A stretch of DNA of 37,868 bases from a virus. The stretch lies in IMG/VR virus record IMGVR_UViG_3300023176_002709, positions 1-37,868 of that record. One strand, given 5' to 3'. The notes beneath the pieces are model-generated. The model was not told the DNA's origin and searched no databases. It saw nothing but the letters and a program-made list of their open reading frames with translations. The translations under genes and the position numbers were made by a program. Positions 1 through 37,868 of this stretch are shown here, piece after piece; within the stretch, counting starts at the first letter, position 1, and every line of letters starts with the position of its first letter.

Positions 1-17
1 TTATTCCACTGAGCCAT
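1..17 (-). CDS. Start of a gene truncated by the window edge (possibly gp17, large terminase)
   Basis: An ATG at 17-15 overlaps the TAA stop of the upstream gene by one base (TAATG), the same coupling used at other junctions of this operon. Only five full codons (Met-Ala-Gln-Trp-Asn) are visible before the window ends, so the product cannot be read. In T4 and cyanophages the large terminase gene 17 follows gene 16; two extra genes intervene here, so gp17 is a guess from synteny alone. Confidence 0.4.
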
Positions 18-322
18 TATTCACCCCAAGTCAATCTTTCTGGTTGATACCTCTTTATTCCCGTAATTCTTAAAGTATTGTTATTACTAACATTTGCTGG
101 ATAGATGTTATGAACAACTGCTCCAGGGTACTCACCTTGAATTTCTTCTCCAAGAGATTCTCTCGTTGGAGTATTATCACTAGTGAGATCCATACGATAC
201 AAATTTCCCCTCCACATTACATCAGCAGTATAACTTTCGCCAACTTTTTGTGGTTGTTGTGGTTGAGACCCACCAATATAGAGATTTCCGTTGAAATCTC
301 CTGATACGTTAATACTTTCCAT
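17..322 (-). CDS. Hypothetical 101-aa protein in the terminase/neck operon
   Basis: I do not recognise this protein. It begins Met-Glu-Ser-Ile-Asn and is small, with a Gln/Pro-rich stretch near residues 19-26 and a basic C-terminal part (IKRYQPERL). I chose the ATG at 322 because it overlaps the preceding stop as TAATG; an in-frame ATG six bases upstream (328) would add two residues. No signal peptide, membrane segment or cysteine is visible. Its place between the small terminase/DUF5872-like pair and the next gene makes a packaging or virion role plausible, but the sequence gives no direct evidence of function. Confidence 0.75.
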   Translation of the reverse strand: MESINVSGDFNGNLYIGGSQPQQPQKVGESYTADVMWRGNLYRMDLTSDNTPTRESLGEEIQGEYPGAVVHNIYPANVSNNNTLRITGIKRYQPERLTWGE

Positions 323-2271
323 TAGCATCTCCAGCGTTTGCGTGCTTTACAAATTGCTTTATCTGGGGTCTTAGAGCAATCGATGTTGTGCATCTTTCTC
401 TGACCATTGGAGCGAGCACAGAAAGACTTGCGTCTCTTTGCTCTCTTACCACCAGGATTCTTTTCAGTTACAGCAGTCTTGAGTTTGGAACCTGGGTTTT
501 CACGACGATAAGCATTAACTGCTTTTTGACTCATACCATCAGTCTTATCTTTTTTGTTGACTTTTTGCCAATCTTCAGGAATGTATTCGTCTTGAATGTC
601 TGGTTGTCCAAGGAGACGATCTAAGATTTTCTTACCACGTCTTTTACCCTCATTTGGGTCATATGGTGTACTTCCCATATCACGCATTGCATCCTGTTGT
701 GCTCTTTTCTTTGGTGATTTATTAATGTCAATAGGTTCTTTAGTTTCGGAAAGTTCATCTCTCCAGTTGGAATATCCTTCCTTTCTAGTCTTTTTCTTCT
801 TTTTAGACTTCTTTACTTCACCTTCTTCCCAACCAATACCATCACGATCGTCATCCCACCAACGCTTTACCTTTTTCTCTTCTTCTTTCACACAATTGGG
901 AACAACTTTTTTACCCTTCTTCTTCATACCCTTTTGAACATATCCATCCCAACATTTTTCACCAAGCATTTCACTGCCAATTCCTTTTGTTGGTTGGAGT
1001 GGTTGTGGGGTAACAATATCTACAGATTCGACTTCCATTGGAGCAAAATCATCTCTCCAGTTGGAGAACTCATACCCCTCAGACGTATTGCCCCAGTTAG
1101 CAGCACCAACTTTACGACACTTGACTAATGCACCAGAAGCGTAAGCACTTGGCCAAATCTTATAGCGTGACTTGACCTTTTTATAGCAGGCATCTTTTTT
1201 TTCATTTTCTACAAGTTCACCTTTTGGGTCATATGAATTACCCATATACTGTCTTTTCAAATCTGGGGAAAGATTCTCAAGACCACCCGTTCTCGATCTT
1301 GCCGCATAAGCACCAAGACCACCCTTTACCGAATAATCACTCGGTTTTGCCTTTCTATGCTTATCAAGTTCTTTATCTACTGCAGGTTTTCCAAACTTTT
1401 TCATAAGATAAGGAAGAGCTGCAGCGCCAGCAGCAAGAGCGACTTTACCCCAAAGTTCGTTCAGTTGCTCTCCACCAATTTCATATGATTCTGTTGAAAC
1501 GTTCTTTGCTTTTCCTCTACGATTTGGATTCTTATCCTTACGATTCTTACGACGGAATGCTTTTTCCTCTTCCTTGTCTGAGAGGTCTGCCTTCATTTTT
1601 GAAGAACCACACTTTGGTTTGGTTTTTTGTCCTGGTTGTTTGGCACAGGGTTTTCCTGCGTATTTACCACCAAGTTGAACCCAACCAGGGGTGCCATCAG
1701 AAGCGCGACTCTTAGTAAACCAGTCACGCAAAGAACTATCACCACTTTTGTTTGCTTCTTCAAGAGGGTTCTCCATATAACCAGCAGCTGCATCCATATT
1801 GTGCTCAGTATCAGTAATCTTCGCCTGAAGCCAAGCAGGAATATTTTTTTCTTTTTTACCGAGTGCTTTGCGAAGTGTTTTAATGTTTCTCTCAGTTTTT
1901 GCCAACTGAGATTGTGCCATCGAAACTTCGTGGTCACCCCTTTCTTTTGCTTCGTTCACTTTCTTTCTTCCTTGACAGTGTGCTCTTTGTGAGAAACCTT
2001 TTGGATTATCGCAATCGATGGACTTCTTGTATTTTGCACTCCAACCCTCTGATACTCCTCCACCATTAGAGCTCCCAGAAGAGTCCCCATTCCCACTTCC
2101 ATTGCCATTTGTACCATTGCCATTCTTTTTGGTTTCCTCTTCTTCCTTATGCTCACTATCCTTCATAATACGTCCTGTAGATGCCATAAGATGCCATCCC
2201 CTAGGAATCTTTTTACACTTCTCAGAAGTGAAACAATAGTAATATCCTTTCTTACAGGACTTCTTTGCCAT
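322..2271 (-). CDS. Large Lys/Cys-rich modular protein with a DUF5872-like segment
   Basis: This very basic, low-hydrophobicity 649-aa protein is a string of short Cys/aromatic modules rather than one fold. Residues 1-30 hold C6, C13 and C19 around KKGYYYC and GWHLM. A Gly/Asn/Ser linker covers about 49-71. An SIDCDNPKGF module with a second Cys lies near 84-104. Residues about 358-394 match the DUF5872 pattern (ACYKKVKSRYKIWPSAY, then SGALVKCRKVGAANWG). A CWDGY...PNCV module lies near 436-460, two SNWRD(D/E) motifs are present, and the C-terminus (616-649) is CARSNGQRKMHNIDCS followed by CKARKRWRC. Such modules recur in marine phage and giant-virus proteins, but their role is unknown. Its place directly after gp16 (gap of two bases) interrupts the usual 16-17 order. 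A virion-internal or DNA-associated role is my inference from charge and context. Confidence 0.8.
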   Translation of the reverse strand: MAKKSCKKGYYYCFTSEKCKKIPRGWHLMASTGRIMKDSEHKEEEETKKNGNGTNGNGSGNGDSSGSSNGGGVSEGWSAKYKKSIDCDNPKGFSQRAHCQGRKKVNEAKERGDHEVSMAQSQLAKTERNIKTLRKALGKKEKNIPAWLQAKITDTEHNMDAAAGYMENPLEEANKSGDSSLRDWFTKSRASDGTPGWVQLGGKYAGKPCAKQPGQKTKPKCGSSKMKADLSDKEEEKAFRRKNRKDKNPNRRGKAKNVSTESYEIGGEQLNELWGKVALAAGAAALPYLMKKFGKPAVDKELDKHRKAKPSDYSVKGGLGAYAARSRTGGLENLSPDLKRQYMGNSYDPKGELVENEKKDACYKKVKSRYKIWPSAYASGALVKCRKVGAANWGNTSEGYEFSNWRDDFAPMEVESVDIVTPQPLQPTKGIGSEMLGEKCWDGYVQKGMKKKGKKVVPNCVKEEEKKVKRWWDDDRDGIGWEEGEVKKSKKKKKTRKEGYSNWRDELSETKEPIDINKSPKKRAQQDAMRDMGSTPYDPNEGKRRGKKILDRLLGQPDIQDEYIPEDWQKVNKKDKTDGMSQKAVNAYRRENPGSKLKTAVTEKNPGGKRAKRRKSFCARSNGQRKMHNIDCSKTPDKAICKARKRWRC

Positions 2272-2273
2272 TA

Positions 2274-2708
2274 TTATTTCTTGGTATCATTATTATTTAG
2301 AAAACCTTGCTTGAGTAGTTTTGAGAGTTCTGATGTAGAACCAACAAACAAAGCATTATTTGTAACATTATTGGTTGTTTGTTTGACAGTATCTTCTTCT
2401 AAATCTTTGAGTTTTTTCTGAAGATCTGCTAACTTATCTGTAGTATCAGCAACACTCTTAATCAGTTGTCCAGCAACCTCATATGCTCTTGGACTTGCGC
2501 TTTCACCGGCAAGTTCCATAATCCCATTAATCGCTTCCTGACCCTTCTCTATAAGTGAATATAGATTGGCACGGGTGTATTCATAATCTTTTCTAATATC
2601 ATTTCTATCGGCAGGGATTGGTGGTTTTTGAATCTCCACTCTTTCTGCTTCAACAATGCTACTCTCAATATTGAGTGCCTTGTCAATGGAATCATAATTA
2701 TCAGTCAT
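2274..2708 (-). CDS. 16: gp16-like terminase small subunit
   Basis: The 144-aa product resembles T4 gp16 (164 aa), the small terminase that recognises DNA and stimulates the large subunit during head filling. Matching parts are the D-(I/Y)-x-x-D-Y-x-x-x-R-x-N-(L/M) stretch near residue 40, SPRAYEV at about 75 (T4 has SPRHMEV), the long central helix, and the C-terminal NNALFVGSTSEL, which aligns with T4 QNATVFMGSPTEL. The predicted structure is mostly helical coiled coil, as expected for a ring-forming small terminase. It follows gp15 after five bases, as in T4, and has no clear Shine-Dalgarno, so translation may be coupled. Confidence 0.92.
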   Translation of the reverse strand: MTDNYDSIDKALNIESSIVEAERVEIQKPPIPADRNDIRKDYEYTRANLYSLIEKGQEAINGIMELAGESASPRAYEVAGQLIKSVADTTDKLADLQKKLKDLEEDTVKQTTNNVTNNALFVGSTSELSKLLKQGFLNNNDTKK

Positions 2709-2713
2709 AGTTA

Positions 2714-3517
2714 TTAGTTAATATCGGTTTGGCGTGTTGGGCTATATTCCTTTCCGTCAGAGAAGAAAGTCCACTCCTCATCAAATCCAAAACTATCTCC
2801 TGGATTTGCTGAGTATGGATCGGGTTGAACTGTATACCTCATTTCACGTTTGGCAGTAGCTACATCAGTGCTAGTATACATATCAACCTGAACCTTACGA
2901 ATAAGTCCATCGCTGCTGTCGGAAATAGGACCAAACAAATATGTTTTTGCCATAAACTGAAGAGTGTGAATCAATGCTCTTCTTGTATCAAAATTTCCTT
3001 CATAATCATCTTGGAAACTTACTGATTCCAGAATAATTGGAACATCTCTTTTCTCACCAATAGAATCTACTAAGTCAACTGTAAGATTAAAGTGTGGTTG
3101 AAAATATGGAAGAATCTGCTCAATTATCTGTAAAGAGTCATCGTTTAACTTTGAAAGAATATTCAACTCAAATCCGATATTATATGGAACCGGCATAAAC
3201 ACCTTCTTTGCCTTGCTCCCATCGTCGCAAGTCTTAAATGTTTGAATAAGACTTGATTTTCTTGTTGGATCATACTGAATCGATGTCATTTCAAATGACA
3301 TTCTTGGCATCGTAATTTGAACTGGTTTGTTCAGTTCTGGTTGCTGAGTAACTCTTGCTAAGAATTTTTGACTTGGACCATAAGCAAGTGGAACTTTTAT
3401 ATCACTAATATCATTACCACTCTGGTTCTGATGTCTGATATGAATATCATTAAATAGCGTACCAAACGCTATAATTGTTTTTCGTATTATCTCGTGATAA
3501 TAATAAGTTCCTAGCAT
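2714..3517 (-). CDS. 15: gp15-like tail completion / sheath terminator protein
   Basis: At 267 aa it matches the length of T4 gp15 (272 aa), which forms the hexameric ring ending the tail and joining it to the neck. The diagnostic block is IIEQILPYFQPHFNLT, near residues 130-145, almost identical to T4 IVEQILPYFQPHFNTT. The N-terminus (GTYYYHEIIRKTIIAFGTLF) parallels T4 GYFYNSSFRRYATLMGDLF, and the DGLIRKV motif parallels DAEGLIRTT. The start codon shares one base with the gp14 stop (TAATG), so translation is probably coupled. It lies between gp14 and gp16 as in T4. Confidence 0.95.
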   Translation of the reverse strand: MLGTYYYHEIIRKTIIAFGTLFNDIHIRHQNQSGNDISDIKVPLAYGPSQKFLARVTQQPELNKPVQITMPRMSFEMTSIQYDPTRKSSLIQTFKTCDDGSKAKKVFMPVPYNIGFELNILSKLNDDSLQIIEQILPYFQPHFNLTVDLVDSIGEKRDVPIILESVSFQDDYEGNFDTRRALIHTLQFMAKTYLFGPISDSSDGLIRKVQVDMYTSTDVATAKREMRYTVQPDPYSANPGDSFGFDEEWTFFSDGKEYSPTRQTDIN

Positions 3518-4965
3518 TAATACGTACCAAATGGGTTAGTCTCGGTGAAATCTACAATGTCATCACCAAGAGTTTCAAATTCATCATTTTCAGTGTATTT
3601 ATCATAGGTATCATCTTGTGTATAAGTTTGGAGAGTGTATACTGCTCCAGAGTCTTTTCCAATGATATTTTCTCCAGCAAAGAATCCCAGTTGTGTAGAA
3701 CCAATACTTACATTAGAAATTTTAAGAATCTTAGTATCTTCATCCCACTCCTTAACTCTTGCTTCTGTTTTAGACCTAGATCCGTAAATAACCTCATTGA
3801 AATAATAGACTCCAGTCCCAGAAATACTCTCTGGGTCGGAAATTGTTACCGTTGTTGTGGCAGTATAACCAAATCCTGGATTTGATACGTAAATTGATTT
3901 AACAACGTTAGTGCCTCCTTGAACTCCTATGGAAGCTATTCCAACGGCAGTTTGTCCAACACCAGACAATGCTATTTCTCCTGGAGCTGCAACAGTAACA
4001 ACTGGAGAAGTCCCAAATCCAGAACCTCCATCAAGTACGGTAAATCTTACAACACCATTATAAGTTGTTTCGATTGAACAAGTCGCTGCAGCACCAATTC
4101 CACCACCACCACTTATTGTAATCGTTGGTGGGGCAGTATATCCAGCACCAGCATTGGTAAGTAATATTTTCTCAACGGAGGTAACATCTCCCTTTTTGTG
4201 TATAAATGCTACCGCCTGAGCATTGTCACCTGGTTGACCAGTTGGAGAAGTGCTAATTGCTACTACAGGAGCAGAAGTATATAAAGCACCGTCGTTATTT
4301 AAGAATATTTCCTTTATATATCCACTAGGAACAGAACCAGATAATGATGCAGAAGCTGTTGCTGTTGCACCAACTCCAATCAATCTTAGCGTAGTAATAT
4401 ATCCTTCTTCCTGAGCCTGAATATCAATTTCTTCGATTGAAGTATCAATAATTTCATCTTCGTATTCAAAGAGTTCACATTTCAACTCAAAAACATAATT
4501 TTTACCTAACTGGAAGAAAGGATTTTCATGCTCTACAAATTTCACTTCAAAAAGTCTCTGCCCTAATGGGAAGTAGATAAGGTCTCCTTCTCTTGGTCTG
4601 GTAGAAAGTATAATCTCTCCCTCACCACTTTCGTCATCTAGTCCAGACATAAATGGTGATATGAAGTCCTCAAATCTTTCTTTTGATATCGTAAGAATGA
4701 GTTCATCCCTTATACTCATTCCAAACTTAGTTAATATATCTCCTGCGCCGCCATATCCATCATAATTATTCAAATATGCTTCAATAGCAAAATTATCATC
4801 AAATCTTGATGATTGAACCTCTTCTAAAATAGTCTTTTTATTAACATACTTTCTAGGAATGTATATAACTTCTATTCCATGAAATCTCAAATGCTCATTA
4901 ACAATATCCTGAACAAGTCTTTGCTCAGAAGCGGTTCCTTGTAAGAAAAAGGGATTAAGTGCCAT
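3517..4965 (-). CDS. 14: gp14-like neck protein, enlarged
   Basis: This is a neck protein of the cyanophage gp14 type. The N-terminus (NPFFLQGTASEQRLVQDIVN, then EVIYIPRKYV, FDDNFAIEAYLNNYDGY and GAGDILTKFGMSIRDEL) is the typical start of cyanophage gene 14. With gp13 it forms the collar that connects head and tail. At 482 aa it is almost twice T4 gp14 (256 aa). The extra length is a Gly/Ala-rich central insert at about 190-385 with at least three beta repeats of the form (N/D)xGxGYT..PxVxI. It is followed by a GENIIGKDSGAVYTL segment also seen in other tail proteins here. The start overlaps the gp13 stop by one base and the stop overlaps the gp15 start by one base. Confidence 0.92.
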   Translation of the reverse strand: MALNPFFLQGTASEQRLVQDIVNEHLRFHGIEVIYIPRKYVNKKTILEEVQSSRFDDNFAIEAYLNNYDGYGGAGDILTKFGMSIRDELILTISKERFEDFISPFMSGLDDESGEGEIILSTRPREGDLIYFPLGQRLFEVKFVEHENPFFQLGKNYVFELKCELFEYEDEIIDTSIEEIDIQAQEEGYITTLRLIGVGATATASASLSGSVPSGYIKEIFLNNDGALYTSAPVVAISTSPTGQPGDNAQAVAFIHKKGDVTSVEKILLTNAGAGYTAPPTITISGGGGIGAAATCSIETTYNGVVRFTVLDGGSGFGTSPVVTVAAPGEIALSGVGQTAVGIASIGVQGGTNVVKSIYVSNPGFGYTATTTVTISDPESISGTGVYYFNEVIYGSRSKTEARVKEWDEDTKILKISNVSIGSTQLGFFAGENIIGKDSGAVYTLQTYTQDDTYDKYTENDEFETLGDDIVDFTETNPFGTY

Positions 4966-5807
4966 TATCCAATAAAGTCGAGAGGTGGAAGTTCATATTC
5001 CATTGCCATTCTTGATCTAATATCTGCTAGTTCCTGTTCCGCCGCTTGATAGATTTCTCCACCATTTAACTCAATACCTCCAGGAAGTTTAACACCTTTA
5101 AACTTACTGAGATTCTGACCCCATTGTCTCTTAATTAAAGCGGTCAAGTATTTTTTGAGGAAACTATCATTATAAATTTGTGAGAATGATGCTGGATCTA
5201 ATGCCCTATAGCACTCAAGAACTAAGAAATCGCCAGCATCTTGAGACCCCCAATCAATATCAAGATACAATCTATCTTGTCTCTTATTGAATCTTACTTG
5301 CTTATCTGTGGTTAGGAGGAAATCAATATCTTCAAGATATGATTTTACCATTGAGTATTGTAAAAGTTCTACCGAGTTAAAGTAGTATAAGTCATTCAAA
5401 AACAGTTGATATTTAATGCTGAACATTCCACCAGAAATAGAACTGGTGTCAAACTTAAATATCTTTTCAATTCCAATTACAGATTCTGGTACTTGTATGT
5501 AATTGGAGTTTTCATAGAAATTAAAAGTTGTTGTTCCATAACCAGTTATTGTAGAAGTTCCTGTAGTGGTGACAATTCCCACTCCATTCGTTCCCGATGC
5601 TTTTCCCCTATCAACATCATCTTGAGTAATTTTATACTTAAGATACATTTTTTCAACGCCGTCATAATGACGTTCGTTAAAATATTGAATGGCATCATCA
5701 ACTAGATCGTCAACTTGGTCGTCATCGACGTTAATTTCTAATACTGGAGCACCAAGTTGTCGAAAGCAATAATTAATTAGTTCTTGTCTAGTTGATGGTT
5801 TTGCCAT
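4965..5807 (-). CDS. 13: gp13-like neck protein
   Basis: This 280-aa protein is the gp13 neck component, which together with gp14 closes the filled head and accepts the tail. The N-terminus, with a CFRQLGAPVLEINVDDDQVD segment leading into a DDAIQYFNERHYDGVEKMYL helix, is characteristic of cyanophage gene 13. T4 gp13 is 309 aa, so the size fits. A short Thr/Gly-rich insert lies near 75-95. The C-terminal part (LIKRQWGQNLSKF, LPGGIELNG, then an IYQAAEQELADIR helix) is also typical. It starts three bases after the 64-aa coiled-coil gene, with AAGGA as a plausible ribosome-binding site, and its stop overlaps the gp14 start. Confidence 0.93.
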   Translation of the reverse strand: MAKPSTRQELINYCFRQLGAPVLEINVDDDQVDDLVDDAIQYFNERHYDGVEKMYLKYKITQDDVDRGKASGTNGVGIVTTTGTSTITGYGTTTFNFYENSNYIQVPESVIGIEKIFKFDTSSISGGMFSIKYQLFLNDLYYFNSVELLQYSMVKSYLEDIDFLLTTDKQVRFNKRQDRLYLDIDWGSQDAGDFLVLECYRALDPASFSQIYNDSFLKKYLTALIKRQWGQNLSKFKGVKLPGGIELNGGEIYQAAEQELADIRSRMAMEYELPPLDFIG

Positions 5808-5810
5808 TCC

Positions 5811-6005
5811 TTACTCCGCCTTCTCTTCTAATTGTTGCTTCAAATCAGCATTCTCTTCTATCAATGCTTCAATATGACTTTTATAGTCCTGAGTCAGAGT
5901 TGCTAATTTTGCTTCAAGCAATACATTTTGATTTGTCAAAGTTGCTAATTTGGAATTGTAAAGTTTAACCAAAACATTCACATCCACTTCATTCTGATTT
6001 TCCAT
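5811..6005 (-). CDS. Small coiled-coil protein
   Basis: This 64-aa protein of no recognised family reads as one continuous helix. From about residue 11 it shows heptads rich in Leu, Glu, Lys and Gln (LVKLYNSKLATLTNQNVLL, then the repeated AKLATLTQDY), with LATLT occurring twice 14 residues apart. The acidic tail (ENADLKQQLEEKAE) fits an oligomerising coiled coil. It sits between the fibre-like 578-aa gene and gp13 with three-base gaps on both sides, so it is co-translated with late structural genes. A trimerisation, chaperone or assembly role is possible but inferred only from the helix and the position. Confidence 0.8.
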   Translation of the reverse strand: MENQNEVDVNVLVKLYNSKLATLTNQNVLLEAKLATLTQDYKSHIEALIEENADLKQQLEEKAE

Positions 6006-6008
6006 TAA

Positions 6009-7745
6009 TTAAAAGCTTCCTCCATCTAATGTTGAGGTCCAGGTTGGTTTATTAGTATATATGGTTGTAACCGTGTTGGGTACAGAGGAAAGATTGGAGA
6101 TAAATCCATTCTGCCCTTCTCTTCTAAGGTTATTAGAAGCATCGAAAGTTCCTTCAACTCCTACAAGGTCAATTGTAGTTCCGCCTGTTACAGCAGACTC
6201 AACAATTCCATAAGCATTTGTTGTATCTTGCTTAACAACGTCTCCAACGGACAGAGTAACTGCGTTATTAACAACCAACGTATTCTTTGTAACAGCAGTT
6301 AATACCTGCTTTGAAGTAATAGTTGGTGATTGTGGATTATTTGTGGATCTTTGTAATCCAGTATCATCAAAGAATACAACACCATTGGTGCTGAAATCAC
6401 CAGACTGATAGTAGATACCTTTAACATCTAAGAATCCTTTTGTTCCAGCAACGACACTATTAGTAATCGAAGCATCTGGAACGTAGGTCCATCTTCTACT
6501 GTCATCAGCGTGAGTACCGTGAGTTAAAGTTGTTACGGTACTGTCAGCAATAGAACTATCATCTAAACCAAAGAAACCAATTTTATTGTTTGATGTTCCA
6601 CTACTGGTGTTATAATTAAATCCAATACCACGGTCAGTATTGGTGTCAAATGCGTGAGTAATTGTCAGTTGTGCTGTTGTAGAAATACCAGAAATAGTAG
6701 CATCAGTTAAAGTGATAATCTTATTTACTGAATCGTATGCTGTAACAGTATTGGCAGCACCAACATTGAGACCTGCATTCCCACTAATAATATCACCAGT
6801 ATTGATTCCAACAACAGAATCAAGTCTGATTGTACTTACACCAGATACAACGGTTTCCATAACCGTTCTGACACTAGTTACATCACCAAGAACAATGATT
6901 GGGTCGTTTACATCAACTGATGTTGAGTTTACAGATGTTGTTGTTCCATCAATTTGAAGGTTACCTTTTACAACAACCGTACCTTCATTACTCAAACCAT
7001 CGGGATATGGATCAATGTAAATTGTATCTCCACTTCCCGAAAGACTGGAGATTACATTGTCTTCAATTTTGATTGAATCAAATATTGAAGAACCCTCAAC
7101 AATTATTGTTCCGCCAACATTCAGATTCTTCTCAATTCCAACACCACCTTCTACAACTAAGGCACCTGTATCTTTATCATTAGATTGGGTGGAATCACCA
7201 ATTGTGATTTGAACGCCACCATCAAAGAACCAATCAGCACCTTCTACTTCAAATCTATCATGACCTGCTTCATCGTAGCGCATTGCTACGTTCTTATCAT
7301 TGCCAAAAGTTACATAGGTATCATCAGGTATGATAACACTACCAATACCTGCAGGATCAATGGTAATGTCACCATCGGTATTTGTTGATGAAATAATACT
7401 TCCATCAATTCTTATATTATCTACGTTCCACTGGTCTACTTTGAGGGAATTTGCGCCTAATGCAGTATTTCCTGCTGGAGCAAGAACGGCGACAACGCCA
7501 TTATCTTGATTTCTAGTATTTTGAATTCCATCGATAGCACCTGGAGTGTGCTCCATCATCGATGTGTAATAATAACCACCAACGGGGTTAACGTTAGTGC
7601 CATCATCACCTATGAAAATTCTATCCTTATATTGATTAAGACCGCCGTAACTACCGATACCTGTTACGTATCCAAATTCACCCCACTGCAGGCTAGATGG
7701 TTTATTAGTGCCTGAGGATCTTTTGATCCTAATAATACTTGCCAT
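6009..7745 (-). CDS. Fibre-like virion structural protein with Mtd-N-like start
   Basis: The 578-aa protein begins SIIRIKRSSGTNKPSSLQWG and continues to KDRIFIGDDGTN. This is the pattern of the N-terminal domain of the major tropism determinant and of many phage fibre or baseplate attachment proteins (about residues 1-65). The body is Gly/Thr/Ser/Asn-rich predicted beta structure with phage-fibre repeats, for example DTGALVVEGGVGIEKNLNVG near 192-211 and STSVDVNDPIIVLGDV near 270. The C-terminal half has modules of the form VGDVV.....AYGIVES. It ends DGGSF, nearly the same as the end of the adjacent 75-aa protein (NGGNF). It is probably a baseplate-attached fibre or decoration protein in the region where T4 has genes 10-12. 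The exact T4 equivalent is not clear. Confidence 0.8.
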   Translation of the reverse strand: MASIIRIKRSSGTNKPSSLQWGEFGYVTGIGSYGGLNQYKDRIFIGDDGTNVNPVGGYYYTSMMEHTPGAIDGIQNTRNQDNGVVAVLAPAGNTALGANSLKVDQWNVDNIRIDGSIISSTNTDGDITIDPAGIGSVIIPDDTYVTFGNDKNVAMRYDEAGHDRFEVEGADWFFDGGVQITIGDSTQSNDKDTGALVVEGGVGIEKNLNVGGTIIVEGSSIFDSIKIEDNVISSLSGSGDTIYIDPYPDGLSNEGTVVVKGNLQIDGTTTSVNSTSVDVNDPIIVLGDVTSVRTVMETVVSGVSTIRLDSVVGINTGDIISGNAGLNVGAANTVTAYDSVNKIITLTDATISGISTTAQLTITHAFDTNTDRGIGFNYNTSSGTSNNKIGFFGLDDSSIADSTVTTLTHGTHADDSRRWTYVPDASITNSVVAGTKGFLDVKGIYYQSGDFSTNGVVFFDDTGLQRSTNNPQSPTITSKQVLTAVTKNTLVVNNAVTLSVGDVVKQDTTNAYGIVESAVTGGTTIDLVGVEGTFDASNNLRREGQNGFISNLSSVPNTVTTIYTNKPTWTSTLDGGSF

Positions 7746-7973
7746 TTAGAAATTTCCCCCGTTAATGTCTAAATTCTGTGTTGCCCCTGGAGTTAGGGTG
7801 AGTGTGGCATCCCACTTCTGTGTACTACCGTTATATACAAGAACCATACCATTTTGTAAATTGGTTGCATTAACGTCACTCAACTCAGATAAAGACAGAC
7901 CTTGAGCACCTGCAAGCGAGGAAATAACTTTAACCGCTGGTTGTTGCCCTACTCTGACTTTAATTTCAGCCAT
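7746..7973 (-). CDS. Small 75-aa structural protein paired with the fibre-like gene
   Basis: The 75-aa product (MAEIKVRVGQQPAVKVISSL, an LSELSDVNATNL segment, MVLVYNGSTQKWDATLTL, then INGGNF) resembles the repeat-like LSDVxxxxxxNGxVLxYNxxxxxW segments of phage tail-fibre proteins, standing alone here. It is the first gene after a perfect late promoter (8001-8008) and directly abuts the 578-aa gene with no intervening base. The shared (D/N)GG(S/N)F C-terminus of both products suggests a common partner or fold. No catalytic motif is visible. Confidence 0.75.
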   Translation of the reverse strand: MAEIKVRVGQQPAVKVISSLAGAQGLSLSELSDVNATNLQNGMVLVYNGSTQKWDATLTLTPGATQNLDINGGNF

Positions 7974-8000
7974 TTATATACAAGTTCAGGATCTAAGAAG

Positions 8001-8008
8001 TATTTATA
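8001..8008 (-). promoter_or_regulatory. T4-type late promoter TATAAATA
   Basis: The minus strand reads TATAAATA here, an exact match to the T4 late promoter octamer. It lies 27 bases before the ATG of the 75-aa gene and would drive the 75-aa to gp17-side late operon. It overlaps the stop codon of the 59-aa gene, whose TAA lies inside the octamer. Confidence 0.75.
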
Positions 8009-8183
8009 TTCCTTGGAGTCCTAAAGTGTGTACAACTTCCTGCTGTTTAAAGTAGAGTTTTATGTATGATTTGGCAAGATTTCTCAGTTCTTCAACAGAT
8101 TCAATCTTGTCAACCTCTGATGCTAGTTTGAAATACTCGAAACTTTTGCTCAAATTTTCTAGATTAATTTTGTCTGGATCCAT
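8004..8183 (-). CDS. Small helical protein, 59 aa
   Basis: A 60-codon frame starts with ATG at 8183 and ends with TAA at 8006-8004. It begins Met-Asp-Pro-Asp-Lys and then reads ENLSKSFEYFKLASEVDKIE, followed by SVEELRNLAKSYIKLYFKQQ and a short VHTLGLQGI tail. It is strongly amphipathic and helical. The similar look of proteins at the same place in other cyanophages and the lack of any other gene in 7974-8163 support it as real. It overlaps the end of the 79-aa gene by 20 bases. Function unknown; a small assembly factor or chaperone is possible. Confidence 0.75.
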   Translation of the reverse strand: MDPDKINLENLSKSFEYFKLASEVDKIESVEELRNLAKSYIKLYFKQQEVVHTLGLQGI

Positions 8184-8403
8184 TAGTAAGCTCCCTTAAT
8201 AGAGATTTGATTTCTTCAATGTCACTTTTAATAGTATCTAGTTCATTTCTTTCCTTCTGTTTTTGCTCCTTCATTCTAATATAGTTAGAATAAGCGGAAG
8301 TATCACTATTAACAATAGCACCAGTGTTTTTGTCTCGGAAAAGGTTAGTATGCCCTTTGACTGGAATTAATTCCTTTTCCGAGTTATTATGTGAATCAGT
8401 CAT
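8164..8403 (-). CDS. Hypothetical 79-aa helical protein
   Basis: The frame starts MTDSHNNSEKELIPVKGHTN, one base after the TGA stop of the DUF4815 gene, which argues for this ATG at 8403 rather than an upstream in-frame one at 8418. The first half carries a FRDKNTGAIVNSDTSAYSNY motif often seen in small cyanophage proteins next to tail genes. The second half is a charged coiled coil (KEQKQKERNELDTIKSDIEE). Its last 20 bases overlap the 59-aa gene. No enzymatic motif is seen. Position suggests a virion or assembly role in the late operon. Confidence 0.75.
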   Translation of the reverse strand: MTDSHNNSEKELIPVKGHTNLFRDKNTGAIVNSDTSAYSNYIRMKEQKQKERNELDTIKSDIEEIKSLLRELTNGSRQN

Positions 8404-8404
8404 A

Positions 8405-11400
8405 TCAGGCAAGAGCAATACATCTGAAGTCTTTCAGTTTTACTGGAGTGGATTCATTCTTGGAAGACATTACAATTTTAATTGCGAATCCAGTAAATTG
8501 ATCTAAGTTGTTGGCAGTGAACTGATATTCTCTGAATGAGAGAGCATCACTTGGTTGAACGTAAGCATCCGCTCTTCCACTATTCTTATTTACATCAATT
8601 ACACGATCACCAAATCCATCGCCATCAGTATCAATCAAGTTATCATAACCAGGGAATGGTACATAATTTTGTGGAATTTCAGTAGAATCTGCCTTAAAGA
8701 GTCTATAGAAAACTCTAAAGTCAGCATCTTCTTGTCTGTTTGCTGCGACAATAACTTTCAAACTGGTGGCAGGTTGTTGTAATGAAATCGATTGAGTTAC
8801 GAAAATGGCAGCGTGAGGATCACCCAAGATGGCATTTGATCTGCTGTCAGTCACGTAGTCACCGATTGGATTATTAGTCTTATTTCTACCAAGAATGAAG
8901 GTGGCATTTTGAATATCCATTACTGGAGACAGATTTTCATCATCTGTTCTAAAATCAACTCTCATTGTGAGTGATTTATTGAGTGGTAATGATGTTAATC
9001 TGGTGGTTTCATTGATTCTAGAAGCAACCATTCTTGGTGTCTTGAAGTGCAATACTCTATTAAGAGGAACTGCTTCATAACCTTGGTCAACGAATGAAAC
9101 TTCTGTTCCTCCAGCACTTGTTCCAGAAATAGTTCTGATTTGACTGCTTACTGCAGTTCCTTTTCCAGGAGTAATAACATTGAAAATTGGTTGGATAGAA
9201 CTGAACTGATGGTTCTGAGAAATACCAACTGAATTTCCACCAAATCCTTTCTGTGCAGCAAAACTCAACATTGATCTTCCACTGCTTCTATTTGTTGGAG
9301 ATGTTCTATCAAATTCTAAGAAGTAGTTATCAATATTAGAATTCTCCATAGCGTAATATGTTGATGGAATATCGTGTGTTTTGTTGATTCTCATCAATGA
9401 AACACCATTCACTTCATATGGTTGAATATCAATATCCTTGGAATAAGGAATCGATACCGTTCCATTCAAAGATCTGGATGAAATTGTAAGTGTACCTGCT
9501 CCAGCAGATCCAGCAGTAATGCTTGTATATTCAACAACTTCATTCTGAATCAGAGCATATCCACGACTGGTTGTAATTCCTTCAAATGTAGCAAATACTG
9601 CAGTATTGGCTACAGAGACAATGGTATCGTTTAAACCAAAATCAGCAGTAAGTTTTACCTTTTCTCTGTCTGGTTTTACATCAGTAACAACAATTTTGTT
9701 ATTACCGCCATGGTGAGCATGATTGTACTGTTTGACTCTGAAGAGGTTTCCAGAATACTTGTCATCAATCAAACTTGAAGTTCCATTAACTGTAGCAGTT
9801 GCTGTAGTCCTACTCGATTCATCATTAGGATTGGTATAGTATTGAAGTGTTACCGAATTTGTGAAGTTTTCTCCCTGAACATTAGTCAGATAAATTGTAT
9901 CTGTTGTTCCGTGAGTCTTAACACCAAGTTTAGCACCACTTCCACCACCGCTAGCACTTCCAGAGGAAATAGTGCTGGTTGTAATACCAAGAACTTCTCC
10001 TTCAACATATCCGTTTCCAGTGTTGGTTATGCTGTAGTTATTAATAGTGCCATTTGTAAACTGAATAGTTGCTTCTGCTCCAGTACCATTTCCAGAAATA
10101 GAATAAAGAGATACTCCTGTAAATGTTCCTGTTGGATATCCAGATCCAGATTCGATGGTAGTCACAACTCCAACAGGACCACCAAGGTTTTCTACGAAAC
10201 CATTGATACTTGGACTTGTTCCTTCACCAATTTTGACACCTGGTACAACATTTGCGTCTAAAGTTCCAGAGATAGGAAGTTTCAGTTTTCTTGGAAGTCC
10301 TTCAATAGGATTATTCTGGAGAATAGAAACATTGCTTCCATTTGGAGTAACATCAGAGTTGTAGAATGTTAAAGTTCCATTCTTAACAAACTGTGCTTTA
10401 TACAGTTTGAATGTGAGGTCTTGATATTGACTTGCTGTCCAAATAGTTCCATTTTGGGACTTGAACAAACTTCCGCCAATATACTGCTTAGCAACGATTA
10501 CATTCTGGACATTTGGAAGATTCTGTGTTCTTACAGTCTTCTTACCCATAGTTGCTGCCCACATCTCATACTTATCAGATGCTGGCGAAAGAATAACAAT
10601 TGCGTATTCTTTACCAGATTCTAAGAAGACTGGTGATGGGAACTTAACTCTGGTTGGGACTGAAGCATCATTAGAAACATTGATATCTTTAGGATTCAAT
10701 GAAACTTGAGTGAAATCTTGTACTAAGAATGATGTAGGAGTTCCCAATTCTACTGTTCTCAGTTCTACGAACAGTTTTGCATTGTCGTCTTTCTTAGCAA
10801 AATACAAATCGAATGATGTGAGGAATGCTCCTTTACCATCAACTGTGAATGTTTGTGCTAATGGGTCTCTATGAGGTGCCTTAACTTGAACATTAACTTC
10901 AGTCTTCTTCGCTGCTGGTTTGGGTGGATTTCTTACAGCAACACGAGTGGTCTCCTGAGTAACAATGGTTCCAGAACCACTGTATTGACCAATTGATTCA
11001 CTGGAGAATACTGTAGAACCTGGTGTTGGAGTTACTCCTGGTGGTACAGCAGTGACTCTTACAGTCTTAGAACCACTTCTAACTTTTACTGGTGGTTGAG
11101 GGCTAGTATTTGGATCTCTGAAGAAGAAGCAAGCGATAATGTCACCCCAGTTATCAGAAATCAATTCAGACTTACTAACTGTCGCTACAGCACCACTAGT
11201 TCTACCGACAATACGTGCTCCAGAAGGAACATAACCATAATATTTTTCTTGAGAAGCAATCGATCTGGTATCAAAGTTAATCAGTTTTGATGTTGCCGAG
11301 TAAGAATTTCCAGGTGCTGATCTGTTTCTATCATATGGGTCAACAGTATATTCTTCAACAGCAACAGCTGGTGAACCTAATCCTGCTGCGATATCTGGTC

Positions 11401-14400
11401 TTGACGTATCTCCAAACTTATGATTTGGTTTTTGCAATCTTACATAACCAATCTTCTTACCACCATAGAAAACATCAGCATCTTCAAACACAGTAAATGT
11501 GCCTGACTGCATTGTGATTTCGCAAAGTTTTGGTAAAAGGTCAACTTGCTGATTATCGAGATAATGATAGTGCTTGGTAAATGGTCTCAGACCATTGGCA
11601 GCAAAGTATACGTTTCTGGAACGCATAAATGGATCAACAGTGCTAGAGACTTTTACGTTCTCAACATAATCAAACTCTCTAGATGGTCCAGTGAGTTTAG
11701 GAGTATATCTAGTTGTTGTAGTGGTAGTGGTTGTAGTGAACGCTCTTGTAGTTTTTTCACCTCTACCGCCACCTGTTCTGTAGGTTACATATTCTGTTTT
11801 ATTGTCAACATCTACAGTTACACTTGCTTCTTGTACCCACTTAGCACCAGTTGATTCGGTTCTTTGGTCATTAATGTAAATTGTTCTGGTCCAATTGTCT
11901 GCTTGTGGGTCGAGCGTAACACCACCAACAAATACAATAACATTGAATGGGTTTACATTTTCAGCGTTTGTAGCGTGTGGTTGCTCTAACCAATCTACTT
12001 CAGAATACTTGAGTGTTAAAAGATCTCCAGTTTTCTGAATATTTGGATCAAGAAGTTTGAGATTTTGAGACAGGTCTGCTTTATTTCTATCAATTCCTGC
12101 ATCAAGTGCCAATTCTGCTGGCATTGACCAGAAGTCAACAGGAGCAATAGCATTAGCATTTGCCTTGTCAATATCAATAGTTGTATATCTTGGGTCAGCA
12201 AGACTCTTATCCTTAAAGTCACTAACGATAAATCCAGACTTGAATCTATTCAGACCATTTGCATCGGTTACTTCTAAAGTTTTAGCACTCAACTCCAGTA
12301 ATGAAAGACTTGTGACTTCTTCAAGATTCTCAATTCTCTCTTCAAGTTTTGCGATGTCACGCATTGTAAATCTTCTGTTATCTCTCAGAAGAATTTGTGG
12401 ACTCTTAGTTGTGTTGAAGAGGTATGCTGGAAGTCTAATTTGAGCGATTTCCATCGCATCATCAGCAAGAATAGGTGCTTGTGGAGTATCGCTTGGTTCT
12501 CCCTGAATGACCTCAATCTCACCAAGTCTATTGAGAGATACAAGATCTATTCTTGGAAGATAGTAACTATATCCAATAAAAGATGTTTCATCTGGAGTTA
12601 CTACGTATCTGAAGTTAGACTCATACGCTCTGCTACTAAAAGCAAATGGCGAACCCGTTGCTGTTGACGGGTCAAATTCTGCGACCCTTGGTCTAAAGTC
12701 AAGTAAATCTGATGTGCGAATTCCATTGGGAAGTGATGGAATATCATTCTTATACCTTTCTTCAGTATAAGAATTTACAGTAAAGAAATCTCCACTATTT
12801 CCAGGTGTAACTTGATAGCAATCATAGATTACTAAAAGTTGTCTTGATGGAATAGAACTTCCTGCCTTTCTGACAATTCTCGAATAATCGCAATACTGAT
12901 GTTTGTGACCCTTATTGAGTGTATAGTTAGTAGTCTTATCTACATAACTGCCGTTGGTAACATCTTGAATTACGGCATTAATAGAAGAATCTTTAAATTC
13001 TACATTTTCACCAATCTCAAATCTGTTCTCATTTAAATAAACAAAATCAACAGATGTAGATGTTTTGTTAACTACCTGTCCTACCGCTCTGCTATCCTTA
13101 CCTACAATTTTCTCACCTGTAATGGCATTAGTATCCAATCCCAATCCAATAGCAAATGTTAATTTGTCTAATGTGGGAGCAGAATTAGTTGTCGATTCGT
13201 AAATAGCACGAACATTGACTACATCTGGAACATTGAGAGAAATATTATCATCTTCAACTCTTAAACCATAATAATTGCTTGTTGTCAAACCAGTCGCAGT
13301 AGAAATACCACTTGTTCTTGTGATAGAAACTTGGCGACTTCTTACGAAATTCTTAGATTTATTGCTAACTTGTCTCTTCTTTAATGTTGTTATAATGGTA
13401 ACATTAGACTCACTAACCTTAAGATTAGACAGAGTGATTGTATCTCCATTTGCCCCCAGTGTAAACTGGTCTGAAGTTAGACTTTCTGTGGTTCCATCAT
13501 CATAGTGTACCGAATATCTTTCAGCATCAAATGCCTCAAAGAAGACACTAGTAATACCAGCACTAGCATCGAGAGCATCTGTAGTTGTTAAAGTAATAGT
13601 ACCAGTAGAGCTGGTGCTCTTTCCTGTCAGTTGCTTGGAGATTGTCAGTTCGGACTGAGCAAGGTCAACAGAAGCAATATTAGGTTCTGGAAGTTCCGAA
13701 TAAAGACCAGATGATCCAAGATTGAGAATCTTTGGAACCATCAGTGAAAATACAGAATCTCCATTATCAACGTTTGCTCTTGCTACACCAGCAACAGTAG
13801 AATCAAGAGCACCAACACTAATAGAAGTTCCGTTTGCCGCTATTGAGGTAATTCTATTAAAGTTTGGAATAGTCTGACCAGCAGTCTGATATTTGATAAT
13901 TGCTTCAGTTTTGATTCCCGTTACCGCATTGAAGAATCTTCCAGGAACCGTTCCTGTAGTTCCTCCACTGATTGTCAGTTTATCGGTAATTGAAAAATTG
14001 GGTGGAGTTCTTTCATAAAGAACAGCATCGGCAATAAAATCAGTTTGGAGAGCGGTGTTTAGCGTATCAGAATCTTGATAAACGGACTTGATATCTTCAA
14101 CACTATAAGTAGCAATATCTTGAATAGCAACTTTGAGTTGGGGATTTTCGTTAATGATAACTTGCTCACCCACCAAGAATGTTCCAGCAGTCTGAGATAA
14201 ACTAAATGCTGAACCAGTTGGTTTTTCTGAAAGATAACCAGTTGCTCCACTGGACAATCCTCTGACAAAAGAAGTCAGTGGAACTTCTGAAGTGCTGTAT
14301 TCTTTTCCAAGATATAATGTAGTGTAAGTTTGTACATCAAACAGATACAAATCCCACTCAGTTGCTGCATTTGAATACGAAGCATCTGAAACACCATACC

Positions 14401-15760
14401 AATATACTCTTGCCTCACCAATCTTTAAACCAGTTCCTGCGTTTGTGATGGAAGTATTTCTTCTTCTATTATAAAGAGAAATTGTATTATCACCACTTCC
14501 AACAGGAGCTCCAATATTGAAATATGGAACACCGAGAACGTTATTGACCTTTAAAAGACTTCCCATTCCAAAAGGAACGAGTGCTTGATTGATTCTTTTA
14601 GTGCTCCTTGGTTTTTCTACATCAACAATTGTAGAACCAACCAAATCTACATCAAATCCTCTAACGTAAGCAGTTCCAGCAGAAACTCTGACGCACATCA
14701 GGTCATCGCTAGGAATATTTCCTTGGTCTGTCTTTTGGTCTTCTCTATAAAGACCACCATTACCAGTTTCGTTGTTTAGTGATTCTACAACGTCTACAGT
14801 AAATGAGTCTACAGCATAACTTCCAGACTCTTCAAAAGTTCTTTTGGCAAAGTAATCTTTAATTACATTGTATTCAGAAGTATTTTGTAACTTTTTAATA
14901 ACACCATTATCAACCTTAACAAGTTCGATAAAATCAGTATCATCAAAATCTGTTAGTTGCTTTTTCGCTAATCTAACACTGATTTTCAGTCTATCAGCAC
15001 CAGGTGCTGCATAATTTGTAAATCCCTTTGCATTGTCATTTAAAGATGTATCGTCATCCGAAGTAACAATCTCTTCAAGGATATCAAATCCAACTCTATA
15101 TGATGGTTCGTTATCATATGGATCGAGAATAATCTGAGATGTTGGAACATCAACAAAAGTTCCTCTGATAAAATAAACACCTTCAGCAACACCGACAGCA
15201 TAACCAGTCTTAGTGGCGTCTGTTGATAATATTGTTAATACAGTATCGCCAGAGTTTAAAGTGGTGTTACCATAAGTAACATTTTCTTCAAGTATTAATA
15301 CTTCTCCATCTTCAAATTCAACACCTTCACCATCAGAAGCACCATCACGATACTTAACAAAGAGGGTAATCTCTTCTACACCCTCTTCTGGTGGAAGCAG
15401 ATATCCTTTAATTGTTCCGACAACATCTGAGGTTTCACCTCTTACAGTTGTGCCTTTCCCATCATTTCCTTTAACTAAAGAGTCAATGTATACTGTGATA
15501 TCTACACCAAGATGATCTGAATTCACTTTCACCGTTGTGAAAGCATTATCACAAGTAACCCCGCCAGGAATTACCATAGAACCTTCTTTGAAGAGATGGC
15601 TTCCGAAAGATTCTATTTGGTTTTGTAAAATTGACTGAAGACCTGTTAATTCTCTTGCCTGAACTGGGTATCCAGGCTTAAAAAGAACTCTATAAAAATT
15701 ATCATCCTTATCAAAATCATCATAATAAGGATTTACGTTTAGGTTTGTCTTCTGTGGCAT
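8405..15760 (-). CDS. Giant DUF4815 baseplate/fibre protein (2,451 aa)
   Basis: The N-terminus (NLNVNPYYDDFDKDDNFYRV, then LFKPGYPVQARELTGLQSIL) is the signature of DUF4815 proteins, which are widespread in cyanophages. The gene sits directly after gp8, where T4 has the gp9-gp10 fibre-attachment proteins. Further segments are: a probable coiled coil near 1131-1155 (LEERIENLEEVTSLSLLEL); a run of nine Thr near 1340; a DPLAQTF...FLTSFDLYFAKK beta domain near 1633-1753, typical of phage receptor-binding or baseplate proteins; NxGxGY repeats near 1870-1945; a QNEVVEYTS...RSLNGT module near 2073-2105; and a DTDGDGFGD calcium-binding-like loop near 2375. It begins three bases after the gp8 stop. 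It is probably a large distal baseplate/fibre-network protein; the exact role is unproven. Confidence 0.88.
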   Translation of the reverse strand: MPQKTNLNVNPYYDDFDKDDNFYRVLFKPGYPVQARELTGLQSILQNQIESFGSHLFKEGSMVIPGGVTCDNAFTTVKVNSDHLGVDITVYIDSLVKGNDGKGTTVRGETSDVVGTIKGYLLPPEEGVEEITLFVKYRDGASDGEGVEFEDGEVLILEENVTYGNTTLNSGDTVLTILSTDATKTGYAVGVAEGVYFIRGTFVDVPTSQIILDPYDNEPSYRVGFDILEEIVTSDDDTSLNDNAKGFTNYAAPGADRLKISVRLAKKQLTDFDDTDFIELVKVDNGVIKKLQNTSEYNVIKDYFAKRTFEESGSYAVDSFTVDVVESLNNETGNGGLYREDQKTDQGNIPSDDLMCVRVSAGTAYVRGFDVDLVGSTIVDVEKPRSTKRINQALVPFGMGSLLKVNNVLGVPYFNIGAPVGSGDNTISLYNRRRNTSITNAGTGLKIGEARVYWYGVSDASYSNAATEWDLYLFDVQTYTTLYLGKEYSTSEVPLTSFVRGLSSGATGYLSEKPTGSAFSLSQTAGTFLVGEQVIINENPQLKVAIQDIATYSVEDIKSVYQDSDTLNTALQTDFIADAVLYERTPPNFSITDKLTISGGTTGTVPGRFFNAVTGIKTEAIIKYQTAGQTIPNFNRITSIAANGTSISVGALDSTVAGVARANVDNGDSVFSLMVPKILNLGSSGLYSELPEPNIASVDLAQSELTISKQLTGKSTSSTGTITLTTTDALDASAGITSVFFEAFDAERYSVHYDDGTTESLTSDQFTLGANGDTITLSNLKVSESNVTIITTLKKRQVSNKSKNFVRSRQVSITRTSGISTATGLTTSNYYGLRVEDDNISLNVPDVVNVRAIYESTTNSAPTLDKLTFAIGLGLDTNAITGEKIVGKDSRAVGQVVNKTSTSVDFVYLNENRFEIGENVEFKDSSINAVIQDVTNGSYVDKTTNYTLNKGHKHQYCDYSRIVRKAGSSIPSRQLLVIYDCYQVTPGNSGDFFTVNSYTEERYKNDIPSLPNGIRTSDLLDFRPRVAEFDPSTATGSPFAFSSRAYESNFRYVVTPDETSFIGYSYYLPRIDLVSLNRLGEIEVIQGEPSDTPQAPILADDAMEIAQIRLPAYLFNTTKSPQILLRDNRRFTMRDIAKLEERIENLEEVTSLSLLELSAKTLEVTDANGLNRFKSGFIVSDFKDKSLADPRYTTIDIDKANANAIAPVDFWSMPAELALDAGIDRNKADLSQNLKLLDPNIQKTGDLLTLKYSEVDWLEQPHATNAENVNPFNVIVFVGGVTLDPQADNWTRTIYINDQRTESTGAKWVQEASVTVDVDNKTEYVTYRTGGGRGEKTTRAFTTTTTTTTTRYTPKLTGPSREFDYVENVKVSSTVDPFMRSRNVYFAANGLRPFTKHYHYLDNQQVDLLPKLCEITMQSGTFTVFEDADVFYGGKKIGYVRLQKPNHKFGDTSRPDIAAGLGSPAVAVEEYTVDPYDRNRSAPGNSYSATSKLINFDTRSIASQEKYYGYVPSGARIVGRTSGAVATVSKSELISDNWGDIIACFFFRDPNTSPQPPVKVRSGSKTVRVTAVPPGVTPTPGSTVFSSESIGQYSGSGTIVTQETTRVAVRNPPKPAAKKTEVNVQVKAPHRDPLAQTFTVDGKGAFLTSFDLYFAKKDDNAKLFVELRTVELGTPTSFLVQDFTQVSLNPKDINVSNDASVPTRVKFPSPVFLESGKEYAIVILSPASDKYEMWAATMGKKTVRTQNLPNVQNVIVAKQYIGGSLFKSQNGTIWTASQYQDLTFKLYKAQFVKNGTLTFYNSDVTPNGSNVSILQNNPIEGLPRKLKLPISGTLDANVVPGVKIGEGTSPSINGFVENLGGPVGVVTTIESGSGYPTGTFTGVSLYSISGNGTGAEATIQFTNGTINNYSITNTGNGYVEGEVLGITTSTISSGSASGGGSGAKLGVKTHGTTDTIYLTNVQGENFTNSVTLQYYTNPNDESSRTTATATVNGTSSLIDDKYSGNLFRVKQYNHAHHGGNNKIVVTDVKPDREKVKLTADFGLNDTIVSVANTAVFATFEGITTSRGYALIQNEVVEYTSITAGSAGAGTLTISSRSLNGTVSIPYSKDIDIQPYEVNGVSLMRINKTHDIPSTYYAMENSNIDNYFLEFDRTSPTNRSSGRSMLSFAAQKGFGGNSVGISQNHQFSSIQPIFNVITPGKGTAVSSQIRTISGTSAGGTEVSFVDQGYEAVPLNRVLHFKTPRMVASRINETTRLTSLPLNKSLTMRVDFRTDDENLSPVMDIQNATFILGRNKTNNPIGDYVTDSRSNAILGDPHAAIFVTQSISLQQPATSLKVIVAANRQEDADFRVFYRLFKADSTEIPQNYVPFPGYDNLIDTDGDGFGDRVIDVNKNSGRADAYVQPSDALSFREYQFTANNLDQFTGFAIKIVMSSKNESTPVKLKDFRCIALA

Positions 15761-15763
15761 GGT

Positions 15764-17323
15764 TTAAAATTCCAGTATAACTTTGATGTCTTCCTTTTGG
15801 CGGGAGTTCCTAGAAATGCTAGGTCTATTGTCTAGATAAATTAAATCTCCTGATCCTTTATTTATCTCTGGACTTGCCAATCCACTAGTGAAATTAACAC
15901 CCAGATTTATCAACTTGGTCCCTGTTGGATTTGTACTGATTCCAGAGAATCCAGTATCAATGGAACCATTGAAAGATGAATTTTGTCCGCTAACTAAGTT
16001 TGCGGATGACTCAAAACTATAAACTCTACCATTGGTAGATATTCCAACATAGTCCTGCTGATCAAGTGTTGTCTGGTTGTAGAACAAAGACCTATCTTGG
16101 AAATATTTTAAAACTTTGGTTTCACTATCCCAAGAAGCAACATAACCATATGCTCTACCGACCCCACCAGAAACGACCTGTTGAATTTTTTCACCAACAA
16201 CAGGAGTTCCTGTAATCGAAGAAAACTTCAACGAATATAATCCACTAAAAGTATTATTTGTATAAATTTGGTCAGTTCCAACAGCAGTTGGATTTTTTAC
16301 AATACCAACTTGAGCAAAACTTGTATCAACTGGGAAGTCTTTAGTGGAATCATCAAATCTTGCATAAACTAAAACCTTATCAGTTCCCAATTCACTGTAA
16401 ACATCATATCCATGACCTTTTGATGGTGGTATGATAGGAACTAATTTCGCACTAGTTCCAGTTGTATTTGAGTTAATTGAACCCAAATCTACCAGTGCGT
16501 AACTATAATCTTTTCCACCAGAGGTAACAACAGTATTTGTAATCTTTCCACCTTCTACATCAACTCTAACTCTACCTCCAGTTCCATCTCCAATAATGTC
16601 TAATTCCTGTCCCAAACCATTAGAGTAGTTTGAACCAGATTTCTCAATGTAAACAGTTTTAATTTGATTGGAGTTTACGGAAGAATCCCCAGATTCTCTT
16701 ACAGATCTAATTTGAGAATCGGTTGATGTTGCCCAACCATTAGGGACTGTAATATACTCTGTAGAATCAAATTTAATAATATCGCTAGGGGAAATAGTAA
16801 ACAGATATTTCCAAATATAACCGTCTCCACTATCACCTGCTCTAGATGGTTCTAAGTCGGTGAAAGTTGGTTCATCTTGTGATATATTTCCTTTCAGATT
16901 TGTCCCATCAGAACCATTTTCAATACAAACATAAACTCTATAATCGGCGTTCATTACATAATAATTAGCATCATAGAGTCTTGATGCGTTTGTTAATGGT
17001 GAAGGATTTAGGATGCTATAATCATCCCTGTACATTTCATATCTATTTCCTGCTGCCCAATCAATTCTTTTAACAATTCTTCTAATATTAGCGGAAGATA
17101 TCTTCTTTCCATACAAAACAACATCACCTGCATGACTGTTGTAAGAAAAACTATCAACAGGTGCCGGTGGATTTGTGTTCCACGTAGAGGTCCTGCCATA
17201 TCCAGTGATAGAAGGATTTGGCAGGCTTACTGTAATGTAATATGAATTAGAAGACGCTTCAACAGAATCTACAAAATTACTGGCATTCAGAATTCTAAAT
17301 TTATCAGTAACAAGTGCTGGCAT
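15764..17323 (-). CDS. 8: gp8-like baseplate wedge protein
   Basis: The 519-aa product carries two clear T4 gp8 blocks. One is GDGYIWKYLFTISPSD followed by TEYITVPNGW at about 165-195 (T4 GDGYVWEYLFEIPPD, EYIVVPWP). The other is the C-terminus GDLIYLDNRPSISRNSRQKE followed by DIKVILEF (T4 GEMIYMENRPPI...EEINILFTF). The N-terminal VTDKFRILNASNF also parallels T4. T4 gp8 is 334 aa; the extra about 185 residues lie between the two blocks and include an IEKSGSNYSNG / VTSGGKDYS repeat pair and a GEKIQQVVSGGVGRAYGYV module shared with neighbouring proteins. It is the first gene after a late promoter. gp8 forms part of the inner baseplate wedge with gp6, gp7, gp10 and gp53. Confidence 0.95.
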   Translation of the reverse strand: MPALVTDKFRILNASNFVDSVEASSNSYYITVSLPNPSITGYGRTSTWNTNPPAPVDSFSYNSHAGDVVLYGKKISSANIRRIVKRIDWAAGNRYEMYRDDYSILNPSPLTNASRLYDANYYVMNADYRVYVCIENGSDGTNLKGNISQDEPTFTDLEPSRAGDSGDGYIWKYLFTISPSDIIKFDSTEYITVPNGWATSTDSQIRSVRESGDSSVNSNQIKTVYIEKSGSNYSNGLGQELDIIGDGTGGRVRVDVEGGKITNTVVTSGGKDYSYALVDLGSINSNTTGTSAKLVPIIPPSKGHGYDVYSELGTDKVLVYARFDDSTKDFPVDTSFAQVGIVKNPTAVGTDQIYTNNTFSGLYSLKFSSITGTPVVGEKIQQVVSGGVGRAYGYVASWDSETKVLKYFQDRSLFYNQTTLDQQDYVGISTNGRVYSFESSANLVSGQNSSFNGSIDTGFSGISTNPTGTKLINLGVNFTSGLASPEINKGSGDLIYLDNRPSISRNSRQKEDIKVILEF

Positions 17324-17340
17324 TTTGAACTTTTTTTATG

Positions 17341-17348
17341 TATTTATA
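17341..17348 (-). promoter_or_regulatory. T4-type late promoter TATAAATA before gp8
   Basis: An exact minus-strand TATAAATA fills the 30-base gap between the stop of the 4,099-aa gene and the ATG of gp8, 17 bases upstream of that ATG. It would let gp8 and the DUF4815 gene be expressed independently of the 12.3-kb gp7 gene. Confidence 0.75.
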
Positions 17349-17353
17349 TCTGG

Positions 17354-20300
17354 TTACGGGGTGTTAGAAAGTTTTCTAATCGAACCATTATTTCTATAAC
17401 CAAAATCTCTTCTTTGGATTGTTGGGAAAGTTGACAATCCAGAGTCTACAACCAATCCAGTTACACCAATAGAAATTGGATTTGTTCTGGATGCATAGTT
17501 GTAAATTCTTCCCCAAGAGATGTTTCCGCCAGATGTAGTTGTTATTCCAACAACATTGCTGTTTGTATGAATATTGCAGATAATTTCAGCATCTGGACCA
17601 TTGTTTGTCTTAGAATTGACAATGTAAATGTTATCTAAGAATCTTGTTCCTATTCCAACAACGGAACTATCTTCACTGTTGACAGAAGTTACGCCAGTGC
17701 CAATTGTTGTATTATAGACAAGTATTGGATAACCTGCCTGCAAATCATTAGCATCAGCAGCATTTGCTCTGAAATTAATCTTCAGTGCAAGGGGATGTCC
17801 ACCTGTTCCTGTTGTTGTGGTTATTCCTGTAATAATTCCAGAGAATCCCTGAACATTTTCAATGGAACTAATAGTTTCCTTAGATGCTTTTGGAACTTCT
17901 ATTATAATTTGTGGTGGGTTAGACGTGGTGTATCCGAAACCAGCATTTGTAATATTGACAGAAACCACGCTACCATTCAAAATTGTTGCCGTTGCGGTGG
18001 CAGTTGTTCCAACACCAACACCAATAACTGATGGAGCAGAGAACTTAACTGGAACTGATGTTGTCGAATATCCAAGACCAGGATTGGTGATTGTTATCGA
18101 CGAAACTGTTCCAGCAGCAGAAACGGTTGATGTAAATGCTGCAGATACTGGGTCAACAGAATCTATAATCAACGCTCCAAAAGTATCAATTGTAATTCCA
18201 TAATTATTTTCTTCATAGTTGAAGAATTGTGCATCGTCTACAAAGATTTCAGATGTTGTAGTGTTTAAATCGCCAATAATTCTTGCTGTTGGATAAATTC
18301 TTGGTTCTAAAGAATCTCTTGTCTTGTAGATGATGTCACCTTTCACATATTTGTCAACTTTTTGTTTGGTCCACTCAATTGGTTTGAATGTAACTTCATC
18401 AATTCCATTACCAACGTAAATGTCAGTTTCAATGCTATCGGAACCGAAAATATCAGCAATACTTCTGCTACGGAGCTGACTTACTGTAGACTCATAAAGC
18501 GGATGCTTATTGACAAAAACATCATCTCCAATCTTAACTGTTTCATTGATATCAACCAATTCAATATCTACACCATCTTGACCGAGGTAGAAGAAAATAT
18601 CAACTTTGTCGGACTCTTTTGGTGCTTCAGTGAATGTAAATGACGTACCGCCATTAAACTGATATGCAACATTAGGTTGCTGCAGAACACCATTAACGAA
18701 TATCAGGAGAAGAGAATCCAAGTCAATTGCGCCAGATAAAGGATTATCTGGATCAATTTCGAAACTCAATAGTTGACCAACGTAGTAAAGTGGGAATCTT
18801 TTTCTGCTTCCATTTTGTAAGAACTGTATGCTATCAATATAATCAGTTTCGCCAAATGACCATGCCGAGAATCTGTCATTGAATGTTTCTACAACTTCGA
18901 GTTGGAATTCTGATACTGGTTGCGCGAAACCAAGAGCAGTAACAAGACCAACTGGTTTGAATACATCACCAACTTGGAAAGAATATCCAGGTCTGGTTAT
19001 TTCAAAAGATTCTACCAAGAACAGAGTGGAACCAATGCCAACATTGGTGCTGGCAGATCCAATCTTAACATTCATAAGAAGATTTTCTCCAGTATCAGTT
19101 GTTGGTCCAATACCAAGTCTAGAAACACCAACTATCTCTAAGTTTTCATAAATTGGCTCAGGTATTCTGATGTATGGATCGACATATCCACTGCCACCAT
19201 CATTAATTACAAATCCAAGAGTACCACCTGCCCCAACAACTGCGGAGATACTTGCTTCAGTTCCAGTGTGATTTGCATCAGTTACAGCAATAGAAACGGG
19301 CTCTCTATATCCAGAACCAATGTTGAGACTATAATGTGGGTATACACTACCAAGACCAACATAGTAATGAGTTATTGTGCTTGGTCCAACATTAATATTC
19401 AATTTTGTGGACGATAGAATATTAACAATATCAAGGGAACGGTCATGGTCTGGGAAGATTGTTGTTGTAATTCCAGAACCACTTGGGCAAGTAAATGCCA
19501 AACCGACGAGTTTAACTCTATCACCACCTTCCAATCCATGGGCAGATGAAGTTTCGACTTCAAGAATACCAGAAATCTTATTGTATGCTGCTGTTGTAAT
19601 TGCTACTGGAGTTCCAACAGTGTGAATGCCGACAATATTGGTAATTGTTCCACTTCCATCCAATTCTGCTCTTACTTTAGCACCAACAAGTGGAGCATAT
19701 CCAAGACCAGGTGTAGAACCAAGAGAAACAATCATTCCTCCTCTTGGAAGTTGATTTTGATTTATATCAAAATCAGACTTAATGTATGTTCCATCTGTAG
19801 ACGTAATTCCAGTAAATACGATACTGGAAATACCAGCAACATTATCATTTTCAAACTCATAGTTATTTCCAGTATTGTTGATTGTTGTTGGTGTCTGGAA
19901 TACCCCATTGATAAAGACAATTCCATTTCCAACTTCAACACCAGATGTATTGATACCCTGTGCAGTCATTGTATAAGTTCTTCCAATACCAGTAAATTGG
20001 TCTGAAATATCATCAAATAATACATTGGTATCATAGTTTGATCTTAAGAAAGTTCTTCCTGAATATTGTGATCTCACATAGGGAAGATTGCTTTCGTTTC
20101 TTCTTGCTCTTGTATTTCCTCTAGGAGCTTCAGCAAAGAATACTTTATTCTTGACGATATTGATAGCACCTCTGTAAATCTGGACAGTTGAACCATCATT
20201 GTGAGATGTTGCTGTGCTTCCAAAAGATGCTCTTACAACAGATACTGTTGGGAATGTTGAAGCAGTACCTGCCAAGATGACTCCATTGATAGGTCCTAAC

Positions 20301-23300
20301 AATGCTCCACCAACATTAGAACTTACACCAACCTCAACAACCTTCATATATTCATTATCAATCTTAAGAACATCAGTTGGTTGTATTGAAGAAATTCCAC
20401 TCAAGTTGAAAGTTGAAATACCAGAAGCGATACTTCCACTATTATAATCGAGACTATGAGTGATTGGTGTAAATGTTAGAGGTTGCTGTACAATACCATC
20501 CAAGGAAATAATCGTTTTGGACAGTTTATTTGTAATCTCAAGTTCATGAGCATTGCCAAGACCAACGTCTGTAAAGGTTACTGCAATTCCAAGGTTGGCG
20601 TATGATTTACGAGTTGCCAACTTAAATGTATCTGGAGTAATTACAATCGGATATACTCTTTCAGGGAGTCTATCTGTAACAACACCAAGATAGTTGGCAG
20701 TTGCTCCAATACCCATAGCACTTTCGCCAACTCCAACGAAAGTTGCTTTTGGCGTGTAAATTAACTCTTCTCCAGTGTTGAAGAAGTGATTATTAATTGT
20801 GAATAGTCCAGTGCCAAGGTCAACTGTGTTGGAATTTGATGGTGTAAATGTCTTTGTATAGATTGGAGTTCCTTGATATGTAAGATTGAAGTTATCTTTG
20901 TTTCCTCTTGTTCCGTTTATTCCATCATATGATGTGAGGAAAATTTCTTGATTAACTGAACCATACTGAAGATCTAAAGGAACATTATCAAAGTCACTCT
21001 CAGTATAGAATACCTCGTTAAATGATTGTAACTCTACATCATATCCAGCATCTGGATAGAAATTGAGATAGAATTCATTTCCAGAAATTTGACCACCAAA
21101 AGTTCCAAGACCAGATGTATTATTTGAAGGAGCAAATAAACCTGGTGTTACGGTAACATCGATACCATTGAATAGGGAATTTACTTGATGAATCGCTGAA
21201 CTTGAACCTGAAGAAACTCTTACGATCGAAGATGCTGATGTAATTGAATTAATATCAAATGTTCCAACTCTGATAGAATCAGTTCCAAATCCAACAACGG
21301 ATTCAAGTCTGGCACTCTTCTCAGTTCCTTCTGGTTGTCCACTAAGTAGGAATCTATACGTTCCAATACCAGAAGTTGTTGCGGCAAATCCTACAATATT
21401 AGCACGAATATCCAAATCACCAAAATCTTTATTATTCAGAATGCTAAATGAAACAATTCCAGAAACAGAATCATAAATTGATGTTACAATGCCAATTGTA
21501 GAGGAATTGTAATTTTGAGTTTCATTATCGAAGTAGTATTCGCTGACATAAACATTTGTTCCATCAAAATCTAAAGCAGCTTCAACATAATTCAATTCCT
21601 TTGTGGTGGTATTTAAAATTTCAATGTTGGCAAACAACCCATTAAAGTTATTATCGGCAAAATCAATAATAGTGCTAGTAGATCCATTGGTTGCAATGCC
21701 AGTAACGTTGGTTCCTGTTAAAGTGACAGATCCAATAGTTTCTGTCCCTATTCCAGAAACAGATGTTATAAAGGTTTTCTTCAGAATCTTAATGTCATGG
21801 TCCCTGTTAAATGGATCAGATGGAGTGAAGATTAATGTTTTTCTTCCAAGATAATCAACATCGGCACTAAAATCACCAAGTCTTTCATTTGTATATGAAG
21901 TTGATTTTTCAAAAAGGAATGAATCAATTGTTGTTGTCTCAAGAACCAATTCGGTCAGTTGAGAATCTGAAGTATCAACATCTACGACTTGAATTAGATA
22001 TTTTACATGAGTATCAATGGTATCAATTTCTTCAATCTCAATAAACAAGTCTTGCGACAGTTTGTTGGAGAACTTATCACTAATATCATCATGGATAAGA
22101 ACTCTATTGGTCTTACATTGCGTATAATCTGTAAGTTTTTTGTTTTGGAGCTTTAAGAACTTAGATTGGTCTGGATTTGTCTTGGTGTCAATATCAACAA
22201 CGTTATCAAAATTATTAATAGTATCAACTCTTTTTTCTTCAATAACATCAAGAACAACCAAAGAGGTAGTAGATCCTGCTAATCCAACTGAACTGCTTGC
22301 AAACGATGTGATTCCAACATCAGCAAAGTTCTTCATTCCGATTGGGTGGAGAACACCATTTACAGTATCAGAGAATTCATCCCAAGTTATTGGACTTTGG
22401 ATTGAATATGAAAGATTTTGATAGTAATCGTTATTTGGGGTAACCTGATAATCTTCACTAATCTTTCCTGTATTATTCCTCCAACCAATTTCTTGTCTTG
22501 AAGCATAATCGATGATAAATTTAGATCTATTTTCGGTGATTGCTGTTACATCGGCAATAACTCCACTAACCCTTCCTTTAACTCTACAACCAACACTCAG
22601 TTGATATCTACCCTTTACTTTAATGAAATCGTCACGAACAGCAGAAACAAACAAGTCTGCCTCAAAGAATCCTGTTCCAAGATCTACAAATAACTGCTCA
22701 TTCTGAGAGAAGACACCTCTTCTCTTAACAACATTAATTTCTGGGTAGTTATTTCTATTGACAATAGTTGCATATCCAGACTGGAAAGTCTTAGCAATTC
22801 CTGGATTTGTTGATAGTCCAATTCCAGCATCATCCACAAGAGCAAATGTAAGTTGAGCAGGGTTGCTATTTACATAAGATTGTACTTTGAAGAATTTGTA
22901 ATCATAATCACTGGAATTGTATCCATCTCCAGTTGGACTTACAAGTTCGATACCTTCAACAAAAATTTCATCACCATCAGCAAACTGTGGTGTTACAAAT
23001 CCAAGGATTGGAGTTTTTAATGTGCAGGTTGCAACACCAGAACTTCCCGTAATCATTGAAGAAATTCCAACGCCGTTTGAATTATTGACGGCAAGAATCT
23101 TATGAGGTTCAGAATCTAAACCATAGATTGGTGCTATTTGTGTAATTTCTGATATGGAACCATTTGGAGCACTCGCTACTAAACTTGTTGTGTCTACAAC
23201 TTCTTTAGTTGTATCGTTTATGAGAATAAGATCTGGACTGTTTAGATATCTGAGACCACCAGATACGATATCAATTTCATCAATAGTGTCTAAGTTGTCA

Positions 23301-26300
23301 ATTCTGATAATTGGAGGTATAGAACCTTCTGGTCTGAGAGTCTTATCTGCTGGATAATCATAACCAATGTCTTTAATTCTAACTTTATTCAACTTGCCAA
23401 TGGAAGTTGAAATTGCTACGATGTTGGCGTCAATACCATCTTGAGATGTAACATCAACAAACGTAGGAATTTTCTTATAATTGAATCCTTTAGACAGTAT
23501 TCTAACCTTTCCAATAGATCCATTAATTGCTGTAGATGACTTTGTAGAATATTCCAGTACGTCGGTCTGGTCTTTTACATATGAAAGAACGCTTGGTAAT
23601 CTTGATGGAGAAATGGTGAAAGTATTAGTAGAGATTCCAAATACGCTGTAGTTTCCATTATATTCACTATCGACATAATTAATTTCGGAATAATTACGAA
23701 CATCTGTATCGGCAGTGCTAATATATCCAGATTTTTCGAGAGTATAATAGAGTTTTGATGGGATGTTTTTAGAATATTTGACTTCAAGATACGAAGTCCC
23801 AAATCCAACACTACCAACACCAACAACGTTGAATTGATTTGTATCGAATGAACTTACAAATTCATCTTTAAATTCTCTGTCTTTGAAGATTTTTAAATTA
23901 TATCCTACCAGAGATGAATTTCCAAGGTTGAATCTAAGGTCAGAATTTCTAACAACATCAATCTTTGGATTAACTAAAGCAAAGGTATGTGTAGTATCAC
24001 CAGTACCAACAATGTTTACTACACTCTCAGTGTTTGGATTTGTTTCATATAAAGTCTCTGCCAGTCTGAAAGTATTACTTGTATCCTTGATAACGTAATA
24101 TGCTCCTGTGGTTAAACCTGAAGCAACCTCAGAACTAGTATAATGAATTTTATCTCCAGTCTTAAATCCGTGATTATTAATTGTAATCGTATTTGTTAAG
24201 GTATTGATTTGTGAAGAGTTGATACCGACTGGATTTACCAATATCTTCTTCTCTTCTAAATCAATAGCAAGAGATAGTGCAGCAGTTGTACCAAGACCTA
24301 CAATAGTATTTGGTTTAACTGTAAGTTTGATTTGGTCTCCTCTTTGAAGACCGTGTGAGGACCCTGTGCTGACCACTGTGGTCACTCTATCAACGTTTCC
24401 GAGCAATTGTGTATGATTGGACTTAAAGAGGTACTCAGAGTTGTCAGAACCGTCACCGTAGAAGAATAAACCTTCACTACTGGTAGTTAAACCAACTTGA
24501 GTTGCCAGTCCAACATAATTTTTACCCTTGTTTATAATATAAACGTCTGATGTTAGTGTAACTACATCAGGAATCTGGAATGTGTTCAATCCACTCTCAT
24601 CATTACCAACGATGAGTGAATCAATTCCAGTAACATCAGACTTTGTAAATGTTACTCTTTGACCAGTTTTGAATGGATGATTTGGTACGTAGATACTTCT
24701 ATGTGGAACTGAAACTGTATCAGTAACATTTCCAATCGTAAAGGTTTTAGATACCGCTCCACCAACGGTTGTTCCAATACCAACAGAATCTTTGGCGTTG
24801 AAATAGACCAAATCATTACGCTTTGAGGTGAACTCTCTGGTTCTTGCTGGTATTGTAATTCTATCGCTTATGATATTAAAATCACTTCCGAGAGTATGAG
24901 CGACTCCAGAACTTCCGTATCTCTTAACTCTCAGGACACCATTGTTGTAATTATTCAGAATTCTTACAATTTCATTTCCAACAAGAGCACTATTTCCAAT
25001 AGAAACCTGAGGTACAGTAGTAATGAAAATATCTTCGATTATTCCGCCAGGTTGAGGTCCATAGACACTCATTGTTGCTGCCAGACCAACAGTCTGAGTT
25101 CCAAATCCAACTGTCTTAGATCCAGAAAGATTTAATACTGACGTTGATAATCCACTTACTAAAACAGTATCCTTATCATTAAATTCAAATCCAGAACGGT
25201 AGTATGCTGATATTTGTCTACCATCATCCCAAACAAATACGGCATTTTCATATCTGTCCAAAGATGTTTGGATAGAATTAATATCCTTTCCAATCAGTTC
25301 TGATACTTCTGCTCTAAATCCAGTTCCACCAGTTTCGGTAGAATCAAAGTTAACCGATTCACCAATTCTATACCCATCTCCACCATCAACTACAAGAGTG
25401 TCATCAACCTCACCTTTAGTAATCGAATCAATTACTGTTATTTGATCGTAGTCTTCGTAAGACTCAATGAAGAAATCATAATTAGCATTTGGATCATTTA
25501 CTTTATATGGGAAAGTATTTCTGACAAGATTTGAGTTATTAAAGTCAAATGACTGGTCTAATGTAGTATTTTCTTCAATAAATTCTGATTTGAATGTATT
25601 TCCAATGAAATATGGATATACTGGTTCCAGTTTGTTTGATGTAGTGCTTGTCGTTACTCCAGCAAAGTAAGCATAGACTCCATTAGGAAACTCTGGAGTT
25701 TTGCAGAATCTTCCATTATGTTCATCAAGATCTCCATTGTTGACATATTCATAATCTTCAATGAAGAATCCTGAGGAGAACGATGATGGTCTGTCCTCTA
25801 CATTTGAGGTATTGACGGTATAACCTGGGTTGATGATTCTAATTCCAGACTGGATATTGCTTCCATCAATATAACCATAAGGACCATAGATTGGATTTCC
25901 ATCATATGCCCATCCAATAATTGGTGAGTGTGAAGAACCAACATCATCATAATTTGCTGCTAAGTCTTCGGAATATCCATACATTCCATATGCTACAGCA
26001 TCTTCAGTCTCATTCTGATACAAATTTGAGAATATTTTAGTGCTTCTGGTCTTTGCATACTCTCCAAATCTCTTAGCGTCGTTAACGGTAAGTTCTCTGA
26101 CTCTTGTATCAAAGATGGCATCAGAACCTCTTGCCTTAACGTATAACGTGGTTGAGTTTGGATTGTATCCAATTCCAGAATTAATTACAATAACATCATC
26201 AATTTTTCCATCTACAAGAACTGGTCTTAGAATAGCACCACTTCCAAAACCATCATCTTCAGCAATAATTTCTGGGATTGAATAATATTCAGAACCCTTG

Positions 26301-29300
26301 CTCAGTACTTGAACATCGATGATTCTTCCATTCGAAATAATCGCATTTAACTGAGCATTCTTACCGTTCTTTACGGTTATCGTTGGTTTTTTATGTAAGT
26401 TGAGGATATTGGAACCATATCCACTTCCCTTTTCATACAAATATGCTCCAGTTATTTCTCCGGTGACGATTGGAGTTATGTTGAACTGATTAGTTAAAGT
26501 TGAAGCAAAAGAAACATTGGATAGAACTTGAATTTCTGGATACTGGAATACCTGATATCCAGTGCCAGTTGACTTCAAGTCAACATACTTAGATCTTGTT
26601 AAATCCGTGGTTTCTGTTCCAGCAATACCTACGTTTATCAGTTTGAAGGTATCTGAATCAACTTTACTGATTGAATATCTATTTGCTGTGGACAGACCAG
26701 AGACTACAGTACCATCTGTAGAGTAGGTTACAATCTCACCAGTCTCAAATCCGTGATTTTCAAATCTAAACGTGTTATACTCTGTAGAGATGCCAGATGA
26801 TGCTACTCTGAGTTTTTTATGCTGATATCCAGAACCTGGAGATTTGACTTTGATTTTCTTCAAAGTCTTCTTCGACAATGTTCTAAATTTATGAATACCA
26901 CTAATATCTGTTGTAGTAGAGAATCCAATTGTATTGATTCCAGAAATAGCGTCAAAATCCGTGTTGAAAAGTTTAATAGTTGAAGTATTAACTACTCTAA
27001 CTACATATTCATCACCACTGACAAGAGTGCCAGTCTTTGCGTTTGTAATATCTCCAAATACACTAATCGGCAATGGATCATTACCATTTTGGTTGTAGAT
27101 GACGTGCTGTCCATTAATCAGGTTGTGATTTGATGAGAATGTAATTGTCTCATCTGTAATATCAATTCCGCCACCCAATAAAAGAGCACGACTATCAAAC
27201 TCAAGTTCTCTAAATCTATCACCAACGATTGGTTCAAGAATGCATCCAGAACCATTTCCGCCAACCAAAGAAAGAGAAAAGACTTCATTAATATCAAAAT
27301 CTTGAGGGTCAACAAAAACTTCTTTTACACTACCAGTAATAATTGGCTCAACAAGAGCAGTTGTTCCAGACCCTGCCGATATGGTGATTTGTGGAGGATT
27401 TATAACATCAAAATCCTTTCCACCATTCAATACATTAAATTCTGATAATGGACCATAATAAACTTTGTTTCTTGATTCTGGACTTGATATTTCAACACCA
27501 TCTACCAATAAACCAACATTTCCAACAATTCTCTTATTATTCTTTGGAGTAGACAGTTCTTGGTTTAATGGGAACTTTCTTAAAATTTTACTTGGGGAAA
27601 GAATTCTATCTTCGTGACGCTTTAATGTAAATGTATGTGTGCCCGAATTCGTATTTGGACCAAATCTAACTGAGTTTGCCCCAGAGAGAAGTGACTTTGA
27701 AACATATAATCTTATTTGATTCAGTGCTACTACGGTAACATAATAGGTTTCTCCTGAAGTCAATCCAGGCAATGGATTGGTAGCAGTATATACAACTCTA
27801 TCTCCATCAATAAATTTAACATTTGATGGGAACTTAATGATAGAATAGGACTGCAATACGGAATTATAGTCACCAAGATTAGCATCCAATCCATTAGGAA
27901 TGGAAGATTCTATAATTTCATCTACAATTTCGTAAGACGGAAGTGAGTTAGAAGCAACATATCCATCTGTACTTTCGTCATTTGTATAGACGTTTAATAC
28001 TTCAGCAATGTAACTATCATTTCCAAGAAGAAGAGGTACACCAGCACTCTTAGATTTCTTAATTTTTCTTCTGATATCGTACTTGACTGTTGGATTTGGT
28101 GTAAATCCAGTGAGATTGCCAAGAACAACTTGCTTTAGTGAAGCATTAATATTATTGACAGTAGCATTTGCCGATACTACTGTATTGCTATTGGAGACTA
28201 GAACTTCAACAGTATCGCCAACTTTGAGACTAGACTTATCAACATTGGAGAGTAAAGTGAATGTTGAACCAACAATTGAAGATACTTTATATCTTGCCCT
28301 AGTATTGTAAATCCAAGAGTTTGCAAAGATTTCCTTATGAGTCCTATCTTCTTCAGGATTCTGAATTACTTCACCAATACTTCTTACTGTAACTTCCTCA
28401 TCTTCATCAATAAGTGAAACATCTCCTATTGGTGAAAGATTTGAAAGGACACCAGTGATGCGGAGATCAACTCTGTTGTTGATGTCACCATTTTCATATC
28501 CGTAGATTGTTTCATTGAAACGGACATTATCACCAACAGAAATTTCTGCGGTGACTCCACTACATCCAAAGAACTGATTGATGCTCTTTGATGTGTAGGT
28601 AATCGTATTCGTCCCAGAAATAAGAGTTCCAGATTCGGGGAAACCAATAGTTGAATCAACTGAAATAATAGAAGATCCAACAGGAATCGTTTCCAGTGAT
28701 TTTGAGTTTCCAGGAATACTAAAAATTCCCTCAACTAAGTCTCTATCGTTATATCCGACAAACAATCCAAGTTTATAATATGTTCTTTCCCCTCTACTAA
28801 AGATTTCAACATCAGATACCGAAGCATTAGTATTTGTATCTGTTGATTTAAATACCGTTTGACCTTCAAGGTTAAAAGGATTTCCAGAAATATTTTCTGC
28901 TACAATAACTTCTCTTCTGACATAGTTTGCAGAAGATGGTTTAATTAATCTTCCTTCTAAATCAATTACTTTTGCTTCTACTCCATACAGTACTTTAAAG
29001 AGAATCTTGACAGATTCTGAAATACCTTTTGACTGATAGAAATCACGAGCGTGCTTGATGAAATTGCCTACATCTAAATCTGAGACAAAATCTAGACTTT
29101 CTAATCCAGGAGTAAATGCTGCCTTAAGTTTTCTATAAAACTCTTGTAAAAATAATACACTCAGGTTGGTTACTGTATCACCTTGAGTGTGAGATGCTGC
29201 AGTTGATGTTGAAAAAATAGCATTTTGAGAATTGATATTTCCAATAAAACTAGTAATACCTACACTATATCCAGTGATTCCACAAAAACCACGGACACAT

Positions 29301-29653
29301 CCATTAAAAGTAGTATCAGTTTTTGACGTATAGGTGATAATTTCATCACCAATTTTCAATAAACCATATTCACTTGGAAATCCCTTTGTAGAAGAGACTG
29401 TGATAGACGATGAACTATCTGTAATATCAGAAGAGAGTGATACTTCACCAACAACTACTTCTGGAACTAAGTTATCTACCCTCAAATAACGGTCAAGGTT
29501 ATCAATAATATCAACATTAGCACCTTGATATTCTTGAGAAATATAATATTGTCTAAAAAATTCTACTGCTTTTGGAAAATCTGCAACTAAAAACTCTGGA
29601 AGTTGGCTCTCAATTATTTTATTGAGTTGCACTCTCTTCTCAAAATGCGACAT
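17354..29653 (-). CDS. 7: gp7-like baseplate wedge protein, hugely expanded (4,099 aa)
   Basis: The gene lies between gp6 and gp8, as does T4 gene 7. Its N-terminus matches the C-terminal third of T4 gp7: an FLVADFPKAVEFFRQYYIS segment near residue 20, and RDFYQSKGISESVKILFKVL with YGVEAKV near 205-235 (T4 YDFYSTKGIEASYKFLFKVLY). A VLHPIGM stretch near 2,430 may match T4 FVHPVGFG, implying about 2,200 residues inserted between the two. T4 gp7 is only 1,032 aa. The bulk is Thr/Ser/Gly/Asn-rich beta modules. A YHYH-type domain covers about 1,240-1,330 (GWAYDGNPIYGPYGY, DEHNGRFCKTPEFPNGVYAY, YPYFIG). Repeats of the form H-(G)-F-x-T-G-(D/E)-x-(V/I)-x-Y occur near 843, 966, 1,828 and 2,954. NxGxGY repeats occur near the C-terminus. 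An AGAGAGGAAAT Shine-Dalgarno precedes the ATG. Confidence 0.9.
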   Translation of the reverse strand: MSHFEKRVQLNKIIESQLPEFLVADFPKAVEFFRQYYISQEYQGANVDIIDNLDRYLRVDNLVPEVVVGEVSLSSDITDSSSSITVSSTKGFPSEYGLLKIGDEIITYTSKTDTTFNGCVRGFCGITGYSVGITSFIGNINSQNAIFSTSTAASHTQGDTVTNLSVLFLQEFYRKLKAAFTPGLESLDFVSDLDVGNFIKHARDFYQSKGISESVKILFKVLYGVEAKVIDLEGRLIKPSSANYVRREVIVAENISGNPFNLEGQTVFKSTDTNTNASVSDVEIFSRGERTYYKLGLFVGYNDRDLVEGIFSIPGNSKSLETIPVGSSIISVDSTIGFPESGTLISGTNTITYTSKSINQFFGCSGVTAEISVGDNVRFNETIYGYENGDINNRVDLRITGVLSNLSPIGDVSLIDEDEEVTVRSIGEVIQNPEEDRTHKEIFANSWIYNTRARYKVSSIVGSTFTLLSNVDKSSLKVGDTVEVLVSNSNTVVSANATVNNINASLKQVVLGNLTGFTPNPTVKYDIRRKIKKSKSAGVPLLLGNDSYIAEVLNVYTNDESTDGYVASNSLPSYEIVDEIIESSIPNGLDANLGDYNSVLQSYSIIKFPSNVKFIDGDRVVYTATNPLPGLTSGETYYVTVVALNQIRLYVSKSLLSGANSVRFGPNTNSGTHTFTLKRHEDRILSPSKILRKFPLNQELSTPKNNKRIVGNVGLLVDGVEISSPESRNKVYYGPLSEFNVLNGGKDFDVINPPQITISAGSGTTALVEPIITGSVKEVFVDPQDFDINEVFSLSLVGGNGSGCILEPIVGDRFRELEFDSRALLLGGGIDITDETITFSSNHNLINGQHVIYNQNGNDPLPISVFGDITNAKTGTLVSGDEYVVRVVNTSTIKLFNTDFDAISGINTIGFSTTTDISGIHKFRTLSKKTLKKIKVKSPGSGYQHKKLRVASSGISTEYNTFRFENHGFETGEIVTYSTDGTVVSGLSTANRYSISKVDSDTFKLINVGIAGTETTDLTRSKYVDLKSTGTGYQVFQYPEIQVLSNVSFASTLTNQFNITPIVTGEITGAYLYEKGSGYGSNILNLHKKPTITVKNGKNAQLNAIISNGRIIDVQVLSKGSEYYSIPEIIAEDDGFGSGAILRPVLVDGKIDDVIVINSGIGYNPNSTTLYVKARGSDAIFDTRVRELTVNDAKRFGEYAKTRSTKIFSNLYQNETEDAVAYGMYGYSEDLAANYDDVGSSHSPIIGWAYDGNPIYGPYGYIDGSNIQSGIRIINPGYTVNTSNVEDRPSSFSSGFFIEDYEYVNNGDLDEHNGRFCKTPEFPNGVYAYFAGVTTSTTSNKLEPVYPYFIGNTFKSEFIEENTTLDQSFDFNNSNLVRNTFPYKVNDPNANYDFFIESYEDYDQITVIDSITKGEVDDTLVVDGGDGYRIGESVNFDSTETGGTGFRAEVSELIGKDINSIQTSLDRYENAVFVWDDGRQISAYYRSGFEFNDKDTVLVSGLSTSVLNLSGSKTVGFGTQTVGLAATMSVYGPQPGGIIEDIFITTVPQVSIGNSALVGNEIVRILNNYNNGVLRVKRYGSSGVAHTLGSDFNIISDRITIPARTREFTSKRNDLVYFNAKDSVGIGTTVGGAVSKTFTIGNVTDTVSVPHRSIYVPNHPFKTGQRVTFTKSDVTGIDSLIVGNDESGLNTFQIPDVVTLTSDVYIINKGKNYVGLATQVGLTTSSEGLFFYGDGSDNSEYLFKSNHTQLLGNVDRVTTVVSTGSSHGLQRGDQIKLTVKPNTIVGLGTTAALSLAIDLEEKKILVNPVGINSSQINTLTNTITINNHGFKTGDKIHYTSSEVASGLTTGAYYVIKDTSNTFRLAETLYETNPNTESVVNIVGTGDTTHTFALVNPKIDVVRNSDLRFNLGNSSLVGYNLKIFKDREFKDEFVSSFDTNQFNVVGVGSVGFGTSYLEVKYSKNIPSKLYYTLEKSGYISTADTDVRNYSEINYVDSEYNGNYSVFGISTNTFTISPSRLPSVLSYVKDQTDVLEYSTKSSTAINGSIGKVRILSKGFNYKKIPTFVDVTSQDGIDANIVAISTSIGKLNKVRIKDIGYDYPADKTLRPEGSIPPIIRIDNLDTIDEIDIVSGGLRYLNSPDLILINDTTKEVVDTTSLVASAPNGSISEITQIAPIYGLDSEPHKILAVNNSNGVGISSMITGSSGVATCTLKTPILGFVTPQFADGDEIFVEGIELVSPTGDGYNSSDYDYKFFKVQSYVNSNPAQLTFALVDDAGIGLSTNPGIAKTFQSGYATIVNRNNYPEINVVKRRGVFSQNEQLFVDLGTGFFEADLFVSAVRDDFIKVKGRYQLSVGCRVKGRVSGVIADVTAITENRSKFIIDYASRQEIGWRNNTGKISEDYQVTPNNDYYQNLSYSIQSPITWDEFSDTVNGVLHPIGMKNFADVGITSFASSSVGLAGSTTSLVVLDVIEEKRVDTINNFDNVVDIDTKTNPDQSKFLKLQNKKLTDYTQCKTNRVLIHDDISDKFSNKLSQDLFIEIEEIDTIDTHVKYLIQVVDVDTSDSQLTELVLETTTIDSFLFEKSTSYTNERLGDFSADVDYLGRKTLIFTPSDPFNRDHDIKILKKTFITSVSGIGTETIGSVTLTGTNVTGIATNGSTSTIIDFADNNFNGLFANIEILNTTTKELNYVEAALDFDGTNVYVSEYYFDNETQNYNSSTIGIVTSIYDSVSGIVSFSILNNKDFGDLDIRANIVGFAATTSGIGTYRFLLSGQPEGTEKSARLESVVGFGTDSIRVGTFDINSITSASSIVRVSSGSSSAIHQVNSLFNGIDVTVTPGLFAPSNNTSGLGTFGGQISGNEFYLNFYPDAGYDVELQSFNEVFYTESDFDNVPLDLQYGSVNQEIFLTSYDGINGTRGNKDNFNLTYQGTPIYTKTFTPSNSNTVDLGTGLFTINNHFFNTGEELIYTPKATFVGVGESAMGIGATANYLGVVTDRLPERVYPIVITPDTFKLATRKSYANLGIAVTFTDVGLGNAHELEITNKLSKTIISLDGIVQQPLTFTPITHSLDYNSGSIASGISTFNLSGISSIQPTDVLKIDNEYMKVVEVGVSSNVGGALLGPINGVILAGTASTFPTVSVVRASFGSTATSHNDGSTVQIYRGAINIVKNKVFFAEAPRGNTRARRNESNLPYVRSQYSGRTFLRSNYDTNVLFDDISDQFTGIGRTYTMTAQGINTSGVEVGNGIVFINGVFQTPTTINNTGNNYEFENDNVAGISSIVFTGITSTDGTYIKSDFDINQNQLPRGGMIVSLGSTPGLGYAPLVGAKVRAELDGSGTITNIVGIHTVGTPVAITTAAYNKISGILEVETSSAHGLEGGDRVKLVGLAFTCPSGSGITTTIFPDHDRSLDIVNILSSTKLNINVGPSTITHYYVGLGSVYPHYSLNIGSGYREPVSIAVTDANHTGTEASISAVVGAGGTLGFVINDGGSGYVDPYIRIPEPIYENLEIVGVSRLGIGPTTDTGENLLMNVKIGSASTNVGIGSTLFLVESFEITRPGYSFQVGDVFKPVGLVTALGFAQPVSEFQLEVVETFNDRFSAWSFGETDYIDSIQFLQNGSRKRFPLYYVGQLLSFEIDPDNPLSGAIDLDSLLLIFVNGVLQQPNVAYQFNGGTSFTFTEAPKESDKVDIFFYLGQDGVDIELVDINETVKIGDDVFVNKHPLYESTVSQLRSRSIADIFGSDSIETDIYVGNGIDEVTFKPIEWTKQKVDKYVKGDIIYKTRDSLEPRIYPTARIIGDLNTTTSEIFVDDAQFFNYEENNYGITIDTFGALIIDSVDPVSAAFTSTVSAAGTVSSITITNPGLGYSTTSVPVKFSAPSVIGVGVGTTATATATILNGSVVSVNITNAGFGYTTSNPPQIIIEVPKASKETISSIENVQGFSGIITGITTTTGTGGHPLALKINFRANAADANDLQAGYPILVYNTTIGTGVTSVNSEDSSVVGIGTRFLDNIYIVNSKTNNGPDAEIICNIHTNSNVVGITTTSGGNISWGRIYNYASRTNPISIGVTGLVVDSGLSTFPTIQRRDFGYRNNGSIRKLSNTP

Positions 29654-29656
29654 ATT

Positions 29657-31582
29657 TTATTTCCTCTCTAATGCTCCGTTAGAATAACTTGAAGTATAGT
29701 AATCTCGTGTAAAGGTGACTCCAGAAATATCCTCACCAGATGCGATTACATCTTTTACCATATTTATTGTACTATTCGAAACATCAAAACTCAGATACAA
29801 ATCTTTCAAACCAACTACATCATTTGAATCTGGGAATGCCTGAATTTCAATAATATTATTATCAGCAACTGTAGATGCGATATTAACCGTATTGACCAAG
29901 ATTTCACCTTTGGTATAATCAACAGTTCCTACACTCTTTAAGACAACCTGAAGTTGGTCTTTTTCGTTTCTCTTGAATACTGAAAGAACACCCTTTCCAC
30001 TTCCATCAAGATTACCATCAGCATTCTTGTTTGGAACATCAGTGAAGTAAACAGTGTCATTTGAACCTGTAATTGTAAATCCAGTGCTCTTAATATTATA
30101 ACCAGCAGGATTAATATGGAAACGATTTCCAAAGCAAAGTTCATACTGAGCAAACTGGTTAACCAGAACCTTCATATCTCTTCTAATTCTAACTTTCGTA
30201 ATGTTAGAAGTGATAGCATTATCAACTCTATCAATTAACTGAAGAACCTTACTGTACTTAAATCTTCCACCAAAACGATTCATATCAACATCTCTTGCAT
30301 AAATGCTAAGAGAATTAATGATATTTGTTCTCAAATCACTTGCGTTCGAAATACGGGAACTATTGTAGTAAATCGCAGAATCAATCTCAACATAAAGAAT
30401 TTTAAGATCAACAATTTTCTGATTGATTCCGGCAATGGAGTATTGCTTAATGTTATTCAGAATGTTTTGCTTATCGAAGTCGGAAATATATGTTCCGTTC
30501 TTTGGTTTAATACTAATTTGAACGGTTCCATATTGTGGTGGAGATAACTCTTCCCCACCAACAACAGAAACAGACTCTGTATTAGGATAGATTGACTGTA
30601 TAATCGCTTCGTAGTCCCTTGAGGTGACTGCTCTATACTGTGCTGCGTAGAGTCTAGGGGCAAAGTACTTGACTGAGGAAACACTCTCTATATCGCCGCC
30701 ATTCATTGCCTTCTGAATGGTTGTCACGGGGACAGATGCTGAAGGAATGACTCTAATATCACTCTGATCAACAAAGTTTCCTTGGAAATCAAAAGCAGAA
30801 GGTCCATTTCCTGCCTCACCATCAGTCACAATATAACGAACGGTGATGACAGAATTATTTTCTAACTGCTTACCAAAGTAACCATCACCAAACAGGAGTT
30901 CGTATCTTTCATCCTGAACTTCCTGAATCAAATAAATCTCTGAATTCTTATTCAGATTTAAGATATTATCAACTAACTTATACTCTCTTCCAAGTCCAGT
31001 ATCGTTTATACCCTTGACATAAACACGAATTGTAGAAGAATCAATGTTTGGATTATCAAGAATGAATCTCTGGTCAGATAAGTTATTAACTAAGAACTGT
31101 CTGACAAGAAGTGAACCTTGATAGATTTCAATTGGATTATCTGCTGTTCCAAATTGTGCTACACCTGAGCGAACAAGTGCAGTAACGTCTTCTGGAATTG
31201 AGAAGCGATATGACGTATTATCGAACGATCCTACACATACCAGACCCGCTCTAAGGGTGATGAAATCACTTGCAGTAGTGGTAGGGACACCAAAGGTTAC
31301 GTATGCCTTAGCGGCACTCCTGGAGCGTGGTACGTAACCAATGTTTCTTGCCAAAGAAACAACATTTTCCCTAACTGTTGCTGAATCTAAGAACGATTCA
31401 TTGACAACTAGGTTGGCATTGAAAGAGTTAATATACGTATTATACGCAAGAGTATCGATTAAGACAGAGAAATTAGATCCTTCAAAGTCAAAATCCGTAA
31501 AATTTGAATTTGTACGGAGATATGACTTAATCTCTGCCTTAATTTGATCGAAATCTAGGTTAGTAAATTGAGTAAAAGGCAT
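29657..31582 (-). CDS. 6: gp6-like baseplate wedge protein
   Basis: At 641 aa this equals T4 gp6 (660 aa) in length and aligns along its whole span. The N-terminal block FTDFDFEGSNFSVLIDTLAY, then NTYINSFNANLVVNESFLDS, RNIGYVP and SRSAAKAYV, matches T4 (FLDYDFEGSRLNVLCDLLAYNT, YESFM, DNGYLPTSKSAAQ). The central AVTSRDYEAIIQSIYPN and VQISIKPKNGTYIS match the T4 ATDYDTF and FIAAKPKSGLYLT stretches. gp6 is a baseplate J-type protein that forms the continuous ring holding six wedges together and drives the hexagon-to-star change. It begins three bases after gp25 and ends three bases before gp7. Confidence 0.96.
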   Translation of the reverse strand: MPFTQFTNLDFDQIKAEIKSYLRTNSNFTDFDFEGSNFSVLIDTLAYNTYINSFNANLVVNESFLDSATVRENVVSLARNIGYVPRSRSAAKAYVTFGVPTTTASDFITLRAGLVCVGSFDNTSYRFSIPEDVTALVRSGVAQFGTADNPIEIYQGSLLVRQFLVNNLSDQRFILDNPNIDSSTIRVYVKGINDTGLGREYKLVDNILNLNKNSEIYLIQEVQDERYELLFGDGYFGKQLENNSVITVRYIVTDGEAGNGPSAFDFQGNFVDQSDIRVIPSASVPVTTIQKAMNGGDIESVSSVKYFAPRLYAAQYRAVTSRDYEAIIQSIYPNTESVSVVGGEELSPPQYGTVQISIKPKNGTYISDFDKQNILNNIKQYSIAGINQKIVDLKILYVEIDSAIYYNSSRISNASDLRTNIINSLSIYARDVDMNRFGGRFKYSKVLQLIDRVDNAITSNITKVRIRRDMKVLVNQFAQYELCFGNRFHINPAGYNIKSTGFTITGSNDTVYFTDVPNKNADGNLDGSGKGVLSVFKRNEKDQLQVVLKSVGTVDYTKGEILVNTVNIASTVADNNIIEIQAFPDSNDVVGLKDLYLSFDVSNSTINMVKDVIASGEDISGVTFTRDYYTSSYSNGALERK

Positions 31583-31585
31583 TGT

Positions 31586-31987
31586 TTATCGTGTTGCCTC
31601 TAATAAGAACGAAAATTGCTGTGTCGGAATCTGTTGTCCAACAATATCGAAGATAATATTGACATCAAAACTGTTTTCATCAGGTCTTGGATCGACCTGA
31701 ACCCTCAAATTTGCCACTCTATCTTCATAAAAATTGACTGTATTACGAATTTGGTCTTCAATTACAGTCGCAGTACCATAATCGACGAATTCAAACAAAC
31801 TTTTACGAATATTAGTCCCTAAAGTTGAGTTAAAAAACCGCTCTGTAGGGATAGTTTCAACTAAATTTCGTACTGCTCTCTTAATCGCACGCTCATTTGT
31901 CAAGACAGGAAGGTCTTTTGTCACAGGATGTGGGTCAAAAGAGAAACTAATATCCTTAAATGCTTTTGAAGTCCTCTGAACTGCCAT
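31586..31987 (-). CDS. 25: gp25-like baseplate wedge protein
   Basis: The 133-aa product belongs to the GPW/gp25 family and is nearly the same length as T4 gp25 (132 aa). It shows the family layout: a short N-terminal strand segment (SFDPHPVTKDL), the helix ERAIKRAVRNLVETIPTERF with FNSTLGTNIRKSLFE (T4 SIKNSLLGIITTRKGSRPFD, then FGCDLSDQLFEN), and the strands NFYEDRVANLRVQVDPRPDE. gp25 is a sheath-like wedge core protein that nucleates sheath assembly. It is the first gene after a late promoter (32011-32018) and is followed by gp6 after three bases, as expected for a wedge operon. Confidence 0.95.
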   Translation of the reverse strand: MAVQRTSKAFKDISFSFDPHPVTKDLPVLTNERAIKRAVRNLVETIPTERFFNSTLGTNIRKSLFEFVDYGTATVIEDQIRNTVNFYEDRVANLRVQVDPRPDENSFDVNIIFDIVGQQIPTQQFSFLLEATR

Positions 31988-32010
31988 TGAAAGGGTACTT
32001 TTCGTTCAAT

Positions 32011-32018
32011 TATTTATA
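32011..32018 (-). promoter_or_regulatory. T4-type late promoter TATAAATA before gp25
   Basis: An exact TATAAATA on the minus strand lies in the 34-base gap between the 95-aa gene and gp25, 23 bases before the gp25 ATG. It is the likely start of the gp25-6-7 wedge transcript. Confidence 0.75.
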
Positions 32019-32021
32019 GCA

Positions 32022-32309
32022 CTACCCAGAAATCTTGCCATAATAAGGTTCTGTACCATAATCCCAGTCATCATAATCATCATCATTACGAATTTTTTCG
32101 TGAATTTCATTCTGATGACTAAAATCATGCTTTTTAGGCGTCAAATCATCATTTGCAATCTCACGAAGCATCTTCTGATGCTGATCATTTGCTAAATTAT
32201 CTAAAAAATCATTCTTTGGTGTCATTGATCCATAATCCGAAACAAGTTTTGTGGTTCCCCACATCTCATACATGTAGTCAGAATTTCTATCGACAGGTGA
32301 TTGTCCCAT
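32022..32309 (-). CDS. Hypothetical 95-aa protein upstream of gp25
   Basis: I do not recognise this protein. It begins MGQSPVDRNSDYMYEMWGTT and ends in a Tyr/Asp/Gly-rich acidic tail (DDYDDWDYGTEPYYGKIS). The middle (DNLANDQHQKMLREIANDDL) reads as a helix. There are no cysteines, signal peptide or membrane segments. A good Shine-Dalgarno (AGGAG) lies five bases before the ATG and a late-promoter variant (GATAAATA) lies about 60 bases upstream, which suggests a late structural or assembly protein. It precedes gp25, the first wedge gene. Confidence 0.8.
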   Translation of the reverse strand: MGQSPVDRNSDYMYEMWGTTKLVSDYGSMTPKNDFLDNLANDQHQKMLREIANDDLTPKKHDFSHQNEIHEKIRNDDDYDDWDYGTEPYYGKISG

Positions 32310-32368
32310 TTTGCTCCTGATTTACTGCGAAATCAGAACTTTTAGAGGGGTTGCTATCCCTTAAGCGT

Positions 32369-32376
32369 ATTTATCG
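32369..32376 (-). promoter_or_regulatory. Late-promoter variant GATAAATA
   Basis: The minus strand reads GATAAATA, seven of eight bases of the T4 late octamer and within the NATAAATA form proposed for cyanophages. It sits between the intrinsic terminator at 32381-32402 and the 95-aa gene, about 60 bases before its ATG, and may open the late transcription unit. Confidence 0.5.
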
Positions 32377-32380
32377 GCAT

Positions 32381-32402
32381 AAAAAAAGGGGCACGTGCCC
32401 CC
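32381..32402 (-). terminator. Intrinsic terminator after the small basic gene
   Basis: On the minus strand the perfect palindrome GGGGCACGTGCCCC is followed by seven Ts, six bases after the stop of the 49-aa gene. This is a textbook Rho-independent terminator. It ends the glycosyltransferase/small-gene transcript and insulates it from the late structural operon. Confidence 0.9.
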
Positions 32403-32407
32403 TACAC

Positions 32408-32557
32408 TTAACCTTTACCTTGCCCCCGATAGGGTTTACGTGCTTTATTGCGAGAAGACGCGGCATACTTCGTACCACCCCCAGCTCCTTGACGAGACTT
32501 TTTAGGAGGTCCAGGAATATAAGAGCTCTTATTCAGACCGACTTTTGCTTTTGCCAT
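32408..32557 (-). CDS. Small very basic protein, 49 aa
   Basis: The frame runs from ATG at 32557 to TAA at 32410-32408. It encodes MAKAKVGLNKSSYIPGPPKK, then SRQGAGGGTKYAASS and RNKARKPYRGQGKG. It has about 14 Lys/Arg and no acidic residues, so it could bind nucleic acid or be a flexible RNA- or DNA-associated peptide. Small basic genes of this kind are common in T4-like cyanophages. It starts two bases after the stop of the 54-aa gene and ends just before a strong terminator, so it is the last gene of that transcript. Confidence 0.75.
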   Translation of the reverse strand: MAKAKVGLNKSSYIPGPPKKSRQGAGGGTKYAASSRNKARKPYRGQGKG

Positions 32558-32559
32558 AA

Positions 32560-32724
32560 TTAATTTACCTTAATAACCTTAGTTTCAATATTCGAGGGGT
32601 TTGGAGAACCTTTCTGATAAAACTCTATCGAAAGGTCCTCCATAATATCGAAGTATTCCTCTTCTGTCAAGTTCTTGAAGAGAACTTTTCCTTTATGGAA
32701 AATTGTATACTTCTCTGTAGACAT
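32560..32724 (-). CDS. Hypothetical 54-aa protein coupled to the glycosyltransferase gene
   Basis: The frame runs from ATG at 32724 to TAA at 32562-32560. It encodes MSTEKYTIFHKGKVLFKNLT, then EEEYFDIMEDLSIEFYQKGS. The layout (a short strand pair, a Leu-Thr-Glu-Glu-Glu-Tyr helix, then a polar tail) is common in small cyanophage proteins of unknown role. Its ATG shares one base with the TGA of the glycosyltransferase-like gene (TGATG), so the two are translationally coupled. No catalytic residues are seen. Confidence 0.75.
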   Translation of the reverse strand: MSTEKYTIFHKGKVLFKNLTEEEYFDIMEDLSIEFYQKGSPNPSNIETKVIKVN

Positions 32725-33479
32725 CAGATCACTCTTGTCTTTTCGTGTCCAACGCGAACGCGAGGATCACACCAAATCTCAAAACCTGCTTCCTTTGCAT
32801 CCAGACAGAATGATACATCCTCTCCACACATATCTTGAACCTCACCAGATTCAAAGACTTGCATCTTCGGAGCAAACCAAGGATACTTCATATCATCATG
32901 CTCAAATACACCATTCTTAATTAACAACCATCCAAAACCAGTGTAGTCAACAGTAAATGGCTTCCGACGCTTACTGATACTCTCTCCAGTCTCATGATTC
33001 ATTACACCACCATTGTTACGGAAATCATCTTCCTCTAACCAGTGTGCAACCGAGGTCGTCTGTCCATCCTCTGTCATATACCAACCTGCTGCAATATCCT
33101 TATCCATAAGGATTAACTGATAAAACTTCTCAGTGTTGAAAACAATATCACTATCAATCCACAATTGATAATCATACTTCAACTTGCCATCCCATGGTTT
33201 CTGATCAGGTCCTCTCAGAACATTTGCTCCAAGACACTTACAACGTGCAAAGTTCACCATTGAACTATAGTCCTGTGAAATCTGAATGCTCGCCCCAGAC
33301 TGTACAAGGTCAAAACACAGTTGTACAAAATTCTTTAAAAATGTGTAAGATACTCCGCGCCCTGGAAGACAAAATACAATAGTCTTCCCTCGAACCATTT
33401 CTCTTGCTAGATCAAAATCCCACTCCGCATCTTTCTTTACCACGGGGGTTTTTGCCTTTACTGTAAATCCTTTCGTCAT
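32724..33479 (-). CDS. GT-A fold glycosyltransferase-like protein
   Basis: The 251-aa product has the layout of a phage GT-A glycosyltransferase. After a Rossmann-like strand (KTIVFCLPGRGVSYTFLKNF) comes NFARCKCLGANV, then the acidic metal-binding motif YDYQLWIDSDIVFN with D109-S-D111. C-terminal elements are FTVDYTGFGWLLIKNGVF, GEDVSFCLDAKEAGFEIWCD (an ED-type catalytic segment) and a final VRVGHEK, where a His often completes the metal site. The donor and acceptor cannot be inferred; phage enzymes of this type may modify host surface sugars, virion proteins or DNA bases. A near-perfect sigma-70 promoter lies 39 bases upstream, so it is probably expressed early. It is coupled to the 54-aa gene by a one-base overlap. 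Confidence 0.8.
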   Translation of the reverse strand: MTKGFTVKAKTPVVKKDAEWDFDLAREMVRGKTIVFCLPGRGVSYTFLKNFVQLCFDLVQSGASIQISQDYSSMVNFARCKCLGANVLRGPDQKPWDGKLKYDYQLWIDSDIVFNTEKFYQLILMDKDIAAGWYMTEDGQTTSVAHWLEEDDFRNNGGVMNHETGESISKRRKPFTVDYTGFGWLLIKNGVFEHDDMKYPWFAPKMQVFESGEVQDMCGEDVSFCLDAKEAGFEIWCDPRVRVGHEKTRVI

Positions 33480-33518
33480 AACTTAAGTCAACTTTGAATT
33501 TGAATCGATTCATTCAGA

Positions 33519-33547
33519 ATCATAACGCATTATCTATACGATGTCAA
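33519..33547 (-). promoter_or_regulatory. Sigma-70 promoter for the glycosyltransferase gene
   Basis: The minus strand has TTGACA (33547-33542), a 17-base spacer and TATGAT (33524-33519), 39 bases before the ATG at 33479. The -35 is perfect, the -10 matches five of six, and the spacing is ideal. It should be read by unmodified host RNA polymerase, which suggests early expression. Confidence 0.8.
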
Positions 33548-33550
33548 TAT

Positions 33551-33748
33551 CTAGTCCTTACGAACCTCTGTAATTATAATACAGTTTCCTTCGACTTCCA
33601 TATTAACCTCAGTGCCCTCATACCACCCATAATCATTCAGTATCCACTCAGGGATAGTCACATAATACTCCCCAGTTATTGGATCGACCTCTACAGTCGT
33701 TATATTTTCTCCGGGATTTTTTTGCATTTCGTGTAATTGTGTTTCCAT
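33551..33748 (-). CDS. AbrB/MazE-like small DNA-binding protein
   Basis: The 65-aa sequence contains DPITGEYYVTIPEWILNDYG, then WYEGTEVNMEVEGNCIIITE, matching the swapped-hairpin AbrB/SpoVT/MazE pattern: (I/V)T-I-P, a short helix, G-x-x-x-x-V, and a final I-I-I-T-E strand. Proteins of this fold are transition-state regulators or antitoxins. No toxin-like ORF is adjacent on either side, so a free-standing phage transcription regulator is more likely. It lies 71 bases upstream of the glycosyltransferase gene, whose promoter starts just after its stop. Its own promoter is unclear; several A/T-rich TATA-like boxes lie in 33749-33800. Confidence 0.7.
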   Translation of the reverse strand: METQLHEMQKNPGENITTVEVDPITGEYYVTIPEWILNDYGWYEGTEVNMEVEGNCIIITEVRKD

Positions 33749-33935
33749 TTTTGTTTTATATAGAAAAACTTAGAGTTCTATAAAGAGCTGGCAAAAGCAA
33801 GACTTTATAGCTTACAGGGACCCATGGGTTTTATATACGGGGGGCTTATAAACCGCCACACGCGCCCACGGGGCGGCGGCACCCCGACGGGGGCACTGCC
33901 TACCACGAACCCAGGAGACTGTCAACCCCTACCCA
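33749..33935. other. Spacer with GC-rich hairpins and TATA-like boxes, no gene
   Basis: I find no credible gene here. The high-coordinate half is very GC-rich and forms two adjacent hairpins: CGCCC-acg-GGGCG (about 33864-33876) and CCCC-gac-GGGG (about 33882-33892). These could end the transcript of the 61-aa gene. The low-coordinate half is AT-rich, with minus-strand TATAAA, TATAGA and TATATAA boxes ahead of the AbrB-like gene. The base composition of the window switches here. Confidence 0.5.
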
Positions 33936-34121
33936 CTACTCAAAGCAGGGGATAGCGGCGACTGCCTCATCGTGCCACAACTCAGCGAACTGCCCCGCGA
34001 TGGCAAAGGCACTGACGCCCAGTTGAGGTTGCAGACGCGACCCCATGGGGGTGTCGTCGTTGCGGCGACCAGTCCAAACGATGCGACGGGTCTGGAGGTC
34101 GGAGGACATGGAGAGGATCAT
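33936..34121 (-). CDS. Hypothetical 61-aa protein
   Basis: The frame starts MILSMSSDLQTRRIVWTGRR, continues NDDTPMGSRLQPQLGVSAFA and ends with IAGQFAELWHDEAVAAIPCF plus Glu. I do not recognise it. Codon use is GC-rich like its neighbours. Support comes from the consistent gene spacing and from a TACAAT -10-like box (34150-34145) 23 bases before the ATG, as in the neighbouring cassettes, although it lacks their conserved leader. An internal ATG at 34109 is an alternative start. No domains are visible. Confidence 0.6.
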   Translation of the reverse strand: MILSMSSDLQTRRIVWTGRRNDDTPMGSRLQPQLGVSAFAIAGQFAELWHDEAVAAIPCFE

Positions 34122-34144
34122 CGGAGTGCCTTGCGGTTAGGAGT

Positions 34145-34150
34145 ATTGTA
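34145..34150 (-). promoter_or_regulatory. -10-like box TACAAT before the 61-aa gene
   Basis: TACAAT lies on the minus strand seven bases after the stop of the 104-aa gene and 23 bases before the next ATG. I see no convincing -35 and no CAGTTCAAAC leader, so this is weaker than the other cassette promoters. Confidence 0.4.
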
Positions 34151-34157
34151 GCACGAA

Positions 34158-34472
34158 TCAGGCGAGGCGCATCCCTGAGAAGAACGGGATAGGTGCGCCG
34201 TCGTACTGAACGAACCATGAGAAGTCTTTAGAGAAGACCCGCTCCCCTTCCATACCAAAGGCGCTCAGGATGGCATTGAGGCGGGATTTCGTGGTCTTAG
34301 ACTGCCACCCACCGTCGAACAGTTCGATCCAGGTCTCACCGATACGGGCGATCAGGTTGCCGTGCAGGTAGACATCAGAAACGTTGGAGCAGGTCACCAC
34401 CTCAGTATTGGTGGATTTCCAGTCGCGGTCACCCTTGATAGCGGCGATCATTTCCTGTTCAATCTTACGCAT
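34158..34472 (-). CDS. Conserved phage hypothetical protein, 104 aa
   Basis: The protein starts MRKIEQEMIAAIKGDRDWKS, continues TNTEVVT...VYLHGNLIARIG and TWIELFDGGWQSKTTKSRLN, and ends FVQYDGAPIPFFSGMRLA. I know this pattern (N-terminal helix, VYLHGN, LFDGGWxTxTTKSRLNA, C-terminal GMRLA) from many cyanophage and other phage genomes, where it has no assigned role. It is a compact mixed alpha/beta protein with no catalytic motif that I can identify. It is preceded by a cassette promoter and leader (34487-34514), and the promoter overlaps the stop of the upstream gene. Confidence 0.85.
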   Translation of the reverse strand: MRKIEQEMIAAIKGDRDWKSTNTEVVTCSNVSDVYLHGNLIARIGETWIELFDGGWQSKTTKSRLNAILSAFGMEGERVFSKDFSWFVQYDGAPIPFFSGMRLA

Positions 34473-34486
34473 GATGCTTTGGGGTT

Positions 34487-34514
34487 GTTTGAACTGAGAT
34501 TAGTATAAGGGGTC
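34487..34514 (-). promoter_or_regulatory. Cassette promoter/leader for the 104-aa gene
   Basis: The minus strand has TGACCCCT, TATACT (-10, 34507-34502), then CTCAGTTCAAAC and no Shine-Dalgarno before the ATG 29 bases on. The TGA at the upstream edge is the stop codon of the preceding 60-aa gene. Confidence 0.7.
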
Positions 34515-34695
34515 AGGCAGCGATCAGCGAACCCATTGTGACGGTTTGCAGTTTGACCTCAACCCAGTCGTAGTTGCAGTCTTCCTTCATGCGGATAGCA
34601 CATGCCTCAGCAGTGGACTTGCAATCGAACAGGGCAGGACCAGCAGAGTCTGCACCCTCATAATCCCAACCACCAAAAACGACGTAGACTTGCAT
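34513..34695 (-). CDS. DUF7336-like small protein, 60 aa
   Basis: I set the start at MQVYVVFGGWDYEGADSAGP (ATG at 34695) because the cassette leader ends just before it; the longer open frame upstream crosses the promoter. The VYVVFGGWDYEG start, a FDCKSTAEACA helix and a final YDWVEVKLQTV strand fit small phage proteins of the DUF7336 type, a one-domain beta-alpha-beta fold with no known activity. Its TGA stop is contributed by the promoter of the next gene. Confidence 0.75.
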   Translation of the reverse strand: MQVYVVFGGWDYEGADSAGPALFDCKSTAEACAIRMKEDCNYDWVEVKLQTVTMGSLIAA

Positions 34696-34702
34696 TGTTT
34701 TG

Positions 34703-34730
34703 TTTGAACTGAAGTCAGTATAAGGGGTCA
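34703..34730 (-). promoter_or_regulatory. Cassette promoter/leader for the DUF7336-like gene
   Basis: TGACCCCT, TATACT (-10, 34722-34717), TGACTTCAGTTCAAAC, then the ATG 21 bases after the -10. The TGA is the stop codon of the upstream membrane-peptide gene. Confidence 0.7.
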
Positions 34731-34844
34731 GCGGGCGATGAGGTCGCCAGTGGTGTGCAGTAGGTCTGCTGTCACAAGGCGGACGGGGCGGATTGGTTCC
34801 CATAGTAGGTAGAGCAATCCAGCACCGATCAGTAGTTTGAGCAT
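34728..34844 (-). CDS. Small single-pass membrane protein, 38 aa
   Basis: The reading MLKLLIGAGLLYLLWEPIRP, then VRLVTADLLHTTGDLIAR, has a hydrophobic N-terminal segment of about 13 residues (LLIGAGLLYLLW) followed by a basic/amphipathic tail. This fits a tiny inner-membrane protein of the kind common in cyanophages. The start could instead be the ATG at 34892, which overlaps the upstream stop (TGATG) and would give 54 aa. I favour 34844 because TGACTTC precedes it, as in the other leaders. Function unknown; membrane-associated host takeover is possible. Confidence 0.6.
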   Translation of the reverse strand: MLKLLIGAGLLYLLWEPIRPVRLVTADLLHTTGDLIAR

Positions 34845-34891
34845 GGTAGAACGATGGAAGTCAGCAGAACGTGAGCGGGTGAGTGCTTTCA

Positions 34892-35077
34892 TCAGTGGCG
34901 GTCGGAAATATTCCAGGTGCCATAGGTTCCCTGAGGGCGGGTTGCTTCCCACTTAGCGAACCATGCCTGCTCATCAGCAGCGGCAGCGTCACGGATTGCC
35001 TGGCGACGCTTGTTCTCAGCGATAACGGAGGCGGTGTAGTCTGCCATGATGGCGTTGAGGTCGGGTGTTTTGTTCAT
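34892..35077 (-). CDS. Hypothetical 61-aa helical protein
   Basis: I start at MNKTPDLNAIMADYTASVIA (ATG at 35077). The rest, ENKRRQAIRDAAAADEQAWF and AKWEATRPQGTYGTWNISDR, reads as a long charged helix and a polar tail. I do not recognise it. An upstream ATG at 35143 gives an unlikely Cys/Pro/His-rich extension. A weak TTGCAA, 17-base spacer and CATCAT lie so close to the ATG that the transcript could be nearly leaderless; this is tentative. Its TGA overlaps an ATG that may start the next gene. Confidence 0.6.
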   Translation of the reverse strand: MNKTPDLNAIMADYTASVIAENKRRQAIRDAAAADEQAWFAKWEATRPQGTYGTWNISDRH

Positions 35078-35192
35078 ACAGGTATGATGGCACGGATTCG
35101 GGGCAATTGCAAGAGGTAGTGGACAGTCTGAAAAGTGGCACAAGGTGGTCGCTTATGGGTTGCCGCGGCCCTATAGTAAGGTCACAAGCGAA

Positions 35193-35244
35193 GGAGGGGC
35201 GGGGTAGCCCTGATGATGAAAACCATCGCCACGCCCCCTGCCTT
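35193..35244 (-). ncRNA. Candidate structured RNA element, copy 1
   Basis: A 52-nt stretch is about three-quarters identical to 37197-37249. On the minus strand both copies begin AAGGCAGG and share TGGCGATG, TACCCC and a final CTCC. A helix GGGGCG/CGCCCC (35196-35201 with 35232-35237) is replaced in copy 2 by CGGTGG/CCACCG, so pairing is kept while the bases change. A weak -10 (AATAAC) sits six bases before AAGG. I cannot match it to a named RNA family. It could be an sRNA or a leader element. Confidence 0.5.
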
Positions 35245-35279
35245 GAAATAGTTATTTCAATTTTGTAACGTTTCCGATG

Positions 35280-35322
35280 AGGGCGGGACGGTGTGCTAGG
35301 ATGAAGGTAGAGCCCTGCCTAC
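35280..35322 (-). other. Possible degenerate third copy of the structured element
   Basis: The minus strand has AGGCAGGGC, TTCATC and GCCCTC in the same order as the two better copies, with a possible AGGGC/GCCCT stem. It is shorter and much less alike. Apart from this and copy 1, I see no gene in 35078-35335. Confidence 0.25.
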
Positions 35323-35335
35323 ATTACGGATTGTC

Positions 35336-35359
35336 AAAAAAAGGGGGGATTGCTCCCCC
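35336..35359 (-). terminator. Intrinsic terminator after the 58-aa gene
   Basis: On the minus strand, GGGGGA-gcaa-TCCCCC is followed by seven Ts, eight bases after the stop of the 58-aa gene. It is a clear Rho-independent terminator. Confidence 0.88.
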
Positions 35360-35367
35360 GTATGGTA

Positions 35368-35544
35368 TCAGACCAGGAAGGTGGTAGGGTCGCCGTAGTC
35401 TCCGACGATGTTGCCGAAGGCGTCACGGATCTCAGCGTAACCGAACTCCTCAGACAGGTCCAGGCAGAGCATCATGGCACGGTCCAGGTCCGTGGTAGTG
35501 TCGTTCTCCTCAGGAGCAGAGGGGCAGATGATGTCGTAAGTCAT
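35368..35544 (-). CDS. Acidic hypothetical protein, 58 aa
   Basis: The start at 35544 (MTYDIICPSAPEENDTTTDL) follows the conserved leader; a longer open frame would cross the promoter. The protein continues DRAMMLCLDLSEEFGYAEIR and DAFGNIVGDYGDPTTFLV. The YAEIRDxFGNxVGxY ending is shared by small phage proteins of unknown function. It is acidic, with no membrane segment. It forms a complete single-gene unit, with its own promoter (35555-35580) and an intrinsic terminator (35336-35359). Confidence 0.75.
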   Translation of the reverse strand: MTYDIICPSAPEENDTTTDLDRAMMLCLDLSEEFGYAEIRDAFGNIVGDYGDPTTFLV

Positions 35545-35554
35545 GGGTTTGTTT

Positions 35555-35580
35555 GTTTGAACTGAAGTCATTATAAGGGG
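35555..35580 (-). promoter_or_regulatory. Cassette promoter/leader with consensus TATAAT
   Basis: The minus strand has CCCCT, TATAAT (35575-35570), then GACTTCAGTTCAAAC and an A/C-only leader to the ATG, 25 bases after the -10. It is the best -10 of the set. No TTGACA-like -35 is visible at 17 bases. Confidence 0.75.
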
Positions 35581-35586
35581 CAAAGG

Positions 35587-35604
35587 GGAGGGTCGGATCC
35601 CTCC
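35587..35604 (-). terminator. Hairpin after the MutH-like gene
   Basis: GGAGGG and CCCTCC pair around a six-base loop between the stop of the MutH-like gene and the next cassette promoter. There is no T-run, so termination is inferred from position and GC content. Confidence 0.5.
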
Positions 35605-35625
35605 GCTGTGCCACTTAGTTTGGTG

Positions 35626-36213
35626 TCACACTACCTCTTTCCCAAAGCGTCCCGTGAGGTAGAACGCCATACCCTTGTCCTTAAGGGTGACACCTGCAAA
35701 GGTGAGGGGAACGTAACGTCCGTTTGTTTTAGACGCTTTGGTACGAATTTGCAAGAGGTTGTTAGGACCTGTCACAGTGTTAAGTTCAGTCTCAGTCTCA
35801 AATGCGGTGCGAATCTCATCACAAATGAAGTTGAAATCCTCTTCCAATTCTTTATAGTGTTCGGGGTGAGTTTCCTGATTCAGTACAGTGGTCCCCACAT
35901 AATCGTTCGAACGGGTGAAACCAACGTAGATGGTTTGTTTCAACTTCTCACCAACTTTAGAGTCGGAGAAGGTAACACTATCCTCAATAATTTCACTCAA
36001 ACAGTGTTTAATTTGAGTGACAGCGATAGACTCACCAATGGTAAAAGTCTTAATCTCACCATCAGCGAGGTCGGTCAAATCACTGGAGTTAGGTACACCC
36101 AGAGCAATCTCCAACAGTTGACCACGGGATCCCTTATTCTGTTCAGGTTTAGCAAACCCACTAAAGTCAGTGGTCTTGAGTTTAGCAGCAACCTGAAGGG
36201 TGGTGAGTTTCAT
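35626..36213 (-). CDS. MutH/Sau3AI-family endonuclease
   Basis: The 195-aa protein lines up with E. coli MutH (229 aa). Residues 26-57 read NKGSRGQLLEIALG, a short loop, then DLADGEIKTF; E. coli has DKGWIGVLLEIWLG ... DFAALGVELKT. The active-site residues E35, D48, E53 and K55 are therefore present. Further matches are EKLKQTIYVGF (89-99; MutH HKLKRVLWIPV), ELEEDFNFICDEI (122-134; MutH QLREDWEELMDMI), LLQIRTKASK (153-162; MutH YLQIRPKAAN) and a final AFYLTGRF (183-190; MutH GFYLKKNF). MutH nicks unmethylated GATC strands; Sau3AI cuts GATC. Which applies here, and the true site, cannot be read from sequence. It is a single-gene unit with its own cassette promoter, and is less GC-rich than its neighbours, a sign of separate acquisition. 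Confidence 0.85.
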   Translation of the reverse strand: MKLTTLQVAAKLKTTDFSGFAKPEQNKGSRGQLLEIALGVPNSSDLTDLADGEIKTFTIGESIAVTQIKHCLSEIIEDSVTFSDSKVGEKLKQTIYVGFTRSNDYVGTTVLNQETHPEHYKELEEDFNFICDEIRTAFETETELNTVTGPNNLLQIRTKASKTNGRYVPLTFAGVTLKDKGMAFYLTGRFGKEVV

Positions 36214-36216
36214 GCG

Positions 36217-36246
36217 TTTGTCTGAACTGTGTTCAGTATAAGGGGT
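36217..36246 (-). promoter_or_regulatory. Cassette promoter/leader for the MutH-like gene
   Basis: CCGACCCCT, TATACT (-10, 36240-36235), then ACAGTTCAGACAAAC and the ATG 21 bases after the -10. The leader differs from consensus by one base (CAGTTCAGAC). Confidence 0.7.
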
Positions 36247-36262
36247 CGGAGGGGGGTTGTGG

Positions 36263-36284
36263 GGGGAACCGTGGACAGTTCCCC
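36263..36284 (-). terminator. Hairpin after the 41-aa acidic gene
   Basis: GGGGAAC and GTTCCCC form a perfect 7-bp stem around eight bases, about ten bases past the stop of the 41-aa gene and just before the MutH promoter. No T-run follows. Confidence 0.5.
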
Positions 36285-36294
36285 AACTGGCACA

Positions 36295-36420
36295 TCAGTA
36301 GTCGGTGTCCCCGTTGATGTATGCTTCAACGTCGAAGCGGTCATCCTGCATCTCAGGAATGTCGAAGATCTCAGCGGGCATGTCGTTGATCTCAGAGAAG
36401 AGGTCGGTGTCGAAATCCAT
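36295..36420 (-). CDS. Very acidic 41-aa protein
   Basis: The start at 36420 is fixed by the conserved leader. The protein (MDFDTDLFSEINDMPAEIFD, then IPEMQDDRFDVEAYINGDTD and Tyr) has 14 Asp/Glu in 41 residues, one Arg and no Lys. I do not recognise it. Strong acidity can indicate a DNA-mimic or inhibitor, or a short regulatory peptide, but nothing in the sequence proves this. It has its own promoter and 3' hairpin and lies immediately upstream of the MutH-like gene. Confidence 0.65.
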   Translation of the reverse strand: MDFDTDLFSEINDMPAEIFDIPEMQDDRFDVEAYINGDTDY

Positions 36421-36427
36421 TGGGGTC

Positions 36428-36453
36428 GTTTGAACTGAGGTTATTGTAGGGCA
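36428..36453 (-). promoter_or_regulatory. Cassette promoter/leader for the acidic 41-aa gene
   Basis: GCCC, TACAAT (-10, 36448-36443), then AACCTCAGTTCAAAC, with the ATG 22 bases after the -10. Confidence 0.7.
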
Positions 36454-36459
36454 TGGAGT

Positions 36460-36478
36460 GGGGGACTTGTGGTCCCCC
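36460..36478 (-). terminator. Hairpin after the NGWANWATWN gene
   Basis: GGGGGAC and GTCCCCC form a perfect 7-bp stem with a five-base loop between the 83-aa gene and the next promoter. It is not followed by Ts. Confidence 0.5.
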
Positions 36479-36498
36479 TTGTGCAACTTAGCAGACCG

Positions 36499-36750
36499 TC
36501 ACAGGTCCGCCAGCATCTCATCCAGGGCAGCAGTGTCGATCGTGCCATCCATCCAGCGGGCACCGTCGGGCGTCATTTGCCCCCACATCATCTCCAGACG
36601 GGGAATCAGGCGATCGTAGGAGTCATAACGCTGGGCGACCTTGTAGGTTGCCTCATCGTTCTGGATCCACAGGGCGACGTTCCAGGTTGCCCAGTTTGCC
36701 CAACCGTTGTAGGTGGTGTCTTCGGTGACCATAGAGGTGAGTGCTTGCAT
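36499..36750 (-). CDS. NGWANWATWN-family small protein (DUF7249-like), 83 aa
   Basis: The start at 36750 (MQALTSMVTEDTTYNGWANW) follows the cassette leader. The block NGWANWATWNVALWIQNDEA at residues 15-34 is the hallmark of a small family spread through cyanophages and cyanobacteria. It is followed by a helical region (YDSYDRLIPRLEMMWGQMTP) and a C-terminal DTAALDEMLADL. The Trp-rich block is probably an interaction or nucleic-acid surface, but the function is unknown. The gene is a single unit with its own promoter and hairpin. Confidence 0.82.
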   Translation of the reverse strand: MQALTSMVTEDTTYNGWANWATWNVALWIQNDEATYKVAQRYDSYDRLIPRLEMMWGQMTPDGARWMDGTIDTAALDEMLADL

Positions 36751-36758
36751 TGGTTTGT

Positions 36759-36785
36759 TTGTTTGAACTGAGGTTAGTATGGATC
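36759..36785 (-). promoter_or_regulatory. Cassette promoter/leader for the NGWANWATWN gene
   Basis: GATC, CATACT (-10, 36781-36776), then AACCTCAGTTCAAAC and an AAACAAACC leader to the ATG, 25 bases after the -10. Confidence 0.65.
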
Positions 36786-36790
36786 GGATT

Positions 36791-36835
36791 GGGGGCAATT
36801 ACAACCCCCTGTGTGCCACTTTCTTACTGGCACAC
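36791..36835 (-). terminator. Tandem hairpins at the end of the 80-aa gene
   Basis: The inverted repeat GTGTGCCA/TGGCACAC (36811-36818 and 36828-36835) has the gene's TAA stop codon inside its nine-base loop. It is followed by a second stem, GGGGG/CCCCC (36791-36795 and 36805-36809). There is no T-run. Confidence 0.5.
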
Positions 36836-37066
36836 CTCATACACTCCACGGCGGGCGGTTTTGCGAACCATACCCGAATCCTTAGCACGGCGCACCCCCC
36901 AGCGAACGCTTGTGCGCTCCGCTTTGCTATCTGCCCCCAGGGTGTTGTAAAGTTCGCAGAGTGTGATATACTCCCGCCCTTGGTTCACCTGGGCACGAAT
37001 CAGAACCTGGGCAGCGTAATCAAACGCCTTCAGGAAATCACCAGAATCGGAGGAGGAGAAACCCAT
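36824..37066 (-). CDS. Small possible winged-helix protein, 80 aa
   Basis: The frame starts MGFSSSDSGDFLKAFDYAAQ (ATG at 37066). A helix with VLIRAQVNQGREYITLCELY is followed by SVRWGVRRAKDSGMVRKTAR and RGVYEV. A helix, a basic helix ending G-M-V-x-x-T-x-R and a closing (R)GVYEV strand suggest a winged helix-turn-helix DNA-binding domain, but I cannot assign a family. A regulator is plausible because it stands first in the cassette array. Its promoter keeps only part of the consensus leader, and its stop codon sits in the loop of a hairpin. Confidence 0.65.
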   Translation of the reverse strand: MGFSSSDSGDFLKAFDYAAQVLIRAQVNQGREYITLCELYNTLGADSKAERTSVRWGVRRAKDSGMVRKTARRGVYEVCQ

Positions 37067-37067
37067 C

Positions 37068-37100
37068 GGTTTGCTTTGAACGTGAAACTACAATACCCCA
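37068..37100 (-). promoter_or_regulatory. Divergent cassette promoter/leader for the 80-aa gene
   Basis: GGGG, TATTGT (-10-like, 37095-37090), then TTTCACGTTCAAAGCAAACC and the ATG 23 bases after the -10. It is the most diverged member of the set. Confidence 0.5.
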
Positions 37101-37113
37101 CCAGACACCCCCT

Positions 37114-37149
37114 GTGTGCCACCAGTGGACACCGCACGAACTGGCACAC
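37114..37149. repeat. GTGTGCCA/TGGCACAC inverted repeat
   Basis: Perfect 8-bp arms (37114-37121 and 37142-37149) flank 20 bases. They are identical to the arms at the end of the 80-aa gene. Confidence 0.7.
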
Positions 37150-37152
37150 CAA

Positions 37153-37175
37153 ACCCCCATTGGTCTGCAGGGGGT
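37153..37175 (-). terminator. Hairpin downstream of structured element copy 2
   Basis: On the minus strand, ACCCCC and GGGGGT form a 6-bp stem with an 11-base loop, followed by only two more Ts. It lies about 20 bases past the end of the candidate RNA at 37197-37249 and could end its transcript. Confidence 0.45.
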
Positions 37176-37196
37176 GTTATCTTATAGGAAATCAGA

Positions 37197-37249
37197 GGAG
37201 CGGTGGGGTAACCGTGTTGACGACAATACATCGCCACCGATCCTGCCTT
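37197..37249 (-). ncRNA. Candidate structured RNA element, copy 2
   Basis: This 53-nt copy starts AAGGCAGG on the minus strand, six bases after a consensus TATAAT -10 (37261-37256), the spacing expected for a transcription start. The helix CGGTGG/CCACCG (37201-37206 with 37234-37239) replaces the GGGGCG/CGCCCC helix of copy 1, and a hairpin (37153-37175) lies downstream. It has no ORF. I read it as a possible short RNA; no Rfam family is recognised. Confidence 0.5.
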
Positions 37250-37267
37250 CCGGTAATTATAAGACCT

Positions 37268-37320
37268 ATTCTCAACAGTGAATCCTTATTGAGAATCAAT
37301 AAAGACTTATTGTTGAGAAT
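37268..37320. repeat. Cluster of three TTGAGAAT sites with a 10-bp inverted repeat
   Basis: ATTCTCAACA (37268-37277) and TGTTGAGAAT (37311-37320) are perfect inverted repeats. A third TTGAGAAT lies at 37289-37296, inside the hairpin TTATTG-agaat-CAATAA (37286-37302). The cluster lies just upstream of the candidate RNA promoter and downstream of the 51-aa gene, so it could be an operator or a terminator-like structure. Confidence 0.45.
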
Positions 37321-37343
37321 GTGCCAATTCACAAACTGGCACA
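37320..37343. repeat. TGTGCCA/TGGCACA inverted repeat after the 51-aa gene
   Basis: Seven-base arms (37320-37326 and 37337-37343) flank ten bases, directly after the TAG stop of the 51-aa gene. It is another copy of the gene-end element seen elsewhere in this region. Confidence 0.6.
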
Positions 37344-37499
37344 CTACCAGAGGTCATCTTCCTCTTTGATGCTAACGTGAATACGTTCGTCGCCTTCGAG
37401 TCCTAGGAGTTCTTTCCAGTTAAAATCTTCTAGGTCTAAGTCTTCATAACACTCTACATCGAGTGTAACACATACTCTACGCTTTGTGTGTGTATACAT
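37344..37499 (-). CDS. Small acidic protein, 51 aa
   Basis: The frame runs from ATG at 37499 to TAG at 37346-37344. It encodes MYTHTKRRVCVTLDVECYED, then LDLEDFNWKELLGLEGDERI and HVSIKEEDDLW. The DFNWKELLGLEGDE pattern, flanked by beta strands (VCVTLDV, IHVSIKE), is shared with small cyanophage proteins of unknown role. A sigma-70 promoter (TTGCGT, 17 bases, TATAAT) lies 29 bases before the ATG, and the gene-end inverted repeat follows the stop. These flanks support it as a real gene. Confidence 0.75.
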   Translation of the reverse strand: MYTHTKRRVCVTLDVECYEDLDLEDFNWKELLGLEGDERIHVSIKEEDDLW

Positions 37500-37525
37500 G
37501 TGTCTAGATGTGTGTGCGTGTGTAC
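37484..37525. repeat. GT-rich low-complexity tract
   Basis: The stretch is dominated by alternating TG/CA dinucleotides and spans the leader and first codons of the 51-aa gene. Alternating purine-pyrimidine DNA of this kind can form left-handed DNA and may keep the leader RNA unstructured. Confidence 0.6.
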
Positions 37526-37528
37526 TAG

Positions 37529-37557
37529 ATTATATCACGCATAATGTCTATACGCAA
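37529..37557 (-). promoter_or_regulatory. Sigma-70 promoter for the 51-aa gene
   Basis: TTGCGT (37557-37552), a 17-base spacer and TATAAT (37534-37529). The -10 directly abuts the TGA stop of the upstream 53-aa gene. Confidence 0.75.
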
Positions 37558-37696
37558 GCGCATCATAATCTTGCGTATTGTGTGCATAATCCTCGTCGAG
37601 ATCATGTGCATCTAGTTGTGCACGCTCATAATATGAGTCCTCGTCGAGATTATAATCGTTGGTGAATGTATAGTCGAGATCGTAATCGTCGTACAT
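37535..37696 (-). CDS. Asp/Tyr-rich acidic protein with LDE repeats, 53 aa
   Basis: The frame runs from ATG at 37696 to TGA at 37537-37535. It reads MYDDYDLDYTFTNDYNLDED, then SYYERAQLDAHDLDEDYAHN and TQDYDALAYRHYA, with about 16 Asp/Glu and ten Tyr. The (D/N)LD(E/Y) units at residues 6-9, 16-19 and 32-35 are encoded by three copies of the CTCGACGAG-type repeat, all in the same frame. It has no known family. A sigma-70-like promoter (TTGAAT, 17 bases, TACAAT) lies 28 bases upstream. Its acidity suggests a DNA-mimic or metal/protein-binding peptide; this is inference. Confidence 0.65.
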   Translation of the reverse strand: MYDDYDLDYTFTNDYNLDEDSYYERAQLDAHDLDEDYAHNTQDYDALAYRHYA

Positions 37697-37724
37697 AAAA
37701 CTCGTCGAGATTGAACGCTTTGTT

Positions 37725-37753
37725 ATTGTAGCATATATCTAGTCGAGATTCAA
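37725..37753 (-). promoter_or_regulatory. Sigma-70-like promoter for the 53-aa gene
   Basis: TTGAAT (37753-37748), a 17-base spacer and TACAAT (37730-37725). The spacer contains one CTCGACTAG repeat, placing a possible operator between -35 and -10. Confidence 0.65.
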
Positions 37754-37791
37754 CCTGTCTAGGTATAAGTCTCGTCGAGATTCATAACCAT

Positions 37792-37799
37792 TATTTATA
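37792..37799 (-). promoter_or_regulatory. Late-promoter-like TATAAATA in the repeat array
   Basis: An exact minus-strand TATAAATA lies between two repeat copies, with no sizeable ORF directly behind it (only a 10-codon frame). It may give late transcription of the 53- and 51-aa genes or be a by-product of the AT-rich repeat spacer. Confidence 0.4.
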
Positions 37800-37825
37800 A
37801 GTCTCGTCGAGATTCTGTGTGGGTT

Positions 37826-37852
37826 CTGTGACTTTTCGCCGCCCTGTGACTT
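37826..37852. repeat. Direct repeat CTGTGACTT
   Basis: CTGTGACTT occurs at 37826-37834 and 37844-37852, 18 bases apart, at the window edge. I see no gene in 37697-37868. Confidence 0.4.
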
Positions 37853-37868
37853 GACAGACTGCGCGTCT

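Follow-up and report, generated by a model that had tools for sequence, protein, structure and literature searches.

The OL and OR regions of phage lambda and the stoperators of mycobacteriophages are repeated operator sites of temperate phages, and the lambda origin and plasmid iterons are near-palindromic repeats placed partly inside a gene and beside AT-rich DNA. T4-like cyanophages are lytic and, to our knowledge, no repressor is known in them. Replication origins and early regulators are largely unmapped in marine and freshwater cyanophages. In T4, oriF and oriG are minimally defined by two parts, a promoter and an AT-rich unwinding element (PMC3016281). T4 oriE combines repeats (12-nt iterons), an early-type promoter and small genes (repEA/repEB) upstream of gene 6.

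We analyzed a virus record of 37,868 bases (the window, that is, the whole stretch of DNA), a genome fragment from a T4-like cyanophage, its genes matching T4-like cyanophage structural proteins. The closest relatives of its neck protein belong to a marine single-cell virus (64.6% identity), to P-SSM2 and P-SSM5 (64.4%) and to S-SRM01 (59.3%). Very large ORFs stand among the structural genes, one of 4099 aa (17354-29653) and one of 2451 aa (8405-15760). An array of short sites occupies the extreme end of the contig, some 5.6 kb upstream of gp25/gp6; we found no description of this locus in the literature searched. Judging from sequence comparison, this array most probably serves as a multi-site operator of a divergent control region, binding a control protein at a promoter and also dictating part of a tiny overlapping protein, and the region may be a replication origin as well. 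As in lambda OL/OR and the mycobacteriophage stoperators, one short site occurs in several copies around early-type promoters, with one copy inside a promoter; in contrast to those systems, the cyanophage sites are about 32 bp apart and run into a gene.

The array occupies positions 37592-37811. In agreement with the initial annotation, it holds seven copies of a 4-1-4 palindrome, five exact copies of CTCGACGAG on the minus strand and two with one arm altered, and the start-to-start distances are 48, 30, 31, 38, 32 and 32 bp, so that four of the six spacings indeed fall at 30-32 bp. Searching CTCGACGAG with one mismatch on both strands gave 12 matches in the window, compared with an expectation of 2.6 (sd 1.8; maximum 8 in 100 shuffles), and the rest of the window contains no exact copy and a single one-mismatch match, at 32488. 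The palindrome first described is therefore present, but the conserved unit is longer than 4-1-4: a matrix iterated from 185 non-coding sites gave AATCTCGAC(G/T)AGATT, a 15-bp near-palindrome of the form AATCTCGACGAGATT. Sites reach a density of 16.9 per kb in the upstream array versus 0.23 per kb elsewhere in the same contigs (about 74-fold). Coordinates of the array and of the neighbouring features are collected in the table.

Table. Features of the array region and of genes discussed in the text (window coordinates).
Feature	Position	Strand	Remark
P_L, first 18 bases, TTGACAGACTGCGCGTCT	37851..37868	+	-35 and part of spacer; cut by contig end
Site 7, CTCGACGAG	37803..37811	-	centre -111 from ATG
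Site 6, CTCGACGAG	37771..37779	-	centre -79 from ATG
P_R, predicted promoter of the small-gene pair	37725..37753	-	-35 TTGAAT 37748-37753; -10 TACAAT 37725-37730, TGC extension
Site 5, degenerate CTCGACTAG	37739..37747	-	operator position: 17-nt spacer between -35 and -10 of P_R
Site 4, CTCGACGAG	37701..37709	-	ribosome-binding position 5' of ATG; shortly past predicted P_R start
53-aa acidic small-protein gene	37535..37696	-	homologue of PSSM2_098 of P-SSM2
Site 3, degenerate CTCGACTAT	37670..37678	-	LDY of DLDY in 53-aa ORF
Site 2, CTCGACGAG	37640..37648	-	LDE of NLDE in 53-aa ORF; centre +52 from ATG
Site 1, CTCGACGAG	37592..37600	-	LDE of DLDE in 53-aa ORF; centre +100 from ATG
Second small gene, 51 aa, phrog_12516	37344..37499	-	directly 3' of 53-aa gene in 45/51 loci
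65-aa AbrB/MazE-like protein	33551..33748	-	candidate array binder
gp25	31586..31987	-	
gp6	29657..31582	-	

Relatives were found by a pattern scan of viral contigs and by a search with the neighbouring phrog_15364 protein, and both led to AT-rich contigs with 3 to 8 copies of the site in one cluster. The array is carried by the annotated isolates P-SSM2, S-SKS1, S-SRM01 and S-T4 and by many uncultured relatives. P-SSM2 has the usual form ATCTCGACTAGAT at 66029, 66065 and 66107 and a G form at 66158, and in S-SRM01 every exact copy of the genome falls within 85.6-91.0 kb, mostly between genes. Motif scans of Syn9, S-PM2, Syn19, P-SSM4, P-HM2, S-RSM4 and S-CAM7 found no cluster. In the S-T4 record MH412654 the array is seen twice, at 2748 and 174317 (171,569 bases apart), so that about 9.5 kb is probably present at both ends of this 181-kb record.

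As the first set of loci was partly selected by the motif, an independent set was selected solely by the peptide [YL]xxLAY[RK]HYA. It supplied 29 new non-redundant loci whose upstream DNA was long enough, and two or more upstream sites (median 4) were found in 28 of them, P_L in 26 and a strict P_R in 21; loci share ancestry, so such counts are not independent and some of the fixed spacing may be inherited. The refuting pattern named in the initial annotation, a kept peptide with the upstream sites gone, as expected if only the protein were selected, was thus rare, with one case (L279:2790-2960) where CGAGAT half-sites replace the upstream sites and the coding sites CTCGACGAG remain. In the first set, L075 likewise keeps the peptide gene without upstream sites: the array is lost and a TTGACA promoter adjoins the gene and reads straight into it. 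Judged by its recurrence in isolates and in independent, protein-selected loci, the array is a real DNA element, conserved across hundreds of related viruses from P-SSM2 to uncultured phages.

The arrangement of the sites around P_R is also conserved. The copy that had been placed in the spacer of the small-gene promoter is found there, and the P_R -10 is present in 45 of 46 relatives. Among 77 loci having this -10, a TTG -35 element at a spacing of 17-18 nt is found in 73, a site within the spacer, its centre 11-14 bp ahead of the -10, in 65 (43 of them at exactly 13) and a site 7-20 nt past the predicted start in 72; in P-SSM2, too, a site lies between TTGACA and TATAAT. Repressor sites in bacterial promoters are usually found at such positions. 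Relative to the ATG, the sites cluster at -7/-9, -42/-51, -74/-84 and -109/-115. Adjacent non-coding sites (n = 144 spacings) are 31-33 bp apart in 48 cases and 42-43 bp apart in 21, and the periodicity of these spacings near 10 bp exceeds that of all 2000 jittered sets. The helical phase of the coding copies is uninformative, because coding spacings must be multiples of three.

The near-palindromic sites are therefore multiple, enriched at a control region and fixed in positions that overlap promoter elements. Conservation at the DNA level, spacing by nearly whole helical turns and fixed promoter positions all support protein-binding sites, be they iterons, as proposed earlier, or operators. 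We consider it probable that the array is a cis-acting multi-site operator of a divergent control region in a clade of T4-like cyanophages, a reading for which conservation, motif, spacing, promoter geometry, codon constraint and protein constraint are all observed. A dimeric protein would bind the 15-bp sites and, as one of them lies in the P_R -35/-10 spacer and another just past the start, its binding should block or modulate P_R, a host-type promoter presumably driving the pair of small genes early. This control would be repression rather than activation. The upstream sites, about 32 bp apart, together with the in-frame sites of the 53-aa gene might serve cooperative binding or the wrapping of DNA on one face. 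Against this operator stand L279 and L075, which keep the gene without a standard upstream site, and the additional site clusters that 7 of 32 loci have among other small genes, 1.4-6.8 kb downstream. A simple operator model leaves these clusters unexplained: those inspected are intergenic, and no promoter comparable to P_R was found at them. Such clusters are seen in L213 (18165-18252 and 20908-21005), L077, L086 and L105, with recurring spacings of 23/39/38 and 24/24/34.

The position of the sites near gene starts also raised the question of control at the RNA level, with the sites acting as mRNA hairpins or as protein sites near ribosome-binding sites. The small gene does have a site at its ribosome-binding position in nearly all relatives, other sites stand just 5' of gene starts in S-SRM01, L077, L086 and L105, and AUCUC-GAC-GAGAU could pair with itself. 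However, one site is in the promoter spacer and at least two are farther upstream, outside the P_R transcript, the spacing tracks the DNA helix, and the common variant CTCGACTAG disrupts an inner pair of the stem and leaves the outer arms intact; we therefore regard RNA-level control as improbable. A known RNA was rejected, as an Rfam search of five array loci gave no match. Many copies of a single site in a lytic phage might also suggest a sponge that titrates a host DNA-binding protein, but the geometry of the P_R sites is too regular for a pure sink and none of the 80 genome contigs listed as having a two-site array is cyanobacterial, which makes this very unlikely. A host origin of the motif was rejected in the same way, since the listed genome contigs include no cyanobacterial array. 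A packaging site, also proposed initially, was dropped, as nothing in the analysis points to packaging.

Returning to the operator, a possible binder is the AbrB/MazE-like protein. It scores 18.5 bits against Pfam MazE_antitoxin, below the cut-off of 24.7 for the family, and its S-SRM01 homologue is annotated as a DNA-binding domain protein; its P-SSM2 counterpart is PSSM2_102. Nine loci extend 8.7 kb or more beyond the array on the downstream side, and each of them has the gene, at a distance of 3-9 kb, an association confounded by shared ancestry. In the phage collection, strong matches come from array carriers and, in addition, from Sf-CH8 and Sf-CH5; Sf-CH8, which has the gene without the array, breaks the link. 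This protein may thus be taken as a weak candidate for the array binder, a lead only.

Sf-CH8 is informative for the locus as a whole. It retains P_L, a P_R-like promoter, the small gene and the AbrB/MazE-like gene, without array and without LDE; its small gene ends in LAYKHYA (a small profile search gave E = 1e-4). The comparison is a single one, of weak homology backed by position; it suggests that the locus can do without the array and would be older or broader than it, and that the LDE residues accompany the array.

We then considered the gene into which the array runs. The first set contains homologues of the 53-aa protein at 67 loci, and a protein-based scan gave at least 460; the C-terminal end of the protein, DLDEDYARDxQDYxxLAYRHYA, is well conserved, with a pN/pS of 0.33 over the last 19 codons. 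By these signs the gene is real and under protein constraint. No family was found for the protein in Pfam or PHROGs and its predicted fold is of low confidence throughout (pLDDT 61), and the 51-aa protein of the second gene, whose fold is predicted with medium confidence, has no PDB match. As claimed at first, three copies of the palindrome are in frame within the 53-aa ORF, and the codons CTC-GAC-TAT of site 3 are retained in many relatives. In the LDE repeats, L is encoded by CTC in 68 of 80 cases versus 39 of 128 elsewhere in the same ORFs (Fisher p 6e-15), D by GAC in 73 of 80 versus 162 of 482 (p 2e-23) and E by GAG in 74 of 80 versus 38 of 87 (p 7e-12). Considering that the protein is constrained and that its LDE codons are held to CTC-GAC-GAG, selection acts on both DNA and protein: operator sites within the first gene would fix the LDE codons, making one stretch selected twice. 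The locus would then be a clean natural example of an array of binding sites that constrains the protein whose gene it overlaps.

It had also been suggested that an LDE peptide repeat expanded outwards from the protein, in agreement with the three in-frame copies within a real, conserved protein. On the contrary, the four upstream copies of the window are in several reading frames with stops, and among relatives the site before the ATG is kept although its frame shifts through all three frames (SRRVM, NLDELM, ISTRIM). The codon bias of LDE far exceeds that of the rest of the same ORF, following the DNA motif, upstream sites are retained in 28 of 29 independent loci, and Sf-CH8 has a homologous small protein with neither LDE nor array. 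The codon and frame tests therefore contradict an explanation by protein repeats only, which we find hardly credible.

The divergent promoter P_L may bear on replication. A full and strong P_L (TTGACA, 17 nt, TG-extended -10), upstream of the array and reading away from it, is present in 42 of 43 informative relatives. The DNA 20-220 bp downstream of it has 22-32% GC versus a contig mean of 41.7% and contains, in 31 of 33 loci, a 60-mer in the contig's top 10% for instability; tandem repeats of 9-23 bp are found there in 16 of 33 loci versus 4 of 264 random windows. P_L is thus followed by an AT-rich unwinding element and, as at T4 oriF and oriG, precedes some of the most unstable DNA of the contig; unlike those origins, the putative one here has a host-type -35/-10 promoter. 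An R-loop origin of the T4 kind with iterons, compatible with the operator, is possible rather than probable: the P_L transcript would form an R-loop in the AT-rich tract and prime the leading strand, and the array would bind an initiator or gate the origin. Cyanobacterial DnaA boxes, TTTTCCACA (PMC4674748), are found 16 times versus 0.28 expected, with strong clusters in some loci, but they occur in just 8 of 36 first-set and 3 of 29 independent loci and are absent from P-SSM2 and S-SRM01, so that the conserved clustered boxes of a DnaA-dependent origin are not seen across these loci. GC skew near the array falls to the lowest 6% of windows (approximately) or lower in four isolates, but comparable dips occur elsewhere in those genomes, and AT-rich tracts are common in intergenic DNA. 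Moreover, 17 of 51 loci have a GIY-YIG endonuclease gene oriented like P_L, so that P_L may simply be the promoter of this gene. These 17 loci, L096 among them, carry the homing-endonuclease gene about 0.5-1.2 kb upstream of the 53-aa gene, running leftward from the side of P_L; in S-SRM01, HNH genes flank the arrays.

The other described origins compare only in part. As in lambda ori and plasmid iterons, near-palindromic repeats lie on one helical face, partly in a gene and beside AT-rich DNA; here, however, the overlapped gene encodes an acidic protein with a low-confidence fold, and no initiator was recognised among the neighbour genes, in contrast to iteron-plasmid origins. T4 oriE shares the repeats, the early-type promoter and the small genes upstream of gene 6, but the T4 repeats that we found are 24-nt units in gene 5 coding DNA and the cyanophage array is mostly non-coding; in addition, the small genes and the late genes are opposed in direction in T4 and run the same way in the cyanophages. 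A direct homology with oriE was rejected, as its repeats are the gene 5 coding repeats and the motif differs. At 79.4 kb of T4 (L215:4927-5070), the clear direct repeats near oriE are these 24-nt units; should they correspond to the published 12-nt iterons, the iterons could have arisen as a side effect of protein repeats.

Operator and origin could also be combined: a clade of lytic T4-like cyanophages would then have a dedicated switch of repressor and operators, joined to an R-loop-type replication origin, and the array would dictate the acidic LDE repeats of the overlapping protein. This combination, in which regulatory DNA would have written protein sequence, is speculative and rather doubtful. 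The preferred operator, together with a possible origin, makes predictions for these phages: a binding protein, a controlled operon of small genes and possibly, in P-SSM2, an origin at around 66 kb.

Other repeats were noticed around the small genes. Just 3' of the small-gene pair, the window contains TTGAGAAT repeats with imperfect palindromes (37270-37320), and similar sequences were found left of P_L in relatives. The sequence GTGTGCCA...TGGCACAC recurs between small genes at 36285-36300, 36815-36840, 37110-37150 and 37320-37345, and may represent intergenic hairpins or terminators of one family.
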